Shown here: in pieces, positions 1 through 64,000 of the stretch
Layout of the letters: each line of letters starts with the position of its first letter
Position numbering within the stretch: the stretch's first letter is position 1
Assembly: GCA_016933535.1 (NCBI GenBank)
Contig: JAFGAS010000068.1
Span: forward strand, 1 to 64,000
Source of the DNA: Candidatus Zymogenaceae bacterium
GTDB taxonomy: Bacteria; Desulfobacterota; Zymogenia; Zymogenales; Zymogenaceae
Length of the DNA: 64,000 nucleotides
Reading direction: 5' to 3'
Made by a program: the position numbers and the translations under genes
The notes under the pieces: model-generated
Told to the model about the DNA's origin: nothing
The model's input: the letters and a program-made list of their open reading frames with translations, nothing else
The model's database searches: none

Positions 1-1581
1 GATCGAATTGTCTTTCGAGAACGACCTGATCGAGAGGGTTCCGCCTCCCTTGTCCCGGAGGGCGTCGTGGCTGTTGTTGATGAGGTTCAAAAAGACCTGC
101 TGGAATTGGAAAGGGTCGGCCGACGTTTCGGGGATATCGTCGGACATGTCTATGTCTACCCGGATGTTGTTAACCTTGAGGTCGTATTCCCTGAGCTTCA
201 GGGATTCCATCAGGACGGCGTTGATATCGATCATTTGACGCTGTGGCCTGTGCTCCCGGGCGAACGAAAGGAGGCCGGCGACGATCCTGGTGCAGCGGAC
301 GGACTCTCCTTTGATGACCTCCAGCTTGTTCCTGAAATCGGGAGGTATCTCCTTTCGCATCAACAGTTGGGCGTTGCCGATGATCGAGGTCAGCGGGTTG
401 TTGAGCTCGTGGGCGACGCCCGAGATCATCCCTCCCAGGCTCGAAAGTTTTTCGGCCTGCATGACTTGCCGCTGCAGTCGTCTCTGGTCGGTGATGTCCC
501 GGATAATTCCCTGGTAGCCGATAACGGCGCCCTCTGCGCCCCTCCGGACGGTGGCGGTGATGAGGCAATCGACGACCGTTCCGTCCTTTTTCTTCATCTG
601 GACGCCGTGATCCTTGACGAATCCTTTTTCTGCCACCAGCAGTTTGAACCGTTCCCGTTCTTCCGGATCCTTATAGAGGTCTTTAAGGTTGATCGTCAGA
701 AGCTCTTCATGCGTGTATCCGAAGGTCTCTTCGGCGGAGGAGTTAACGTCGAGGAAGCTCCCTGCGGCCGTGCTGATGTAGACGACATCCCGGGAGGTCT
801 CAAAGAGGTTTCTGTATTTTTCCTCGGACTGCCTGAGCGCTTCTTCGGCCCGTTTCCGCTCGGTTATATCCCTCCCGATCCCGCATACTTCGACGATGCG
901 GCCGTTGTTCCGCCTCAATTGCTCGCGGATCTCGATGACCCTGGTGTTTCCATCCCGGTCGACGAACTCAATCTCGAACGTGCCGACGTCTTCTCCCTTG
1001 ACCTGCCTCCTGAATATATCGGCGGCGCTCTCAAAGGACCGGGGGGTCACGAAATCTTTGAAGGTTTTGCCGACAATGTCCCGGTATGAATAGCCGAGCT
1101 TTTCGGATACCCGGTTGTTGATGTATATAATGTTGCCCTTTCCGTCCATGACATAGACCAGGTCGTTGGTGCTTTCGATGAGGTCACGGAAGAAATCCTT
1201 GAATTGCCTCTCCGATTCTTTCCTATCCAGGGCGATCTGGATGGCGGCCTTCAATTCCCCGACCTTGATGGGTTTGTTGAGATAACCGGCCGCGCCGAGG
1301 TCCATTGCGCGGTTGACCAACTCTTCTTTCTCGTACCCCGTGACGAAGATGACCGGAATATCGAGTTTTCGGCGTATTGCGGCGCCGGCATCGATGCCGT
1401 CGGGTGTTCCGGGCATCACGATATCCATGATTATCACGTCGGGAAGAATCTCTTCGGCCCGGGAGACGGCCTCCCGGCCGTTGGAGGCCGTGCCGGCCAC
1501 CTCGTATCCGGCATCGGTGATGTGCTTCTTGAGGAGTCTTACCATGTCGATAGAGTCATCGACAATAAGGACTCGTTTCAT
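1..1581 (-). CDS. Hybrid sensor: receiver-PAS-PAS-histidine kinase (3' truncated by window edge)
   Basis: The minus strand is open from an ATG at 1581 to the window edge (527 codons, no stop), so the C-terminus lies outside. My own translation starts MKRVLIVDDS, a receiver domain with phospho-acceptor Asp near residue 52 (VIIMDIVMPG). Two PAS domains follow (about 130-250 and 255-375), then a HisKA dimerisation helix with the phospho-acceptor His at about residue 391 (GVAHELNNPLTS) and the beginning of the ATPase domain with an N-box (NLINNSHDAL, about residue 500). With the receiver at the N-terminus and no membrane segment, it is probably a cytoplasmic kinase that receives phosphate from another kinase and relays it after PAS sensing. 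A perfect 9-9-9 inverted repeat lies 13 bases upstream of the start. The plus-strand ORFs over this region are shadows. Confidence 0.9.
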   Translation of the reverse strand, partial: MKRVLIVDDSIDMVRLLKKHITDAGYEVAGTASNGREAVSRAEEILPDVIIMDIVMPGTPDGIDAGAAIRRKLDIPVIFVTGYEKEELVNRAMDLGAAGYLNKPIKVGELKAAIQIALDRKESERQFKDFFRDLIESTNDLVYVMDGKGNIIYINNRVSEKLGYSYRDIVGKTFKDFVTPRSFESAADIFRRQVKGEDVGTFEIEFVDRDGNTRVIEIREQLRRNNGRIVEVCGIGRDITERKRAEEALRQSEEKYRNLFETSRDVVYISTAAGSFLDVNSSAEETFGYTHEELLTINLKDLYKDPEERERFKLLVAEKGFVKDHGVQMKKKDGTVVDCLITATVRRGAEGAVIGYQGIIRDITDQRRLQRQVMQAEKLSSLGGMISGVAHELNNPLTSIIGNAQLLMRKEIPPDFRNKLEVIKGESVRCTRIVAGLLSFAREHRPQRQMIDINAVLMESLKLREYDLKVNNIRVDIDMSDDIPETSADPFQFQQVFLNLINNSHDALRDKGGGTLSIRSFSKDNSI

Positions 1582-1593
1582 TGATGATCTCCG

Positions 1594-1620
1594 TAAATAG
1601 TCCGAAAATACGACTATTTA
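1594..1620. promoter_or_regulatory. Perfect inverted repeat TAAATAGTC-N9-GACTATTTA upstream of the hybrid kinase
   Basis: The 27-bp sequence has two 9-bp arms that match perfectly around a 9-bp AT-rich spacer. It ends 13 bases before the kinase ATG, so it lies in or near the 5' leader. The geometry equals that of a CIRCE operator but the bases differ. It could be a repressor operator or an RNA hairpin next to the ribosome-binding site. The function is inferred from position only. Confidence 0.5.
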
Positions 1621-1663
1621 TATATTTTATCACATTTCCGGGACGTGGCAACCCCTATATGGA

Positions 1664-1686
1664 GGGAAGAGGGAGGGAAGGGAGGG
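1664..1686 (+). other. G-quadruplex-forming motif in the kinase/tRNA spacer
   Basis: Five GGG runs on the plus strand are separated by loops of 4, 1, 2 and 1 bases, which meets the usual G-quadruplex pattern. It sits in the roughly 295-bp gene-free stretch between the hybrid kinase and tRNA-Gln, within a longer purine-rich tract (about 1655-1705). I see no convincing gene in this stretch; the short plus-strand ORFs there have no family resemblance. Any role is unproven. Confidence 0.5.
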
Positions 1687-1876
1687 TAAGTATGAGGGAA
1701 GGATTATCATATAGCGTGGTTATGGGGTTGAAGCAGAGAGGGTTGTGCAGCCGATATAAAGTGGAGATAGAAATCTTAGGGAGGCGATGGAATGAGCGCA
1801 AGGTGGAGGGAAAATAGGGCGGACTCGTCGCACCTCCAAGAAGGACGTCTCTATCGGTATATTTATCGGGTGAAGT

Positions 1877-1950
1877 TGGCTGGGGGACGAGGATTCGAAC
1901 CTCGGTTCACGGAGTCAGAGTCCGTTGTCCTGCCGCTAGACGATCCCCCA
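1877..1950 (-). tRNA. tRNA-Gln (anticodon CUG)
   Basis: The minus strand folds as a complete cloverleaf of 74 nt: acceptor stem TGGGGGA/TCCCCCA, D-arm with AGCGGCAGG, anticodon stem ACGGA/TCCGT around the loop CTCTGAC (anticodon CTG), and T-arm CGAGG-TTCGAAT-CCTCG. The 3' CCA is encoded. The discriminator base is G, as expected for tRNA-Gln. Confidence 0.96.
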
Positions 1951-1999
1951 TTCGGTGCGAATCTTTCATACATAAGTCAAAAACGGCGAGATGTCAACC

Positions 2000-3022
2000 C
2001 TATTCGAAGTATTTTTTGAGATCGGCCGCGATTTTTTCGGGAAATTCGTCCGTGGCGGCTTCTCCGAGGATTACCTCGAAGTATGACTGGTCGTTTCGGG
2101 CGTACGGCACGAACCGCGTGCGCACGAGCATCCGCACCAGTATCCGGTAACTCTCCTTGTGTCCGACGATGGAGTAGATACCGAGGTTAAAGCCGTTGTC
2201 ACCCCCGTCGCGCCAGTAGCGCTGGACCGACAGGATACCCCGGGCCAGCATCGAGAGGTCATCGTCGGAAAGCTCCCGGAAGTCCGACCGCCCCTCGAAG
2301 ACCGCCCACACCTCTTTTTGCCCCTGGGGCGCAAACGGGCAAAGCCACACGATACCATCCGTGTGGGCAATAAACCGCTCGCCCAGGGCCTCCTCACGGG
2401 CGATGAGCTCGCCCCAGAAAGAGCGGCCCGTCTTCGTCAGAAAGGATTTGGAGAATGCCGCCAGTTCCCGCAGATAGTTGGTCGGGGTGACAAAGAGGTT
2501 GATCTGCAGGTGGGGGTGGATGAGGGTGCCGCCCGATGAGGGGAGGTAGTTCTGGGTGACGGTCGCATACCTCACGGCGGGGTCCAGCGTCATGATCCGG
2601 TCGATATAGTGCCTCGTGTTGACGAAGTTGTCCCGGTAGTGGATCTCGGTGAATTCTCCGATCTCGATGAAATGGTCCGGTGAGAAGGTCGATACCGCGC
2701 TGTGCCGCCCGTAGGGGGAAAGGTTCGGAAAGAGGATCGATTCCCCGGAGCCAAACCGCCCCCCCGGGACGATATCCGGTACAAACCGGGGCGTCGCCTC
2801 CATAATACGTCCGGGACAGAAGGGGCAGGCCGACGCGGTCTCATCGACGTGGATTCGATAGGGAGGATCGTCAAAATTGATGGGGGGCTCGTTCGTGCGT
2901 CGCCGGGTAATGCGGGCGGTGCGCCCGGTGAGGGGATCGGTCCTGATCTCGGTGGTGATCGTGACGGGTTGATCGGTCCCGGGCAAGATTATCCCGGTCT
3001 CTTCTTTGTGCCGCTCAAACAC
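2000..3022 (-). CDS. Galactose-1-phosphate uridylyltransferase-like protein (HIT superfamily)
   Basis: The 340-aa product has the GalT architecture: an N-terminal CPFCPG pair (about residues 66-71) that could bind metal, an FPNLSPYGRHS segment near 98-108, and the HIT-type active site GGTLIHPHLQ near 164-173. The middle histidine (H171) would form the uridylyl-enzyme intermediate in transfer of UMP between UDP-glucose and galactose-1-phosphate. Classical GalT has HPHGQ; here the fourth position is Leu, so a different sugar phosphate or nucleotide is possible. The ORF starts at a GTG, and no ATG lies close upstream in frame. It lies downstream of carAB on the same strand with a gap of about 96 bp. 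Family assignment is solid; substrate is not. Confidence 0.8.
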   Translation of the reverse strand: MFERHKEETGIILPGTDQPVTITTEIRTDPLTGRTARITRRRTNEPPINFDDPPYRIHVDETASACPFCPGRIMEATPRFVPDIVPGGRFGSGESILFPNLSPYGRHSAVSTFSPDHFIEIGEFTEIHYRDNFVNTRHYIDRIMTLDPAVRYATVTQNYLPSSGGTLIHPHLQINLFVTPTNYLRELAAFSKSFLTKTGRSFWGELIAREEALGERFIAHTDGIVWLCPFAPQGQKEVWAVFEGRSDFRELSDDDLSMLARGILSVQRYWRDGGDNGFNLGIYSIVGHKESYRILVRMLVRTRFVPYARNDQSYFEVILGEAATDEFPEKIAADLKKYFE

Positions 3023-3118
3023 CGGCAGTCCGATCGGGATACGATATAGGGCCGTCGGACGGCCTCTTGTGCGACCCGCGCCGGCCGGTGCCGGAGAAGT
3101 CTCTTTTTAGCGATCTTT

Positions 3119-3295
3119 TCACGGGCCGTCCCACCGCCGGAAGACGAGGTAGACGATCAAGAGCGCGATCATGGGGAGGTTTGCCGGCATCAGGTCAATA
3201 CGGTTCTTGCCGATCTCCACCCAAAGATTCATCCCGACAAAGACCAGCATCACCAGAAAGGGAAGCTCCGTGGTGATCCAGCCGGCTATCTTCAT
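3119..3295 (-). CDS. Small two-helix membrane protein, function unknown
   Basis: This ORF of 58 codons, too short for the ORF track, begins ATGAAGATAGCC and encodes MKIAGWITTELPFLVMLVF... It has two hydrophobic stretches (about residues 10-24 and 40-52) separated by a short polar segment, and ends FRRWDGP, which fits two membrane-spanning helices. It starts 43 bases after the carB stop on the same strand, so it may be co-transcribed with carAB. I do not recognise a family. The main support is the coherent hydrophobic pattern and position; it could be chance. Confidence 0.45.
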   Translation of the reverse strand: MKIAGWITTELPFLVMLVFVGMNLWVEIGKNRIDLMPANLPMIALLIVYLVFRRWDGP

Positions 3296-3338
3296 CTTGC
3301 ATTACCTCGCTTGCTATCGAGCGCGCGTGACGGACCGG

Positions 3339-6300
3339 TCATCCCTTCTTCGCGGGTCGGGGCGGACTCCGGTGAAATTCCTGAAGGGACTTGACCTCTA
3401 TCTTACCCGTGTGATTGCTCTCTATCCCCTCGACGGCCGCCCGCGCGCCGGAGACGGTCGTGAACGCCGGGATGTTAAAGAGCAGCGCGTTTTTTCTGAT
3501 ATAGTACGAGTCCTTGATCGACTGCTTTCCGATGGTCGTATTGATAACCATGCGGATATCTCCGCTCTTGATCATGTCCACGATATTCGGCCGTTTTTGT
3601 TCCTTGAGCTTATAGACGAACTCGGCCGGCACGCCGTTTTCCTTGAGGAACCGGTGGGTCCCGGTGGTGGCGACCAGAGAGAATCCCAGCTCAACCAGTT
3701 TTCTGGCCACGGGAAGGAGCGGCAGCTTATCGCTGTCCTTGACGCTGACGAATACCGCGCCGTCGGCCGAAAGGACGAGCCCGGAGGCCAACTGTGCCTT
3801 GTAGAAGGCCCGGGCGAACGTGTTGTCGATGCCCATGACCTCGCCGGTCGACCGCATTTCAGGGCCGAGGATGATGTCGGTACCCGGGAATTTTGCGAAG
3901 GGGAATACCGATTCCTTGACCGATATATGCTTTGGGATGATCTCCGATCCAATCCCCATGTCTTTGAGCTTTTCGCCGACTATGACCCGGGCGGCAATCT
4001 TGGCCAGGGGCACCCCGATGGCCTTGCTGATGAAGGGAACCGTGCGGCTGGCCCGCGGGTTCACCTCGAGGATGAATATCTCGCCGTTCTTCAGGGCAAA
4101 TTGCACGTTCATGAGCCCCACGACGGCCAGCTCCAGGGCCAGCTTCTTCGCCTGGTCTTTGATCTTCCTGACGGTCTTGTCCGGCACGGAAAAGACCGGG
4201 AGGCTCATCGCGCTGTCGCCCGAATGGATGCCCGCTTCCTCGATGTGCTCCATCACGCCCCCGATGAAGACGTCGGTTCCGTCGCACACGACGTCTACGT
4301 CGATCTCGATAGCATCCGAAAGGAACTTGTCGATGAGCACAGGGTGTTCGGGGCTGGCCATCACCGCCAGCCGCATATAGTTGCCGAGGTCCTCTTCGTC
4401 ATAGACGATCTCCATGGCCCTGCCGCCCAGCACGTATGAGGGCCTGACCAGCACCGGATAGCCTATTTCCCGTGCCACCGCCACGGCCTCGTCGGCGGAC
4501 CTGGCGATGCCGTTGTCCGGCTGCTTGAGGCCGAGCGTGGTAAGGAGGTCCAGGAAGCGCTCCCGGTCCTCGGCCCGATCGATGGAATCGGGGCTTGTCC
4601 CGATGATAGGGACCCCCAGCTTTTCGAGGGGGACCGAAAGCCTCAAGGGGGTCTGCCCGCCGAATTGGACGATAACCCCGTCGGGCTTTTCCTTGCCTAC
4701 GATATTCAGGACGTGCTCGAGGGTCAGCGGCTCAAAATAGAGGCGGTCGGAGGTGTCGTAGTCGGTGCTGACCGTCTCGGGATTGCAGTTGACCATGATC
4801 GTCTCGTAGCCGGCCTCAGACAGTGCAAAAGCCCCGTGCACGCAGCAGTAGTCAAACTCGATTCCCTGGCCGATCCGGTTGGGACCGCCGCCAAGGATCA
4901 TTATCTTCTTCCGGCTCGTGGGGGCCGCCTCGCATTCTGTCTCGTATGTGGAGTAGAGGTAGGGTGTATAGGCCTCGAACTCTGCGGCGCAGGTATCCAC
5001 CCGTTTGAAGACCGCCCGGATGTCGTGATCCTGTCTGAGTTTTCTGAACTCGAGTTCGCCGATACCCATCAACTGGGCCATGCGCGAATCGGAGAAGCCG
5101 TATTCCTTGGCCTCACGAAAATAGTGTTTGAACCGCTCGTCGGTCAGCTCGTTGCGGTGTCCTGCAAGGAGGCTGATTTCCTGTTCCATCTCCACGATCT
5201 GCGAGATATTGGCCAGAAACCAGGGGTCGATCCGGGTTATCTCGTAGAGCTTTTCGACCCCGATGCCGTGGCGAAAGGCCTCGGCCACCCACAGGATGCG
5301 CTCGGGGGTCGGCAATACCAGCCGCGAGAGGACGATCTCGCGTCTCTCTGCCTCGGTCAACGCCCGCTCTTCGGCCGAAAGGGGATTGCTAAATCCGTTG
5401 TATCCGTATTCGAGGGAAACCAGCGCCTTCTGGACGGACTCCTTGAATGTCCTGCCGATAGCCATGGCCTCCCCGACAGATTTCATCTGGGTGGTGAGGG
5501 TGGGGTCGGCCTGGGGGAATTTTTCGAACGTAAAACGCGGAATCTTGGTGACGACGTAGTCTATGGTCGGCTCGAACGAGGCAGGGGTCTCGCGCGTGAT
5601 GTCGTTGACGATCTCATCGAGGCGGTAACCTACGGCAAGTTTTGCCGCGATCTTGGCGATGGGGAAACCCGTGGCCTTGGAGGCCAGCGCCGAGCTGCGG
5701 GAGACCCGGGGATTCATCTCGATGATGACCATCTTTCCGTCATCGGGATTCACGGCAAACTGGATGTTGCTGCCGCCGGTATCGACGCCGATCTCCCGGA
5801 TAATGGCCACGGCGGCGTCCCGCATGATCTGGTATTCCTTGTCGGTAAGGGTCAGGGCGGGCGCCACGGTGATGGAGTCGCCGGTGTGGATGCCCATCGG
5901 ATCCAGGTTCTCTATGGAGCAGACGATCACGACGTTGTCGGCGCCGTCCCGCATCACCTCCAGTTCATATTCTTTCCATCCGAGCACGGACTGCTCGATA
6001 AGGACCCGGCCCACCGGGCTTTGGGCCAGGCCCCAGCGGACATATTCGATGAACTCCTCCCGGTTGTACGCGATGTTGCCCCCGGTGCCGCCGAGGGTAA
6101 AGGACGGCCGAATGATGGCGGGAAAGCCCACCGCCGCCAGGACGGATTCGGCCTCGGAAAAGGACTCGGCGTAACCGCTATCGGGCAGCGAAAGCCCGAT
6201 TTTGGTCATCGCCTCCTTGAAGAGATTCCGGTCTTCGGCCTTTTCAATGGCCTCATACCGTGCGCCGATCAATTCGACGCCGTATTTCTCAAGGACGCCA

Positions 6301-6614
6301 CACTTTACGAGCTCGACGGCAATGTTGAGGCCCGTTTGGCCGCCGAGGGTCGGCAGCAGACAGTCCGGCCGATCCTTTTTGATGATCTTTTCCACCACCG
6401 ACGGCGTGATCGGCTCCACGTAGGTGGCGTGGGCGAACTCGGGATCGGTCATGATGGTGGCCGGGTTGGAGTTGATGAGAATAACCTCGTAGCCCTCTTC
6501 CTTGAGGGCCTTTACCGCCTGGGTACCCGAATAGTCGAATTCGCAGGCTTGACCGATGATGATCGGGCCGGAGCCGACGATGAGGATCTTCTTGATATCC
6601 GTTCGTTTCGGCAT
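3339..6614 (-). CDS. carB: Carbamoyl-phosphate synthase, large (ammonia) subunit
   Basis: This 1091-aa protein is full length for CarB (E. coli about 1073). It begins [20 protein letters not shown] and contains the two homologous ATP-grasp halves, each with glycine-rich loops (GGQTGLNIA and GGQTPLRLS) and metal-binding ends ([15 protein letters not shown] and [12 protein letters not shown]). The C-terminal roughly 150 residues form the MGS-like allosteric domain ([13 protein letters not shown]). It makes carbamoyl phosphate from bicarbonate, ATP and ammonia for arginine and pyrimidine synthesis. It follows carA by five bases, so the two subunits are translated from one message. A 652-aa ORF on the opposite strand is an antisense shadow. 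Confidence 0.98.
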
Positions 6615-6619
6615 GTGAC

Positions 6620-7750
6620 TTAAGCGAAGTCCTTTATAAGTGTGATGAATTGATCGAAAAGGTAGCCGGCGTCATGCGGCCCCGGGGATGCCTCGGGGTG
6701 ATACTGGACGCAGAAGAGGGGAAACCGGGTGTGTCTGAATCCCTCGACGGTGCTATCGTTAAGGTTGAGATGCGTGACCTCAACGTCCCCGTGAAGGGCG
6801 TCGGGGTCAACTGCAAAGCCGTGGTTTTGGGAGGTGATCTCGACCCGGCCGGTTGTCAGGTTTTTAACGGGCTGGTTTCCGCCCCGGTGTCCGAACTTCA
6901 TCTTGTAGGTGGCACCCTCGAGGGCCAGCGCCGAGAGCTGATGGCCCAGGCAGATGCCGAAGATCGGTTTCTTGCCGATGAGCTTTTTTATCTCTGCGAT
7001 GGCGTACGGGACCCCCTCGGGGTCCCCCGGTCCGTTGGAAAGTAATATCCCGTCGGGCTTGAGAGACAATACGACGTCGGCCGGGGTTGAGGCGGGCACC
7101 ACCTTGACGCGGATACCTCGGGCAACCAGGGAAAGCGGGATATTTTCTTTGAGACCGAAGTCAAAGACGACCACCGTTAGGCCGGTGTCCTTCGGGCGGG
7201 GGTAAGGCAGTCCGGTGACCGATGAGAGATCGGCGGGCTCTTTTTTGAATTCGTAGATCTTGTCGGTGGTAACCTCCCGGACGAGGTCGCGGCCGATGAG
7301 GCCGGGACAGTTGCGGGCCTTCTCGATGAGGATCTCGGGGGTGATGTCCACGGTGGAAACGACGGCCTTGATCGCCCCGCCGATTCGGATATGGCGTGTG
7401 AGTGCGCGTGTATCCACACCCTGGATGGCCACGATGTTGTGCCGCTTGAGAAACGCCGAGAGCTCTTCATGGGAGCGGAAGTTGCTGGCGACCGGCGAGA
7501 TCTCCTTGACGATGAACCCCTCGACCTGGGGCATCCAGGACTCGTTGTCGGCCGGATTGATCCCGTAGTTGCCGATCTGGGGTGTCGTCATGGTAACGAT
7601 CTGGCCCTTGTATGACGGGTCGGTGAGGATCTCCTGATAGCCGGTCATCGAGGTGTTGAAGACAACCTCCCCGTCCCGGATGCCGTCGGCCCCAAAGCTG
7701 CGGCCGTAAAAGATCGTCCCATCCTCCAGCGCGATGGCGGCGTTTTTCAT
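6620..7750 (-). CDS. carA: Carbamoyl-phosphate synthase, small (glutaminase) subunit
   Basis: The 376-aa product has the CarA N-terminal domain ([25 protein letters not shown]) followed by a class I glutamine amidotransferase domain with the nucleophile elbow [15 protein letters not shown] and the catalytic His-Glu in [12 protein letters not shown]. It hydrolyses glutamine and channels ammonia to CarB, whose gene follows directly. Length and gene order are typical. The start at 7750 ([11 protein letters not shown]) matches the family N-terminus. The region between it and the divergent HD-domain gene probably holds promoters for both; I see no arginine or pyrimidine operator that I can name. 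Confidence 0.98.
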
Positions 7751-7839
7751 ATGAGCGTTACCTCCCCGTCAAGTAGAAAACTATAACGAAATTCTTCCGG
7801 AATTTCAAGACAATTGTGGACTCTCTTTTTACAATACGC

Positions 7840-7845
7840 TATAAT
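7840..7845 (+). promoter_or_regulatory. Candidate -10 box TATAAT for the HD-domain gene
   Basis: A perfect TATAAT lies 27 bases before the GTG at 7873, but the -35 region is weak (around TTGTGG, spacing too long). If it is used, transcription starts near 7852, downstream of the ATG at 7816 in the ORF track, which argues for the later GTG as the translation start. Confidence 0.4.
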
Positions 7846-7872
7846 GACATATTATTTACTATCGGGTATTGT

Positions 7873-8439
7873 GTGATTCCAATACGATCCGACTGCCTGG
7901 CGGCCCTGAGAGAATACGGAGTCCCGGACAACATCATCGGGCACAGCATCGTCGTGGAACGGGTGGCGCTCTTTTTGGCCGACGAGCTCACACACGCCGG
8001 AAACGTAACGGATCCGGCGCTCGTCTCGGCCGGGGCGCTGCTGCACGACATTGCCAAGATGCGGGGACTTCGGGAGGGAAAGCCCCACGGCGAGCTGGGG
8101 GCCGAGGTGGCCGAAGAGCTTGGTTTTATCGAGGTCTCGCCAATTGTCGGCCAGCATGTGAGGCTTGTCGAGTATGCCGACAACGGCAGAATCGATGAGG
8201 CAAAGCTGGTCAATTACGCCGACAAACGGGTAAACCACGAACAGATCGTCACCCTCGATGAACGATTCGACTACCTGTTAGACCGATATGGGTCGGCATC
8301 ATCGGAGGCCGGGGAGCGGATCGGCCAGATGAAGCGGCTCACGAAGGCCATCGAAAAACAAATATTCGCACGGCTTGAGATAGCCCCCGGGGATATCAAG
8401 AGACTGATTGAGGAACACTATGGATTTTATTCTCGATAG
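7873..8439 (+). CDS. HD-domain phosphohydrolase-like protein
   Basis: The protein carries an HD-superfamily metal-binding pattern: an early His in NIIGHSIVVERV, the HD pair in GALLHDIAKM, and a later His in GQHVRL. It resembles short stand-alone HD proteins of the TIGR00295 type, whose N-termini start just before a CLxxLREYGV-like segment. That supports a GTG start at 7873 (VIPIRSDCLAALREYGV) over the ATG at 7816. Such proteins are presumed phosphohydrolases acting on nucleotides or other phosphate esters; the substrate is unknown. Its last 20 bases overlap the start of the dual-specificity phosphatase gene, suggesting translational coupling. Confidence 0.75.
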   Translation: MIPIRSDCLAALREYGVPDNIIGHSIVVERVALFLADELTHAGNVTDPALVSAGALLHDIAKMRGLREGKPHGELGAEVAEELGFIEVSPIVGQHVRLVEYADNGRIDEAKLVNYADKRVNHEQIVTLDERFDYLLDRYGSASSEAGERIGQMKRLTKAIEKQIFARLEIAPGDIKRLIEEHYGFYSR

Positions 8440-8869
8440 GCTTGCCATCGGCGACCTCTCCGATGCCAAGAACAGCGCGATGCTCCTTGGAGGCGGTATC
8501 ACGGCGATACTCAATGTCGCCAAGGAGGCCCAGCATGAGCCCGATATAGAGCATTTCGACTACTATAAGGTGTCCATCGACGACGGGCAGGCGATGGATC
8601 TTTCGCACCTCTCCGAGGCGGTGGACTTCATCCACAGCCGCATCCGCAACGGGAAGGTGCTGGTGCACTGCCTCATGGGGGTGAGCCGATCCTCGACGAT
8701 CGTGCTGTGTTACCTGCACGAGTGCGGTTTCTCCCTGAGGGAAGCGATGAACCTCATCAAGAAAAAGCGGCCGGATGCGCAGCCGCACATTGCCCTCTAT
8801 AACTCGGTCAGGGAGTATTATCAGAACAAGGAAAGAGAACAGGCGGACCGTCTCATTATGAATGTGTAG
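8420..8869 (+). CDS. Dual-specificity protein phosphatase family protein
   Basis: The 149-aa product is one compact phosphatase domain with the signature HCLMGVSRSSTIV (catalytic Cys84, P-loop Arg), a general-acid Asp candidate in SIDDGQAMDLS, and a C-terminal helix with PDAQPHIALYNSVREY. This arrangement is that of eukaryote-like DSP/VHR enzymes found sporadically in bacteria. The ATG at 8420 is preceded by GAGGA at good spacing and lies inside the HD gene, so the two are probably made together. It could remove phosphate from proteins or from a lipid or sugar phosphate. The track start at 8408 is less likely. Confidence 0.8.
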   Translation: MDFILDRLAIGDLSDAKNSAMLLGGGITAILNVAKEAQHEPDIEHFDYYKVSIDDGQAMDLSHLSEAVDFIHSRIRNGKVLVHCLMGVSRSSTIVLCYLHECGFSLREAMNLIKKKRPDAQPHIALYNSVREYYQNKEREQADRLIMNV

Positions 8870-8965
8870 GAACCGATGAAAGACGGGAGCAAGGGGCGTG
8901 CGCGAGATAGTTACATCCGCAGGAAAAGTGCGTAAGCTTAAAATCCTGTGCAAAAGGAGGACACT

Positions 8966-9910
8966 ATGAAGACGTATATACAGGTCGCCCTCATCGTGGT
9001 TGGATGCCTCGCTATCGCCGGGTGCGCCTCGAAGCACTTCATTATCGACCGGTACCCGGTTTCGGAGACATCCGGCTTCGTGCTTGATCTGGACGAAGTC
9101 AGGAGGCTCGCCACGGCCGGGGGCGGCGAGCTCCCCGTGGAGGTGAGGTCTCTTGTCGTGGCCGAGGCATCCATGCCGAGGTGGTTTGCCATGGCCGGCG
9201 GTGGATCCGGAAGTATCCCGTTTGACATCGTCGCCTACCAGGTCGTCTACCCGGATGGGACCGTAATCATTGATTCGTGCTTTGACAAAGAGGAGGCCTA
9301 CGACGGGATCGCGGTCTTTTTCCTGCGTAAATTTCAGTTGAACACCTATAGCCAGGAGAACTACGAAATCCTCCAGGAATCATTGAGGAACGCGTCGCTC
9401 ATCCTGGTTACCCATGAACATTTCGATCACATCGGCGGAATCGCGGCATCACCCTATCCGACAGAGATCATTCCCCATCTCCTGCTAACAAAGGAGCAGG
9501 CCGAAGGCCCGATAGCCACCGATCCGAGATTTCTGGGGGGAGAGTTTTCCGGGTATGTGCCTCTCTCGTATGAGGGCCCCTACTATACTGCCAAGCCGGG
9601 AATCGTCCTGATCAAGGCGCCGGGTCACGCGCCGGGCCAGCAGATAATCTATGTGACGACGAAGGACGGCAACGAGTACCTCTTCATCGGCGACATAATA
9701 TGGAACCGGGAGAACCTGAAACGCCGTGTCTACCGGCCGCGCATCTCTTCCATGAAGGATGATCTGGATTCGGCCCGAGAAGAGTTTCGCTGGGTCCTCG
9801 AAAAGCTCTACGACGACCCGAGCAATAAGATCATCTACGTTATCTCTCACGATAGAGATCAGCTGAGGGACTATATCAACGCGGGGGTCATCACGGAGGG
9901 ATTCAAATAG
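8966..9910 (+). CDS. MBL-fold metallohydrolase, predicted lipoprotein (copy 1)
   Basis: An N-terminal signal ends in a lipobox (LAIAGCASK), so the mature 290-odd-residue protein should be lipid-anchored, periplasmic or outer-membrane. The metallo-beta-lactamase motif THEHFDHIGG is present near residue 150, followed by APGHAPGQQ, LFIGDI (bridging Asp) and a C-terminal VISHDRDQ histidine, so a two-metal site can be built. The ATG at 8966 has an AAAGGAGG ribosome-binding site at ideal spacing; the track start at 8948 does not. It is the first of two tandem paralogs. The substrate (lactone, ester or phosphodiester) cannot be read from the sequence. Confidence 0.85.
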   Translation: MKTYIQVALIVVGCLAIAGCASKHFIIDRYPVSETSGFVLDLDEVRRLATAGGGELPVEVRSLVVAEASMPRWFAMAGGGSGSIPFDIVAYQVVYPDGTVIIDSCFDKEEAYDGIAVFFLRKFQLNTYSQENYEILQESLRNASLILVTHEHFDHIGGIAASPYPTEIIPHLLLTKEQAEGPIATDPRFLGGEFSGYVPLSYEGPYYTAKPGIVLIKAPGHAPGQQIIYVTTKDGNEYLFIGDIIWNRENLKRRVYRPRISSMKDDLDSAREEFRWVLEKLYDDPSNKIIYVISHDRDQLRDYINAGVITEGFK

Positions 9911-10042
9911 CCGGAGCGCGGGCCGGCGAAGCAAGGTGACGCGGGGTACCTGCTGCGCCATCGGCACGGGCCGGCCCGTTTGCCGGACGCGGCCCCGTCG
10001 TTCAGTGCGCGTGGTTTTGAATGGCTATTGCCGGAGGATACC

Positions 10043-10969
10043 ATGAAGAAATTCCTGAAGGTCACCCTGATCGTGATCGCGTGTCTTGCCGTTATCGGAT
10101 TTGTCGGGAAATATTTCCTCGTGGATAAAGCGCTGATTCCGACGGACGCCTCGTTTACCGTCGATATGGACGAGATCAGACGGCTTGCAACGTCGCAGGA
10201 CGGCGGATTACCCGCCGAGATCAGGGCGCTGGTGGTTGCCGAGGGGGCCTTCCCGTCATGGATGGTCGCCGCAGGCGGCGGCGGGGGGGAGATCCCGATT
10301 GCGTTTGTCGCCTATCAGATCGTCTACGCGGACAAGACCGTCGTCATCGATACCGCCGCCGGCAGGGCCGCCTTCGAAGTGATGCCGTTTAAACTCAAGT
10401 CCTTCTCGGATGCTAACTACGAGGTCCTCCAGGAGTCATTAAAGAAGGCGTCGCTTATCCTGATTACTCACGAGCACTTCGACCATATTGGCGGAATCGC
10501 GGCATCCCCGTACCTCGCCGAGATACTCCCACACGTGCTGCTCACCACGGAGCAGTTCCAGAGCTTCTTCATGAAAGAGGCAGGGTTCCCCGCGGGCTCG
10601 CTGGACGATTACGCGCCCCTTTCCTATGACGGGTACTACAGTCCGGCGCCGGGCGTCGTATTGATCAAGGCGCCGGGGCACGCCCCGGGACAGCAGATGA
10701 TCTACGTGGTGACCAAAGGAGGCGTCGAATATCTCTTTGTCGGCGATATCGTCTGGAGCCTGGAAAACCTGAAACGGGAGGTCAACCGTCCGCTCCTCGT
10801 TTCCCTGATGTTGCGCGAGGACCTGGACTCGGCCAGGGGAGAAATCCGCTGGATCATCGACAACCTCTACGCGAATCCCCAAAACACGATCACCTATGTC
10901 ATCTCCCACGACGGGGGGCAGCTCAACGAATACTTCAAGACGGGTGTAATCATGGAGGGATTTAAATAG
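10043..10969 (+). CDS. MBL-fold metallohydrolase, exported (copy 2)
   Basis: This is a paralog of the preceding gene with the same core: THEHFDHIGG, APGHAPGQQ, LFVGDIVW and VISHDGGQL. The N-terminus (MKKFLKVTLIVIACLAVIGF) is a signal or anchor helix, but the Cys lies inside the hydrophobic core and no good lipobox follows, so this copy is probably membrane-tethered or secreted rather than a lipoprotein. The ATG at 10043 has GGAGGA at good spacing; the track start at 9980 is too early. The two copies are separated by about 130 bp and seem to be an old tandem duplication with altered localisation. Confidence 0.83.
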   Translation: MKKFLKVTLIVIACLAVIGFVGKYFLVDKALIPTDASFTVDMDEIRRLATSQDGGLPAEIRALVVAEGAFPSWMVAAGGGGGEIPIAFVAYQIVYADKTVVIDTAAGRAAFEVMPFKLKSFSDANYEVLQESLKKASLILITHEHFDHIGGIAASPYLAEILPHVLLTTEQFQSFFMKEAGFPAGSLDDYAPLSYDGYYSPAPGVVLIKAPGHAPGQQMIYVVTKGGVEYLFVGDIVWSLENLKREVNRPLLVSLMLREDLDSARGEIRWIIDNLYANPQNTITYVISHDGGQLNEYFKTGVIMEGFK

Positions 10970-11086
10970 CCAAAATCAGGCATACAGACACCCGGCCCGA
11001 TTGAGGGCCCAAAGATATTCTGATCGGCATCATGAGACATCGCGTCGCTTTTTTCCCCGATATCGTACAGGAGAGCCCTGCCGAGA

Positions 11087-12073
11087 ATGCGAGAAGAATA
11101 CACCATCTTTCACCTTTCCGATACCCACTACAACGGGGAGAACCTCGATCTTCTTGCGCTTACGCTCGAAAACCTCGTAGAGATTGCTCCCCGGTACGTC
11201 CTGTTCACGGGCGACGTCGTGGACGGCCCCAAGTACTCCCCACGCCCCTTTGTGCGGATGATCAGGGGGGCGCTGGCCCGGGTGGAGAAGAAGACCGGCA
11301 GGCCGCCGGTCTTCCTGGTAATTCCCGGCAATCATGATTTTTTCTGGAAGGGGACCTACGGATTCAGAAAAGACCGCCGTTTCTATCAGGCCTTCCGTGA
11401 GGAGGAACGCTCGTTCTTCTTCTCACCCGGAGACGAAATAGCCGTCGCCCCCTTCGACTCAAACAGGGTCCTGGAACCGCGGGGAGGTTTTCGGCGCCGG
11501 TTGCTGCAGAGAGTCCGCTATAAGTCTCACGGGCTCGTCATAGAAAAGGATCTTGACGATTTTTCCCGGCACGTCCATGATCTTAAAAAATCGAAAGACG
11601 GGATGATCTACCGGAGATCGCTGAAGATCGCCCTCATCCACCACCATCTGCTGCCGACGTCTTATAACTACCTTCCGGCCCTGGCCGACGAGAGCTACAT
11701 GATGCTCGAAAATGCGGGCGTATTCATCTACCGCCTCATTCAGGACGACTTCGAATTGATCCTCCACGGCCACCGGCACTATCCCCAGTTCTGCCGTGCC
11801 GCCTATTACGACCCCACGGGAGACGAAAAGGTCATCTCGGTCCTCGGCTGCGGCTCATCGGGGAAACCCTACGACCAGTGGATTGCGGGTTCGGGGCATA
11901 ATTTTAACGTGATTCACATCCATCGGGACGGCTCGGTGACAGCCCGACAATATTTTAAGTTCGGTACGGGCGGTTTTTTGCCGGCCGAGCGGGTTATCAC
12001 GATCCGGGGACCGAGTAAGGGGAATAAGACGCTTGAGCATGAGCCGGGAGGATGGTTCGGCCCGCAATTTTAG
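11087..12073 (+). CDS. Calcineurin-like metallophosphoesterase
   Basis: All metal-binding motifs of the metallophosphoesterase superfamily are present in order: HLSDTHYNG (residues about 9-17), FTGDVVDGP, PGNHDFFWKG, an ALIHHHLLP histidine, and LHGHRHYPQ. The 328-aa length and spacing resemble class III cyclic-nucleotide phosphodiesterase-like or Icc-type proteins, but substrate specificity in this family is not predictable. There is no signal peptide, so it should act in the cytoplasm. Its 3' end overlaps the next gene by 41 bp, so the two are likely coupled. Confidence 0.85.
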   Translation: MREEYTIFHLSDTHYNGENLDLLALTLENLVEIAPRYVLFTGDVVDGPKYSPRPFVRMIRGALARVEKKTGRPPVFLVIPGNHDFFWKGTYGFRKDRRFYQAFREEERSFFFSPGDEIAVAPFDSNRVLEPRGGFRRRLLQRVRYKSHGLVIEKDLDDFSRHVHDLKKSKDGMIYRRSLKIALIHHHLLPTSYNYLPALADESYMMLENAGVFIYRLIQDDFELILHGHRHYPQFCRAAYYDPTGDEKVISVLGCGSSGKPYDQWIAGSGHNFNVIHIHRDGSVTARQYFKFGTGGFLPAERVITIRGPSKGNKTLEHEPGGWFGPQF

Positions 12074-12686
12074 AACCAGGGTTAGCCGGACCTTCGATAA
12101 GGCATCGCCGTTTTACGGCTTCTTTGACTTCTTCTCCAGGGGGGTCTTAACGGAGGTAGCCGTGCGATTGTCCCGGATTGTCCCGATGGGGCCGCAGACG
12201 GTTATCCTCGAGGTCTTTTGCGCGACCGGCCTTTTTTCCCGGATACTGGCCCGGACGGGAGCGCGGACGGTCGCCGTCGATATCTCGCCCGGAATGATCC
12301 GGCGGGCCGTCCGCGAGGCGGGATTTTTGCATATCGACTTTTTCGTTGGGGATGCGGCCGACCTCCCGTTTTCGGACGATTCCTTTGACCTTGTGGTCGC
12401 CGGGCGGGGCCTTCACGGTATGCCCCGGCAGGTCCGAGATCGCGTCGTTACCGAAATCCGCCGGGTATCGGCCGGCCACGTCCTCTTCATGGAACCGCGG
12501 CGACCCGCTTCCATCCTCGGAAGGGCCGTTATGGGGGTCCTTGAACGGCTGGAGGGAGGATACGAGAACTACCTCGAATTTATCTCCACGGATTTCAAGA
12601 TCTACCTTTCCGCAATGGGATTTGTCCCGCGGGACCTCCTGCTGAAAGACAACGAGCACGTCATACTGTGCCGGAAGGGCAGGTAG
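12033..12686 (+). CDS. Class I SAM-dependent methyltransferase
   Basis: The 217-aa protein has a Rossmann-type methyltransferase core: ILEVFCATGLFSRILAR (motif I, with Cys-Ala where many have G-x-G), TVAVDISPGMIRRA (motif II), VGDAADLPFSDDSFDLVVAG (motif III/IV), then EPRRP. It is closest in style to the Methyltransf_11/UbiE-like group, and the substrate is unknown. The likely start is the TTG at 12033, where an AAGGGG lies at suitable spacing, or the ATG at 12039. The gene overlaps the end of the metallophosphoesterase gene. Confidence 0.8.
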   Translation: MSMSREDGSARNFRTRVSRTFDKASPFYGFFDFFSRGVLTEVAVRLSRIVPMGPQTVILEVFCATGLFSRILARTGARTVAVDISPGMIRRAVREAGFLHIDFFVGDAADLPFSDDSFDLVVAGRGLHGMPRQVRDRVVTEIRRVSAGHVLFMEPRRPASILGRAVMGVLERLEGGYENYLEFISTDFKIYLSAMGFVPRDLLLKDNEHVILCRKGR

Positions 12687-12726
12687 ACGGCCGTCTCTGC
12701 AACGCTTTATAGTCCGATTCTTTCCC

Positions 12727-12755
12727 TTGACACCCGTCGGCCGCCCCGCTATTAT
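12727..12755 (+). promoter_or_regulatory. Sigma-70 promoter abutting the MFS start codon
   Basis: TTGACA (12727-12732) and TATTAT (12750-12755) are separated by exactly 17 bases. The expected transcription start is near 12762, right at the ATG ATG pair (12761/12764), and there is no Shine-Dalgarno sequence. The message may be leaderless. Confidence 0.65.
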
Positions 12756-12760
12756 CGACA

Positions 12761-13993
12761 ATGATGACACGCGATCCCCGAAACGATTTTTCCATCAATG
12801 CGATGGCGCTCACCATCTTCACGACGAACATCGGGGGCGGCATCATCATCTCCATCCTTTCGATCTACATTAAGCACCTCAACATCAGCCTGATGTGGGG
12901 GGGCTTTGCCATCTCGCTGTTTGCCATCACCCGCGCGATCTCTCAGCCGATCATCGGCCATTTCATCGACAGAATCGACCCCCGGCCCGTCATCACCACG
13001 GGGGTCATCATCTTCACGATCGCCTCGGCGGCACCGGCCATTCCCAACGCGACGATCCTTTTTGTGGCACGGGCGCTGCTGGGTATATCCTCCGGGATGG
13101 TGATCGTGGCGTGCTACACGATTATCGCGCGCCTCTATGGGGATGCCTACCTGCGCCGTATGGCCAACGCCCGTTTCATGGCGCTGGAGATGATCGGCTC
13201 GATCGTAGGTCCGGTGCTCGGCTCGGTGACATTCTGGCTGACGGGCTCCTTCTCATCGCCCTTTATCGTCTGCTCAATGTTCGGCATGATTGCGCTGGCG
13301 CTTTTCCTTAAACGGGTAAAAGACATCGGGGGGGACAAGCCGCCGCAGGTTGCCAACGACGAAGCCCGATCCCGCGAGCGTGCGACGTTTGCCCCGGGCG
13401 GCCTGGCATCTCTGATGCTGCTGTCGGGGCTCAACTTCACGCTGATGTTCGTCTGGGGCGGACTGCTGCTGATTATGCCGCTGTTTGCCGATTCGGTGGG
13501 AATTGCCGGTTACAAGGCTGGCTATCTCTTCGGGTCGTTGTCGTTCGGGATGATCCTCTCTATCTGGCTGACGCAGCGCAAGTTTCTGGGCAACATGCCC
13601 ATCGAGCCGCTGATTATCGTGGGGAGTATTTTTGCCCTCATCCCCCTGACGATCCTCGTCTTCGTGTCGCATTTCTGGATATGGCTTCTGATATTCTGGG
13701 CGATGGGAATGGGGGTGGGACTGCTGTTTCCGATCTTTCCTTCGATGGCCACCGAGGCCATCATCAATCGGCCGGGGCAGGGGGTAAGCTACCTCGAGAT
13801 GGGAGGGAACATCGGTTTTATCCTCGGCCCGATCATGACCTCTTTTTTCGTACGGGGCGGCGACGTATCGTTTTCTTTCTATTTCGAGGTTGCGGTATCG
13901 TATATAACGGTGCCGGGGGCGATTGCCCTCGTACTCCTGAGACGGCGCAGTATGCGGCCTAAGGAGAGCCGTTCAGAAGGGTCTCAGACATGA
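12761..13993 (+). CDS. Major facilitator superfamily transporter
   Basis: The 410-aa protein has about twelve hydrophobic segments in two halves, separated by a polar loop near residues 190-215 (DKPPQVANDEARSRERA). The segment GHFIDRIDPRPVITTG, in the loop between helices 2 and 3, matches the MFS signature (G-x-x-x-D-R-x-x-R-R-like). It should move a small solute across the inner membrane; specificity is unknown. The 3' end overlaps the convergent nicotinamidase gene by 35 bp. A consensus promoter sits directly against the start codon. Confidence 0.88.
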   Translation: MMTRDPRNDFSINAMALTIFTTNIGGGIIISILSIYIKHLNISLMWGGFAISLFAITRAISQPIIGHFIDRIDPRPVITTGVIIFTIASAAPAIPNATILFVARALLGISSGMVIVACYTIIARLYGDAYLRRMANARFMALEMIGSIVGPVLGSVTFWLTGSFSSPFIVCSMFGMIALALFLKRVKDIGGDKPPQVANDEARSRERATFAPGGLASLMLLSGLNFTLMFVWGGLLLIMPLFADSVGIAGYKAGYLFGSLSFGMILSIWLTQRKFLGNMPIEPLIIVGSIFALIPLTILVFVSHFWIWLLIFWAMGMGVGLLFPIFPSMATEAIINRPGQGVSYLEMGGNIGFILGPIMTSFFVRGGDVSFSFYFEVAVSYITVPGAIALVLLRRRSMRPKESRSEGSQT

Positions 13994-14627
13994 CGAAGAG
14001 GACACCGATGTCTTCCATCATCTTGAGCGATGTTTCCAGATGTCCCGGCGGGGAGGCAACCGGCCGGGAAAGATCGTAAATGACCACCGCCTCAAAACCC
14101 ATCGCCACGGCGTCTTTGGCGCTGTAGAACACGCAGTAGTCCAACGCCAGTCCCGAGAGGAAAACCTTCCGTATATTCTTGGTTTTCAGGTATCCCGACA
14201 ATCCCGTCTCGGTGGTCATATCGTTTTCCTTGAGCACGGAATAGCTGTCGATGTCGCGGTGGTAGCCCTTCCTGAGGATGAGCGTTGCCCGGTCGTCTTC
14301 GAAATCGGGGTGGAATCCGGCACCCTTTGTCCCCTGGACGCAGTGATCGGGCCACAGAACCGGCCCCAGACCGGGGGCCTCGTAGAGGTCGTAGGGCTTT
14401 TTCCCGGGGTGAGCGGCGGCAAACGACCGGTGGTCCTTCGGGTGCCAGTCCTGGGTTGCCACTACGGTCCTGAAGAGGGGGAGGATGCGATTGATGCCCC
14501 GGACGATTCGGTCACCCTCGGAGACGGGGAGGTTTCCTCCCGGCATGAAATCGGTCTGGAGGTCGACGACGATGAGGGCATCATCGGTTGTGACGGCGAT
14601 GTCTTGTATAAAGCGAATATCGGGCAT
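13959..14627 (-). CDS. Nicotinamidase / isochorismatase-family hydrolase
   Basis: The 222-aa product carries the PncA triad: Asp in LIVVDLQTDFMPGG, Lys in LILRKGYHRD, and nucleophile Cys in GLALDYCVFYSA. The metal-binding elements are also there (TQDWHPKDHRSF, and WPDHCVQGT just before the oxyanion loop). Nicotinamidase converts nicotinamide to nicotinate for NAD salvage. Length is typical. The gene is convergent with, and overlaps, the MFS gene, and is divergent from the zinc-ribbon/receiver gene. Confidence 0.88.
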   Translation of the reverse strand: MPDIRFIQDIAVTTDDALIVVDLQTDFMPGGNLPVSEGDRIVRGINRILPLFRTVVATQDWHPKDHRSFAAAHPGKKPYDLYEAPGLGPVLWPDHCVQGTKGAGFHPDFEDDRATLILRKGYHRDIDSYSVLKENDMTTETGLSGYLKTKNIRKVFLSGLALDYCVFYSAKDAVAMGFEAVVIYDLSRPVASPPGHLETSLKMMEDIGVLFVMSETLLNGSP

Positions 14628-14721
14628 GACGCCTCCTTGTGGCGTTACTATAGTGTATCGGGTTTAATTGTGTCAAGAGAAATAGAAATTTAGGCCGCCG
14701 GACTTTATCGGAAATTGGATG

Positions 14722-14750
14722 TTGAAATGGGCGGCACATTTTGATAGAAT
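14722..14750 (+). promoter_or_regulatory. Sigma-70 promoter abutting the first zinc-ribbon/receiver gene
   Basis: TTGAAA (14722-14727) and TAGAAT (14745-14750) have 17-bp spacing. The ATG at 14759 is only eight bases beyond the -10 box, so the message would have a leader of 0-2 nt, and there is no ribosome-binding site. This is another leaderless candidate. Confidence 0.6.
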
Positions 14751-14758
14751 AAAAAACC

Positions 14759-15577
14759 ATGATTAAGGATGTCGTCATAGAATTGGTTCGGGGGCAGATC
14801 GTCTTTTCATGTCCCCACTGCCTGCAGGGCGACGTCTTTTCGCCGGAGACAGTGGCGGGAATCTCCCGCTCAATTACAGCCGTCACGTGCCCCCGATGCA
14901 GCTATATGGTAAGCCTCAATAAGTCCAAGATCGAGGCCGCCGTCGGCACAATCATCGGCGAAAACCCGCTGGTTAAAGATCCACTCAAACAAATGAAGGC
15001 CGGGCCATCCGCCGCCGTTCCTCAGCCGCCCCCCGCCGGGCCGAAAGAGCACCACGCACCGGCCACAAAGAAGCCGACCGCATCCCGGCCCGATAGCCCG
15101 TTGCCCGCGACGTTTGAAAAACTCCCCGCCGACTATGTTATGCAGCGGGTTCACGGAGAGCGGGGCACCCCCATGCCCTCGGACGTGGGCCTGATGGATC
15201 TCATACTCGTGGTGGATCAGGAAGACTCCTTCAGGGACGATATCTGGATCACCTTTTCGGACATCGCGCGTGTCGAGGGATACCGCGGCGCCAGAGGTGC
15301 GGCCGACTATATTAGAAAACGCTCGCGGGAGGTCACCATCATGATGATGGATATGGACCTGGGCGACGGTAACTGCTTTGAGGTGCTGGACGAACTGAAG
15401 GGCGACGGCAGTGCGGGCGGCATCCCCACCATCGTCACGTATGTCAACAGGAACCAGAATGAGATCGCTCAAAGGGGCTTGGCGAGCTACCCCCAGGTCA
15501 AGTTCTGCATTCAGAAAGAAGAATTCATAAAAAAGATGATCGAACTTTCCATCAAGATCGTCAGGCATAAAGACTGA
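14759..15577 (+). CDS. Zinc-ribbon protein with C-terminal response-regulator receiver (copy 1)
   Basis: The 272-aa protein starts with a treble-clef or zinc-ribbon-like module of two CxxC knuckles (CPHC near residue 18 and CPRC near 43) embedded in beta-rich sequence. A Pro/Ala-rich linker (about 80-125) leads to a receiver fold: DQED (acidic pocket), MMDMDLGDGN (phospho-acceptor Asp), TYVN and FCIQKEEF (conserved Lys). There is no HTH or enzymatic output domain, so the zinc module may be the output or the sensor. A second copy lies 160 bp downstream. I know of no characterised protein with this architecture; assignment of the parts is from motifs. Confidence 0.75.
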   Translation: MIKDVVIELVRGQIVFSCPHCLQGDVFSPETVAGISRSITAVTCPRCSYMVSLNKSKIEAAVGTIIGENPLVKDPLKQMKAGPSAAVPQPPPAGPKEHHAPATKKPTASRPDSPLPATFEKLPADYVMQRVHGERGTPMPSDVGLMDLILVVDQEDSFRDDIWITFSDIARVEGYRGARGAADYIRKRSREVTIMMMDMDLGDGNCFEVLDELKGDGSAGGIPTIVTYVNRNQNEIAQRGLASYPQVKFCIQKEEFIKKMIELSIKIVRHKD

Positions 15578-15737
15578 GATGCTTGGCGTATCGGCCGGCC
15601 TCTTCTCAGCCGCACGATCGAAAAAATTCCCCATAAAAAAGACAAAAGAGGGGGATAACTGTTTTTTACGCGTTCGTTGTGTGCTATGATTCGGCCGGTC
15701 TATTGTTCGGTTATTTCCAATTCTCACGCTGTGTGCA

Positions 15738-16424
15738 ATGCCTATGGCCTCCGACGTCGTCATTACCATCATCAATAACGTGATCGTCTTTTCGTGTCCC
15801 TCATGCAATAAGACGGGAGGGTTTCCCCTTGCGCTGATCCGGGAGATGAGCGGGGAGACGATCTCATATCCCTGCGGCCACTGTAATGCCGAGGCGGCCT
15901 TTGATTCGGCCCGGATCGAGGGGACGGTCCGCCTCATGAAAAAGGACGATCCCGGCCTGAAGGGACCCTTTGAGGTGAAGTTTACCGAGGGGTCCCTCAT
16001 CGGCGGCGGTTCCGGCTCGGGGGGTGCGGGGGCGGCCGACCGGGACGTGATCGTGGTTATCGACAGCGACGAGAGCTTCCGCACGGACATCGGGACGATT
16101 TTTGAGGGACTGGCACGGGTGGAGGCATACGGGGGGAGTAAAGGGGCGGCCGAATTTATCGTCAGCCACGCCCAAGGGGCCATCCTCATGATCATTGACG
16201 TCTACCTGGGGGACGGCACGTTTATCGATATACTCGGCGCAATCAAGGCAAACGAAAAGGCGGCCGGGATATCCACGATCCTGGTCCACCCGACCCGCAA
16301 AGACCGCGTTATCATCGAGCAGATGGTGCTCCCGTTTCCCCAGGTCAAACGCATCATCCATAAAGACGACCTCCTCAAACGCCTTGCCGAAGTGGCGGAT
16401 AAGTTCCCGGGCAGGGGGAAGTAG
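15738..16424 (+). CDS. Zinc-ribbon protein with C-terminal response-regulator receiver (copy 2)
   Basis: This paralog of the preceding gene has the same plan in 228 aa: knuckles CPSC and CGHC, a shorter Gly/Ser-rich linker (GGGSGSGGAGAA), and a receiver with DSDESF, IIDVYLGDGT (phospho-acceptor Asp), HPTRKD and IIHKDDLL (conserved Lys). The phosphorylation residues are retained, so it should be phosphorylatable. The start could be the ATG at 15738 or the one at 15744. About 420 bp of repeat-bearing DNA follows. Partner kinase unknown. Confidence 0.73.
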   Translation: MPMASDVVITIINNVIVFSCPSCNKTGGFPLALIREMSGETISYPCGHCNAEAAFDSARIEGTVRLMKKDDPGLKGPFEVKFTEGSLIGGGSGSGGAGAADRDVIVVIDSDESFRTDIGTIFEGLARVEAYGGSKGAAEFIVSHAQGAILMIIDVYLGDGTFIDILGAIKANEKAAGISTILVHPTRKDRVIIEQMVLPFPQVKRIIHKDDLLKRLAEVADKFPGRGK

Positions 16425-16430
16425 GGTTTC

Positions 16431-16560
16431 CGTCATTGCGAGGGCACGAAGTGCCCGTGGCAATCCCCTGACTGTCACCGTAATTAGAAAACCAGGACGG
16501 GCACGACATGTCGTGCCCCTACGGCTATATACGCGAATCTGGTTAGTACCCGTAGGGGCC
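16431..16560. repeat. Dispersed intergenic repeat: CATTGCGAG start plus GGGCACGACATGTCGTGCCC hairpins
   Basis: This intergenic stretch begins CGTCATTGCGAG, runs through ATCCCCTGACTGTCACCGT, then a palindrome GGGCACGACATGTCGTGCCC and a related arm GTAGGGGCCACATATATGTGGCCC. The phrase ATCCCCTGACTGTCACCGT recurs near 56791, again followed by a GGGCGGCATATGTGCCGCCC palindrome. It is a multi-copy, hairpin-forming repeat without coding capacity. The ORFs drawn over it are shadows. Confidence 0.6.
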
Positions 16561-16584
16561 ACATATATGTGGCCCGTCTCTGCC

Positions 16585-16706
16585 ATCATCGCGAGCCCCC
16601 TCTATGGGGGCGTGGCGATCTCGGACCGTGATACATATAACAACACGATTACATGTTGTTACGCGTACGAGATTGCCACGGTCGCTGTCGCTGCCTCGCA
16701 ATGACA
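16585..16706. repeat. About 120-bp imperfect inverted repeat element (copy A of a pair with 52378-52493)
   Basis: The element starts ATCATCGCGAGC, ends CTCGCAATGAC, and is roughly an inverted repeat (GGCGTGGCGATCTCG near the left, CGAGATTGCCACG near the right). A diverged copy occurs at 52378-52493 with the same order of landmarks (GATCTCGGA, TGATACATAT, CGAGATTGCCACG). It resembles REP/MITE-like elements that carry CATTGCGAG termini. No transposase is nearby. Confidence 0.6.
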
Positions 16707-16843
16707 GAGGGACGTGTTTACTCCCGGAGGGGCGCCATTCATGCCGCCCGGTTTTGTTTCCGATGAGCAGAGCTTACTATTGTACAGACATCTTTTTTAT
16801 GTTATAAAAACAATAGGTTCACTATAGAAGTCAGGAATAGCAT

Positions 16844-18034
16844 ATGGCAAAGAAAAGCGAAAAACAGCCGGTCGGGACAACGCCGCCCGAAAACCCGACA
16901 ATTCCGGCGACAACCTCAATGACCCTTATCAATATCGGGGCGGCCGTGGGATTGGCGGTGCTGTTCGTCGTGGTCATGCAGGCGATGGGGTCCATCCTCA
17001 AACCGTTTTTCATCGCCATCTTCCTTTCCATCCTCATATACCCCGCGGTTGCCTTACTCGTCCGCTTTAAGGTGCCGAGGTTTATCGCCTACTTCGTGGT
17101 ATTTGGGGCCATCGTCGGTGTCATCTACGTCCTGGGGATCCTGGTCTCCATCAACGTCTCGGCCTTCGTCGAGCGGCTCCCGTTTTACGAAACGCGGCTG
17201 ACCACTATCACGGAACAGGCCCTCATGCTGATACAGCGCATGATAACCTTTGACCGCTGGGGGCTGACAAAGGGTATCGATCTTACCGCGATCGATCCCT
17301 TCCAGTATATCTCGCTTCCCAAGATCACGTCGTATATTGGGGCGAGCCTTGGCTCGGTGTTCGATATCGTCGGGGTGGTCTTCGTTATCCTCTTTTTCAT
17401 GGTCTTTATCCTCATGGAGGCCGACCGCATTCCCGCGCGCGTGACGTGGGCCTACGGCGAGGCCAACGCCCCGGAGATCCTGGCCGTGGCCGACGATATC
17501 AATACGAGCGTCATGAAATACCTCTGGGTAAAGACGCTCATCAACATCGCCACGGGGCTTTTGACGGCCCTGGTCCTGGGGATCGGCGGGATTGACTTTT
17601 TCATCCTCTGGGGCATCATGGCCTTTGTCCTCAACTACATCCCATACGTCGGCTCCATCTTCGCGGTGGGTTTTCCCTTCCTGATGGCCCTGGTCCAGAT
17701 ATCACCCCTGGGGGCTCTGGTGATCCTGTTGTGCCTGATTGTCGTTCATTTTTCGCTGGGCAATTTCATCGAGCCGAAGGTTATGGGGCGGGAGTTGAAT
17801 CTCTCGCCGCTGGTGGTGCTGATCTCGCTGGCCTTCTGGGGGTGGCTCTGGGGCTTTATCGGGATGGTGCTGGCCATCCCCATCACGGCCACCATAAAGA
17901 TCGTCATGGAGCATATCCCGGCCACCCGTAACCTCGCGCGCTTTATGAGTGACGTGCTGGAGCTGCCCGCCGAGCGCCCCCCCCGGCGCCGGATCCCCAT
18001 TTTCTCGCTGCTGCAGAGGACCAAAAGAGGATGA
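16844..18034 (+). CDS. AI-2E family transporter (UPF0118), copy 1 of 3
   Basis: The 396-aa polytopic protein has the family pattern: two N-terminal helices with ILKPFFIAIFLSILIYP, a central soluble segment, and a C-terminal half with LNYIPYVGSIFAVGFP, LGNFIEPKVMGRELNLSPLVVLIS and FWGWLWGFIGMVLAIPITATIKI, which is the diagnostic end of this family. Members export small molecules (AI-2 in E. coli TqsA) or act as ion antiporters; the substrate here is unknown. It is followed by two further paralogs on the same strand (gaps 55 and 77 bp), so the three are likely one transcript. Confidence 0.88.
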   Translation: MAKKSEKQPVGTTPPENPTIPATTSMTLINIGAAVGLAVLFVVVMQAMGSILKPFFIAIFLSILIYPAVALLVRFKVPRFIAYFVVFGAIVGVIYVLGILVSINVSAFVERLPFYETRLTTITEQALMLIQRMITFDRWGLTKGIDLTAIDPFQYISLPKITSYIGASLGSVFDIVGVVFVILFFMVFILMEADRIPARVTWAYGEANAPEILAVADDINTSVMKYLWVKTLINIATGLLTALVLGIGGIDFFILWGIMAFVLNYIPYVGSIFAVGFPFLMALVQISPLGALVILLCLIVVHFSLGNFIEPKVMGRELNLSPLVVLISLAFWGWLWGFIGMVLAIPITATIKIVMEHIPATRNLARFMSDVLELPAERPPRRRIPIFSLLQRTKRG

Positions 18035-18089
18035 AGCGGCCGCTGAGCGTAATCGGAAACCATCGATAACCTGTCTGTTGTGATACATA

Positions 18090-19274
18090 ATGACCGAGCA
18101 CCAAAATGAGTCTGATCGGGCGGAGCGACCCACGGCCGAACGCCGGCTCATCCCGTATCAGAAATTTACCGCCGTCGGGATCGGGGTGATCCTGGCGGTG
18201 GTCCTCGTGATCGCGCTGAGGGCGTTGGGCTCGATCCTCAAACCGTTCTTGATAGCTGTCTTCTTCTGTATCCTGATCTCGCCGGTCGAGCGGCTGCTCG
18301 TGCGTATCAAGATCCCGCGCCTTGTCGCCTACCTCCTTATCTTCAGCGCCGCGATCACGGCGGGCTTCTTCATGGGAAAGCTCATCTCGTTCAACGTCCG
18401 GGCCTTCTCCAACGAACTTCCCGTCTACGAGGAGACCATCCAGGGGCAGATCGAACGGCTGGACAAATCCATCCAGAACGTGGAAATCCTCAGGGAATTC
18501 GGTGTCACCGAGGAGTTCAACCTGAGGGAACTGGTTACCTCCGGCTATTTCTCGGCCGAGAGGCTCAAGGCGATTGTTAACAGGAGCATCGGTTCGTTAT
18601 TTTCGCTGGTCGGCAACACGCTGGTGGTGTTTCTCCTGATGATCTTCATCCTGCTGGAAACGGACCACTTCCCCGGGCGGGTTGTCTACGCCTATGGAGA
18701 GGCGCGATCGGGCAAGATCCTCAATGTGGCGCGGACCATCGTCGGGGACGTCATGAAGTACCTGACGATCAAGACCCTGATAGCCGTCGTTACGGGTTTT
18801 GTCTTTACGGGTTTACTGGGGGCCTGCGGGGTCGAATTTTTCGTGCTCTGGGGGGTCTCGGCCTTTGTGCTCCATTTCATCCCGTATATTGGCTCCTACC
18901 TCGCGGTGCTGCTGCCGGTGGCAATGGTCTTTATCCAGTTTTCACCGGAGGCGTCGGCGCTGATGCTGGGGATCCTCGTTGTCGTCCAGTTGGTGCTCGG
19001 CAGCTACCTGGAGCCGCGGGTTATGGGAAGGGAGTTGAAGCTTTCCCCGCTCTTCATCGTGCTGGCCCTGGCCTTTTGGGGATGGGTGTGGGGGATTGTC
19101 GGGGTGTTTCTGGCCGTTCCGATCACGGCGACGATCAAGATCGTCATGGAGAACTTCTCCGGCACCCGCGGCATCGCCCGGCTCATGAGCGACGTCACCG
19201 GAAGGACGCTCAGAAAAAAGAGGGACGTCTTGCCGAAAGGCAAGCGAGGCCGCCGGCCGGTAACAACGACCTGA
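18090..19274 (+). CDS. AI-2E family transporter (UPF0118), copy 2 of 3
   Basis: The 394-aa middle copy has the same landmarks: GSILKPFLIAVFFCILISP, LHFIPYIGSYLAVLLP, LGSYLEPRVMGRELKLSPLF and FWGWVWGIVGVFLAVPITATIKI. The C-terminal tail is long, basic and divergent (RTLRKKRDVLPKGKRGRR), as it is in the other copies, which may set folding or partner choice. The variable part is the periplasmic or cytoplasmic domain between helices 2 and 3 (about residues 110-190), where the copies differ most. Confidence 0.88.
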   Translation: MTEHQNESDRAERPTAERRLIPYQKFTAVGIGVILAVVLVIALRALGSILKPFLIAVFFCILISPVERLLVRIKIPRLVAYLLIFSAAITAGFFMGKLISFNVRAFSNELPVYEETIQGQIERLDKSIQNVEILREFGVTEEFNLRELVTSGYFSAERLKAIVNRSIGSLFSLVGNTLVVFLLMIFILLETDHFPGRVVYAYGEARSGKILNVARTIVGDVMKYLTIKTLIAVVTGFVFTGLLGACGVEFFVLWGVSAFVLHFIPYIGSYLAVLLPVAMVFIQFSPEASALMLGILVVVQLVLGSYLEPRVMGRELKLSPLFIVLALAFWGWVWGIVGVFLAVPITATIKIVMENFSGTRGIARLMSDVTGRTLRKKRDVLPKGKRGRRPVTTT

Positions 19275-19351
19275 AACCGTCGGGAATTCGGGGGATCGTG
19301 CATAATCGGGTCAGAAATAAGAAGTCGTCTTTCGTTTCATGGAGATAGGCA

Positions 19352-20569
19352 GTGAGAGAAATAAAGAGAAAAAGCACGGGCGGGCGGCGGGAACAGTCGC
19401 CGTTCGACTACGTTACATCGGACCTGGGCATCATCAAGATCGGGATGACGGTGATCCTTGCGGTCATCGCCGTTTTCGTGCTTAAGACCCTTGGCCCGAT
19501 CCTCAAGCCGCTTCTGATCGCGATCTTTCTGTACGTCCTTATCTGCCCCATTGAGCAGTTCCTCATGCGGATCAAGGTGCCGCGTTTTGTTGCCTACGTG
19601 CTCATCTTCATCGCGTTGTTTATCGTCGGTTTTTTCCTGGGCAAGCTTATCTCATATAACGTCAAATCGTTCATGGAAAAGCTCCCGATCTACGCGCATT
19701 CGATTCAACGGATGATAGCGGGATTTACGGTCTGGATCGGCGGGACGAACTTTCTTGGGGAAATCGGGGTAGACTGGATCCCGGCCGATTTGCCGATATC
19801 GGCGTCCACGATAAACAGGGTCCTCCGGGAGTACGCCGCCCGGGGTATCGGGTCCGTGTTCGGTTTGGTGGGCACCCTGTTTCTGATATTTTTTCTTATG
19901 GTCTTTATTATACTGGAAGTCGAGCAGTTCAGTCCAAGGGTAATCTACGCCTATGGTAAGAGGAGGTCCAATAGAATCCTCAGGGTCATAAAGGCCGTAA
20001 ATCGGGACGTGAGGAAATACCTGGTCATCAAGACGGCGCTGGCCACGGTGGACGGGATTATCTTTGCACTGCTGTTGTGGGCCTGCGGGGTGGAGTTCTC
20101 CATCCTTTGGGGAGTATCGGCCTTCATGCTTTTTTTCATCCCTTACGTCGGGGTTCATGTGGCGATTCTGCTGCCCGTCCTCATGGTGCTTGTGCAGTTC
20201 TCCGGGGCAGCGGCGCTGCTGATGCTCGTGGTCCTGGGCATCATCCAGATCCTTATGGGCAACTACGTGAGCCCGCGGATCATGGGCAAGGGGCTCAACC
20301 TCTCTCCGCTCGTTATCCTTTTCTCGCTGACTTTTTGGGGATGGCTGTGGGGGGTAGTGGGGGTTTTCATGGCGATACCGATAACCGCGACGATCAAGAT
20401 CATTATGGAGGATACCCATTCAACGCGCAAAACAGCCCGGCTCTTGGGTACCGAATGCGAGCAGGCGCCCATCCCGAGCGTCGAGGAGCGATGGAAGGCG
20501 GTTATCGACAAGCGAAAGGGCAAGCGGGGCGTATCCTCCAGGCAAGGGGCGCCCGAAAAGAAACGATAA
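19352..20569 (+). CDS. AI-2E family transporter (UPF0118), copy 3 of 3
   Basis: The 405-aa third copy begins at a GTG (19352) six bases after GGAGATAG and retains LGPILKPLLIAIFLYVLICP, LFFIPYVGVHVAILLP, MGNYVSPRIMGKGLNLSPLVI and FWGWLWGVVGVFMAIPITATIKI. The N-terminus is more basic and the C-terminal tail longer (EERWKAVIDKRKGKRG) than in its neighbours. It ends 12 bp before the convergent PLP-enzyme gene; I see no hairpin terminator in that gap. Confidence 0.87.
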   Translation: MREIKRKSTGGRREQSPFDYVTSDLGIIKIGMTVILAVIAVFVLKTLGPILKPLLIAIFLYVLICPIEQFLMRIKVPRFVAYVLIFIALFIVGFFLGKLISYNVKSFMEKLPIYAHSIQRMIAGFTVWIGGTNFLGEIGVDWIPADLPISASTINRVLREYAARGIGSVFGLVGTLFLIFFLMVFIILEVEQFSPRVIYAYGKRRSNRILRVIKAVNRDVRKYLVIKTALATVDGIIFALLLWACGVEFSILWGVSAFMLFFIPYVGVHVAILLPVLMVLVQFSGAAALLMLVVLGIIQILMGNYVSPRIMGKGLNLSPLVILFSLTFWGWLWGVVGVFMAIPITATIKIIMEDTHSTRKTARLLGTECEQAPIPSVEERWKAVIDKRKGKRGVSSRQGAPEKKR

Positions 20570-20580
20570 ACAGCCGGTCG

Positions 20581-21702
20581 TTAGACTTTCGGAGACGCTC
20601 GGTCGACTATTTCGAGCGGCTGGTACGGTGTTTCGAAATAGCGATGATATCTCTTCGGCAGGGTCCGGTAATCGATCCCCTTTATCTTTTTCTCAATATT
20701 GACGGAGTTATAGCTGTTCCAGAAGAGGACGGTCTTACCCTTCAGGAGGCCTGACCGGGCATCGTCGATCATGGCGGCCGCGGTCTTTCCGGTGTAAGTT
20801 CCGTCCAGGTCGATCCCGTCGGTTTTCTTAACGAGGCCCAATGCCGCCATCCCCTGCCGGGAAAAGCGGGCGTAACCGTCCCCGAGGTAGCCGTGGACGA
20901 CCTGGAGATTATCGGTCGTGATCTCCATATCTCTGAAGGACGGCTCATGCCGGCCGAGGATTCGTGCCGCCCCGTCGGCCAGTTCCTTGGAAATTTTGAA
21001 GCTCGCGTAGGCAAGATCGGAGACGCGCACCGCCCGCACCAGTGTCGGCAGGCCGAGGGCCCTGACACCCAAGGCGAGGCTTGCCGCGGTGCCGGAGGAG
21101 CCGATGGTTACGTAGATGACGTCGGGTGTCGGCAGGAGTCCCCGGTCTATCTGCTCTTTGAGCTCGAACATGCCGCTCATCCCTCCGACGACGCCGACGG
21201 CGCTCGATCCCCCGGCGGCGATGATATAGGGAAATCTCCCGGTCGTGACAAGGCAGCGCCCGCAGATCGCCAGCGTTCCCAGGGTGACGGCCGCTGTGTT
21301 TGGGAGCTCGTGGAGCTCGGCGCCGATAAGCTTCTGGTAGAGGAGGTTTTTTCGGACGTACGCGGCGTTCGGCTGCGGCAGGTGCATCGAAACGGGACTG
21401 ATCCCCACCCGTTTTGCGAATACCGCGGCCGCCAGCGTGAAGTTGGAGCCCGCGTAGCCGAAGGCGACGGTATGTGCCGCCTTCCTCTTGACCGCCTCGC
21501 CGAGGATAAATTCGAGCTTTCTGACCTTATTGCCGCCGTAGACGTCCGAGCTCTTGTCATCCCGCTTGATGAAGAGGTTAGTCAGTCCCAACTCCTTTTC
21601 AAGTCCGGTAAGCCGCTCGACGGGGGTGGGATACGTGCCGAAATCGCAGTGGGGGATCTTATCGGAAAGACCCGGAAATGCGGAAAACAGCGGGTTGGTC
21701 AT
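20581..21702 (-). CDS. D-cysteine desulfhydrase / ACC deaminase family PLP enzyme
   Basis: The protein has the fold-type II PLP signature of this family: KRDDKSSDVYGGNKVRKLEF, in which the Lys of GGNKVRK would bind pyridoxal phosphate, then FGYAGSNFTLAAAV and TIGSSGTAASLALG for the cofactor phosphate. Related enzymes release pyruvate and ammonia from D-cysteine or 1-aminocyclopropane-1-carboxylate; the sequence alone does not separate them. I take the ATG at 21702 (MTNPLFSAFPGL), which has AGGAAT upstream and matches the family N-terminus; the track start at 21777 adds an unlikely extension. Length 373 aa. Confidence 0.82.
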   Translation of the reverse strand: MTNPLFSAFPGLSDKIPHCDFGTYPTPVERLTGLEKELGLTNLFIKRDDKSSDVYGGNKVRKLEFILGEAVKRKAAHTVAFGYAGSNFTLAAAVFAKRVGISPVSMHLPQPNAAYVRKNLLYQKLIGAELHELPNTAAVTLGTLAICGRCLVTTGRFPYIIAAGGSSAVGVVGGMSGMFELKEQIDRGLLPTPDVIYVTIGSSGTAASLALGVRALGLPTLVRAVRVSDLAYASFKISKELADGAARILGRHEPSFRDMEITTDNLQVVHGYLGDGYARFSRQGMAALGLVKKTDGIDLDGTYTGKTAAAMIDDARSGLLKGKTVLFWNSYNSVNIEKKIKGIDYRTLPKRYHRYFETPYQPLEIVDRASPKV

Positions 21703-21767
21703 GGGGATTCCTTTTCCTATTTGGGGCATCGTATCGTTTTTGTCCGAAGATTGCAAGGCGTTTTTCC

Positions 21768-21799
21768 TTGACACCAAACAAAGATGGGCAGACTATTAT
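21768..21799 (+). promoter_or_regulatory. Promoter abutting the transglutaminase-like lipoprotein gene
   Basis: TTGACA (21768-21773) is followed after 17 bases by GACTAT, or after 20 by TATTAT, and the ATG begins at 21804. A start site seven bases after GACTAT falls exactly at the start codon, and there is no Shine-Dalgarno sequence. It is a third leaderless candidate in this window. Confidence 0.5.
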
Positions 21800-21803
21800 T
21801 AGC

Positions 21804-22694
21804 ATGAAACGATTTCCGGCTGTCGTCCTGATTTGTATGATCGTGAGCGTCTGGGGCTGTGCCGCCTTTACGCCGAGGGTGCCGGTCTATAGGAACGACG
21901 CGCTCAACGAAGTCTTCTGGGCCGACGAGGACTTTGCCGCCGAGCTGGCCAGGATTCCCGGCGTCAATACGCGCGTATCGCCGCTGGCCACGGGGGTTTC
22001 GGCCGTGTGGGCGGACTATCGGGCCGGCGGCCACAAGGACGCGTTTGAGAAGATACTCGGCACCGGGAAGCCGGGGTCGCGGGCCTATTGCGCCCCCCTG
22101 GAGGCCATGCTGTGGCTCTATGCTGAAAACCCTGCGTCCGCCCGGGAGGTTCTGGCCGGCTACGACATGGACACGCTCCTGGCGGCATCATGGGGGGTGT
22201 GTGCCGGAGACCGCTGGGACGAGTGGGAAGAGGTCCGGGCGCGCCTCTCGGCCCCCGGTCTCTGTTCCTACTATACGAGAAAGGCCCTCAACTATATCCC
22301 CGAACGGGACGACGGCAAGAACTACCTCCAGTCGCCCTACGAGACGATCCTCATGAAGGGAGGGGACTGCGAGGATTTCGCGGCGCTGGTCGTCGAGGCC
22401 CTCGAATACGGCGGCTGGCAGGCTCGTCTGTTTACCGTGGATATTTATCGCCAGGAGAAAAAACTCCTGGAGTCCCACACAGTGGCGTGCTTTTGGGACG
22501 GGGGTAAGGGCTACTTCATCCAGGGGTACGACGGGAAGTATCTTGCCGGCGGGGTAACGGGTCCCTTTGATCAGCCCGACGTCATGGCCGACTACATCGC
22601 CGGCAGCATCGGCGGTGAGACCTCCGCCTATTATGTCTTCACGGTCTTCGAGTTTATCGAGGCCTATAAGCCCCTCAGCCGGGGAAGGCCATAA
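21804..22694 (+). CDS. Transglutaminase-like lipoprotein
   Basis: The N-terminus MKRFPAVVLICMIVSVWGCAAF is a lipoprotein signal with the lipid-accepting Cys at position 19. The C-terminal half is a transglutaminase-like papain fold: KGGDCEDFAALVVEAL (nucleophile Cys), ESHTVACFWDGGKGYF (His), and a downstream Asp in QPDVMADY. Such domains act as proteases or peptide-modifying enzymes in the envelope. Residues about 60-150 are helical and may be a binding module. The track's earlier start at 21678 runs over the neighbouring promoter; the ATG at 21804 fits the signal peptide. A strong terminator follows directly. Confidence 0.78.
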   Translation: MKRFPAVVLICMIVSVWGCAAFTPRVPVYRNDALNEVFWADEDFAAELARIPGVNTRVSPLATGVSAVWADYRAGGHKDAFEKILGTGKPGSRAYCAPLEAMLWLYAENPASAREVLAGYDMDTLLAASWGVCAGDRWDEWEEVRARLSAPGLCSYYTRKALNYIPERDDGKNYLQSPYETILMKGGDCEDFAALVVEALEYGGWQARLFTVDIYRQEKKLLESHTVACFWDGGKGYFIQGYDGKYLAGGVTGPFDQPDVMADYIAGSIGGETSAYYVFTVFEFIEAYKPLSRGRP

Positions 22695-22699
22695 AAAAG

Positions 22700-22736
22700 A
22701 ACACGAGGGGCTCAGGGAGCCCCTCGTGTTATTATC
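22700..22736 (+). terminator. Rho-independent terminator after the transglutaminase-like gene
   Basis: AACACGAGGGGCT-cagg-GAGCCCCTCGTGTT forms a near-perfect stem of about 13 bp, followed by ATTATT. It lies six bases after the stop codon. Confidence 0.85.
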
Positions 22737-22803
22737 CATACCGGGCCTCCCTTCCGGGGCAGACCCTCCTTGACGTACAGTTTGTCGGGTGCTTCGTTAC
22801 TTT

Positions 22804-23619
22804 CTACTTTCCCGTGAATTTCGCGTCGCGCCTTTCCATCTTGGCCATGAGCCCTTCCCGAACGTCCTCGGTTCTCGTGAGGCTTGTCTGGGCCACCCCT
22901 TCCATGTCCATGAAGCTCCTGACATCCAGGGGCTGGCCGAGGTTGATGACCCGTTTGGCGAGGCCGACGGCCAACGGGGCGTTCTTGTTGAGCGTATCGG
23001 CCAGGGCCATTGCGCCCACAAACGCGTCGTCGACCACTTCGTTGAAGAGCTGGATCGAGTGGGCCTCTTCGGCCTCGATGATCTTGGCGGTCATGATGAG
23101 CTCTTTTGCCTTGATGGGGCCGATGAGTTTCGTGAGGCGGGCCGTGCCGCCCACGTCAGGAATGAAACCGATGGCCGTCTCCTGTATGGCGATCTTTGTG
23201 CCGACCTGGGCGATGCGGAAATCACCGGCAAGGATAAGCTCGGTGGCCATGCCGAAGCAGAAGCCATGGACCGCGAAGATGACCGGCTTTTCGATGTCAT
23301 AGATTACATTGACGACGTCCTGCATCACCCGGATGATCTTGCGGGCGACGGGGGGGGTGGCGTCAAGGAGTCCCGTGCCGGCGAGCGCCGCAAAATCGAC
23401 GCCGGCTGAGAATCCCTTTCCTTCGCCCTTGATAACGATGGAGCGGACATCCGGATCCGTATAGACGGAATCCACGGCGTCCCTGATACCGAACATCATG
23501 TTGCCGTCGAGTGCGTTGCGCTTATCGGGACGGCAAAGCGTGATGATGAGGGTGGGGCCTCTTCTTTCGGTAGTGATTTTCGACCTGTCGTAGTCCTTGT
23601 CAGAGAGAAAATTAGTCAT
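22804..23619 (-). CDS. Enoyl-CoA hydratase/isomerase (crotonase) family protein
   Basis: The 271-aa protein has both oxyanion-hole elements (GKGFSAGVDFAAL and VHGFCFGMATELILAGD) and the active-site stretch IQETAIGFIPDVGGTARL. The acidic pair is Glu in QETAIG and Asp in IPDVGG; hydratases normally have two Glu, whereas Glu plus Asp recalls 3-hydroxyisobutyryl-CoA hydrolase or dienoyl-CoA isomerase. The reaction is therefore uncertain beyond CoA thioester chemistry. It stands alone, convergent with the transglutaminase-like gene and divergent from hrcA. Confidence 0.85.
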   Translation of the reverse strand: MTNFLSDKDYDRSKITTERRGPTLIITLCRPDKRNALDGNMMFGIRDAVDSVYTDPDVRSIVIKGEGKGFSAGVDFAALAGTGLLDATPPVARKIIRVMQDVVNVIYDIEKPVIFAVHGFCFGMATELILAGDFRIAQVGTKIAIQETAIGFIPDVGGTARLTKLIGPIKAKELIMTAKIIEAEEAHSIQLFNEVVDDAFVGAMALADTLNKNAPLAVGLAKRVINLGQPLDVRSFMDMEGVAQTSLTRTEDVREGLMAKMERRDAKFTGK

Positions 23620-23759
23620 GTGCCCCTCCGTGAGACGTGGTGTAGGTTAATTTTTGAGCGACCGTGCCGTACAGGGCAGGTCTTCCATGTCAATGATATT
23701 TATATATCAGTTTTCTATAGCTCCTGTCAAGCAATGAAGCAAAGGGTGTTCTTTTTGAC

Positions 23760-23788
23760 TTGACAAAAGGCGATATCGTTGTTATTTT
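23760..23788 (+). promoter_or_regulatory. Sigma-70 promoter of hrcA-grpE-dnaK-dnaJ
   Basis: TTGACA (23760-23765) and TATTTT (23783-23788) are 17 bases apart. The predicted start site falls at the left edge of the CIRCE operator, the standard arrangement for HrcA repression. Confidence 0.7.
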
Positions 23789-23794
23789 TAAATA

Positions 23795-23821
23795 TTAGCA
23801 CTCTTATATGCGGAGTGCTAA
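23795..23821 (+). promoter_or_regulatory. CIRCE operator upstream of hrcA
   Basis: TTAGCACTC-TTATATGCG-GAGTGCTAA is a perfect match to the CIRCE consensus (9-bp arms, 9-bp spacer). HrcA binds it and represses the chaperone operon until heat shock. It lies 23 bases before the hrcA start, so HrcA should regulate its own gene. Confidence 0.97.
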
Positions 23822-23844
23822 AAGCGTATGGGGAGAGCAATGGT

Positions 23845-24882
23845 ATGGAGATAGAACTCAGCAACAGGGCAAAAACCGTCCTCTTTACCATAATAACGGA
23901 CTTCATCAGGACCGGTGATCCGGTCGGCTCACGGACGATATCCAAGAGAGGGGCACTGGACGTCTCTCCGGCCACGATACGCAATATTATGGCCGACCTT
24001 GAAGAGATCGGACTGCTGGTCCAACCCCACACCTCCGCGGGACGCGTTCCCACCGAACGCGCATACCGTTTCTACGTGGACAGCCTCGTCAAGGTTTCCG
24101 ACCTGACGACCTCCGAAGAACGGATGATAGAGAAGAACCTGAATCCGCCGTCGAGGGAATTCAAGGACGTGGTCAGGGAGACTTCCCGGGTGCTTTCCGA
24201 GATGTCCCGATGCGTTTCCATGGTCAGCACCCCCGGCTTTTCTGAGACACAATTCAAATATATCGATTTCGTGAGACTTTCGGAAAACAGGATCCTGGCT
24301 ATCCTCGTATCGAAAACCGGCATGATATATAACAAGCTGATCAGGGTCGAGGAAGAATTCAACCAGGAGAAACTTGCCTGGATGTCACGCTATCTCAACG
24401 ACATCCTCTCGGAACTTACGCTCAAAGACGTCAGACGCAAGATTATCCAGGAAATGCGAAGCGAAAAGAACCTCTATGATAATATCCTCATGAATGCCCT
24501 GAAAATGTCCCGGAACCTGTTTGATGCCGAAATTATCGATGACGAGCTTTTTATAGAGGGAAGCACCTATATCTTCGACTACCCGGAATTTACCGAGATC
24601 TCCAGGATGAAAGAGATATTCAAGACCTTTGAGAATAAGAATAATTTGATTAAATTACTTGATAAGGTGACGCGAGCCGACGGTGTAAAGGTGTATATTG
24701 GTTCCGAGACCAACATCCAGACCATGAGAGACTGTACTCTCGTGGCCTCACCGTACCGTAAAGAAGGCAATATTCTCGGAAGCATCGGTGTTATCGGTCC
24801 CACACGGATGGACTATGCGAAGGTAATACCGATCGTCGATTTTACCGCGCACCTGATCACGAGACTGCTGGATGAGGAGTAA
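23845..24882 (+). CDS. hrcA: Heat-inducible transcription repressor HrcA
   Basis: The N-terminal winged helix reads MEIELSNRAKTVLFTIITDF...TGDPVGSRTISKRG and includes SPATIRNIMADLEEIGLL (recognition helix) and PHTSAGRVPTERAYRFYVD, the best-known HrcA signature. The rest is the GAF-like dimerisation region ending IGPTRMDYAKVIPIVDF. Length is 345 aa, usual for the family. I use the ATG at 23845; the track start at 23779 would place the N-terminus over the promoter and CIRCE. The gene heads the chaperone cluster, and grpE starts seven bases later. Confidence 0.97.
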   Translation: MEIELSNRAKTVLFTIITDFIRTGDPVGSRTISKRGALDVSPATIRNIMADLEEIGLLVQPHTSAGRVPTERAYRFYVDSLVKVSDLTTSEERMIEKNLNPPSREFKDVVRETSRVLSEMSRCVSMVSTPGFSETQFKYIDFVRLSENRILAILVSKTGMIYNKLIRVEEEFNQEKLAWMSRYLNDILSELTLKDVRRKIIQEMRSEKNLYDNILMNALKMSRNLFDAEIIDDELFIEGSTYIFDYPEFTEISRMKEIFKTFENKNNLIKLLDKVTRADGVKVYIGSETNIQTMRDCTLVASPYRKEGNILGSIGVIGPTRMDYAKVIPIVDFTAHLITRLLDEE

Positions 24883-24889
24883 CCGGATC

Positions 24890-25642
24890 ATGGCAGACAA
24901 GGAAAAGAAGAAGCACTCCACCGAACCGGTCAAAGAAGGCTATACCGATGAGGTGTCTCCGGAAGCGATAGACAGGACGGTATCGGAGATCGAAAATGCC
25001 GATTCGGATAATAACGAAAACGTGATGACCGAAAAAGCCGCTGCCGACGGCCGATCCGACGCCAAGAGGGGATCGGAAGAGATTCAGGATGAGCTCGACA
25101 AGGCGCGCGCCCAGGCCAAGGAAATGTACGAACGATATCTTCGATCGGCGGCCGACCTGGATAACTATAGAAAACGAATGACAAAGGAGGCGCAAGAAAG
25201 CCGGAAGTTCGCCAATGAAGAGCTGATCAAGGCGCTCATCCCGACCGTCGATAACCTTGAGCGAGCGCTTGCCCACAGCGAGGGAAGCTCCGATTCGGGG
25301 GCGTTTTTGGAGGGGATTAAGATGGTCCATAAGCAGTTCATGGATACCCTTGAAAAATTCGGCGTTGAGCAGATTGATTCTCTCGGCAAACCGTTTGATC
25401 CTAATTTCCATCAGGCCCTTATGCAGGTCAAAACGGACGAATTCCCTCCCAACACCGTTGTCTCCGAGGTCACGAAGGGGTACCTGCTTGCCGGCCGCCT
25501 CGTCAGACCGTCGATGGTTGGCGTTTCCGTACGTGAAGGACAGCAGCCCGCCCAGGGATCACCCTGGGGTGATGAGGATTTCCACAAAGAGGAAGACGTC
25601 CCCGATAAGAATAACGGGGATACGATAGATGACGAAGAATAA
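24890..25642 (+). CDS. grpE: Nucleotide exchange factor GrpE
   Basis: The 250-aa protein has a long acidic N-terminal tail, a coiled-coil (about residues 65-130, with YLRSAADLDNYRKRMTKEAQ) and the C-terminal beta domain (FDPNFHQALMQV, TVVSEVTKGYLLAGRLVRPSMVGVS), the GrpE signature. It releases ADP from DnaK. The ATG at 24890 (MADKEKKKHS) is preceded by GAGGAG; the track start at 24872 is less likely. A C-terminal acidic extension (EDVPDKNNGDTIDDEE) is somewhat long. It lies between hrcA and dnaK in one operon. Confidence 0.96.
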   Translation: MADKEKKKHSTEPVKEGYTDEVSPEAIDRTVSEIENADSDNNENVMTEKAAADGRSDAKRGSEEIQDELDKARAQAKEMYERYLRSAADLDNYRKRMTKEAQESRKFANEELIKALIPTVDNLERALAHSEGSSDSGAFLEGIKMVHKQFMDTLEKFGVEQIDSLGKPFDPNFHQALMQVKTDEFPPNTVVSEVTKGYLLAGRLVRPSMVGVSVREGQQPAQGSPWGDEDFHKEEDVPDKNNGDTIDDEE

Positions 25643-25679
25643 ATATAGGAATGCATCCCGAGGATAAAGGAGGAAGGAG

Positions 25680-27623
25680 ATGTCAAAGGTTATCGGAATA
25701 GATTTGGGGACGACTAATTCTTGTGTAGCTGTCATGGAGGCCGGTGAGTCCAAGGTGATCACGAACTCCGAGGGCAGCCGCACCACTCCCTCGGTGGTTG
25801 CCTTTACCGACAGCAACGAGCGGATCGTGGGTCAGGTCGCCAAGAGACAGGCCATTACCAACCCCGAACGCACGATATATGCCGTTAAGCGACTGATCGG
25901 CAGGAAATATGGGGACCCGGAGGTACAGAAGGATATAAAGGTCTGCTCCTATAAGATCACGAGGGCGTCCAATGATGACGCTCAGGTTACCGTCGGGGAT
26001 AAGAACTACAGCCCCGCGGAAATATCGGCGATGATTCTTACCAAGATGAAGCAGACCGCTGAAGACTACCTCGGGCAACCGGTTACGGACGCGGTCGTTA
26101 CCGTCCCCGCGTACTTCAATGACAGCCAGCGTCAGGCCACTAAAGACGCCGGGAGGATTGCCGGGCTCAACGTGCTCAGGATCATCAACGAGCCGACGGC
26201 GGCCTCGCTGGCCTACGGGCTGGATAGGAAGAAGGATGAAAAGGTCGCCGTCTTTGACCTTGGGGGAGGGACGTTTGACATTTCAATCCTTGAACTCGGA
26301 GACGGTGTCTTCGAGGTCAAGTCGACCAACGGCGACACCCATCTTGGCGGAGAGGATTTCGACCAGAACATCATCGAATACCTTGCCGATGAATTCAAGA
26401 AGGATCAGGGGATCGACCTGAGGGGGGATAAGATGGCGCTCCAGCGGCTCAAGGAGGCCGGCGAGAAGGCGAAGATGGAGCTGTCTACCTCCATGGAGAC
26501 CGATATCAACCTCCCGTTTATCACGGCCGACAGCGCGGGCCCCAAACATCTGAACATAAAGCTGACCCGGGCCAAACTCGAGGCATTGGTCGACAACCTC
26601 ATCCAGAAACTCGACGGCCCGTGCCGTACGGCAATAAAGGACGCGGGGATGTCCTCGGCCGATATTAACGAGGTTATCCTCGTTGGCGGTATGACCCGCA
26701 TGCCCAAGGTTCAGCAAAAGGTCAAAGAGATCTTCGGCAAAGAACCCCATAGGGGTGTCAATCCCGACGAAGTCGTGGCTATGGGGGCGGCGATCCAGGG
26801 TGGGGTGCTCAGGGGCGAGGTGAAAGATGTACTGCTCTTAGACGTTACGCCGCTGTCACTGGGCATCGAGACCCTCGGCGGGGTCTCCACAAAGCTCATC
26901 GAGAAAAACACCACCATTCCCACCAAGAAGAGCCAGGTATTCTCCACCGCCGCCGACAGCCAGACGGCCGTCTCAATCCATGTGCTGCAGGGGGAGCGGG
27001 ATATGGCCTCCGACAACAAGACGATCGGTAGATTTGACCTGGTCGGCATACCGCCGGCGCCCCGCGGTATTCCCCAGATCGAGGTCACCTTTGATATCGA
27101 CGCCAACGGGATCATGCATGTCTCCGCCAAGGATCTCGGTACCGGCAAGGAGCAGTCGATCAGGATAACGGCATCCAGCGGCCTCTCAGAGCAGGAAATA
27201 CAGCAGTTCATAAAAGACGCGGAATCACATGCCGAAGAGGATAAGAGTAAACGGGATCTGGTCGAGGCGCGCAACGCGGCCGACGGACTGGTATATACCA
27301 CCGAAAAATCGCTCGCTGAATTTTCAAGCAAGCTCGACCCGGCGGCCAAGTCCGAGGTGGAGAGTGCGCTGGCGAAGGTGAAAAAGGAGATGGAGGGGAC
27401 CGACAGTGAGGCCATCAAGTCGGCCACCGAAGAGCTTACCAAGGCGGCGCACAAACTGGCCGAGATGATCTATGCCCAGGCGGCATCAAGCGCCGGCCCG
27501 CAGGGGCCCGAGGCGGGGGCGGGGCCGGGGCCGGAAGACGCACCGGGGCAGGGCGGCTCCGGGCCGAAACCCGGGGACGGGGACGACGTTGTTGACGCCG
27601 ATTTCGAAGAAGTCAAGAAATAG
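25680..27623 (+). CDS. dnaK: Chaperone protein DnaK (Hsp70)
   Basis: The 647-aa product is full length: ATPase domain with [29 protein letters not shown] and [14 protein letters not shown], the interdomain linker [14 protein letters not shown], a substrate-binding beta sandwich, and a helical lid. The C-terminus is Gly/Pro/Ala-rich and ends [13 protein letters not shown], the usual conserved tail. An AAAGGAGGAAGGAG ribosome-binding site lies just upstream. It works with GrpE and DnaJ encoded on either side, and the operon is under CIRCE control. Confidence 0.99.
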
Positions 27624-27823
27624 CGAATCATCTCGATATGGTTTTCGTCGACAAGATACTGATTGTACGGATCGGGGATATCGGCATTAGACCGTCGATG
27701 AAGATCGTGTGCTCCCGATGTATCAACTCAACACGTTGAGCGACCAACGGACGATTTATTATCATTATATTGCGCGGATAGTAAACGTATCCGCACGGCC
27801 GTAAGAGGGGAGAGGAGACAACG

Positions 27824-28936
27824 GTGGAAAAAGCCGACTACTACGATATACTCGGCGTTCAGAAAAATATCGGCCAGGAAGAGATAAAGAAGGCATACCG
27901 AAAACAGGCCCTTAAGTATCACCCGGATAAGAACGCCGGGGATAAAGCAGCCGAAGAACGGTTCAAAGAGATCAACGAGGCTTATGTCGTCCTTTCGGAC
28001 CCCGAAAAGCGGGATCTCTACGACCGCTACGGTCACGCGGCCTTCTCGGGCGGTGGGGCCGATGGATTTCGCGATTTCGATTTCGGTTTCCGTGGATTCG
28101 AGGATATCTTTTCGGATGTCTTCGGTGATATCTTCGGCATGGGCCGCAGGGGAGGCCGCGGCGCCCGCGGAACGGACCTGCGGTACAACCTTACCATTGA
28201 TTTTACCGAGGCGGTCTTCGGCGTGGAGGCAAAGATCCAGGTGCCGCGGCATGAGGCCTGCGCGGCATGCGGCGGCAGCGGGGCCGAGCCGCCCACGAAA
28301 CCCGAGACCTGCCCAGCGTGCCGGGGTACAGGACAGATCAGAACCCAGCAGGGCTTCTTTGCCGTTTCGCGAACGTGCTCCCATTGTCGCGGAACGGGCA
28401 GGTTTATCAAGAGTCCCTGCAAAGAATGCCGGGGCTCCGGGAAGATGAAGAAGACCAGGACCCTTACGGTCAAGGTTCCGCATGGTGTGGAGATGGGGAC
28501 CAGGCTCAGGCTTTCCGGAGAAGGAGAAAACGGCAGCGGAGGGGCCCCGCCTGGTGACCTCTATGTGGTTATCGAGGTCAAACCGCATAAGATTTTCGAG
28601 CGAGAGGGAAACGACATCATTGTCATCGTCCCGATCACGTTTCCGGAGGCGGCGCTTGGCGCCGACATAGAAGTGCCGACGATCGAGGGTCTGGTGAAGA
28701 TGAAGGTAAAACCCGGAACACAATCGGGGGAGACGCACATCATCAGGGGTAAGGGAGTCCCCCATCTTTCGGGCTATGGCCGCGGCGATCAGCACGTCAT
28801 TGTTCGTGTAGAGACACCCAAGAAATTAAGTCGTCGGCAACGAGATATCCTCGAAGAGTTCTCGCGGGAGAGTCGAGCCGAGACACACCCTGAAACCCGG
28901 GGATTCTTCGAAAAGGTAAAGGAGATATTCCAATAG
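27824..28936 (+). CDS. dnaJ: Chaperone protein DnaJ (Hsp40)
   Basis: The 370-aa protein has a J-domain with the HPD tripeptide ([10 protein letters not shown]), a Gly/Phe-rich stretch ([18 protein letters not shown]), four zinc-finger repeats ([32 protein letters not shown]), and the C-terminal substrate-binding domains. It starts at a GTG with GAGAGGAG upstream. It stimulates DnaK ATPase and delivers clients. The 200-bp gap after dnaK is larger than elsewhere in the operon and contains a short palindrome (CTCAACACGTTGAG), so it may have an extra promoter. An antisense ORF covering most of it is a shadow. Confidence 0.98.
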
Positions 28937-29022
28937 GGAGGTAACGTAGGCCGGTTCTTTCGGTCCGAAGACCTGATCGTATCGGCGAGAGTACGGTGAG
29001 ATCTCGCTCGGGGTTGGATAAT

Positions 29023-29054
29023 AGAAAAGCCGCTGATAGGTCAGCGGCTTTTCT
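29023..29054. terminator. Bidirectional terminator between dnaJ and the TPR gene
   Basis: AGAAAAGCCGCTGA-TAGG-TCAGCGGCTTTTCT is a perfect 14-bp stem with A/T tracts on both sides, suited to stop both the heat-shock operon (plus) and the TPR operon (minus). Confidence 0.88.
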
Positions 29055-29079
29055 GCGTACAACGAACGGTAACGGTTTT

Positions 29080-29784
29080 TCAGGAATCAATCATCTTCAG
29101 GTAAAGCGAAGCGATCTTATTGTCAGGGTCCGACTTTATAACCGTGGCCAGGATATTTTTTGCTTCCTTATTATTTCCCATCTTGAAGTAGCAGAGGGCC
29201 AGGGCCAAAAGAGCCGGGATATAGTCGGCGCGTTCGGAGACGGCCCGTTTAAGATGCGATAGGGCCTCGTCATACTTCTGTGAGTCCCTCAGTGCGATTC
29301 CCAGTTTCGTCCTGATATCGAAGAAATCGGGATTCATGTTGAGGGCCTTTGTGTATTCCTCTATGGCCTCCTCATTCATACCCAATGAAAGATAGATATC
29401 CGCAATATCTTTGTGGAGGTTGGAGAGTTTGCCGAGTGAAAAGGGATCGAGTCCCTTGGGTGATACCTTGGTCTGTGCCCTGGCCTGGGCGTCAAGATAG
29501 ACAGCCTTGGCCTTATCGAGCATACTCATATCGTTATAGATTACGGCCAGATTCATTGAGGCGTCGGTGTAATTCGGATTAATCTCGAGCGCTTTTTCGA
29601 AGGAGTGTACCGCCTTTTCGTATTTTCCGTGCTGGTGATAGATGATCCCGAGCATATTGTAGACGTCGGCGAACTCAAATCCGGCCTGGACCACTCGGTC
29701 CAGGTATTGTTCGGCCTTTTCGAAATCCTGGTGTTCGAACGCCTCTTTCCCTATCCAGTAGTCATTATTATCTGTTTTGACCAT
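29080..29784 (-). CDS. Tetratricopeptide repeat protein
   Basis: The 234-aa protein is built almost wholly of TPR units; clear ones include ADVYNMLGIIYHQHGKYEKA, TDASMNLAVIYNDMSMLDKA, KDIADIYLSLGMNEEAIEEY and PALLALALCYFKMGNNKEA, with Pro at repeat ends (LEINPN, LNMNPD). There is no signal peptide, so it is probably cytoplasmic, mediating protein-protein contacts. It follows the BamD-like gene by about 60 bp on the same strand and ends near the terminator shared with dnaJ. Confidence 0.85.
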   Translation of the reverse strand: MVKTDNNDYWIGKEAFEHQDFEKAEQYLDRVVQAGFEFADVYNMLGIIYHQHGKYEKAVHSFEKALEINPNYTDASMNLAVIYNDMSMLDKAKAVYLDAQARAQTKVSPKGLDPFSLGKLSNLHKDIADIYLSLGMNEEAIEEYTKALNMNPDFFDIRTKLGIALRDSQKYDEALSHLKRAVSERADYIPALLALALCYFKMGNNKEAKNILATVIKSDPDNKIASLYLKMIDS

Positions 29785-29847
29785 TTCTTACTTTACCTGG
29801 AAATCTTACTAATTATTCTTATGTTTCTTCCGGTAGAACCGGTTGGG

Positions 29848-30423
29848 CTATTTATCTTCAGACAGCCGCTTCTTGCTCTCCTCAATATATCGCTTTGACT
29901 CTTCATCATATCCGAAACCGGGATATTTGGTGATCACATCCTGGAATCGAAAGATTGCCGCGTTGTACTCATCTTTATCGAAATAGTAAACGCCGACGTT
30001 AAAATTGTAACGGGCAAGCCTTTCATGGCACAGCCTGAGGTAACTCATGGCGTTCGAGACATACTTACTGTTGGGATACATAAGGATGAGCTGTGAGAAT
30101 TTCTCGGCGGCCCGTTCCGTATTGGACTGATCCCGTCTCGTATCCTCCGATATCTTGAAATAGGACAGACCTTCCCTGAATAGGGCGTAAGGGATATTAT
30201 CGTTGAGGGGATGCTTTTTAATAAAGTTGTCGTAGGCAACGACCGCATTGGTGTAGTCTTCTTTAGAAAAATAATTCTCGGCGGTAGAAAGGTCGGACTC
30301 GAGAACCGGAACCGGCTGACTGTCGTCCCTTATCACGTTATCCGGTCCGCCGCCGCAACCCATGAGGGCCGCAGTGATGAAAACCGATAAAACCACCGCA
30401 AAGAATTTACGATCATAGGCCAT
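29848..30423 (-). CDS. bamD: Outer-membrane assembly lipoprotein BamD-like
   Basis: The N-terminus has a signal with a lipobox (AALMGCGGG). The remaining 170 residues are TPR-like helices of the YfiO/BamD type: AENYFSKEDYTNAVVAYDNF, PYALFREGLSYFKI, FSQLILMYPNSKYVSNAMSYL and NFNVGVYYFDKDEYNAAIFRFQDVI. BamD anchors the BAM complex that inserts beta-barrels into the outer membrane. The product is shorter (191 aa) than E. coli BamD (about 245), which is common in delta-proteobacteria. The related CpoB/YbgF-type proteins are a less likely alternative. Confidence 0.82.
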   Translation of the reverse strand: MAYDRKFFAVVLSVFITAALMGCGGGPDNVIRDDSQPVPVLESDLSTAENYFSKEDYTNAVVAYDNFIKKHPLNDNIPYALFREGLSYFKISEDTRRDQSNTERAAEKFSQLILMYPNSKYVSNAMSYLRLCHERLARYNFNVGVYYFDKDEYNAAIFRFQDVITKYPGFGYDEESKRYIEESKKRLSEDK

Positions 30424-30591
30424 TGTTTTTCTCCCGTCTGTATTATTTTAGTTTACGTACCGTTCACGTTACATTGAACGATCGACTTTGTCAACTAAAT
30501 TCCTTGAGCCCGGTCCGTCCGGGGTAGGCTGCGCCGCGACGGCGCGAGCAGGGGACTGTCCGTACGAACGTTGGGCCGAGCATAAAAAAAG

Positions 30592-30617
30592 AAAAAGCCC
30601 CTGTAAAAGGGGCTTTT
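30592..30617 (-). terminator. Rho-independent terminator of the XRE regulator gene
   Basis: AAAAGCCCCT-gtaa-AAGGGGCTTTT forms a GC-rich stem, and on the minus strand it is followed by TTTTTCTTTTTTT. It lies 18 bases past the stop of the XRE-family gene. Confidence 0.85.
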
Positions 30618-30634
30618 CGATACCGCGGGGACGG

Positions 30635-31174
30635 CTATTTGGTCAACTTCTGAAGTTGAAGCTGGTCCTCAAGATATTGGAGAACCTTTTCCTGTACCTT
30701 GGCGGCAAGTAGACGGAAGTTCGAAAGGAGGGTCACCTCGTCTCGATTTATCTTCGAGGGATCGGCGTTTTTATAGTCACCGCCCGACTCCATAACAGTC
30801 ATGACTTCCTGTGTGGAACGTAGAAGGTTTTCCGCCTCGATGGCCTTTTCTCTCCATATTTCGATTTCATCGGCCATGTCTTTCATGACCTGGTCCTTGA
30901 ATTCCTCTCCCTTTTCCATCAGTTGATCGTTGATAGTCTTGCCGCCGAGGATCCATTCCATGGACGTGTTGGAAAAGTCGGCTATCCTGGATAATATCGA
31001 GGATTCCGGAATCCTGTCTTTGTTGAGATAGGTGGAGAGAGCCGCCGCAGTGATGTGGCACTTATCGGCAAACTGGTACTGTTTGAGTCCCGATTTTTTA
31101 ATCAGAAATTGAAGCCGGTCCGAGACCTCCTTCGGGCTGATGTTCATGCGAGACTTTCTCTTCCTTTCTTTCAT
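30635..31174 (-). CDS. XRE-family HTH regulator with coiled-coil tail
   Basis: The N-terminal helix-turn-helix (RLQFLIKKSGLKQYQFADKC, HITAAALSTYLNKDRIPESS) is of the Cro/CI type. It is followed by SNTSMEWILGGK, as in phage-like repressors, and a long charged coiled-coil (EFKDQVMKDMADEIEIWREKAIEAENLL). The last 40 residues are Leu/Gln-rich (VLQYLEDQLQLQKLTK), perhaps for oligomerisation. There is no peptidase domain. I prefer the ATG at 31174 (MKERKRKSRMNISP) over the TTG at 31189; the ATG at 31147 is another option. It is transcribed the same way as the rpoH-like gene upstream, but a terminator separates them, so it likely has its own promoter. Target unknown. Confidence 0.78.
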   Translation of the reverse strand: MKERKRKSRMNISPKEVSDRLQFLIKKSGLKQYQFADKCHITAAALSTYLNKDRIPESSILSRIADFSNTSMEWILGGKTINDQLMEKGEEFKDQVMKDMADEIEIWREKAIEAENLLRSTQEVMTVMESGGDYKNADPSKINRDEVTLLSNFRLLAAKVQEKVLQYLEDQLQLQKLTK

Positions 31175-31189
31175 CTTTGCACCGTTCAA

Positions 31190-31544
31190 TAGTGGTTAAA
31201 TTTGGATACAGTATACACAACACCACAAAAAAAATACAAAATTCACCTTTGCTACTTTCGATAGTATCATAGCGTTGTATGCGTGTAAAGAAAAAAATGT
31301 ATATATTTTCGTAAATATACTAAAAAGTTTTAGAATCAATATGAGTAATAGGAGATATGATTATTTATGGCATGATTTGAACAGTATAGTAACCGGCTCG
31401 TCGGAGCGCGATAAATCTTATCGACGATTGGCGCAACTGTACGCGGCTCCGGACGGTGTGCAATTATCTGATAGGGTAAGGCAGAGTAGGGAGATCACGC
31501 ATTCCAATACTCAGTATATCAATTATTCGGGCGACGGAAAATCA
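31190..31544. other. AT-rich gene-free spacer between the XRE regulator and the sigma factor
   Basis: About 355 bp of clearly AT-rich DNA with a probable minus-strand promoter for the XRE gene (TTGTAT then TATACT about 18 bases on, near 31212-31241). The 128-aa ORF at 31275-31661 runs across the sigma-factor terminator and into its 3' end and has no recognisable motif, so I do not call it a gene. Confidence 0.5.
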
Positions 31545-31577
31545 ATCCCACGGGCAAGGGAGATATGCCCGTGGGAT
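31545..31577 (-). terminator. Rho-independent terminator of the RpoH-type sigma gene
   Basis: ATCCCACGGGCA and TGCCCGTGGGAT form a perfect 12-bp stem around a 9-base loop. Read on the minus strand it is followed by TTTTCC. It starts 9 bases past the sigma-factor stop. Confidence 0.88.
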
Positions 31578-31585
31578 CTGTTGCT

Positions 31586-32440
31586 TTATTCCTGCAGGCC
31601 CGCCCACTGTTCAATGGCGGGATTCTTTCTCAGCTTTTTGAGGGCGCCTTCTTCAATTTGACGGATTCGCTCACGGGAGATGCCGAAGGTATCGGCAATA
31701 TCTGCCAACGTCTTGGGCTTGGTCGCCATTATCCTGTGTTGAATGATATAGGTTTCCTTTTCATTCAACAGGTTCAGGGCCTTTTTGATATCCGTCTTGA
31801 GCCGGGCCGTCTCCTGCTCATCGATCAGGGCAGCTTCCTGGGATGGATCCTCCGAGACGAAATCGATATAGGTTGCATCCTCGCCTTCTTTGACGGCGGT
31901 GTTCAGCGAGAGATCGCGGCCCGAGAGCCTGCCGTTCATGTCCCGGACCTCCCGGTACTTCACGTGAAGGGTATCGGCGATGGCGCCGATATCTTCGTCC
32001 GTAGGGGCGTCAATCCCGAGTTTCTTCTTGACCTGTCCCATCTTGTAGAAAAGCTTCTTCTGCGCCTGGGTCGTGCCGATCTTCACAAGGCTCCACGACT
32101 TGATGATAAAGTTCTGGATATAGGCCCTGATCCACCATACCGCGTATGAGATAAGCCGGAAGCCTTTTTGCGGATCGAACTTCTTGACGGCCTGCATGAG
32201 ACCGATATTACCTTCCTGGATAAGGTCCATGATCTTGAGGCCGTAATCGGAGTATTCATAGGCGACCTTGACCACAAAGCGGAGGTTTGATACGACCAGC
32301 TTATGGGCCGCTTCGATATCACTGTTTTCCCGCCACCTCACGCCAAGGTCGTATTCCTCTTCTTTTGTGAGGAGGGGAAATCTATTTATCTTATGAATAT
32401 AGAGCGTCAGGGCGCTCGTTTTTTCTGGCAGCATTTTCAT
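31586..32440 (-). CDS. rpoH: RNA polymerase heat-shock-type sigma factor (RpoH/sigma-32 family)
   Basis: From the ATG at 32440 the protein is 284 aa, like E. coli RpoH. Region 2 is intact (HKLVVSNLRFVVKVAYEY, DLIQEGNIGLMQAVKKFDPQ, FRLISYAVWWIRAYIQNFII), followed by the RpoH-box-like TQAQKKLFYKMGQVKKKLG, and region 4 ends with TLADIADTFGISRERIRQIEE. There is no region 1.1. The start is set by AAAGGAGA upstream; the longer track ORF begins inside the CIRCE operator. A sigma-70 promoter and CIRCE precede the gene, so HrcA probably represses it. The QKKLF motif and length favour RpoH; other group 2/3 sigma factors are the alternative. Confidence 0.9.
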   Translation of the reverse strand: MKMLPEKTSALTLYIHKINRFPLLTKEEEYDLGVRWRENSDIEAAHKLVVSNLRFVVKVAYEYSDYGLKIMDLIQEGNIGLMQAVKKFDPQKGFRLISYAVWWIRAYIQNFIIKSWSLVKIGTTQAQKKLFYKMGQVKKKLGIDAPTDEDIGAIADTLHVKYREVRDMNGRLSGRDLSLNTAVKEGEDATYIDFVSEDPSQEAALIDEQETARLKTDIKKALNLLNEKETYIIQHRIMATKPKTLADIADTFGISRERIRQIEEGALKKLRKNPAIEQWAGLQE

Positions 32441-32499
32441 TCCCAATCTCCTTTCGTGCCTTTTCGGGGTATATGTGGAATCGTTCATACCCCGGTTTG

Positions 32500-32526
32500 T
32501 TAGCACTCGATCCTAATGAGTGCTAA
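32500..32526 (-). promoter_or_regulatory. CIRCE operator upstream of the RpoH-type sigma gene
   Basis: TTAGCACTC-GATCCTAAT-GAGTGCTAA matches the CIRCE consensus perfectly in both arms. It lies directly after the -10 box of the sigma gene and 60 bases before its ATG. A divergent patatin gene starts 160 bp away on the other side, but its own promoter is distant, so the sigma gene is the likely target. Confidence 0.96.
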
Positions 32527-32554
32527 TTATACCTCGTAAAGATAATGAAATCAA
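32526..32554 (-). promoter_or_regulatory. Sigma-70 promoter of the RpoH-type sigma gene
   Basis: On the minus strand TTGATT and a perfect TATAAT are separated by 17 bases. The last base of the -10 box is the first base of the CIRCE operator, so bound HrcA would block the start site. Confidence 0.82.
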
Positions 32555-32601
32555 GAACAATTTATCTGTGGGACGCGTTTTCCATATAAAAGGGTATTTC
32601 A

Positions 32602-32628
32602 TTGACATAGAGTCCCTATTAGTATACA
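32602..32628 (+). promoter_or_regulatory. Candidate promoter of the patatin gene
   Basis: TTGACA (32602-32607) is followed after 15 bases by TATACA, or after 17 by TACATT. The leader would be about 50 nt. It lies in an AT-rich stretch with an inverted repeat TAGTATA...TATACTA just beside it. Confidence 0.5.
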
Positions 32629-32685
32629 TTACTTCTTATATACTAATTAAGATGAAGAAATAAGAGAAACGTTTCATCCCTAAAA

Positions 32686-33660
32686 ATGAGATTCTTCAAG
32701 AAAAATATTACATCACCCTTTGACTACCGGACGCTGTATAAGTATCTTCCCGATAGGTACCGCCTCAAGGTCGGGCTGGCCCTCGGCAGTGGCGGTGCCC
32801 GGGGATTGACCCATCTGGGAGTAATCAGTGCCCTGACGTCTGCGGGGGTAAAAATCGACTTTGTTTCGGGGACGAGCGTGGGGGCGCTCGTCGGCGCGTT
32901 TCTTGCGGCCGGAAAGCTCGATGATCTCATCGCGTTCACAGCCCCCCTCACGCTCAAAGAGTCGCTGAAGATGGCCGACATCATGTTCCCCACCAGCGGA
33001 CTTATCGAGGGAAAGAAGATCGAGCAATTCCTCCGTAAACACCTCGGTACCGTGAAGATCGAAGATTTGCCGGTTCCTTTTGCGTGCGTCGCGACGAATT
33101 TCTATACCGGACAAGAAGTGCTTATAAACAGGGGCGATCTTGTGACGGCCGTGCGGGCCTCCATCTCAATCCCTGGTGTATTCAAGCCGGTCGCCGCCGA
33201 TGGCATGCTCCTGGTGGACGGAGGTGTGGTAAATCCGGTGCCGGTCCAGGTAGTCAGGGACCTCGGTGCCGAATTCATCATTGCCGTAGATATCAGCCCG
33301 GAAATCGCCAATAAAATGACGGTCCAACACCCTATTATCGATCCGGGCCAAGGGAGCGGGAAATCCAGAAAGGGAGAGGCCAGACTGCCCAATATTTTCG
33401 ACATTATTATGGGATCGATCATGATCATGGAATCCCAGATCGTCGATATGCGTATGAAGACCGAGTTGCCCGATGTCATCATAAGTCCGTCGGTATCCGA
33501 CATCGGAACATACGATTTTCATCGCTATCGGGAAGGGGTAGAACGGGGAGAATCCGCAGCGGGTCAGGTTATTTCTCAGATAAGGAAATACATCGGCCTG
33601 TATCGAAACATATCACAACAGAAGTCGGGGGGAAGGCGCCCCGACGGTATATTAACGTAG
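32686..33660 (+). CDS. Patatin-like phospholipase (NTE/RssA family)
   Basis: The 324-aa protein has the full patatin set: oxyanion loop LALGSGGARGLTHLG (about residue 30), nucleophile elbow VSGTSVGALVGAF (Ser near 64), and the catalytic Asp in LLVDGGVVNPVPV. It has no signal peptide or clear transmembrane helix and should hydrolyse lipids or lysophospholipids at the cytoplasmic face of the membrane. The C-terminal third (about 220-324) is variable and basic. It is followed after 43 bp by the diadenylate cyclase gene on the same strand, so they may be co-transcribed. Confidence 0.88.
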   Translation: MRFFKKNITSPFDYRTLYKYLPDRYRLKVGLALGSGGARGLTHLGVISALTSAGVKIDFVSGTSVGALVGAFLAAGKLDDLIAFTAPLTLKESLKMADIMFPTSGLIEGKKIEQFLRKHLGTVKIEDLPVPFACVATNFYTGQEVLINRGDLVTAVRASISIPGVFKPVAADGMLLVDGGVVNPVPVQVVRDLGAEFIIAVDISPEIANKMTVQHPIIDPGQGSGKSRKGEARLPNIFDIIMGSIMIMESQIVDMRMKTELPDVIISPSVSDIGTYDFHRYREGVERGESAAGQVISQIRKYIGLYRNISQQKSGGRRPDGILT

Positions 33661-33702
33661 GGTCCGGCTGATTTCCGGAACATCCCAAAGGAAAGAACCG
33701 AT

Positions 33703-34605
33703 ATGATCGGCAAGAAGACAGCGGCAAAAGAGCAGGTGCTCTCGCGGCTTATTATCGAGAGCGCCGGTGATATCGCCCAGCGGATAAAGGCACAAGAGGT
33801 TTTCGTTATCCTGCAAGGACGGGATGACTATGAGCGGACGGCCGATCAGATCAAGAAGTTGAACGCCGTTCCGGTGGTGCGGGGAAAAGAATTCTTCCAG
33901 GAGGTGCTGTCCGTGCACGGCAAGGCCATCAAGGTGCCGGATATCAAGCTCACGCGCATGGGACAGATCAAGGTGGCGGTAATGCTGGCCATGTCCGGAA
34001 GCATCATCAAGCCGGGCGATCGGATCGTCTGCGTGACGGGGGTTGCCTCCTTTGGAAACAACGATTCTATCGTGGTAATCGATACGGGAAAGGAGCTTGA
34101 GATCTTCAGCTCCGCCAATCTGCTGGACATCCCGGATTCAGTCCGTGCGGATGTTTTTGAGACCGTTCTCAAGCTTGCAATGGAGCTGGCCGCCCGGGGC
34201 CGGGAAGGAAAATCCGTCGGGACCATCTTTGTGCTGGGGGACGAGGAGAGGGTATTGCAGCTCTCCCGCCAGCTGATTATCAATCCCTTTAAGGGCTATT
34301 CCGAGGAGGAACTCTCCGTACATGATCCCCAACTCCGGGACGCAATCAAGGAGTTTTCGGCGATTGACGGGGCCTTCGTTATTCGGGGGGACGGGGTTTT
34401 GATCACCGCCGGCAGGCACCTCAACGCCGCCCTCGAGGAAGAGGATATGCCGAAGGGATTGGGAAGCAGGCACGTGGCCGCCGCCGGAATTACCTCTCTG
34501 ACCGAAGCCATCGCCATCGTAATATCCGAATCTGCCGGAACGGTGAGGATATTCAAGAAGGGCAGGGTCTTTATGGAGATCGAGCGGCCCCCGATCGGTG
34601 CGTAG
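33703..34605 (+). CDS. Diadenylate cyclase (DAC domain) with pyruvate-kinase-C-like N-terminal domain
   Basis: The C-terminal half (about residues 160-300) is a DisA_N/DAC domain with both catalytic motifs: DGA in SAIDGAFVIRGDG (222-224) and the RHR-like motif in GLGSRHVAAAGIT (254-257), ending TEAIAIVISESAGTVRIF. It should make cyclic di-AMP from two ATP. The N-terminal half (QEVFVILQGRDDYERTADQ, VAVMLAMSGSIIKPGDRIVCVTG) looks like the pyruvate-kinase alpha/beta domain, an arrangement I associate with archaeal DacZ rather than with CdaA or DisA. There is no membrane segment and no DNA-binding HhH. It lies between patatin and dus genes. Confidence 0.82.
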   Translation: MIGKKTAAKEQVLSRLIIESAGDIAQRIKAQEVFVILQGRDDYERTADQIKKLNAVPVVRGKEFFQEVLSVHGKAIKVPDIKLTRMGQIKVAVMLAMSGSIIKPGDRIVCVTGVASFGNNDSIVVIDTGKELEIFSSANLLDIPDSVRADVFETVLKLAMELAARGREGKSVGTIFVLGDEERVLQLSRQLIINPFKGYSEEELSVHDPQLRDAIKEFSAIDGAFVIRGDGVLITAGRHLNAALEEEDMPKGLGSRHVAAAGITSLTEAIAIVISESAGTVRIFKKGRVFMEIERPPIGA

Positions 34606-34610
34606 GGCGC

Positions 34611-35546
34611 ATGAAGATCGGTCACCTTGATCTTCGCTCTCGCCTGCTGGCCGCCCCCATGGCCGGCGTCATCGACGTCAGTATGCGCATCCTCCTGATC
34701 CGATACGGGGCGGGCATGGTCTTTTCGGAGATGATCAGTGCGGAGGGCGTCAGGAGAAACCAGAAAGGAAGCACGGCCCTCATAACCTGCCATCCCCAAG
34801 AGTCGCCGTGCGCCGTTCAACTCTTTGGGAGAGACCCGTTGGTCCTTGCCGAGGCCGGCAGGTACGCGCAAGAACGGGGGGCGGCACTGATAGATATCAA
34901 CATGGGGTGCCCGGTTAAAAAGGTCGTCCGTCAGGGGGCGGGGGCGGCGCTCCTCAGAGAGCCGGAGTTGTGTGCACGGATCGTTGACTCGATGGTGCGG
35001 GCGGTAACGCTGCCGGTAACGGCCAAAATCCGTGCGGGATGGGACACAGCTTCGATAAACTATCGTGAGGTCGGCGCCCGGTTGATGGATGCCGGGGCCG
35101 CAGCGGTAATCTTTCATCCACGGACGGCCGTTCAGTTATTTACCGGAGAGGCGGACTGGTCTCTCGTGGGAGATCTGGCCGAATGTCTTCCCCTTCCGGT
35201 AATCGGCAGCGGGGATATCACGAGCCGCCGGCAGGCCTATGAGCGGATCGCCGAGACCGGCGCCGCCTTCGTCATGATTGGGAGGGCCGCCATGGGTCGG
35301 CCCTGGGTCTTTTCATTGGAGGCGCATGAACCGGCTCCACACGATCTCTATCCCATTGTCGGACAACATCGACTGCTCATTGAGGAACTCTATCCGCCGA
35401 GAAAGGCGGTCTCCGTCCTCAAGAGACACTGTGTCTATTATATACGTGGGCTCGCCGGAGCGGCGTCGATGCGGGCAACCCTGATGAAAAGCGAGACCAC
35501 GGATGCTATCATGGCGTTGATGAGCGATTACCTCTTGGGCGATTGA
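34611..35546 (+). CDS. dus: tRNA-dihydrouridine synthase
   Basis: The 311-aa flavoprotein has the Dus TIM-barrel landmarks: LLAAPMAGVIDVSMR at the N-terminus, FSEMISAEGV, the catalytic Cys in DINMGCPVKKVVRQGAGAAL, TAKIRAGWD, FHPRTAVQLFTGEADW and GSGDITS...FVMIGRAAMGRPW. It reduces uridine to dihydrouridine in the tRNA D-loop using FMN and NADPH. The overall pattern is DusB-like. It begins five bases after the diadenylate cyclase stop, so it is in the same operon. Confidence 0.93.
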   Translation: MKIGHLDLRSRLLAAPMAGVIDVSMRILLIRYGAGMVFSEMISAEGVRRNQKGSTALITCHPQESPCAVQLFGRDPLVLAEAGRYAQERGAALIDINMGCPVKKVVRQGAGAALLREPELCARIVDSMVRAVTLPVTAKIRAGWDTASINYREVGARLMDAGAAAVIFHPRTAVQLFTGEADWSLVGDLAECLPLPVIGSGDITSRRQAYERIAETGAAFVMIGRAAMGRPWVFSLEAHEPAPHDLYPIVGQHRLLIEELYPPRKAVSVLKRHCVYYIRGLAGAASMRATLMKSETTDAIMALMSDYLLGD

Positions 35547-35556
35547 CGGAATATCC

Positions 35557-36915
35557 ATGCAACAGACTCTCGAATCTCAATCAGCCAAACAGGCGGTGAT
35601 TTTTCAGTTGGCCGACGATGCCGCGCGGGCAGTTACGGAGACACTGGAGGGACAAAGAATCACGGTCGGCCGGGAATCGCATCTGGTCGATCTGCGCCGC
35701 ATTCTGAAGACGGATCGCCCGGATTATCTCTTTATCGGATCATCGTATCTTCTCAAACGGGGGGAAGCCCTCTTGGCTTCGATTAAAAAGGGCCGACCCG
35801 ACATTCCGATTATCATCGCCGTTACCGGGAAGGATCGGGAGCGCCTCCTGCCGATGCTCGGATCCCACGTTTCCGGATTTCTCCACGAGCCCTACTACCA
35901 GAAAGAAATACTCTTTGTCCTTTCGTCGGCCGGCCGGATGATCGATACGGAGATAAGGAACAAGATCGCCCAGCAATTAGCGACAAACCTCGGTAATCCC
36001 CACAAGGTCTTCATAGGGAGGTCTCGCAACGCCCAGCAGGCGCGCAGGGATACAATAGCGGCCCGGAAGGGAAGCGGTCATGTCCTGTTTATCGGGGAGA
36101 GCGGAACGGGAAAGACGCAGCTGTCATTCTGCGTCCACCTGAAACCGGGGCGTTTCCTGGCTCCCCTGAGCCTTTACGATCCGCTCGTTGACCTGAAGAA
36201 GAAGAGACGAAGCGTCTCCCCGTTTGATGATGCCTATCCTTCGGGAACGTTGATTGTCAAGAACAGCCAGCGTCTTGTGGCACGGGAGGCGCTACTGATC
36301 GAGTCGATGCTCAATAAGGATGTCGGTTCGGGCAGGAAGGCGCCGCGGCTTATTATTCACCACGATCCCTCCCTCGGTATCGATGAACGGTTTGACCGAT
36401 CCCGATTTGCCCACGTGATCCGTATAGAACCCTTGCGGCAGCGTCCCGAAGATATCGGGGCGATATTCGGCTATTACGTGAATAGTCTTTCGGCGGCGCT
36501 CGGCAATCCGCAGGTTTCGATAACCCCCTCGGCACGAAAGATGCTTGTACGCTATTCGTGGCCGAAAAACGTTCGAGATCTCATCGGATTGGTCATTTTT
36601 CTTATGGTCACGGAAAACGGAGGAATGGTCGACCCGCTGTCGCTTCCCGATTTCATCACGCGAACCGACCCCGATCCCTTTGGAAGGCTCTCTCTGGAAA
36701 ACCTTCTCTCATCCAAACTAAAACCCATCGTATCCCAAATGGATCTTAACAAGGTCGAGGGTCTTTACAACATAATCATCGCCCGGGTGGAAATGCCGCT
36801 CATCAAACTGGTACTTGACCGAACCCACCGCAACCAGTCCCAGGCGGCAAAGATACTCGGCATCAACCGGAACACCCTCAAGAAGAAGATCGATGAGTAT
36901 CGGATCGGCAAATAA
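35557..36915 (+). CDS. Degenerate NtrC-like protein: receiver-like, AAA+ without GAFTGA, Fis-type HTH
   Basis: The 452-aa protein has the plan of a sigma-54 enhancer-binding protein. The N-terminal 130 residues resemble a receiver (RPDYLFIGSSYLL, IIAVTGKDRERLLPM) but the phospho-acceptor Asp is replaced. The AAA+ domain has a good Walker A (FIGESGTGKTQLS, 180-187) and an R-finger-like end (YSWPKNVRDLIGLV). Walker B is eroded (GTLIVKNSQRL) and the sigma-54 loop GAFTGA is absent. The C-terminus is an intact Fis-like HTH (RNQSQAAKILGINRNTLKKKI). It is probably a DNA-binding protein that does not activate sigma-54. It starts ten bases after dus. Confidence 0.78.
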   Translation: MQQTLESQSAKQAVIFQLADDAARAVTETLEGQRITVGRESHLVDLRRILKTDRPDYLFIGSSYLLKRGEALLASIKKGRPDIPIIIAVTGKDRERLLPMLGSHVSGFLHEPYYQKEILFVLSSAGRMIDTEIRNKIAQQLATNLGNPHKVFIGRSRNAQQARRDTIAARKGSGHVLFIGESGTGKTQLSFCVHLKPGRFLAPLSLYDPLVDLKKKRRSVSPFDDAYPSGTLIVKNSQRLVAREALLIESMLNKDVGSGRKAPRLIIHHDPSLGIDERFDRSRFAHVIRIEPLRQRPEDIGAIFGYYVNSLSAALGNPQVSITPSARKMLVRYSWPKNVRDLIGLVIFLMVTENGGMVDPLSLPDFITRTDPDPFGRLSLENLLSSKLKPIVSQMDLNKVEGLYNIIIARVEMPLIKLVLDRTHRNQSQAAKILGINRNTLKKKIDEYRIGK

Positions 36916-36943
36916 GGCGATCCGCCGATCCGACTGATTCCCC

Positions 36944-36972
36944 TTGACAGTGTGATTCCCTTTTTATATTAT
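36944..36972 (+). promoter_or_regulatory. Sigma-70 promoter of gmhA
   Basis: TTGACA (36944-36949) and TATTAT (36967-36972) are 17 bases apart. The leader to the ATG at 37000 is about 20 nt and includes GAGGAG at good spacing. Confidence 0.82.
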
Positions 36973-36999
36973 TGACTTCCCTATATTGCAGAGGAGTAT

Positions 37000-37581
37000 A
37001 TGGATCCGGTTATACGGGACGCGTTTATCGATTCTGCCCAGATTAAGACAAAATTCGCAGAGACATATGAAAAGAAGATCGACGAGGTAGCCGAACTGAT
37101 CGTCAAGGCCTTCAAGGCGGGCAATAAAGTGTTGTTGTTTGGAAACGGGGGGAGCGCGGCCGACTGTCAGCATATTGCGGCCGAATTCGTCAATCGTTTC
37201 AAGATAGACCGACCCCCTTTGCCGGCTATTGCCCTGACGACCGACACGTCGATCATCACGAGCATCGGTAACGATTTTGACTTTTCCGATATTTTTGTAA
37301 AACAGATTAAGGCCATCGGGACCAAGGGCGATATCGCCGTGGCTATCAGCACGAGCGGCAGGTCACCTAATATTACCAAGGCCCTGGATGCGGCCGCGAA
37401 GCTTGACATCATCACGGTCCTCTTTACCGGTGGGGACGGGGGGGCCGCCCTCGAAATGGCAGGGTATGTGTTTGTCGTCCCTTCGAATAGCACACCGCGG
37501 ATTCAGGAGGTGCACATCGTCCTCGGGCATGTCTTGTGCGAGCTGGTGGACAATAAGCTTTTCCCGGGTGCAGCCGCATGA
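37000..37581 (+). CDS. gmhA: Phosphoheptose isomerase (sedoheptulose-7-phosphate isomerase)
   Basis: The 193-aa SIS-domain protein carries the GmhA motifs: LLFGNGGSAADCQHIAAEFVNRF, ALTTDTSIITSIGNDF, AISTSGRSPNITKAL and IQEVHIVLGHVLCELVD with the active-site His residues. It turns sedoheptulose-7-phosphate into D-glycero-heptose-7-phosphate, the first step to the heptose of the lipopolysaccharide inner core. Length and motifs are standard. A consensus promoter sits upstream, and the last four bases overlap the start of the next gene. No other heptose genes are visible nearby. Confidence 0.95.
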   Translation: MDPVIRDAFIDSAQIKTKFAETYEKKIDEVAELIVKAFKAGNKVLLFGNGGSAADCQHIAAEFVNRFKIDRPPLPAIALTTDTSIITSIGNDFDFSDIFVKQIKAIGTKGDIAVAISTSGRSPNITKALDAAAKLDIITVLFTGGDGGAALEMAGYVFVVPSNSTPRIQEVHIVLGHVLCELVDNKLFPGAAA

Positions 37582-38543
37582 CCAGACGTGAGCCTATTGC
37601 CCTGGATTTATCGAGGATAAGGACTTATTCCCTGATGGATCGTACGAGCAAGGTAACGGTGGCCGATTTTGCCCGCCCGCCGGCGGTTGGACTAACGATT
37701 GGGGAGTTCATCGAGGGGCTGGGGAAAATCCTTGCCGCCGGGGACCTTAGGACGGTGATCGGGGCGGTTGTGAGAGCGGTTGAAGCCGGGCGGCCGGTAA
37801 TGGCCGCCATGGGCGCCCACGTTATCAAGGTGGGCCTTTCTCCCCTCATTATCGATCTTATGGAACGGGGAATCATCAGCCTGGTGGCCCTCAACGGCGC
37901 GGGAATCATACACGATTTTGAGCTGGCCTACGCCGGGTTCACCTCGGAAGACGTGGATACGGTCCTTGACGGTGGGGCATTCGGAATGGCCCGGGAGACG
38001 TCCCAATTTCTCAACGAGGCGGTCCGTGAAGGGGCGGGCAATGGTCAGGGCATCGGGCGTGCCGTTGGAGCGATGATCGAACAAAAGGGTCTTCCCTATC
38101 GTCAGCACAGCATCCTGGCGGCGGGGGTAAGGCTCGGCATTCCCGTAACGGTGCATGTGGCGCTCGGAACGGATATTATCCATATGCACCCGGATGCTTC
38201 CGGGGAGGCGATCGGCAAGGGATCGCTTATCGACTTTCACACGTTTGCCTCGGCAGTGGCCGGTCTTTCGGGAGGTGTCTACTTAAATATCGGTTCGGCG
38301 GTGATACTGCCGGAGGTCTTCCTCAAGGCGATCTCACTGGCACAAAACGTGGGTGCGACTATCGAGGACTTCACGACGGTCAATATGGATTTTATCCGCC
38401 AGTACCGTCCCCAGACGAATGTGGTAAGACGGCCGACGGCGAAAACGGGAAGGGGTATTACGCTGATCGGCCATCACGAGATTATGGTGCCGCTGGTCTG
38501 CGCGGGGATTATCGATGCCCTCGGGACACGGAAAAACAAATAA
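37578..38543 (+). CDS. Deoxyhypusine-synthase-like protein
   Basis: The 321-aa product fits the deoxyhypusine-synthase fold by eye: GAHVIKVGLSPLIIDLMERG, LNGAGIIHDFELAYAG, GIPVTVHVALGTDIIHMHP, and a C-terminal GITLIGHHEIMVPLVCAGII that lines up with the end of eukaryotic DHS. The catalytic Lys that carries the aminobutyl group in true DHS is not in an obvious equivalent place (only TAKTGRG near the end). Bacteria have no eIF5A, so another NAD-dependent reaction is likely. It overlaps gmhA by four bases, so it is translated with it. The family call is moderate; function is unknown. Confidence 0.5.
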   Translation: MTRREPIALDLSRIRTYSLMDRTSKVTVADFARPPAVGLTIGEFIEGLGKILAAGDLRTVIGAVVRAVEAGRPVMAAMGAHVIKVGLSPLIIDLMERGIISLVALNGAGIIHDFELAYAGFTSEDVDTVLDGGAFGMARETSQFLNEAVREGAGNGQGIGRAVGAMIEQKGLPYRQHSILAAGVRLGIPVTVHVALGTDIIHMHPDASGEAIGKGSLIDFHTFASAVAGLSGGVYLNIGSAVILPEVFLKAISLAQNVGATIEDFTTVNMDFIRQYRPQTNVVRRPTAKTGRGITLIGHHEIMVPLVCAGIIDALGTRKNK

Positions 38544-38604
38544 GCCGGTCTCAGAAGCGAAGAAGAAATACCCCCGATAGCTGACCGGCCGGAGGGTCGT
38601 ATTA

Positions 38605-38994
38605 ATGGTAAAAACGACAACAGCCTCGGCAGAAAACGGGCCTCAAAGTAAACGCGCCCGTCTGTTTGGATTATCGGCCGCTATCGGCGTCGGTATAATC
38701 CTGTCTGTGGCAGGAGCCTGGGTGGTCTATGGGTCCGCCGAGGGTATAATTGGGACCCGTGAACCTCTGGAGGTGGGCAGCGAGGCGGCAACGCCGCCCG
38801 GCGCTGCGTATCCGGATATATGGTCAACGGGGGAGGAGTTCGTCAACGGCCTTATGAATGGTTCAATCCGTTCCGAAACGGGCGTACGAATAGTCTCCCA
38901 ACTATTTATCAATGCGAGCGACGGTGTCTTGACCAAAGAAGAAATCGGGAGTATACTGCAACAGATGAGGCGCGTGCATGGCATGAGTCTTTGA
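38605..38994 (+). CDS. Small single-pass membrane protein, hypothetical
   Basis: The 129-aa protein has a basic N-terminus, one transmembrane helix (LFGLSAAIGVGIILSVAGAWVVY, about residues 21-43), and an outer domain of about 85 residues that begins with a disordered Ala/Pro-rich stretch. The C-terminal part (FINASDGVLTKEEIGSIL) faintly resembles half of an EF-hand loop but lacks the first ligands. I do not recognise the family. It is followed after 22 bp by a stand-alone receiver gene on the same strand. Confidence 0.6.
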   Translation: MVKTTTASAENGPQSKRARLFGLSAAIGVGIILSVAGAWVVYGSAEGIIGTREPLEVGSEAATPPGAAYPDIWSTGEEFVNGLMNGSIRSETGVRIVSQLFINASDGVLTKEEIGSILQQMRRVHGMSL

Positions 38995-39016
38995 GAAGAA
39001 TGATACCGAGGATGGC

Positions 39017-39406
39017 ATGGAAAATAAAAAACGGGTGCTCATCGTCGATGACAACCACTTCTTTCGGGAAGTCATGACCAATGAGTTCAGTGAGGCTGGC
39101 TTTGACGTATTTGCCGCCGAAGATGGCCAAGAGGGGCTCCGTAAGTTCGAGAAGATGCACCCCGACGTCGTCATCGTAGATAAAATCATGCCGAAGATGG
39201 GCGGCACGCGGTTTATGAAAAAAGCCCAGGAGCTCGATTTTTCCAAGGATGTCCTTTTTGTCACGGTTAGCTCGATGATATCGGAGCCACCTCACGAACA
39301 CCATCACGATGTCCTCGGCTCAAAGGTACATATCCCCAAGACCACCAGACCCATCGATATCGTGATCCTCGTGGAACAGCTTCTGTCGAGGAAAGCAGCC
39401 AAGTAA
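39017..39406 (+). CDS. Single-domain response regulator
   Basis: The 129-aa product is only a receiver domain: VLIVDDNHFF (acidic pair), VVIVDKIMPKMGG (phospho-acceptor Asp near residue 54), FVTVSSM (Thr/Ser switch) and HIPKTTRPIDIV (conserved Lys). No output domain is present, so it works as a CheY- or Spo0F-type relay. An insertion with PPHEHHHDVLG precedes the Lys strand; the His cluster is unusual. No kinase gene is adjacent, and the one upstream codes for a small membrane protein. Confidence 0.9.
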   Translation: MENKKRVLIVDDNHFFREVMTNEFSEAGFDVFAAEDGQEGLRKFEKMHPDVVIVDKIMPKMGGTRFMKKAQELDFSKDVLFVTVSSMISEPPHEHHHDVLGSKVHIPKTTRPIDIVILVEQLLSRKAAK

Positions 39407-39432
39407 TCGGATTCGCATTCTTTCGGTATCAT

Positions 39433-39490
39433 GCGTGCCGCCTAAAGAGGGCGGTATTTTACTTACACGATGCCGGTATACTTACCGGCA
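39433..39490 (+). promoter_or_regulatory. Two hairpins upstream of the tetrapyrrole operon
   Basis: CCGCC-N7-GGCGG followed by TATTTT (39438-39460) could end the receiver gene transcript. Next, TGCCGGTA-TACT-TACCGGCA (39471-39490) is a perfect 8-bp stem with a four-base loop, 25 bases before the GTG of the first heme gene. It could be an operator or a leader hairpin. Confidence 0.4.
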
Positions 39491-39515
39491 CACGTCGAGC
39501 GCGGAGGTAGGATCG

Positions 39516-40199
39516 GTGGGCTTGTTCGGTATATTTTTAGAGCTTGCGGGCCGTGCCTGCCTCGTGGTGGGCGGTGGAGCCGTGGGGACCAGAAAAGTGA
39601 CATCGCTCCTGGACGCGGGAGGACACGTCACGGTGGTATCCCGGGAGCTAACGTCGGAGCTGAGAAAACTCATCGACGAGGGTGAGGCGGCCTATATCAG
39701 CGGGTCGTTTGAGCCCGAGCACCTTACGGGTGTGTCTCTGTGCGTTTCGGCAATGGATGAGCGCGACGAAAACGAAAAGGTGGCCGGATCCTGCCGGGAG
39801 CACGGAGTGCTCGTCAACGTCGTAGATGACCCCTCTCTCTCCGACTTCTTCTTTCCTTCGGTGGTGCGCAGGGGGGACCTGGTGATCGCCCTTTCTTCGG
39901 GCGGTGTTGCGCCGTCGATGATAAAGCGGATTCGGCAGGACCTGGAAGCACAATACGGTCGGGAGTATGAGCCCGCCCTTAAGATCCTGGGACGGCTCAG
40001 GGAAAGGCTCAGAGAGGCCGGCGTTACGGGAGACAGCCTGGCCGACGTCATGGGACGGGCGGCCGATCTTCCCCTGGCGGCGATGATATCCGACAAGCGG
40101 GGCGACGAGATTATCCTGAGGATACGGGAGGCCCTCGTCGACGGCGGCGTGGCAGGGACCGTCGAGATTAACGACCTGTTGGATACTGAGAAAAGATGA
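39516..40199 (+). CDS. Precorrin-2 dehydrogenase / sirohydrochlorin ferrochelatase-type protein
   Basis: The 227-aa protein has an NAD-binding start (RACLVVGGGAVGTRKVTSLLDAG), then the Met8/CysG-B-like core (CVSAMDERDENEKVA, VNVVDDPSLSDFFFPSVVRRGDL, ALSSGGVAPSMIKRIR). It oxidises precorrin-2 to sirohydrochlorin and may insert iron. It is the usual first gene of hem operons of this kind, where the name HemA-concentration protein or CysG-like is used. I take the GTG at 39516 with GGAGGT before it; the track start at 39435 is too far upstream. It overlaps hemA by four bases. Confidence 0.9.
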   Translation: MGLFGIFLELAGRACLVVGGGAVGTRKVTSLLDAGGHVTVVSRELTSELRKLIDEGEAAYISGSFEPEHLTGVSLCVSAMDERDENEKVAGSCREHGVLVNVVDDPSLSDFFFPSVVRRGDLVIALSSGGVAPSMIKRIRQDLEAQYGREYEPALKILGRLRERLREAGVTGDSLADVMGRAADLPLAAMISDKRGDEIILRIREALVDGGVAGTVEINDLLDTEKR

Positions 40200-41509
40200 C
40201 GACGAAACGAAACATGACCCTATTTCTTGTAGGGGTGAGCCATAAATCTGCGCCGGTGGATGTTCGGGAGAAAATGGGCATCGGTCAGGAATCAGCGGAA
40301 AGATTCCTGAAAGGGCTGGCTACCTCCCCCGATATCGATGAATGTCTGGTGCTTTCCACCTGCAACCGGGTGGAGATATTGGGATTGTCTCCCGATGTAT
40401 CGGCGGCGGTAACGCACGCTATCTCGTATCTCGGTTTGTTTCACGGCAGGGACCCTTCCGCGATGAAGAACTACTTCTATATCAAAGAGGATCGAGATGC
40501 CGTCCGGCACGTCCTTCGCGTGAGCTCGTCGCTTGACTCGATGGTGGTCGGTGAGCCACAGATACTGGGACAGGTAAAGGACTCCTACCGGGCGGCGACG
40601 GCGTCGGATACCTCCGGGCCGGTCCTCAACCGATTACTGCATCGGGCCTTTTTTACCGCAAAACGGGTCAAGAACGAAACCGGCATTGCGTCCCGGCCCG
40701 TCTCCATCAGCTCGGCCGCGCTCTGGCTCTGCGAGGAGTCGCTGGGTGGTCCCTCCGGGAAAAGCATCCTCATGATCGGCGCGGGAGAAATGGGAGAGGA
40801 AACCCTCAAGCAGCTTGCCTGCGCCCAGCCGGGGGAAATACGTATCGCCAACCGAACGAGGGAAACGGCCCAGCGCCTCTGCGAACGGTTCGTGGGTAAA
40901 TACGTCGTCTGGGAAGACCTCGCACAGGCCATCGGATCGGCCGATATCGTCATTTCCTGCACCGGGTCAGAACGACCCATCATTACATCACCGATGATTG
41001 CCCGGGCGCTCAATGGCCGCAACGGGAGACCGCTGGCAATTATAGATATTGCCGTTCCACGGGACGTCGACGAGAACGTGGGTGACATCGCCGGGGTATC
41101 GCTCTATAACATCGACAGCCTCAACGCGGTGGTGAGAAAAAACATCACCGAGCGCGAATCGGACGCCGTCCGATCGGAGCGAATTGTCGAGGAGGAAACG
41201 GCCAAATTCATGGGCTGGCTTGATTCATTGGACCTCGTGCCGACGATTGTACTGTTGAGGAAAAAACTGAAGCTGATCGGTGATGAAGAGGTCAGAAAGA
41301 CGCTCGCGTCCTGGGAAGGACTCGGCGATGATGAGATCCGGCGCGTACGGCTTCTCGTCAATGCAATTATCAACAAGGTACTGCACGACCCCACGGTCTA
41401 TCTAAAGCGCGATGTCCAGACCACAGGATCGTCAACCGTTGAGCTGATTCGGGGCTTATTCGGCCTCGACGGGGAGGATGCCGATGATCAGGATCGGGAC
41501 AAGGGGTAG
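40196..41509 (+). CDS. hemA: Glutamyl-tRNA reductase
   Basis: The 437-aa protein has the GluTR hallmarks: VGVSHKSAPVDVREK, the catalytic Cys in LVLSTCNRVEILG, SLDSMVVGEPQILGQVK, the NADPH site MIGAGEMGEETLKQLA, and a C-terminal dimerisation helix. It reduces Glu-tRNA to glutamate-1-semialdehyde, the committed step of C5-pathway tetrapyrrole synthesis. The start overlaps the preceding stop (ATGA); the ATG 18 bases downstream (MTLFLVGV) is also possible. Length is standard. Confidence 0.97.
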   Translation: MTTKRNMTLFLVGVSHKSAPVDVREKMGIGQESAERFLKGLATSPDIDECLVLSTCNRVEILGLSPDVSAAVTHAISYLGLFHGRDPSAMKNYFYIKEDRDAVRHVLRVSSSLDSMVVGEPQILGQVKDSYRAATASDTSGPVLNRLLHRAFFTAKRVKNETGIASRPVSISSAALWLCEESLGGPSGKSILMIGAGEMGEETLKQLACAQPGEIRIANRTRETAQRLCERFVGKYVVWEDLAQAIGSADIVISCTGSERPIITSPMIARALNGRNGRPLAIIDIAVPRDVDENVGDIAGVSLYNIDSLNAVVRKNITERESDAVRSERIVEEETAKFMGWLDSLDLVPTIVLLRKKLKLIGDEEVRKTLASWEGLGDDEIRRVRLLVNAIINKVLHDPTVYLKRDVQTTGSSTVELIRGLFGLDGEDADDQDRDKG

Positions 41510-42386
41510 CCCCCTTGCCCTTGTCCAGGCCCGCGCCGTCGCCCAAATGCTTACGGCGGCTCGGCCCGGGTGTGAATGTGAGATCGTCACGATCACGACA
41601 CAAGGCGACCGGATACTGAAGACCTCCCTCTGGGAAATCGGGGGGAAGGGGCTTTTCGTCAAGGAAATTGAAACGGCGCTCATCGAAGGACGCATCGACC
41701 TGGCGGTGCACAGCATGAAGGATATGCCCCAGGAAATACCTGCGGAGCTGGCGGTCGGGGCGGTGCCGAAGCGGGAAGATATTCGAGACGTGGTGGTGAC
41801 CCGCGTTCCCGTTAAGAACATTGACAGTATCCCGGCGGGCCTCGTCATTGGGACGTCCAGCCTGAGGAGAAAAGCGCAGATTCTCAGGGCCAGGCCCGAC
41901 CTAACGGTGTCATCGGTGAGGGGAAATGTCGGCACGAGGCTCAAAAAGCTCAACGGCAGTGAGTATGGAGGCGTGATCCTGGCGGCGGCCGGGATGCGCC
42001 GGTTGGGAATCGAGGCGGAGCATACCCTTTCCCTGGCTCCGGAAGATTTTATTCCGGCGGCGGGGCAGGGGGCGCTGGCTCTGGAGGTGAGGCGCGGAGA
42101 GGAAGGCCTCGTGGCCCATCTTGACGACGGCGACACGAGCCGGGCGGTTTTATGCGAACGGGCCTTTATCGAGTGCCTCGGGGCGTCGTGCCGCTCTGCG
42201 GTGGGGGCCTGGGCCCGGGAACAGGAGGGGCGGCTCACCATTACCGGACGGGTACTTACTCCGGACGGAGGACGGATGATAGAGGGGGAGCTAACAGGCC
42301 TCCCCCGGGACGGACATGAAATCGGCACCGCCCTTGCCGAGGAATTTTTAAGCCGGGGCGCGCGCGCGTTACTTGAGGAAGAGTAG
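41478..42386 (+). CDS. hemC: Porphobilinogen deaminase (hydroxymethylbilane synthase)
   Basis: The 302-aa product has RIGTRGSPLALVQA at the N-terminus, KEIETALIEGRIDLAVHSMKDMP, GTSSLRRKAQ, RGNVGTRLKKL, the active-site loop AAGQGALALEVR, and a dipyrromethane-cofactor Cys in ECLGASCRSAVGA. It joins four porphobilinogens to hydroxymethylbilane. It overlaps hemA by 32 bases, so translation is coupled. hemB is not in the window. Confidence 0.97.
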   Translation: MPMIRIGTRGSPLALVQARAVAQMLTAARPGCECEIVTITTQGDRILKTSLWEIGGKGLFVKEIETALIEGRIDLAVHSMKDMPQEIPAELAVGAVPKREDIRDVVVTRVPVKNIDSIPAGLVIGTSSLRRKAQILRARPDLTVSSVRGNVGTRLKKLNGSEYGGVILAAAGMRRLGIEAEHTLSLAPEDFIPAAGQGALALEVRRGEEGLVAHLDDGDTSRAVLCERAFIECLGASCRSAVGAWAREQEGRLTITGRVLTPDGGRMIEGELTGLPRDGHEIGTALAEEFLSRGARALLEEE

Positions 42387-43940
42387 ATGACCCGTTTGAC
42401 CGATAAAAAGAAAGGTATGGTCTACCTGGTCGGGGCGGGGCCGGGGGACCCCGGTCTCGTGACGCTGAAGGCCGTACAACTGATGGCCGGGGCCGACGTG
42501 GTGGTCTATGACCATCTCGTGGATGAGGCCATCCTCTCCCATGCTGCCCGGAGGGCGCGGATTATCTACGCCGGAAAAGAGGGGGGGCGGCACACCCTGT
42601 CGCAGGACGAGATAAACCGACTCATCGTGGCCGAGGCCAAGGAGGGCCGGCGGGTCGTGCGTCTCAAGGGCGGCGATCCCTTCATATTCGGGCGGGGAGG
42701 AGAGGAGGCGTTGGAACTGGCGGCCGAGGAGATCCCCTTTGAGGTTGTCCCGGGGGTAACGTCGGCCTCCGCTGTCCCGGCGTATGCCGGCATCCCCGTC
42801 ACGCACCGCGGCCGCGCCTCGATGGTCGTCTTCGTGACGGGTCATGAAGACCCGACTAAAGAGGCGGATTCGGTCGACTGGGAGTATCTGGCCGGTTTCC
42901 CCGGGACGATCGTGGTACTCATGGGGGTCAAAAGGATCGAGGAAAACGTCAATGCGCTGATTTCGGGCGGAAAATCCCCCGATACCCCGTGCGCCCTGAT
43001 ATCACGGGGAACGACACCGGCCCAGAAGAGCGTACGGGCACGGCTGGCCGACATCGGCACGGCTGCCCGACAGAAAGGCGTAACTGCCCCGGCGGTCCTC
43101 GTCGTCGGGGAGGTGGCCGACCTCATGGAGCATCTCGCCTGGTTCGAGAAACTGCCGCTGTTCGGCAGGCGGATTATCGTCACCCGAGCCCGGCACCAGG
43201 CCGCCGAGTTGTCGGACCGACTGAGGGCCCTCGGCGCGTTGCCGATTCAACTTCCCACGATCCAGATCGTACCGCCCGAAGACGAGCAAGCCGCCGAACG
43301 GGCCGTGTCGTCGCTTTCGGCATACGACATTGCCGTGTTCACCAGTCCCAACGGGGTAGAGGCCTTCTTTGAACGCCTCGGGAGGCAGGGACGTGATTCT
43401 CGAGTCCTTGGTGGGTTGACCGTGGCCGCCATGGGTCCCGGAACGGCCCTGTCCCTGAGAAACTACGGGATAGCGGCCGATATCGTGCCCGATCGGTTTA
43501 TAGCCGAGGCCCTGGCCGAGGCGCTGATAACGGCGGGGGTAAGCGGAAAGAATATCCTCCTGTTTCGGGCCCAGGGGGCCAGGGATGTCCTGCCCCGGCT
43601 CCTTACGGAGGCGGGGGCGGGAGTGACGGACGCGGGTGCGTACCGCGCGGCGGTGCCCGATATTACCGACGAGCAATTAGTCCGGGCCTTTGAGGGCGCC
43701 GATCTGATGGTGTTCACGAGCGGGTCTACCGCAACGAATCTCGGATTGATTCTGGACGAAAAGAAGAAAAAAGGCACCGTCGATCTATCGACAATCACCT
43801 CTGTGCCGGCGGCATCTATCGGGCCGATAACCACCGAGGCGGCCGTAAAGGCCGGCTTCTCGGTCGTGGCAGAAGCGACCGACTATACGGTCGGGGGGCT
43901 GGTGGATGCGCTGGTCGAATATTATTCGGATAAAACATGA
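42387..43940 (+). CDS. cobA-hemD: Fused uroporphyrinogen-III C-methyltransferase / uroporphyrinogen-III synthase
   Basis: The 517-aa protein is a fusion. Residues about 1-250 are SUMT (VYLVGAGPGDPGLVTLKAVQLM, RLKGGDPFIFGRGGEE, PGVTSASAVPAYAGIPVTHRG), which methylates uroporphyrinogen III to precorrin-2. Residues about 255-517 are HemD (RRIIVTRARHQAAELSDRLR, AVFTSPNGVEAFFERL, MVFTSGSTATNLG), which closes hydroxymethylbilane. Such fusions are common in delta-proteobacteria and clostridia. It starts directly after hemC and overlaps the next gene by four bases. The fusion channels precursor to siroheme rather than straight to protoporphyrin. Confidence 0.96.
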   Translation: MTRLTDKKKGMVYLVGAGPGDPGLVTLKAVQLMAGADVVVYDHLVDEAILSHAARRARIIYAGKEGGRHTLSQDEINRLIVAEAKEGRRVVRLKGGDPFIFGRGGEEALELAAEEIPFEVVPGVTSASAVPAYAGIPVTHRGRASMVVFVTGHEDPTKEADSVDWEYLAGFPGTIVVLMGVKRIEENVNALISGGKSPDTPCALISRGTTPAQKSVRARLADIGTAARQKGVTAPAVLVVGEVADLMEHLAWFEKLPLFGRRIIVTRARHQAAELSDRLRALGALPIQLPTIQIVPPEDEQAAERAVSSLSAYDIAVFTSPNGVEAFFERLGRQGRDSRVLGGLTVAAMGPGTALSLRNYGIAADIVPDRFIAEALAEALITAGVSGKNILLFRAQGARDVLPRLLTEAGAGVTDAGAYRAAVPDITDEQLVRAFEGADLMVFTSGSTATNLGLILDEKKKKGTVDLSTITSVPAASIGPITTEAAVKAGFSVVAEATDYTVGGLVDALVEYYSDKT

Positions 43941-45130
43941 TAGGTATCTCAAAACTCTACCTGGGGGCGGTGGAGGAGGCGGATGTGCTTCGCTACGGGG
44001 GCGACTCCCGGCGGCTCCCCTCACACCTGCTGCAGTTCTCCCGCGATAAGAAGCCGGTGGTCGTCTTCAACACCACCCGGCGCTGCAACCTTAAGTGCAT
44101 CCACTGCTACAGCGAGTCCGAGAACAAGGACTATACCGGGGAACTCTCCACGGACGAGGCGAAGGTCCTCATCGACGACCTGGCCCGGTTCGGCGCTCCC
44201 GTGATCCTTTTTTCGGGCGGGGAGCCCTTGATGCGGCCGGACCTGGAGGAACTTATCGCGCACGCCGTGGGGCGGGGTATGCGGGCGGTGATCTCCACCA
44301 ACGGCACCCTCATCACCGAGGATAGGGCGGCCCGCCTCAAGGACCTCGGCCTGTCGTACGTGGGGGTGAGCCTGGACGGGCTGGAGGCGACCCACGACTC
44401 GTTCCGAAAGGTAAACGGGGCATTCTCCAAGGCAGTGTCCGGGATCCAAAACAGTATGAGGCAGGGCATGAAGGTGGGTCTCCGATTTACCATCAACAGG
44501 CTCAATGCCCACGAGATCGGCCCGATCTTCGACCTGATGGAGGCCGAGCGGATACCCCGGATCTGTTTCTATCACCTGGTGGTGTCGGGACGCGGGGCGG
44601 GTATTAGTGAGATGATGCTTTCCGATAATGAGACGCGGGCCGTCGTAGACCTGATCATGGATCGGACGAAGGCGCTCTTTGACAAGGGATTTGAGCCCGA
44701 GGTCCTGACGGTGGACAACCACGCGGACGGCCCCTATGTCTATCTGCGCCTGATGCGGGAAGACCCGAACCGGGCGGCCGAAGTGCTGAAGCTCCTGACG
44801 CTTAATCAGGGAAACTCCTCCGGTGTGGGGATCGCGTGTGTCAGCTTCGACGGCGAGGTCTACGCGGATCAGTTCTGGAGGAACCGCTCCTTCGGCAACG
44901 TGCGGCGGCGGCCCTTCTCCGAAATATGGACGGACGTGACCAACCCGCTGATGGCGCGCCTCAAAGAGAAGCAGAAGCACGTTACCGGCCGTTGCGCCGG
45001 CTGCAGGTGGCTTTCCGTGTGTGCCGGAAATTTCCGGGCCCGGGCCGAGGCCATGACGGGCGATACCTGGGCGTCGGATCCCGCCTGTTACCTGACGGAC
45101 GAAGAGATTAGACCGCCCGCGGAAACGTAG
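43937..45130 (+). CDS. ahbC: Radical SAM enzyme AhbC-like (12,18-didecarboxysiroheme deacetylase)
   Basis: The 397-aa protein begins MIGISKLYLGAVEEADVLRY, the AhbC N-terminus, then has the radical SAM cluster CNLKCIHC (Cys50, 54, 57), ILFSGGEPLMRPDL and ISTNGTLI. A C-terminal Cys-rich segment (GRCAGCRWLSVC, then DPACYL) probably binds a second iron-sulfur cluster. In the alternative heme pathway of sulfate reducers and archaea, AhbC removes acetate side chains from didecarboxysiroheme to give iron-coproporphyrin III. NirJ (heme d1) and AhbD are related; the operon and N-terminus favour AhbC. ahbA, ahbB and ahbD are not in the window. Confidence 0.85.
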   Translation: MIGISKLYLGAVEEADVLRYGGDSRRLPSHLLQFSRDKKPVVVFNTTRRCNLKCIHCYSESENKDYTGELSTDEAKVLIDDLARFGAPVILFSGGEPLMRPDLEELIAHAVGRGMRAVISTNGTLITEDRAARLKDLGLSYVGVSLDGLEATHDSFRKVNGAFSKAVSGIQNSMRQGMKVGLRFTINRLNAHEIGPIFDLMEAERIPRICFYHLVVSGRGAGISEMMLSDNETRAVVDLIMDRTKALFDKGFEPEVLTVDNHADGPYVYLRLMREDPNRAAEVLKLLTLNQGNSSGVGIACVSFDGEVYADQFWRNRSFGNVRRRPFSEIWTDVTNPLMARLKEKQKHVTGRCAGCRWLSVCAGNFRARAEAMTGDTWASDPACYLTDEEIRPPAET

Positions 45131-45176
45131 TGCCCTGTAACGGTGTCGACCGAACCACAAGAGCATTATTGATTTT

Positions 45177-45212
45177 GAGTGCCGGATATAATCAGTGTGG
45201 CACTCCTTTTTG
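45177..45212 (+). terminator. Candidate terminator of the tetrapyrrole operon
   Basis: GAGTGCC and GGCACTC pair around a 15-base loop and are followed by CTTTTTGT. It lies 47 bases after the ahbC stop. The loop is long, so the confidence is moderate. Confidence 0.5.
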
Positions 45213-45363
45213 TCTTTGTGGCGAGTCTTTTTCTATAGCATACCGATAAAGAGTCGGGGAAGGATTCACCACGAAGGCGCAAAGATATGAAACGTATGGA
45301 TAGAGAGATGTATCTTCGCCGGATGTCACCTTCATCCTTGTTCGGCGGACGGGCCGTATCGCC

Positions 45364-47223
45364 ATGAGCCGTTATGATGTCATCGTCATCGGGGCGGGGC
45401 ATGCCGGAATCGAGGCGGCGCTGGCCGCCGCCCGAATGGGGGCCTCGACCCTCGTTTTGACCGGCAACATCGAAACCATCGGCCAGATGTCGTGCAATCC
45501 CGCCGTGGGGGGGCTGGCCAAGGGGCAGCTTGTCAAGGAGGTCGATGCGCTCGGGGGCGAGATGGGCCGCGCCACCGACGAGGCGGGCATCCAGTTTCGG
45601 ACTCTCAATACCACCAAGGGGCCGGCCGTGCGGTCGTCCCGGGCCCAGGCCGACCGGGCGGGTTACCGCTCCTACATGAAGGCCGTCCTGGAAAGGACGC
45701 GGCGGCTCTGGGTGCGCCAGACGATGGCGCGGGCGATACTGGCCGAAGACGGCCGTGTGGCGGGAGTGCTGACGGAGTACGGGGAGGAGTTTCTCGCCCC
45801 GGCCGTGGTGATTGCCGCGGGGACCTTTCTCAAGGGGATGGTCAGGATCGGGCGGATATCATTCGGCGCCGGCCGCCTGGGCGACCCGCCGTCGGAGTTC
45901 CTCTCCGATTCGCTGAGGGACCTCGGGTTTGTCGTCGAGCGTTTTTCAACCGCCACCACCCCGCGGCTGGACGGTAAGACCATCGACTACACGAAGACTA
46001 CGGCGCAGCCGCTCCAGTGGCCGATCACCCCCTTTTCGTTCCGTACCGGGCCTATCGACCGGGACCAGCTGCCCTGCCACGTTACCTACACCAACGCCCA
46101 GACCCACGAGGTAATCAGAAACTGCATCGACAGCGACGCGGTGTCCGACGGGTGGCTGAACCGGAAGGGACCCCGCTACTGTCCCTCCATCGAAGAGAAG
46201 GTCCTCTTTTTTCCCGATAAGATACGCCACCAGATATTCCTGGAACCAGAAGGGTTTCATACGACCGAGGTCTACCCGAACGGCCTGTTTACGACCCTCG
46301 GCATCGAACAACAAATCGAAATTCTCGGGGCGATCCCCGGCCTACAGGACGCGCAGATGACGCGGCCGGCCTATTCCATTAAATACGACTACGTGCCGCC
46401 GACCCAGCTGAAACCGTCGCTGGAGACCAGGCGCGTCTCTGGGCTCTTTTTGGCCGGTCAGATCAACGGAACCTCCGGGTACGAGGAGGCGGCGGCCCAG
46501 GGGATTGTGGCGGGGATCAACGCGGCCCTTTTCGTCCAGAAGAGGCCGCCGCTTGTCCTGGGCCGATCGGAAGCCTACATCGGCGTTTTGATCGACGATC
46601 TGGTCACCAAGGGCACCAACGAGCCCTACCGGATGTTCACGTCCCGGGCAGAATACCGGCTGGCGCTTCGGGAGGGAAACGCAATCTTTCGTCTTACCCC
46701 GAAGGGGCGGGAGCTTGGGCTCATCGACGACGATGCCTGGGACCTCTTCTGTGAGAAGCGGCGGGCCCTGGACCGGGGCCTGGGATTGATGGAAGAGGCT
46801 CTCTATCCAACCAGGAAGACCAACGATCGACTGGCCGAACGGGGGCTTTCGCCCATCGTCAACAAGATGACACATGCCGATCTGTTGCGTCGTCAGGAGG
46901 TTACCGTGCCGATAATCAGGGACCTCGTGCCGGGGTTGAGCGAACTGTCTGAGGATATACTGGCAGAGATCGAAATCCAGACGAAGTACCAGGGGTACCT
47001 GCTGCGCCAGGACGAGGAGATCCGGAGGTTCGGCAAACTCGAAGGCCTCTCGATCCCGGAGGACTTCCAATATCGGGGGCTGGCGGGGCTGTCGGCGGAG
47101 GCCTCCGAAAAGCTCGAAGAGGCGCGGCCCATTTCGGTGGGGCAGGCGTCCCGCATTCCGGGGGTTACGCCGGCGGCGGTCTCGATCATCCTTATCCACC
47201 TCAAGAAGCGAAGGACGGCATGA
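45364..47223 (+). CDS. mnmG: tRNA uridine-5-carboxymethylaminomethyl modification enzyme MnmG (GidA)
   Basis: The 619-aa protein is full length for MnmG. The FAD site is at the start ([22 protein letters not shown]), followed by [35 protein letters not shown], and the C-terminal MnmE-binding region with [15 protein letters not shown] and [18 protein letters not shown]. With MnmE it modifies the wobble uridine of several tRNAs. mnmE is not adjacent here. The 150-bp gap upstream holds a fragment of a dispersed repeat (TTCACCACGAAGGCGCAAAG). Confidence 0.97.
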
Positions 47224-47236
47224 CGGGGCCGCGCCA

Positions 47237-48136
47237 ATGAGGATAAAGAAGGCATTCAGACGACTTGCGGCCATTTTTGTCAGGGCCTGTTTCCTTCTCG
47301 TGAAAAATCCCGGGCTGCTGGCAAGAAAAACCGTCGCGAAGGTGCTGCTGTTGTTGCCCGCTCCCCGACGACAGGTTGTGAGGGTGCGGGAGGGTGTACG
47401 GTTTCCCTTCGATTGCCGATATGACCGGGCGGTAGAATGGATGTACCGGGGCGCCTATGAGATCGAGGTGGTGGACGCCATGCGGGGTATCCTGAAGCGG
47501 GGGGATACGTTCATCGACGTGGGGGCCAACATCGGGTATGATTCGTTTATCGCTGCTTCCATCGTCGGGCCGACCGGCCACGTCCACGCGTTTGAGCCGG
47601 TCGACGAATACTACGAGCGTCTGGCCGAGTTTGCCCGGATGAACCCCGGTTTTGACATCATCACAAATAATTGCGCCCTGGGCGACCGCCCGGGGACGGC
47701 CGAGATATCGGTGTCGGATTACCACAACATCGGCTGGAACACGATGGTACCCGGCCTGATGGCGCGCCGCATGCTGCTGGAGACGCGGGAGACGACGATC
47801 GAGCGGCTGGATGACTACATCGATCAAAGAAGGCTCGGCCCCCTATCGCTTATCAAGATAGACACCGAGGGATACGAGCTGCCCGTCCTTGAGGGGCTGG
47901 GGCGCTACCTTGACGGGAGCGGGGACCGCCCTTCGATCATCTGCGAGGTGAACCCGGAGGCCTACCCCCGCCTCGGCCGCACCCTCGGGGAGCTTTCGGC
48001 CTACCTCGGCAGGTATAGCTACCGGGCCTTCGACCTGATTGCCCGGGGCCGGGAGGTAAATATCATGAAGATCACGGTCAACACGAACATCCTGCTGGTT
48101 TCCGAAACGTCGGCTTACGGTCGACGAAAAGGGTGA
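47237..48136 (+). CDS. FkbM family methyltransferase
   Basis: The 299-aa protein has the FkbM-type methyltransferase core: DTFIDVGANIGYDSFIAA (motif I), VHAFEPVDEYYERLAEFA, ITNNCALGDRPGTAEISVSD, and SLIKIDTEGYELPVLEGL. Such enzymes O-methylate sugars or polyketides. A hydrophobic N-terminus (AIFVRACFLLVKNPGLLARK) may bind membrane. It starts 13 bases after mnmG and is followed by a terminator, so it may be read from the mnmG promoter. Substrate unknown. Confidence 0.87.
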   Translation: MRIKKAFRRLAAIFVRACFLLVKNPGLLARKTVAKVLLLLPAPRRQVVRVREGVRFPFDCRYDRAVEWMYRGAYEIEVVDAMRGILKRGDTFIDVGANIGYDSFIAASIVGPTGHVHAFEPVDEYYERLAEFARMNPGFDIITNNCALGDRPGTAEISVSDYHNIGWNTMVPGLMARRMLLETRETTIERLDDYIDQRRLGPLSLIKIDTEGYELPVLEGLGRYLDGSGDRPSIICEVNPEAYPRLGRTLGELSAYLGRYSYRAFDLIARGREVNIMKITVNTNILLVSETSAYGRRKG

Positions 48137-48258
48137 CGGGGGTGGCCCGTGCGATGCCGTCACGTGGATGGTTGCCGGGGGGCGGAACATCGGGCAGATA
48201 GGACGCTGGAGCCGATGGGCATTGAATGACAATGCCATGACAGGGCATATAAAATAAT

Positions 48259-48291
48259 AACGGGACGGCAAATGCCGTCCCGTTTCCTTTT
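48259..48291 (+). terminator. Rho-independent terminator after the FkbM gene
   Basis: AACGGGACGGCA-aa-TGCCGTCCCGTT is a perfect 12-bp stem followed by TCCTTTTTTT. It lies about 120 bases after the FkbM stop; the spacer between them holds no gene. Confidence 0.88.
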
Positions 48292-48314
48292 TTATCCATA
48301 AATCAGATATACCG

Positions 48315-48773
48315 CTACGGCCGCCTGGTCCAGAGGTAATGAGGGCCGCGGTGCCGGGCCCAGTTGTCCGGGCCGTGTTCCCGGATGAGCCTCAGATTGT
48401 TTCGGGGCGTATCGCCGTGAAACGGCATAAACGGCTCAAGGAGCCCACAGGTCTCGAACGTGTCGCAGTCCCAGCAGCCGGCATATCCCTTATTGCCGGC
48501 GCAGTCTCGTATGGCGCACTCCTTCTTGCCGCCCCCTTCGGCACAAGGGCCGGGACACCTGATCCCGGCCACCGACGAAAGGTACGGCCGGAAATGATCG
48601 TAGCCGGTGAACGAATCGTCCCGGGAGGACTTAAGGGCGGCATAGTGCCCGAAGTCCAGACGGTCAAACTCGTCGGCAAGCGCCCGGGCGGTATAGAAAA
48701 GGGTCTCCCGGGAAGGGATGCAGTCGGTGCAGTAGAGGCCGCAGCAGGCGGTGTATCGTCGCACGTCCGTCAT
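48315..48773 (-). CDS. DUF3795 (Cys-rich, predicted metal-binding) protein
   Basis: The 152-aa product begins with ACCGLYCTDCIPSRE and has further Cys in GIRCPGPCAEGG, CAIRDCAGNKGY and CWDCDTFETC, the pattern of DUF3795 proteins, which are common in anaerobes and thought to bind zinc or an iron-sulfur cluster. Function is unknown. It follows the acetoacetate-decarboxylase-like gene after nine bases on the minus strand, so they are probably one transcript. Confidence 0.82.
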   Translation of the reverse strand: MTDVRRYTACCGLYCTDCIPSRETLFYTARALADEFDRLDFGHYAALKSSRDDSFTGYDHFRPYLSSVAGIRCPGPCAEGGGKKECAIRDCAGNKGYAGCWDCDTFETCGLLEPFMPFHGDTPRNNLRLIREHGPDNWARHRGPHYLWTRRP

Positions 48774-48782
48774 CGGGTATAC

Positions 48783-49616
48783 CTATTTTTCGTGATAGAC
48801 AACCGTATGTTCACCGTCTCTATCGGTGCCGCGGTATCCATCCATATCCCGGACGTTGGCCTGGATCACCTTTCCCTCGGGGAGAATGCCGGAGCGCTCG
48901 AGGTAGTAGCGGGACATGAAGGGCTTTGCCGAAAGCCCCAGATCCCTGATGGGCCCGGTGATCTCATGGTCGCCGAGGTCGAGAAACGACCCGTCCGGGA
49001 AAAATGAGTTCCGGGTTGTTCCTACCTGGGGAATGGTTGTCTGTATGAGATTCTTATCCTTCACCGAGAAGGTCGACAGCGGCCGGTAGTCCTTTTTTAC
49101 GAATCCGCGACGCGCCACTCGGGCGGTCAATATGTGTTTCTTGCCCTCGGACAGGCGGCACTCCATATACTCCGGCGTAATGACAAACTTCATATCGGCC
49201 ACGAACTTTGTGTATCCCCAGACGCCCCGTCCCCCATCCCGGGCCATGGTGTTGGTGACGGGCAGGTGCAGGACCACCATCCCGAAACGCGGGTCGTAGG
49301 TCTCCCGGATCGCGGGGATCAGGTACGGCGGCTTTTCGTCGGCATGAAACGCGGGGACGACGATCCCGACCTCACCGTAGGGACCGATGGTCGTGTCGAT
49401 GTAGTTAAAGCACGCCACCCCGAAGAGCGCCCTCTTTCCCCAGAGGACTATCGGATGGAGCTTGTCCGAGGGCATGAGGGCGGCCACCTTTTCGACTTCG
49501 GCGGTGTAGAAGAGGGCGAACGCGTCGTCGCGGTAGTAGAGGATCGGAAGGTCGAACTTTTCTCCCCCGACGGTCGTCGGTTTGCCGGGCCTGGTGCCCG
49601 AAAAAAAGGATTTCAT
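48783..49616 (-). CDS. Acetoacetate decarboxylase family protein
   Basis: The 277-aa product has the ADC-like fold with GVWGYTKFVADMKF, in which the Lys of GYTKF corresponds to the Schiff-base Lys of the family (usual form GYPKxxA), and conserved stretches PYGEVGIVVPAF and LHLPVTNTMAR. True ADC turns acetoacetate into acetone; many relatives are uncharacterised and act on other keto acids or aldol products. The Glu next to the Lys in ADC is not present in the same place. No thl, ctf or adh genes are adjacent, so solventogenesis is unlikely. The start at 49616 fits the N-terminus. Confidence 0.75.
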   Translation of the reverse strand: MKSFFSGTRPGKPTTVGGEKFDLPILYYRDDAFALFYTAEVEKVAALMPSDKLHPIVLWGKRALFGVACFNYIDTTIGPYGEVGIVVPAFHADEKPPYLIPAIRETYDPRFGMVVLHLPVTNTMARDGGRGVWGYTKFVADMKFVITPEYMECRLSEGKKHILTARVARRGFVKKDYRPLSTFSVKDKNLIQTTIPQVGTTRNSFFPDGSFLDLGDHEITGPIRDLGLSAKPFMSRYYLERSGILPEGKVIQANVRDMDGYRGTDRDGEHTVVYHEK

Positions 49617-49714
49617 AGTTATTCCTTAATAGTGTGGCGGTGAAAGGGTCTTCCCGTCTGTGTGCGGTGCCGGGAGGCGCCAATTCTCGGCGGGAGCACC
49701 GTATGAACGGCCGG

Positions 49715-50488
49715 TTAGGTCCCCTCCGTGTCGATCTCTATCTCCTTGAGGTCCATCTTCTTAAGCCTGTCCACCGTCTCTGGGGGGAGGTTTGTCTGCC
49801 CCTTGTCGAGGGAGTCCTTGAGGTCCCTCAGCTTTTTTATGGTTACGTTATAGTTTTCTATATAGAGTCTTTCTGTCGGTTTAAGTTCCACGGCCTTCTT
49901 AAAGTTGTCCAGAGCTTTGAAGTAGTCGCCGTACCATTCCATGTAGATCTCACCCAGGTTATTATATGCCTTGGCAATCCTCGGGTCCTTTTTCTCTTTA
50001 TCGATAGCGATGATGTACTGGCTCTTGGCCTTGTCCCACTGCTTGAGATCTGCATAGGCCTTGCCGAGGTTGTAGTAATTCCAACCGTAGGTCGGATCAA
50101 GGGCGATCTCGGCTTTGTAAAATTCGATTGCCTTATCGTACTGGCCCCGCGCCCAGAAGACGTAGGCGAGGGAGTTGTTGACATACTTCATCTTCGGGTC
50201 GAGCGTTTTTGCCTTTATGAACTCGTCGAACGACTTGTCGAAGGTGGCGGTTTCCTTGGTGAAATCGGCGTAGAGGTAGGCGATACCCAGAAGGTAGCGG
50301 CCGGCGGCATCATTCGGATTTTCGGCGGCCAGCGCCTCGTACTTCGTGACTATCGCGGCAAGGTCTCCGGCGATATAGGCCTTCTCAATCTCGACGACCT
50401 TGGCCTTGAGCGGGTCTTCCTGACAGAGGGCGGCCGAAGATACCAGGAGCAGCGATAAGAGGGTTATCCAGGTGAGACTTCTCTTCAT
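49715..50488 (-). CDS. Exported tetratricopeptide repeat protein
   Basis: The ATG at 50488 gives a signal peptide (MKRSLTWITLLSLLLVSSAALCQ) followed by about five TPR units, for example PNDAAGRYLLGIAYLYADF, MKYVNNSLAYVFWARGQYDKAIEFY, GWNYYNLGKAYADLKQWDKA and IAKAYNNLGEIYMEWYGDYFKAL. The Cys at the signal end may be a lipid anchor, though the lipobox (SSAALC) is weak. It is probably periplasmic. The C-terminal end is charged and ends EIEIDTEGT. The track start at 50551 is too long. Function unknown. Confidence 0.8.
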   Translation of the reverse strand: MKRSLTWITLLSLLLVSSAALCQEDPLKAKVVEIEKAYIAGDLAAIVTKYEALAAENPNDAAGRYLLGIAYLYADFTKETATFDKSFDEFIKAKTLDPKMKYVNNSLAYVFWARGQYDKAIEFYKAEIALDPTYGWNYYNLGKAYADLKQWDKAKSQYIIAIDKEKKDPRIAKAYNNLGEIYMEWYGDYFKALDNFKKAVELKPTERLYIENYNVTIKKLRDLKDSLDKGQTNLPPETVDRLKKMDLKEIEIDTEGT

Positions 50489-50575
50489 GGTTATATAATC
50501 CTTTAAGATGTGGGCTGTTGAAATTGTATCAGAGGCTTTCCGAATGTTCAAGGAGAATCCCCGTTCCTTTTTCCT

Positions 50576-50604
50576 TTGACCGAGTTTCTAAATGATACTA
50601 TACT
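50576..50604 (+). promoter_or_regulatory. Sigma-70 promoter of the FabK/NMO-like gene
   Basis: TTGACC (50576-50581) and TATACT (50599-50604) are 17 bases apart. The ATG at 50632 has AGGAGGAGGT upstream. Confidence 0.8.
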
Positions 50605-50631
50605 GCCCGATATGTTTAAAAGGAGGAGGTA

Positions 50632-51585
50632 ATGTTTAAAACCAGGCTCTGCGATATATTGGGAATCCAATATCCGATAATCCAGGGCGGCATGGTCTGG
50701 ATCTGTATGCACGAGCTTACCGCGGCGGTATCCGAGGCCGGGGGACTCGGGGTGTTGGCCGGCGGCAGCATGACATCGGAGGAACTTGCCGAAGAGATCA
50801 GGCTGACCAAGTCGGCGACAAAAAAGCCCTTTGGGGTCAATATCCCGCTGCTTCGCCCGGACGCAGAAATCCTCATCGACACGACCATCGCGGGAGGGGC
50901 CGCCGCCGTGATAAGCTCGGCGGGAAACCCCAAACGCTTTACCGGCAAGATACAGGACGCCGGGCTTAAGGTCGTTCACGTCTCGCCAAACGTGGGGCTG
51001 GCCGTCAAGGCCGAGACCGCGGGGGTAGACGCGGTCGTCGGTGAGGGGATCGAAGCGGGAGGGCACGATGGATTTGACGAGATTACCACGATGGCGCTGA
51101 TCCCCCAGCTCGTGGAGCGCCTCACCGTTCCGGTGATTGCCGCGGGTGGGATAGCCGACGGGCGGGGGTTTGCGGCGGCGCTGGCGCTCGGTGCCCAGGG
51201 GGTGCAGATGGGAACGCGGTTTGCCGCAACGTTTGAAGCGCGCGCTCATATAAAGTTCAAGGAGGCGATCATCGGGGTCGGCGATACCGGGACGACCGTC
51301 TCGGCACGGACGCTGGGCCCCACCCGCGCCGTGAAAAACCGCCTCACCGAAAAGATAGCCGAGGCCGAGCGGGCGTGCGTTTCAAAAGAAGATCTCTTCG
51401 AGCTGATCGGTGAGGGACGCTCCCGGATGGCGTCGGTCGACGGCGATGTCCAGGAGGGGACGGTCTACTGCGGACAGATCGGTGGATTGATCACCGGGCT
51501 TATGCACGCGGGTGACGTGGTGAGGGAGACCATCGAGGGGGCCGAAAAAGTGGTGAAGGAACTGGAGGCGGCGGCCCGGCGATAA
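50632..51585 (+). CDS. NAD(P)H-dependent flavin oxidoreductase (FabK / nitronate monooxygenase family)
   Basis: The 317-aa TIM-barrel flavoprotein has IQYPIIQGGMVWICM near the start, AGGLGVLAGGSM, KPFGVNIPLL, the phosphate-binding EGIEAGGHDGFD, IAAGGIADGRG and GVQMGTRFAAT. The pattern AGGHDG is that of the FabK-type enoyl-ACP reductase and of class II nitronate monooxygenases; the two are hard to tell apart by eye. It probably uses FMN. No fatty-acid genes lie next to it. A nitroreductase gene follows on the same strand. Confidence 0.85.
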   Translation: MFKTRLCDILGIQYPIIQGGMVWICMHELTAAVSEAGGLGVLAGGSMTSEELAEEIRLTKSATKKPFGVNIPLLRPDAEILIDTTIAGGAAAVISSAGNPKRFTGKIQDAGLKVVHVSPNVGLAVKAETAGVDAVVGEGIEAGGHDGFDEITTMALIPQLVERLTVPVIAAGGIADGRGFAAALALGAQGVQMGTRFAATFEARAHIKFKEAIIGVGDTGTTVSARTLGPTRAVKNRLTEKIAEAERACVSKEDLFELIGEGRSRMASVDGDVQEGTVYCGQIGGLITGLMHAGDVVRETIEGAEKVVKELEAAARR

Positions 51586-51661
51586 AAGGGCTTCCTTGAC
51601 CTCGAACGGCCCGGCCGTAAAAAAGGTAAAAGCGTATTTTTGGAAATGGAAGGAGCGACCG

Positions 51662-52171
51662 ATGGACGCCCTTGAGGCAATCCTGACCAGAAGGAGCATC
51701 AGAAAATATAAGAACGACCCGGTGGACGAAGTGACGATACGGATGCTGCTTGCTGCCGCAATGAGCGCGCCGTCGGCCCGAAATCAGCAATGCTGGCGAT
51801 TTGTGGTCGTCACCGACCGGCCGACGCTGGAGGCGCTGGCGACCGTCCACCCCTATGCCAAAACGCTTAAAGAGGAGCCGCTGGCCGTTCTGGTGTGCGG
51901 GGACCTCGATGCCGAACAAACACCCGATTTCTGGGTACAGGACTGCGCGGCGGCTACCCAGAACCTCCTGGTGGCGGCCAACGCGCTGGGACTGGGAACG
52001 GTGTGGCTGGGATGCCACCCGCGCGCCGATCGGGTCCGGGGGATCCAGGAGCTGCTGGGCATCCCAAAAACAGTGGTGCCCCTGTCTCTGGTTGCCGTGG
52101 GCCGCTCCGACGAGGTAAAGGGCACAGAGGACCGTTACGACGAGAAGAAAGTCCATTACGACAGGTGGTGA
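51662..52171 (+). CDS. Nitroreductase family protein
   Basis: From the ATG at 51662 (AAGGAG upstream) the 169-aa product begins MDALEAILTRRSIRKYKND, the family start, with FMN-contact residues RRSIRKY, SAPSARNQQCWRF and NALGLGTVWLGCHPR. Members reduce nitro compounds, quinones or flavins with NAD(P)H. It is compact, with no extra domain. It is likely co-transcribed with the upstream flavin oxidoreductase. The track start at 51596 runs into the intergenic part. Confidence 0.88.
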   Translation: MDALEAILTRRSIRKYKNDPVDEVTIRMLLAAAMSAPSARNQQCWRFVVVTDRPTLEALATVHPYAKTLKEEPLAVLVCGDLDAEQTPDFWVQDCAAATQNLLVAANALGLGTVWLGCHPRADRVRGIQELLGIPKTVVPLSLVAVGRSDEVKGTEDRYDEKKVHYDRW

Positions 52172-52377
52172 TCTCCCAATGAGACCGCCGGGTTCGTGCT
52201 ATCGTCCGATCCTGTCAAAACCCACCCCCGGCGGCGGGGGGCAGGCTATCCGTATGAAAATTCCGGCAAGACAGATCTCACTCTTTTAAGTTCCGGGTCG
52301 GGGAAGGCCCATGGATAACAATTGGGCGAAACGAAGTCCGCCGGTGACTAATAAAAGGCCTTGAGATCCGAAGAAGT

Positions 52378-52493
52378 GTCATCGCGAGCACCCGAAGGGG
52401 CGTGGAGATCTCGGATATTGATACATATGACAATGTGATTATTGGTAGTTACTGCGCCCGAGATTGCCACGTCGCTTCGCTGCCGGCAATGAC
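52378..52493. repeat. About 115-bp imperfect inverted repeat element (copy B)
   Basis: Copy of the element at 16585-16706: starts GTCATCGCGAGC, contains GGGGCGTGGAGATCTCGGA, TGATACATATGACAA, CGAGATTGCCACGTCG and ends GGCAATGACG. It occupies part of the 600-bp gene-free stretch between the nitroreductase and the LolA-like gene. The rest of that stretch holds nothing I can name apart from the promoters and operator near its right end. Confidence 0.6.
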
Positions 52494-52673
52494 GGGATTG
52501 GTATCGGCACCGTAAATAGAACATCGATAGGTTTGTCAGCGATCATTCCCCCCTTGTTAATTATAGCGATTCCACCGCGGCCGACATAAGCAAGGCGACA
52601 CGTACCACCCGACATTAATCTCATTGAATACGAGGGCATCGCCAGAGAAGCGGCGGCGAGGAGAGTTTTTGTC

Positions 52674-52702
52674 TTGACAATCAATCAATCGTTTGATAGA
52701 TT
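52674..52702 (+). promoter_or_regulatory. Promoter with overlapping palindromic operator upstream of the LolA-like gene
   Basis: TTGACA (52674-52679) and TAGATT (52697-52702) are 17 bases apart. The spacer and -10 form a 24-bp near-palindrome, AATCAATCAA-TCGT-TTGATAGATT (9 of 10 arm bases match), which is the size and type bound by TetR-like repressors. A repressor there would block polymerase. No tetR gene is visible next to it. Confidence 0.6.
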
Positions 52703-52724
52703 ATACGATACTGGAACTTTGCCT

Positions 52725-52752
52725 TTGACATTTCAAAACCGTATGATACTAT
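52725..52752 (+). promoter_or_regulatory. Second sigma-70-like promoter upstream of the LolA-like gene
   Basis: TTGACA (52725-52730) and TACTAT (52747-52752) are 16 bases apart and lie closer to the ATG at 52774, leaving a leader of about 15 nt that holds AAAGGAGAG. It may work with, or instead of, the upstream promoter. Confidence 0.6.
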
Positions 52753-52773
52753 CAAAAAAGGAGAGAGCCTACT

Positions 52774-53562
52774 ATGAAGATGAAATCATTGATCGCTCCG
52801 GCCGCCGCGGCGGCGATGGTCGCCTTTCTGATCGGACTTCCCGCGGCCTCGTTTGCGCTGACCGGAACGGAGATCATGACCAAGGTCCACGATCGGGAGA
52901 ACGGTACGTCCTCGATCGTCGAGAGCACAATGATCCTCATCAACGATAAGGGACAGACAAAAGAGCGGGTCGTGAGGGCAGTCCGCAAGGAATATGGGGA
53001 CCTCAGCAAATCGATGATCCGTTTTATGTCGCCTGCCGACGTTAAGGGAACCGGGTTCCTGATCTGGGAAAACTCCGGCCGGGACGACGATCAGTTTCTT
53101 TATCTCCCGGCCCTCAAACAGGACCCCCGGCGGATCGCCTCTTCGGAAAAGGGCTCCCGCTTCATGGGCACCGAGTTCATATATGAAGACCTCGAAAATC
53201 GTAAGGTCGATAAGGATGACCACAAACTCCTGAGGGAAGAAAAGCTCGACGGCAAGCAGGTCTATGTCGTGGAAAGTATCCCAAAAAAGAGCTCTGACTC
53301 CCAGTATAAAAAACTCGTCTCGTGGGTGCGACCCGACATCTGGATACCCGTAAAGATAGAGTTCTATGACAAAAACGGCGCCCTCCTAAAGGTTCTGACC
53401 GTCAAAAAGGTTGAGCAAATCCAGGGCATCTGGACCACCATGGACAGCATGATGGATAACATCCAGGACAAGAAGAAGACCCGGTTAATCCTGGGCAAGG
53501 TGCAGTATAACGCCGACATTCCCGATGAATATTTCACCGAACGTTTCCTCAAGAGGGACTAA
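52774..53562 (+). CDS. Outer-membrane lipoprotein-sorting protein (LolA-like)
   Basis: The 262-aa protein has a signal peptide (about 28 residues, ending SFALTG) and then a LolA/LolB-like fold of the kind linked to RND-type lipid exporters: GTEIMTKVHDRENG, STMILINDKGQTKERVV, MIRFMSPADVKGTGFLIWEN, and PDIWIPVKIEFYDKNGALLKVL. It is probably periplasmic and may carry lipids or lipoproteins. It is followed two bases later by an outer-membrane barrel gene, so they are one unit. A palindromic operator lies upstream. Confidence 0.82.
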   Translation: MKMKSLIAPAAAAAMVAFLIGLPAASFALTGTEIMTKVHDRENGTSSIVESTMILINDKGQTKERVVRAVRKEYGDLSKSMIRFMSPADVKGTGFLIWENSGRDDDQFLYLPALKQDPRRIASSEKGSRFMGTEFIYEDLENRKVDKDDHKLLREEKLDGKQVYVVESIPKKSSDSQYKKLVSWVRPDIWIPVKIEFYDKNGALLKVLTVKKVEQIQGIWTTMDSMMDNIQDKKKTRLILGKVQYNADIPDEYFTERFLKRD

Positions 53563-53563
53563 G

Positions 53564-55336
53564 GTGATCCGGTGGATACGAGAGACCGGCATGCTGTGGG
53601 TGCCGGTCTTTTTTTTCATCGGGCTTCTCCTGCCCGTTATCCCGGCTGCGGCCGACGCCGAGCCGGAATATTCGGTCGATCCCTTTTCCTGCCAGGTTCA
53701 CTATGAACAATCGCAGGCCCGTATCGACCGGATACGCGCCGATTTCGAAGAACTCTCCGAAAGTATCGACCGGGAGATCGGGCGGGTACGGCGGTTGATT
53801 ATCGACGCCGACGACCCGGCCGTTCGCGAAAAACTCCTCACAGGTCTTTCCGACCTCGAAGCCCGGCGCACTGAAGCCCTTGCCCGGGCGCTTTCGGCCG
53901 TCGGTGACGTGAGGGTAGAGGATACCCAGCGGCACGTCTCCGAGACGATTGCCTGTCCGCCGCCGGCATATATGGCGCCCGATCGACTGCTGGCGGGAAA
54001 CTCCTTCTCGGATCTCTTCGGCCCCGAGGTCGATCTGGCGGGTTACCTTAAGATTCGTCTCGCAGGCGACATCTCAATCGACAACAGGTATGAAAATCTC
54101 TTCGAGGCCGAGCCCAAGGTATTCTTCTCCATCAAATACCCCGTCAACGATAAGCTCCTCATGTTCGTCTCGGCCTACGGTAAGTACGACTACTACACCG
54201 GCGGAGATACCCGACACGATCACGAAATTGCGCTCTTTGAGGCGTACCTCGACGTCTTTTTTGAAAAGCTGGACATACGGGTGGGAAACCAGATCATCTC
54301 CTGGGGGAAGACCGACGTCATCAATCCGACGGATATCATCAATCCGCTGGATCTGACCAACATGCTGACCGGAGATGTGGCCGAAAAAAAGGTTCCGACC
54401 TTTGCGATAAAGCTCGATTATTACCACGGCAACACCACGGCCGAGCTGGTGGTGGTGCCCTTTTTCCAGGAATACAAATACGATCTGGTCGGTTCGGACT
54501 GGGCGATCTTTCACTACGGCCTCTTTTCCGAATACGTCGGGGGGGTGTTTCCCTGGGCAGACCGAGTGGACGAAGAGTCCCAAAAACTGATCAATCGATC
54601 GAGCATCTCTTTTTCGTCGCCCATTCAGCCCACCGACAGCCCCGAGAACATCCAGGGGGGGATTCGGCTCTCCTCCAAATATCGCGGGTGGGACTTTTCC
54701 CTTTCATATCTCAATGTATTTGACCGGTTGCCGACCGTCACGATCTCGCAGGGGCTGCGAAACGCCATCGAGACCAACACCGTTGCCGATTATTTCTCCG
54801 GGTTGTCCCCGGAAGAGCTGGCCGGGACCGTATCTCTTGACTATCGCCGCTACCACATGATCGGGTTTGATTTCGCCACGACCGTAAAGAGCTGGGGAAT
54901 CCGGGGCGAGGGCGGCGTTTTTCTCGACCGATATACCTATACCGATGAGCTTGAAACGGCCAGGGATAGCTACCTCTTTTACGTGGTGGGGGTCGATCGG
55001 CTGTTTAAAGGCGACTTCTACGTCAATGCCCAGTTTATCCAGAAGATCATCTTCAACTACGACCGTAGCTATATCGAAGACGAATTCCAGAGCGGTGTGA
55101 GCCTCTATACCTATAAGGAGTTCGAGCTTTTCGGTCGTAAGGTTGTCCCCGAGGTCAGGGCCCTGTACGAGATCAACGGGAACAGCTTCTTTATTATGCC
55201 GAAGGTCACCTATAAGTGGTCGGACACGCTCGAGCTTTCTCTCGGTTTGAACATCTTCGAGGGAGACCGCGACACGATATTCGGCTATTTTACCGATAAC
55301 GACCAGGTCTTTTTTGAGATAAAATACATCTTTTAA
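53564..55336 (+). CDS. Outer-membrane beta-barrel protein (DUF1302-like)
   Basis: Starting at the GTG at 53564 (AGAGGG upstream), the protein has a signal sequence (PVFFFIGLLLPVIPAAADA), a coiled-coil of about 90 residues (QARIDRIRADFEELSESIDREIGRV), and a barrel of alternating strands. The DUF1302-type landmark NQIISWGKTDVINPTDIINP is present, and the chain ends FFEIKYIF, with the terminal Phe of barrel proteins. It may be the outer-membrane part of a lipid transport path with the LolA-like protein. About 590 aa; the ATG at 53591 is a less likely start. Confidence 0.82.
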   Translation: MIRWIRETGMLWVPVFFFIGLLLPVIPAAADAEPEYSVDPFSCQVHYEQSQARIDRIRADFEELSESIDREIGRVRRLIIDADDPAVREKLLTGLSDLEARRTEALARALSAVGDVRVEDTQRHVSETIACPPPAYMAPDRLLAGNSFSDLFGPEVDLAGYLKIRLAGDISIDNRYENLFEAEPKVFFSIKYPVNDKLLMFVSAYGKYDYYTGGDTRHDHEIALFEAYLDVFFEKLDIRVGNQIISWGKTDVINPTDIINPLDLTNMLTGDVAEKKVPTFAIKLDYYHGNTTAELVVVPFFQEYKYDLVGSDWAIFHYGLFSEYVGGVFPWADRVDEESQKLINRSSISFSSPIQPTDSPENIQGGIRLSSKYRGWDFSLSYLNVFDRLPTVTISQGLRNAIETNTVADYFSGLSPEELAGTVSLDYRRYHMIGFDFATTVKSWGIRGEGGVFLDRYTYTDELETARDSYLFYVVGVDRLFKGDFYVNAQFIQKIIFNYDRSYIEDEFQSGVSLYTYKEFELFGRKVVPEVRALYEINGNSFFIMPKVTYKWSDTLELSLGLNIFEGDRDTIFGYFTDNDQVFFEIKYIF

Positions 55337-55494
55337 GACGGGCAAATGGCCAGACGGTGGTTGACCGTTTAACCGTTTGAGATCGACAGTGCAGGCCACC
55401 CATTTTCCATCGGGGCCACCGCAAGGCCTGCTTCGCGGGATGAGACCGGGTCCACGCGAAAATAAAGTGTTTATAAAAAGATTAAGGAGACGAC

Positions 55495-56226
55495 ATGAAC
55501 CAAGATATAAACCTCCTGGTGGCCTTCTGGGGAGGGATCGTCAGCTTCGCCTCCCCCTGTGTGCTGCCGCTTTTGCCCAGCTACCTGACCTTTATCACCG
55601 GAATATCGTTCGAAGATCTCAAACAGGACGATCTGAAGGGGATCAGGAAGGCGACGGTGCTTCACTCACTGGCGTTTATCGGGGGGTTCACCGTCGTCTT
55701 CGTGGCGATGGGGGCGCTGTTCGGACTCCTCGGCGAGACCCTCTTTGAGTTTAAGGACATCATCCGGCGTATCGGTGCGGTCCTGATTATCCTGTTCGGC
55801 ATCTATATCACGGGCCTGGCGCCGATTCCCTTTTTAAATAGGGAAAAGAAGGTGCACCTGCGCGATAAGCCGGCAGGGTATTTGGGCTCGGCCTTCGTGG
55901 GAATCACCTTTGCGGCCGGGTGGTCGCCGTGCCTGGGGCCGATCGTCGGCTCTATCCTGGGGTTGGCAATGATCGGCTCGTCGCTCAATGCCGGATATGG
56001 GGTGCTGCTGCTGCTGGTCTATTCGATCGGCCTGGGCCTGCCGTTTTTCGTGTCGTCCCTGGCGTTCAACACATTTCTTTCCCTGTTCAACCGGTTTAAG
56101 CGTTTCATACCGGCGGTCAACATCGTTTCCGGCCTGATCCTGGTTGCCGTCGGCGTATTTCTGCTGATCACCGATTTCGATACGGTGATGAATCTACTCT
56201 ACAGGATGGGGTTTGGATATGAGTAA
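55495..56226 (+). CDS. ccdA: Cytochrome c biogenesis / thiol-disulfide transporter CcdA
   Basis: The 243-aa polytopic protein has about six membrane helices with the two redox Cys in FASPCVLPLLPSYLTF and GWSPCLGPIVGSIL, the CcdA/DsbD-beta pattern. It passes electrons from thioredoxin across the inner membrane to periplasmic thiols, as needed for heme attachment to c-type cytochromes. The start has AAGGAGACGAC upstream. It overlaps the next gene by eight bases. Confidence 0.93.
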   Translation: MNQDINLLVAFWGGIVSFASPCVLPLLPSYLTFITGISFEDLKQDDLKGIRKATVLHSLAFIGGFTVVFVAMGALFGLLGETLFEFKDIIRRIGAVLIILFGIYITGLAPIPFLNREKKVHLRDKPAGYLGSAFVGITFAAGWSPCLGPIVGSILGLAMIGSSLNAGYGVLLLLVYSIGLGLPFFVSSLAFNTFLSLFNRFKRFIPAVNIVSGLILVAVGVFLLITDFDTVMNLLYRMGFGYE

Positions 56227-56647
56227 AGAGCCGAAAAAGAAAAAAACCGAAGCCGAAACGGTCGCGCCGGCCGCGCCGACGCCGGTCGCCGAGATCACCA
56301 ACGACCAGAAGAACCTTGCCTTCATCTGCCATCTGTCGGGCTTCTTCTGGTTCGTAATCCCCGGTCTCAATATCGTCGTCCCCCTGGTCGTCATGCTGGT
56401 CAAGGGAAACGAAGACCCCTTCGTCTCCCACCACAGCCGCCAGGCGCTCATCTTCCAGGTGGTCATGTCGGTGGCAATGATCGTGCTTTTGGTCGTAGGC
56501 CTTGTGCTCCTGATCGTCTTGATCGGGATACTGGTCCTCGGGGTCCTGCTGATCGTGGCGGCCGTTGACATTGTCTTCATCCTCGTGGCGACGTTTGCCG
56601 CCGCCCGCGGGGAGTGGTATACCTATCCGTTGATGGGAAGGGTATAG
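56219..56647 (+). CDS. DUF4870 membrane protein
   Basis: From the ATG at 56219 the product is 142 aa: a Lys/Ala-rich N-terminus (EPKKKKTEAETVAPAAPTP), then three to four hydrophobic stretches with NLAFICHLSGFF, VKGNEDPFVSHHSRQALIFQ and GEWYTYPLMGRV. This is the DUF4870 pattern (DQxxLAxLSHL...F...QALNFQ). Function is unknown. It overlaps the ccdA stop, so it is translated together with it. Confidence 0.85.
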   Translation: MSKEPKKKKTEAETVAPAAPTPVAEITNDQKNLAFICHLSGFFWFVIPGLNIVVPLVVMLVKGNEDPFVSHHSRQALIFQVVMSVAMIVLLVVGLVLLIVLIGILVLGVLLIVAAVDIVFILVATFAAARGEWYTYPLMGRV

Positions 56648-56717
56648 AAACCCACAAGGCAGGCTTCGCGTGGGGGCTGACAGGAGAGAGGGGGAGTGGA
56701 TAAGGACTTTCGAACCA

Positions 56718-56850
56718 CCGTCATTGCGAGTCGTGTTGGGGGCTTCTCCCATCGGGGCCCCCAAAAAGCCTGCTTTTTGGGGTGATGCTCTATCCCCTGA
56801 CTGTCACCGTGTATCCTCAGACTGTGGGGGCGGCATATGTGCCGCCCGCT
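56718..56850. repeat. Dispersed intergenic repeat, related to 16431-16560
   Basis: The stretch begins CCGTCATTGCGAG, contains a perfect hairpin CCCCAAAAAGC-CT-GCTTTTTGGGG (56759-56782), then ATCCCCTGACTGTCACCGT as at 16470, then a palindrome GGGCGGCATATGTGCCGCCC. A related piece (CATCGGGGCCACCGCAAGGCCTGCTT) occurs near 55410. It fills most of the 254-bp gap between the DUF4870 and TPR genes and shows no coding signal. Confidence 0.55.
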
Positions 56851-56901
56851 TCATTCCATCGCTAGTGTGAGAGGCGACGCGATTCTCAAGAGGAGGAATT
56901 T

Positions 56902-57813
56902 ATGAGGAAGCTTTACAGGTTATCGGCACTATGTATTGTATTCTTCCTTATGGGCAGCCCGCTTGTCGCCGAGGACGCGAAGTACTGGTTGGATAAGGCG
57001 GCCGAGTACGAGGAGGCTGGCCGGTGGGACAAGGCGGTCGAGGCGGCCGAGAAGGCCGTGGAGATGGCGCCGGACGACATAGATATACGCGAAAAATTGG
57101 CCTCCTATTATTACCGGACGGGTCAATACGACAAGGCGCTGGAGCACTACAACAAGATAATAATGCATGATCCGAATCTTGCCCGGGCCTATAACGGCAG
57201 GGCGCGTATATACAGGAAACTGGACCGCTTCGAAGAGGCTATTGCCGACTGTAATCGGGCGATTGCGCTCGACCCGAAATACGCCGGTCCGTACAACATC
57301 AGGGGGGTGGCCCAAAAGAACCTTGGCCGTTTCGACGAGGCCGTCGCGGACTTCACCCGGGCCCTCGATATCGATCCGAAGCACTATCAGGCCCGCATGA
57401 ACCGGGCGATACTCTATACCGACCTGGCCCGGTACGACGCGGCCGTGGCCGACTACGACAAGGTCATCGAGTACTACCCCGAGGACGTAAACGGTTACGG
57501 CGGTAGGGGGTGGACCTACTACCTCGCGGGGAGATACGACGAGGCGCTCGGGGACGTGGAAAAGGCGATGGAGATCGCCCCGAACGATATCGGCGTGCTG
57601 GATACGCGGTCGAACATCTATCGGCAGCAGGGCAAGTACGACGAGGCAATGGCCGACATCGAGAAGGCCCTGGCTATCGACCCGGAATTCTATTTTGCCT
57701 ATTATACAAGGGGGCTGCTGTTCGAGGTGCTGGGCGAGGCGGAAAAGGCCTTGGCGGACTTCAGGTACGCCTGCGACAACGGCGAGAAGGAGGCCTGCGG
57801 CAAGCTAAAATAG
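56902..57813 (+). CDS. Exported TPR protein
   Basis: The N-terminus (MRKLYRLSALCIVFFLMGSPLVAEDA) is a cleavable signal. The rest is seven or so TPR units with regular spacing of 34: YWLDKAAEYEEAGRWDKAVEA, REKLASYYYRTGQYDKALEHY, AYNGRARIYRKLDRFEEAI, PYNIRGVAQKNLGRFDEAV and so on, several with the Sel1/TPR Asp-Pro ends (IALDPKYA). It ends ACDNGEKEACGKLK. It is probably periplasmic or outer-membrane associated. GAGGAGGAATTT upstream is a good ribosome-binding site. Partner unknown. Confidence 0.87.
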   Translation: MRKLYRLSALCIVFFLMGSPLVAEDAKYWLDKAAEYEEAGRWDKAVEAAEKAVEMAPDDIDIREKLASYYYRTGQYDKALEHYNKIIMHDPNLARAYNGRARIYRKLDRFEEAIADCNRAIALDPKYAGPYNIRGVAQKNLGRFDEAVADFTRALDIDPKHYQARMNRAILYTDLARYDAAVADYDKVIEYYPEDVNGYGGRGWTYYLAGRYDEALGDVEKAMEIAPNDIGVLDTRSNIYRQQGKYDEAMADIEKALAIDPEFYFAYYTRGLLFEVLGEAEKALADFRYACDNGEKEACGKLK

Positions 57814-57823
57814 ACCGGCGCGC

Positions 57824-58469
57824 CTACCACACCCCGGGGATCAGGCGCTTTCTGCGCCGGGCGAATGCCCGGTATCCCTCGACGGCAAACAGGGTCCGCT
57901 CCTCGATGATGATCCTCAGCACGATGGCGGGGACGAGCATAAACAGCAGCAGGCAGAGGGTTGCGTAGTTGAAGAAGAAGACGGTAACGCCGACGTTGGC
58001 CGCGATCATACCGAGGTAGGCCGGGTGCCTGATGACCCGGTACGGCCCCGTGTCCACGATCTTATGGTCGTCCACCTCCCGGACGATGTGGGAATAGTAT
58101 CTTCCAAGGGTCCGTATCGCCCAGAGGCGGAAAATGACGCCGGACAGAAATATTATAAAACCGACCACGTGAAGGGCATTAAGCGGGCCGCCCGCGGGCG
58201 CGAAGAAGAGGGCCGAGAGGAACACCGCCGCCTGACCGACGGCATACAACCCGCACGTGCCGTAGTCCCTGGTTTTGTCCCCCCGGTCCATCTCCCGTTT
58301 TGATACGCCCCATTCGGCGAAAATCCACACGATATAGGTTGCCGCAAACAGGACGTCCCGGTTCAGGACGGCTCGCCAACCGGCGCCATCCCCGACACGA
58401 ATTATCAACAAAAAAGACGATCAGGCCGATAAGGATGACCGACAGGAACAACGGTACGCTGTTCTTCAT
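57824..58469 (-). CDS. Isoprenylcysteine carboxyl-methyltransferase (ICMT) family protein, apparent frameshift
   Basis: The main frame (57824-58411) encodes an ICMT/PEMT-type polytopic protein: VWIFAEWGVSKREMD, LWAIRTLGRYYSHIV, GPYRVIRHPAYLGMIAAN (SAM-binding signature) and EERTLFAVEGYRAF. It has no proper start; it opens at a TTG in mid-helix. The other frame supplies MKNSVPLFLSVILIGLIVF from an ATG at 58469 and meets it at a run of six T (58410-58415). Removing or adding one T joins them into one roughly 215-residue protein with an intact first helix. Either the assembly has an indel or the gene is frameshifted. Confidence 0.75.
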
Positions 58470-58510
58470 GGAGCTTGCGTTCAATGCGTTTTAATGGCCG
58501 TGGGGTGACC

Positions 58511-59098
58511 TTATAATTTCCCCTTCGTCGACAGCACCCCCTCGATCCGGGGGTCTATTGTGACGGCCTCCGAAAGGGACCTGGCAAATGCCTTGAAAGA
58601 GGCTTCGGCCATGTGGTGGGCGTTCTTGCCGTGGTGCACGACGATGTGGACGTTGGCCCGGGCGTGTACCGAAAAAGATCTGAAAAATTCCTCGAGGAGT
58701 TCCAGGTCGAACTCGCCGATTTTATCCGAGTCGAACTCGACCTCGTAGACGAGAAAGGGTCTGCCCGAGAGATCCACCACCGCGGTGGCCAAGGCCTCGT
58801 CCATGGGCACCGTTGAGGTGCCGTAGCGCTTGATGCCCGTCTTGTTGCCCAGGGCCTTGTCCACCGCGTCGCCCAGGCAGATGCCGATGTCCTCCACGGT
58901 GTGGTGGAGGTCGATCTCGCTGTCGCCCGTGGCGGCCACCGTCAGGTCAAAAAGCCCGTGCCGTGCGAATAGCTCCAGCATATGGTTGAGGAAGGAGGCG
59001 GGGCTCTGTACATGGTAGTCTCCCCGGCCGTCCAGGGAAAGCGTCAGCGTGATATCGGTCTCGGCGGTCTTTCGAATTATCTCTGCCGTTCTGGTCAT
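58511..59098 (-). CDS. hisB: Imidazoleglycerol-phosphate dehydratase
   Basis: The 195-aa protein (ATG at 59098, GAGGT upstream) has the HisB metal ligands: [28 protein letters not shown], and [23 protein letters not shown], with [17 protein letters not shown]. It dehydrates imidazole glycerol phosphate in histidine synthesis. It is the monofunctional form without the phosphatase domain. No other his genes are adjacent in the window, so it is separated from the usual operon here. The track start at 59161 is an extension without support. Confidence 0.96.
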
Positions 59099-59358
59099 GG
59101 CAACCTCATGGGCTAAAGGCCATCGGGCCGATACGTCCGGATACGTGGACGATAGTCGCACTCGTATCCGGCGTTCGGAAAAGATATTCTACTTTTATAT
59201 TTCTTTGGTACGGGTCTGTCAAGTCAAATACGAACCGGGCGGTGCAGGATGGCGGGCACGGATTTTTTGTTTCATTACGCGTTTACGTCGTCTATAATAT
59301 GGCGCGTATAGCACACTATTTTAAGCGGGCCGGCCATCTATCTTGCGGAGGTATACCC

Positions 59359-60234
59359 ATGACCACGATCGATTACGCGACCTGTTCTAACTGCGGTCTC
59401 TGCGCCCGGGTCTGTGGGGCCAGGATCATCCGGGAAGCCGGCGACAGGTATGATATCCATCCCTATGAGGATTGGGAGTGCTTTGGGTGCGGCAACTGCA
59501 TGGCGGTCTGCCCGTCCCAATCGATTACGGTCGAGGGGTTGAGCTACGACACGTTCCAACCCCTGCCCAAAAGGGTTGTCGAATTCGATCCGTTCTACGC
59601 CTCTTTGCTTTCTCGGCGATCGACGCGCGACTACAAGAAAGACCCCGTGCCCGAGGAGGCGATCCGATCGGTCATTGCCGCGGCGGCCACGGCACCCATG
59701 GGGGTCCCGCCCACGGATGTGGAGGTACTGGTGATCGACCGCAGGGCCGATATCGACCGGCTGCTGACGGACGTGCGCAAACAGTACCGGGGGTTGCTCT
59801 TTATCATGGGAAACCCGGTTACGAGGGGCATCATGCGGCTTTCCCACGGCGGCCCGATGTACCATGCCCTGAGGACGCACGTGGTACCGGCGGCGCGCCA
59901 CGCCCTGGAAGAGAGTGAAAAGAACCGCGAATATTTCAGCTACGAGACTCCCGCCCTGATGGTCTTTCACGGCAACCGCTACAAGGTGGCCATCGAGCAG
60001 GATTGCTTCATCGCATCATCCTACGCGACGATAGCTGCCCACACGCTGGGGCTGGGGACCTGCTTTTCCGGCCTGATACCGCCGATTATCGACCGCAGCA
60101 AAAAAATAAAACGGAGCCTCGGCATCCAGCCCGAAAACCGGGTGTGCGCCTGCCTGATGCTCGGCTATCCCGCCGTGAGGTTCAAGCGGGCCATACCGAG
60201 GAGTTTCAGGGCAGTAAGGTTTTTCGCGGGATAA
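59359..60234 (+). CDS. Nitroreductase with N-terminal 2[4Fe-4S] ferredoxin domain
   Basis: From the ATG at 59359 (GGAGGT upstream) the 291-aa product begins with a bacterial ferredoxin domain of two Cys clusters (CSNCGLCARVCGA and CFGCGNCMAVCPS, about residues 9-51), then a nitroreductase domain (SRRSTRDYKKDPVPEEAI, AATAPMGVPPTDVEVLV, AAHTLGLGTCFSGLIPP). Fusions of this kind are common in anaerobes, where the ferredoxin part hands electrons to FMN. The region before it (59099-59358) contains no gene. Confidence 0.92.
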   Translation: MTTIDYATCSNCGLCARVCGARIIREAGDRYDIHPYEDWECFGCGNCMAVCPSQSITVEGLSYDTFQPLPKRVVEFDPFYASLLSRRSTRDYKKDPVPEEAIRSVIAAAATAPMGVPPTDVEVLVIDRRADIDRLLTDVRKQYRGLLFIMGNPVTRGIMRLSHGGPMYHALRTHVVPAARHALEESEKNREYFSYETPALMVFHGNRYKVAIEQDCFIASSYATIAAHTLGLGTCFSGLIPPIIDRSKKIKRSLGIQPENRVCACLMLGYPAVRFKRAIPRSFRAVRFFAG

Positions 60235-60257
60235 AGGGGAGGCGGAGACCGGCCTTA

Positions 60258-62261
60258 TCAAAACGTGAAGACGACCCATGATTCATTTGAAAATGTCGGA
60301 CAGAGGGTATAAAGCTTGGCTATCGCGTCATTCTTTTCGGCGGGAATTATGAGGACGAAGCCGGGTGACAGCATATATGCGGGGATTTCCCCCCGTTCAT
60401 ATATGCCATCGAGTATAGCCTCGGAGGTCTTTTTTACATCATCGGACGGATTGACGACCGACGGATAACCCTCATAGAATACCATTCGCTCGGAGAAACA
60501 TGACGTCAATGCCTGTCCAAACGAAAAGACAGGCGAGACGACGATTACGTTTGGGGGCGTATGATCGCGAATATAGACGAGGGTCTCGTATAATGAAGGT
60601 TCCATACGGTTGAGTGTGTCCGGGACCTCAGATTTCGGGCGTCCGGAAAAATGGGGTTTGGCAGGACAATCGGTAGAGAGAATATTTGGGATGGAAAGTG
60701 AAACCCATTTGCGGATATTTCTCTCGGCCAACTCGGCAGGAGAAAATAGGAATAGGATTAAGAGGAACGCGATCACAAACCGACGGCGATGTATCGATTC
60801 CTTTATTACGGTGTATATGTCAAACCGGGTTATAAAAGCAAGAACGAGAAGATTGAGGGCCGCAAGTCCGAAGAGAGCAAAATAGTCAATATTGAAAACT
60901 CTCATGGAAAAATATATGGCATAGGCCGAGACCGCCAGGCAGACGAGCAGCCCGGCGAATTTCCCCTTTTCATGGGAGTGTGGAAGAAGAAAAAAAAGCG
61001 GCCCCACTATCCTGAAGGAGAAATGCGATAACACCGCGATTGCCGCAACGATATACCAGCAGGACGGCAGGTGATAATAATCCAATCCGCTCTTGAGGAA
61101 AAGGGTATCCAGGGGATAGAAATACGCCGTTCTCGGGCCGCCCAAAAAAAACGCGATATATGTCAGCGCAAACGATATTGACGCGCCTGCGCCGATACTA
61201 AGATATCTCACCTTGGATCGGCCCCGCATGAAGAGAAGGGATGACCAGAGCAGGGCACCGATGGAAAAAACCACGCCCCCCGGCCCTTTCGTAAAGGTCA
61301 GCAGCATGGCGCCTATTGTGACTATCAGCAGTAAGTGCTTTGTCCAAAAAAGCTGTTCCTGGCTGAGGACATAGATGATGAGAAAAAAGAGGGCCATCGC
61401 CAGGAAGGTACTTATATTTCCCATGATGGTAAACAGGTAGTAATCGAAGACGAGATGGGTACTGTTGGAGGAGAAAAGGGATAGAAAGAAGCCCCAGGCA
61501 AGGTAGAAGGGGTCGGTCGTCAGGTATCGAATCAAGAAAAAGACCGAGAGGCAGAAGATCGGAACGTAGAGAATAAAGATATGTTGAATGGAGACAAGAG
61601 ATACCGGAACTTTGGTGATGAGCCCGGCATGGGCGATAACGCAATAAGAAAAGAAATGGTAGTACTCAAGTGGACCTGCGCCCGGCATCTGTAAATTAAG
61701 CGGCGGAAATCCCCGTGCCAGCGATGCAGCCAATCCGGCATCGAAGGTAACGTCGGGGTAGTAACAAACGGTATCAAGACCGGGCGTGGGACGGGGGACG
61801 AGAAAGTAGACGTAGGTAATCAGAATAAATAATAACAATATGATCCGGGTGGATCGGTCAAGGGAAACGAAGCGGGAAATCCAGGTTGAAATGATATCAC
61901 GGGCTTTTCGGGCGACGGGGCGTTTAAACAGGGCAAGATACGATAACGCCGGCAAAAATAGAAAGATTGAATAATGCGTCAGCGCCCATGACATGTATGA
62001 AAGAAAGATAAGAAGAAACCCGGCTATGATGGCCAAACAACCCTGGACCATGGACCTCTCGGCGCCGACCTCTCTGAAGACGGCGGCGGCAACAAGGAGA
62101 CCCGGGACCAAAAGGAACAGCACCCCATAGAGGGATACGCGTGCGGTATCGGCGATGTCTATTCGGTAAAACAGGATAAAGAGGAGGAGTCCCGAAAGAA
62201 ACAGGCCCGTCTCAACCAGGGGCCCAATTAATTCGCGGGTATGCAGGGGGGACCGTCTCAT
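60258..62261 (-). CDS. Large polytopic membrane protein, possibly a GT-C-type glycosyltransferase
   Basis: The roughly 667-aa protein has at least twelve hydrophobic helices in the first 560 residues, then a soluble C-terminal region (IRDHTPPNVIVVSPVFSFGQ, EGYPSVVNPSDD). The first large loop after helix 5 has PGLDTVCYYPDVTFDAGLAASLARGFPP, with an Asp and Tyr pair as in the first loop of GT-C enzymes, and a C-terminal part typical of such proteins. It may move sugars from lipid carriers. The ATG at 62261 has GGAG upstream at short spacing; starts at 62282 or 62333 are possible. The region is AT-richer than the rest. Confidence 0.6.
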   Translation of the reverse strand: MRRSPLHTRELIGPLVETGLFLSGLLLFILFYRIDIADTARVSLYGVLFLLVPGLLVAAAVFREVGAERSMVQGCLAIIAGFLLIFLSYMSWALTHYSIFLFLPALSYLALFKRPVARKARDIISTWISRFVSLDRSTRIILLLFILITYVYFLVPRPTPGLDTVCYYPDVTFDAGLAASLARGFPPLNLQMPGAGPLEYYHFFSYCVIAHAGLITKVPVSLVSIQHIFILYVPIFCLSVFFLIRYLTTDPFYLAWGFFLSLFSSNSTHLVFDYYLFTIMGNISTFLAMALFFLIIYVLSQEQLFWTKHLLLIVTIGAMLLTFTKGPGGVVFSIGALLWSSLLFMRGRSKVRYLSIGAGASISFALTYIAFFLGGPRTAYFYPLDTLFLKSGLDYYHLPSCWYIVAAIAVLSHFSFRIVGPLFFLLPHSHEKGKFAGLLVCLAVSAYAIYFSMRVFNIDYFALFGLAALNLLVLAFITRFDIYTVIKESIHRRRFVIAFLLILFLFSPAELAERNIRKWVSLSIPNILSTDCPAKPHFSGRPKSEVPDTLNRMEPSLYETLVYIRDHTPPNVIVVSPVFSFGQALTSCFSERMVFYEGYPSVVNPSDDVKKTSEAILDGIYERGEIPAYMLSPGFVLIIPAEKNDAIAKLYTLCPTFSNESWVVFTF

Positions 62262-62417
62262 ATCTCCGTGAAGCGTCGGCATCGGTCTATTTCTGTTTTG
62301 CGTAAGAATCCTTCGATCGCCTATATGAGGCAAACCGCCGTTCCGTGACCCGCGGCGGTCATTCGGAAGCTGCCGAAGCGTATAAATACGGCGCGATTCA
62401 AACCGCCCATGGACCGC

Positions 62418-63212
62418 TTAACCAATCCCGGCCGGGGGTTGTCCTGAAGGCCTGTTTGATACGTATAAAAATATCCATATCCTGATCAGGTCAAAACAGG
62501 CAAAAATAAAATCGCCTGTTTTCAATTTAGAGCCGGATACGTCCGTCCACTCGTCGAGGGGATGTTCGACCGCAAACTCGGTAAGGGGGGGGATGCGTCC
62601 CGATCGAGCCATGATAGTGAACCGAGCGAGAATCTCAACGTCGAATACCCAGGTCGTCCTGAAAGGGGACGAGAAGACGTAAGAAAGCTCGTCGCTGTTT
62701 CTGAATAGTTTCGACCCGCACTGCGTATCATATACCGGAAGCCTCAGAATAAGGCTGGTGGCGGTGGAAAATATCCGTCCGAGGTAATGCCGCGCCGGCT
62801 TTCGGTCGATTCTGCGTCCCAGGAGCCTTACCCGGGAGCCCAGGACGATCCCGATCGACGGGAGCTTATCCAAAATCTCCACGAAATGGGGTATCGAATC
62901 CAGGGGAGTGGCCAGGTCCGCGTCCCAGTAACCGATGTATCTATGATTCGTTTCACGGGCTTTAATGACTCCGCGCCTCACCGCTTCGGCTTTACCGCGG
63001 TTCTCCTCCAGGGAAATGCAGGCCATATTTTGCGGATTTGACCGGCACAGATCATCAAGAATCTCCTGAGTTCTATCCGAACTCCCGTCATTGACGAAAA
63101 TAAACTTCACGTCTTCGTGTCCGTGCGCATAGGCAACGAATTGTTCGCGCCTCAGACGATTGTACTCATTAAAGCAGGGTATTACGATTGCCGTTTTTTG
63201 CAGAGCGCCCAT
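62418..63212 (-). CDS. Family 2 glycosyltransferase (dolichyl-phosphate glucosyltransferase-like)
   Basis: The 264-aa protein has the GT2 fold: TAIVIPCFNEYNRLR, FIFVNDGSSDRTQEILDDL, ISLEENRGKAEAVRRGV and YIGYWDADLATPLD (DxD-like metal site), followed by SRVRLLGRRIDRKPARHYLG and QCGSKLFR. This matches the ALG5-like group that loads a sugar onto polyprenyl phosphate. The chain ends in a hydrophobic segment (FIFACFDLIRIWIFLYV). It overlaps the methyltransferase gene by 31 bases, so the two are translated together. Confidence 0.88.
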   Translation of the reverse strand: MGALQKTAIVIPCFNEYNRLRREQFVAYAHGHEDVKFIFVNDGSSDRTQEILDDLCRSNPQNMACISLEENRGKAEAVRRGVIKARETNHRYIGYWDADLATPLDSIPHFVEILDKLPSIGIVLGSRVRLLGRRIDRKPARHYLGRIFSTATSLILRLPVYDTQCGSKLFRNSDELSYVFSSPFRTTWVFDVEILARFTIMARSGRIPPLTEFAVEHPLDEWTDVSGSKLKTGDFIFACFDLIRIWIFLYVSNRPSGQPPAGIG

Positions 63213-63943
63213 AGCGAAAGTCCTGGAAGTCTTATCCCAAATTTATTCAATGTGATCACAGACGTGTTTTCGGCATTGAGCAATGAGACGATTACGCCGG
63301 TTATGAAACCCGAATAGTCCCACCCCCCGACACCCTTCGGAGGACTCTTCCTTGATGAAACGAGCCGCTCCTTTGCGGTTACGAGCAAACGAATCGGCAG
63401 CAGTGACGTAAACAGATACCCGTGGGAAACACACATAAGCCCAGCGCGGTCAAGCAGATCGATAAATTCCGGCCGATCATATCGACGGCGGTGTTTCATA
63501 AATCTATCGTGAGAAGAGAAGAGCGCGCTGAATGCGGGGACTGTAATGAGAGCGTATCCCGCTCGGCACAGGTACCTATCTACGATATCTTTAAGAAACG
63601 ACTCGTCATCATCGAGATGTTCGATTACATCCAGGAGAAGAATCAAGGTAAAAGAATTCCGCTTGAGTCCGTCAAAGCTGTTATGGATGGTAATCGGGAT
63701 CGATAGATTCCGTTGTTCTTTAACCCGGTCGTCACTGAGGTTGATGTCAATACCGTCGATACTCTTGACCGGTATACCGACAAAGATATTGAGTGCGGCA
63801 TAGGAATCTCCACACCCGACGTCAAGCACGGTTGTGTTATGATCGATCTTCACGCCGCCGGTCAGGATCGTACGCAATGCACGAACTCGTGAAATCTCCC
63901 ACGGGTGGCGTGCGGCATTGTCGGCAATCTCACATAAGTCCAT
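63182..63943 (-). CDS. SAM-dependent methyltransferase
   Basis: The 253-aa protein has a class I methyltransferase core: TTVLDVGCGDSYAALNIF (motif I), KSIDGIDINLSDDRVKEQ, FTLILLLDVIEHLDDDESFLKDI (motif IV), then a C-terminal part with membrane-leaning helices (HGYLFTSLLPIRLLV). The pattern is of the Methyltransf_23/UbiG-like type common in glycan clusters. It is the first gene of the minus-strand group here, and the remaining 57 bases to the window edge show no gene. Substrate likely a glycan or lipid-linked sugar (inferred from neighbours). Confidence 0.82.
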   Translation of the reverse strand: MDLCEIADNAARHPWEISRVRALRTILTGGVKIDHNTTVLDVGCGDSYAALNIFVGIPVKSIDGIDINLSDDRVKEQRNLSIPITIHNSFDGLKRNSFTLILLLDVIEHLDDDESFLKDIVDRYLCRAGYALITVPAFSALFSSHDRFMKHRRRYDRPEFIDLLDRAGLMCVSHGYLFTSLLPIRLLVTAKERLVSSRKSPPKGVGGWDYSGFITGVIVSLLNAENTSVITLNKFGIRLPGLSLWALCKKRQS

Positions 63944-64000
63944 GTCTATGGTCTGAAAAATCTTCCGATAATATACTCTTAGTTAATCGTCTCTCGTGCA

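Follow-up and report, generated by a model that had tools for sequence, protein, structure and literature searches.

We found that the gene dacZ in the window (the whole 64,000-nucleotide stretch of Zymogenaceae DNA that was analysed) most probably encodes a soluble bacterial DacZ that makes cyclic di-AMP (c-di-AMP), is the sole diadenylate cyclase (DAC) found in its genome and stands in the role of CdaA. We put the probability of this whole reading at roughly 0.88. Coordinates are collected in Table 1.

Table 1. Features of the dacZ locus and EIIA-carrying relatives of DacZ.
Feature	Position	Strand	Remarks
hrcA-grpE-dnaK-dnaJ heat-shock block	23779..28936	+	hrcA by Pfam; grpE, dnaK and dnaJ from sequence and homologues in related loci
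rpoH, heat-shock sigma factor 32	31586..32506	-	TIGR02392 340.7 bits, cutoff 323.1
Perfect CIRCE (HrcA) operator	32500..32526		rpoH / patatin-dacZ intergenic region
Sigma70-type promoter for rpoH, TTGATT-17-TATAAT	32526..32554	-	-10 abuts CIRCE
Sigma70-type promoter for the patatin-dacZ-dusB operon, TTGACA-17-TACATT	32602..32630	+	TTGACA and spacing kept across loci
Patatin-like phospholipase	32686..33660	+	42 bp gap to dacZ; carries GTSVG and DGG motifs; best NCBIfam match RssA, sub-cutoff
dacZ, DacZ-type diadenylate cyclase, 300 aa	33703..34605	+	N-terminal DacZ_P/PK_C-fold domain about residues 1-140; C-terminal DAC 163-288; from profiles, alignment and AlphaFold
N-terminal domain of the dacZ product, DacZ_P (PF21755), pyruvate-kinase C-domain fold	33703..34131	+	Profile and structure matches
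DAC catalytic domain of the dacZ product (PF02457)	34189..34566	+	DGA residues 222-224, RH 256-257
dusB, tRNA-dihydrouridine synthase	34611..35546	+	TIGR00737 304 bits, above cutoff; 5 bp after dacZ
NtrC-like protein	35557..36915	+	Weak receiver, weak AAA core, intact lid domain, Fis-type HTH
GSU2086 family protein	37578-38543		Scores 424 bits against a cutoff of 250; weak resemblance to deoxyhypusine synthase; downstream of gmhA
EIIA-DacZ proteins	L068:7503-8849, L070:7545-8888, L071:7527-8843, L072:2869-4251, L073:4552-5886, L076:7209-8522		

Domain architecture of DacZ

The dacZ reading frame starts with an ATG that has a GGAAAG-type ribosome-binding sequence upstream. Consistent with the original prediction of a C-terminal DAC domain carrying a DGA motif, a Pfam profile search matched PF02457 at 77 bits (E 1.1e-21, cutoff 27). 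The same search matched the N-terminal half to DacZ_P, which Pfam labels a "probable sensor domain", at 44 bits (residues 17-133), above the cutoff. This domain was matched by 50 of the 53 aligned bacterial family members. The N-terminal half had been expected to be a pyruvate-kinase C domain (PK_C, PF02887), and at the level of the profile it is not, the match reaching 13 bits, below the cutoff; across the family, PK_C was detected by sequence at E<=0.01 in 12 of 53 members. The expectation did hold for the fold. When the N-terminal domain was modelled alone (pLDDT 87.9), its 50 best PDB matches in Foldseek were all pyruvate kinases, with TM scores by query of up to 0.69, and in this predicted structure the N-terminal half is PK_C-like. 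The AlphaFold model of the full-length protein had a pLDDT of 85.7, and its DAC half matched crystal structures of CdaA/DacA.

The NCBIfam model for haloarchaeal DacZ (NF041371) aligned with residues 31-294 at E 6.8e-46, and its score of 156.8 bits lies far under the equivalog cutoff of 430, as expected for a non-haloarchaeal member. The CdaA model (TIGR00159) scored 35.8 bits against a cutoff of 188.8 and covered only the C-terminal core (residues 222-289, E 5e-9), and the DisA model (NF010009) scored 18.8 bits against a cutoff of 201, the DAC domain here being C-terminal. The protein had also been described as lacking the membrane helices of CdaA and the helix-hairpin-helix (HhH) of DisA, and both descriptions are correct: no membrane helix was found in DacZ (maximum 19-residue Kyte-Doolittle mean 1.53), and no HhH family matched it in the Pfam profile search. 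Thus profile, alignment and predicted-structure evidence agree on a DacZ-like family and layout.

Gene neighbourhood and heat-shock genes

The original prediction placed the gene between a patatin lipase and a tRNA-dihydrouridine synthase, and this is true of the window, but the context is confined to Zymogenaceae; the neighbour that crosses families is rpoH. The patatin gene upstream of dacZ is kept in loci L013, L019 and L022. dusB, which lies beside dacZ only in Zymogenaceae loci, is probably co-transcribed with it, and the NtrC-like gene downstream of dusB, conserved within the family, is a probable member of the same operon; the AAA core of its product is probably degenerate. The Zymogenaceae order reads hrcA-grpE-dnaK-dnaJ ... 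rpoH(-), then patatin-dacZ-dusB-NtrC-like-gmhA-GSU2086-like, the genes left of patatin being documented in those cases in which a contig or fetched stretch reaches them. In Syntrophia the order is rpoH(-) followed by dacZ-clpB. A divergent rpoH adjoins the dacZ side in 17 loci including the window, and it is the sole tested window neighbour common to Zymogenaceae and Syntrophia. Of 14 Syntrophia-type loci, 13 have clpB directly 3' of dacZ and the contig of the 14th ends too early; one Nitrospinota-labelled contig also has clpB in this place. In L026 clpB begins 11 bp after dacZ and matches TIGR03346 at 1351 bits. Neither rpoH nor clpB adjoins dacZ in spirochaetes and planctomycetes. No earlier report of the rpoH-dacZ neighbourhood was found in the open-access literature searched. 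Elsewhere in the window, positions 8948-20569 hold runs of similar adjacent ORFs. One is a pair of lipoprotein-like genes (8948-9910 and 9980-10969); the other comprises three membrane proteins that resemble one another (16844-18034, 18090-19274 and 19352-20569).

The conserved proximity of dacZ to rpoH, and in Syntrophia also to clpB, suggests that c-di-AMP and proteostasis may be connected. One possible explanation is that dacZ is a true heat-shock gene, with a shared CIRCE or sigma32 driving the patatin-dacZ operon so that protein misfolding raises c-di-AMP. The close clpB genes of Syntrophia would fit this explanation, as would the CIRCE between rpoH and the operon. This operator, TTAGCACTC-N9-GAGTGCTAA, occurs in perfect form there and before hrcA (23795-23821), and allowing as many as two mismatches revealed no further copy in the genome; with as many as three allowed, 0.01 sites would be expected by chance in the window. 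The site between rpoH and the operon is identical in a related genome, G001, and has one mismatch in another, G002. In both of these genomes we also observed a third CIRCE on another contig, perhaps that of groESL.

However, the CIRCE abuts the -10 box of the promoter of rpoH, a gene whose true start is probably downstream of the listed GTG, and the operon has its own TTGACA promoter about 75 bp downstream of the CIRCE. The TTGACA box, with a spacing of 16-17 bp, is conserved in 16 of 17 rpoH-dacZ intergenic regions, and no CIRCE was found in the Syntrophia loci. Nor did a convincing sigma32 consensus stand out between rpoH and dacZ: two loci (L019 and L028) reached P<=0.04 against shuffled sequences, the rest did not. 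In Geobacter sulfurreducens, too, rpoH is preceded by a CIRCE, with no stated link to a DAC gene (PMC545781). Given this precedent, the position of the operator and the separate promoter of the dacZ operon, rpoH is the probable target of HrcA; HrcA might also affect dacZ, but there is no indication that it does. Because the operon has its own sigma70-type promoter, dacZ is more likely a constitutive neighbour of rpoH than a heat-shock gene, which we consider an unlikely identity for it. We are equally doubtful of a wider proposal, in which an rpoH-dacZ-clpB module and an HrcA operator would couple DacZ activity to the heat-shock response of Zymogenaceae and Syntrophia, and the PK_C domain would sense a metabolite that reports energy or proteotoxic stress. 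Nevertheless, the conserved rpoH-dacZ(-clpB) neighbourhood raises a concrete hypothesis, that c-di-AMP is tied to heat shock, and cultured Syntrophia would allow a test of it.

Catalytic residues and sole-DAC status

Residues D222, G223, G252, G254, R256 and H257 are invariant across the 53 aligned bacterial family members, and A224 is kept in 51 of them. The predicted RHR-like motif was correct in its first two residues, but the motif reads R256-H257-V258, and the third position is I, A, L, M, V, S, Q or T among the 53 proteins and R in none. The single R at this site among the aligned loci is that of L017. The 864-aa frame of L017 was considered as a fusion and rejected, its extra N-terminal stretch being an open-frame extension ahead of a plausible start. 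The alignment with two haloarchaeal proteins annotated as DacZ, both encoded on Haladaptatus plasmids, spans nearly the full length, and their identity to the window's protein is about 32%; DGA and RH are common to both sides, and about 20 or more other columns are conserved.

The loss of the third motif residue, which is R in CdaA, could mean that the product is a catalytically dead receptor or regulator with a DAC fold. This seems very improbable: the conserved columns extend to haloarchaeal DacZ, a type shown to be active in Haloferax volcanii (PMC6741144), and a dead enzyme would be the only DAC in genomes of a phylum that nearly always has one. Judged from its sequence, DacZ looks catalytically competent.

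The window's genome, which is 89% complete, contains one DAC. A second could therefore be missing here, yet two 99%-complete Zymogenaceae genomes (G001 and G002) also contain one DAC each, at an E value typical of DacZ (about 1e-23). In the phylum, a DAC was found in 180 of 197 genomes, mostly at about 1e-40, and these scores indicate that most phylum DACs are CdaA-like. The simplest reading is that DacZ has replaced CdaA in Zymogenaceae. This uncultured deltaproteobacterial family thus appears to rely on soluble DacZ alone, in a phylum that usually has CdaA-like enzymes. Seven other genomes (G010, G047, G108, G132, G167, G170 and G195) also contain one DAC each, with E values in the DacZ range (about 1e-21 to 1e-23) and not near 1e-40; DacZ_P was confirmed in G010 and G047 only.

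The patatin gene and a possible role in anti-phage defence

Patatin and dacZ are adjacent and probably co-transcribed, and PADLOC models for DAC and phospholipase effectors match them. The DS-2 system, which combines a phospholipase with a cGAS-like enzyme and a DAC, protects E. coli against phage (PMC13092281) and offers a precedent for reading the two genes as a CBASS-like pair, in which infection would induce c-di-AMP and the patatin would then degrade the membrane. However, RssA is by far the best fit to the patatin (2.1e-62, against 0.029 for the CBASS_lipase model and 6.7e-5 for the DS-2 phospholipase), and the patatin is absent from dacZ loci outside Zymogenaceae. There is no CD-NTase or other defence gene among the annotated ORFs near dacZ, and membership of CBASS or DS-2 is not supported. 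Furthermore, the block is syntenic in three genera and sits between heat-shock and housekeeping genes, unlike a defence island. A defensive role is very unlikely for the pair, and a DacZ that serves as the general c-di-AMP synthase in place of CdaA is strongly preferred.

Distribution and origin of DacZ

A scan of bacterial and archaeal genomes returned 56 relatives of DacZ, all bacterial; the query was a single sequence, and archaeal members were therefore not expected among the matches. The relatives come from Zymogenus, Smithella/Syntrophaceae and other "Deltaproteobacteria", with Syntrophia included, and from Nitrospinota, Phycisphaerae, Sedimentisphaerales, Spirochaetota and Chitinivibrionia. 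Most of them are contigs of metagenome-assembled genomes (MAGs), some perhaps misbinned. In Methanocaldococcus jannaschii, DacZ_P gave a match under the cutoff only.

That the Zymogenaceae lineage recently acquired its dacZ from archaea by horizontal transfer is just as improbable as the defensive reading: the best characterised homologues are archaeal and the similarity to haloarchaeal DacZ runs full length, but in a quick tree 58 bacterial sequences from several phyla are split from the two haloarchaeal ones by a long, fully supported branch, the window's DacZ nests with its own family (100%) inside the bacterial set, and identity to the haloarchaeal proteins is low. The phylogeny with archaeal DacZ called for at the outset thus yields a deep bacterial group well apart from archaeal DacZ as sampled by these two sequences.

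The surprise expressed in the original prediction, that an archaeal DacZ should occur in a bacterium, did not survive. The layout is widespread in bacteria, and Braun et al. 2019 (PMC6741144) had already placed the DacZ/CdaZ family, with its PK_C-like N-terminal fold, in some of them. Bacterial DacZ is therefore an already known enzyme type, as much bacterial as archaeal, with an N-terminal domain curated in Pfam, and the novelty lies in its context, as sole DAC and as a neighbour of rpoH.

In spirochaetes and a Chitinivibrionia MAG, a PTS EIIA domain (PF00359) is added N-terminally to DacZ, in six of six members of one clade (Table 1). Five of the six retain the His of the AIPH/AFPH motif, and this arrangement, as read from the sequences, suggests that PTS phosphorylation may control c-di-AMP synthesis in these proteins.

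c-di-AMP partners and proposed mechanism

In Firmicutes, RCK_C domains are c-di-AMP receptors and PgpH is a c-di-AMP hydrolase. The suggested search of the genome for phosphodiesterases and receptors turned up family-level candidates for both: a PgpH-like protein with 7TMR-HDED, 7TM and HD domains and an intact HD motif, and three RCK_C proteins, namely a TrkA-type protein beside TrkH, a CPA2-type antiporter and a K+ channel. A search of the genome for the ydaO riboswitch gave no match. It is plausible that PgpH and the RCK-domain K+ transport proteins complete a c-di-AMP/potassium circuit, although they are suggestive only. PgpH occurs in 129 of 197 phylum genomes, several of them without a DAC, and its presence is weak evidence because it hardly depends on having one; we therefore rejected PgpH/DAC co-occurrence as proof of function. 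Of two DHHA1 matches, the first (C48) is an alanyl-tRNA synthetase and not GdpP, and the second is a DHH-CBS-CBS-PolyA polymerase protein, a type that the genome encodes. A protein of about 900 aa with the layout DHH-DHHA1-CBS-CBS-PolyA polymerase (L086:846-3554) is possibly a second enzyme related to c-di-AMP or pApA.

In the mechanism that we propose, DacZ would condense two ATP molecules into 3',5'-cyclic di-AMP. By analogy with CdaA and DisA, two DAC domains would meet face to face, with the DGA and RH residues binding ATP. A small metabolite, which as in pyruvate kinase could be phosphorylated, is the probable ligand of the PK_C-fold domain, and the domain would probably set the oligomeric state or the activity of DacZ. 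Going by the families of the candidate partners, c-di-AMP would probably act on the RCK_C potassium-transport proteins and be degraded by the PgpH-like HD phosphodiesterase.

Comparison with known systems

Archaeal DacZ of Haloferax volcanii and Haladaptatus (NF041371; PF19294 and PF02457) resembles the window's protein in being soluble, in joining an N-terminal PK_C-like domain to a C-terminal DAC domain, in co-aligning over its full length and in its DGA and RH motifs. It differs in sequence (about 32% identity) and in its N-terminal domain, which is DACZ_N there and DacZ_P here; the window's protein also scores far under the NF041371 cutoff and falls in a separate group of the tree. CdaZ/DacY of M. 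jannaschii, as described by Braun et al. 2019 (PMC6741144), likewise consists of PK_C and DAC. CdaA (DacA), the usual bacterial DAC, shares the DAC catalytic fold and provides the closest solved structures, but it has N-terminal membrane helices and an RHR motif, and DacZ here has neither. DisA shares only the DAC domain, which is N-terminal in DisA and followed by a C-terminal HhH DNA-binding part that is absent from DacZ. The bacterial DacZ_P-DAC proteins of Pfam (PF21755 and PF02457) have the same domains above the cutoff; nothing essential differs between them and the product of dacZ, which is one more member of this group.
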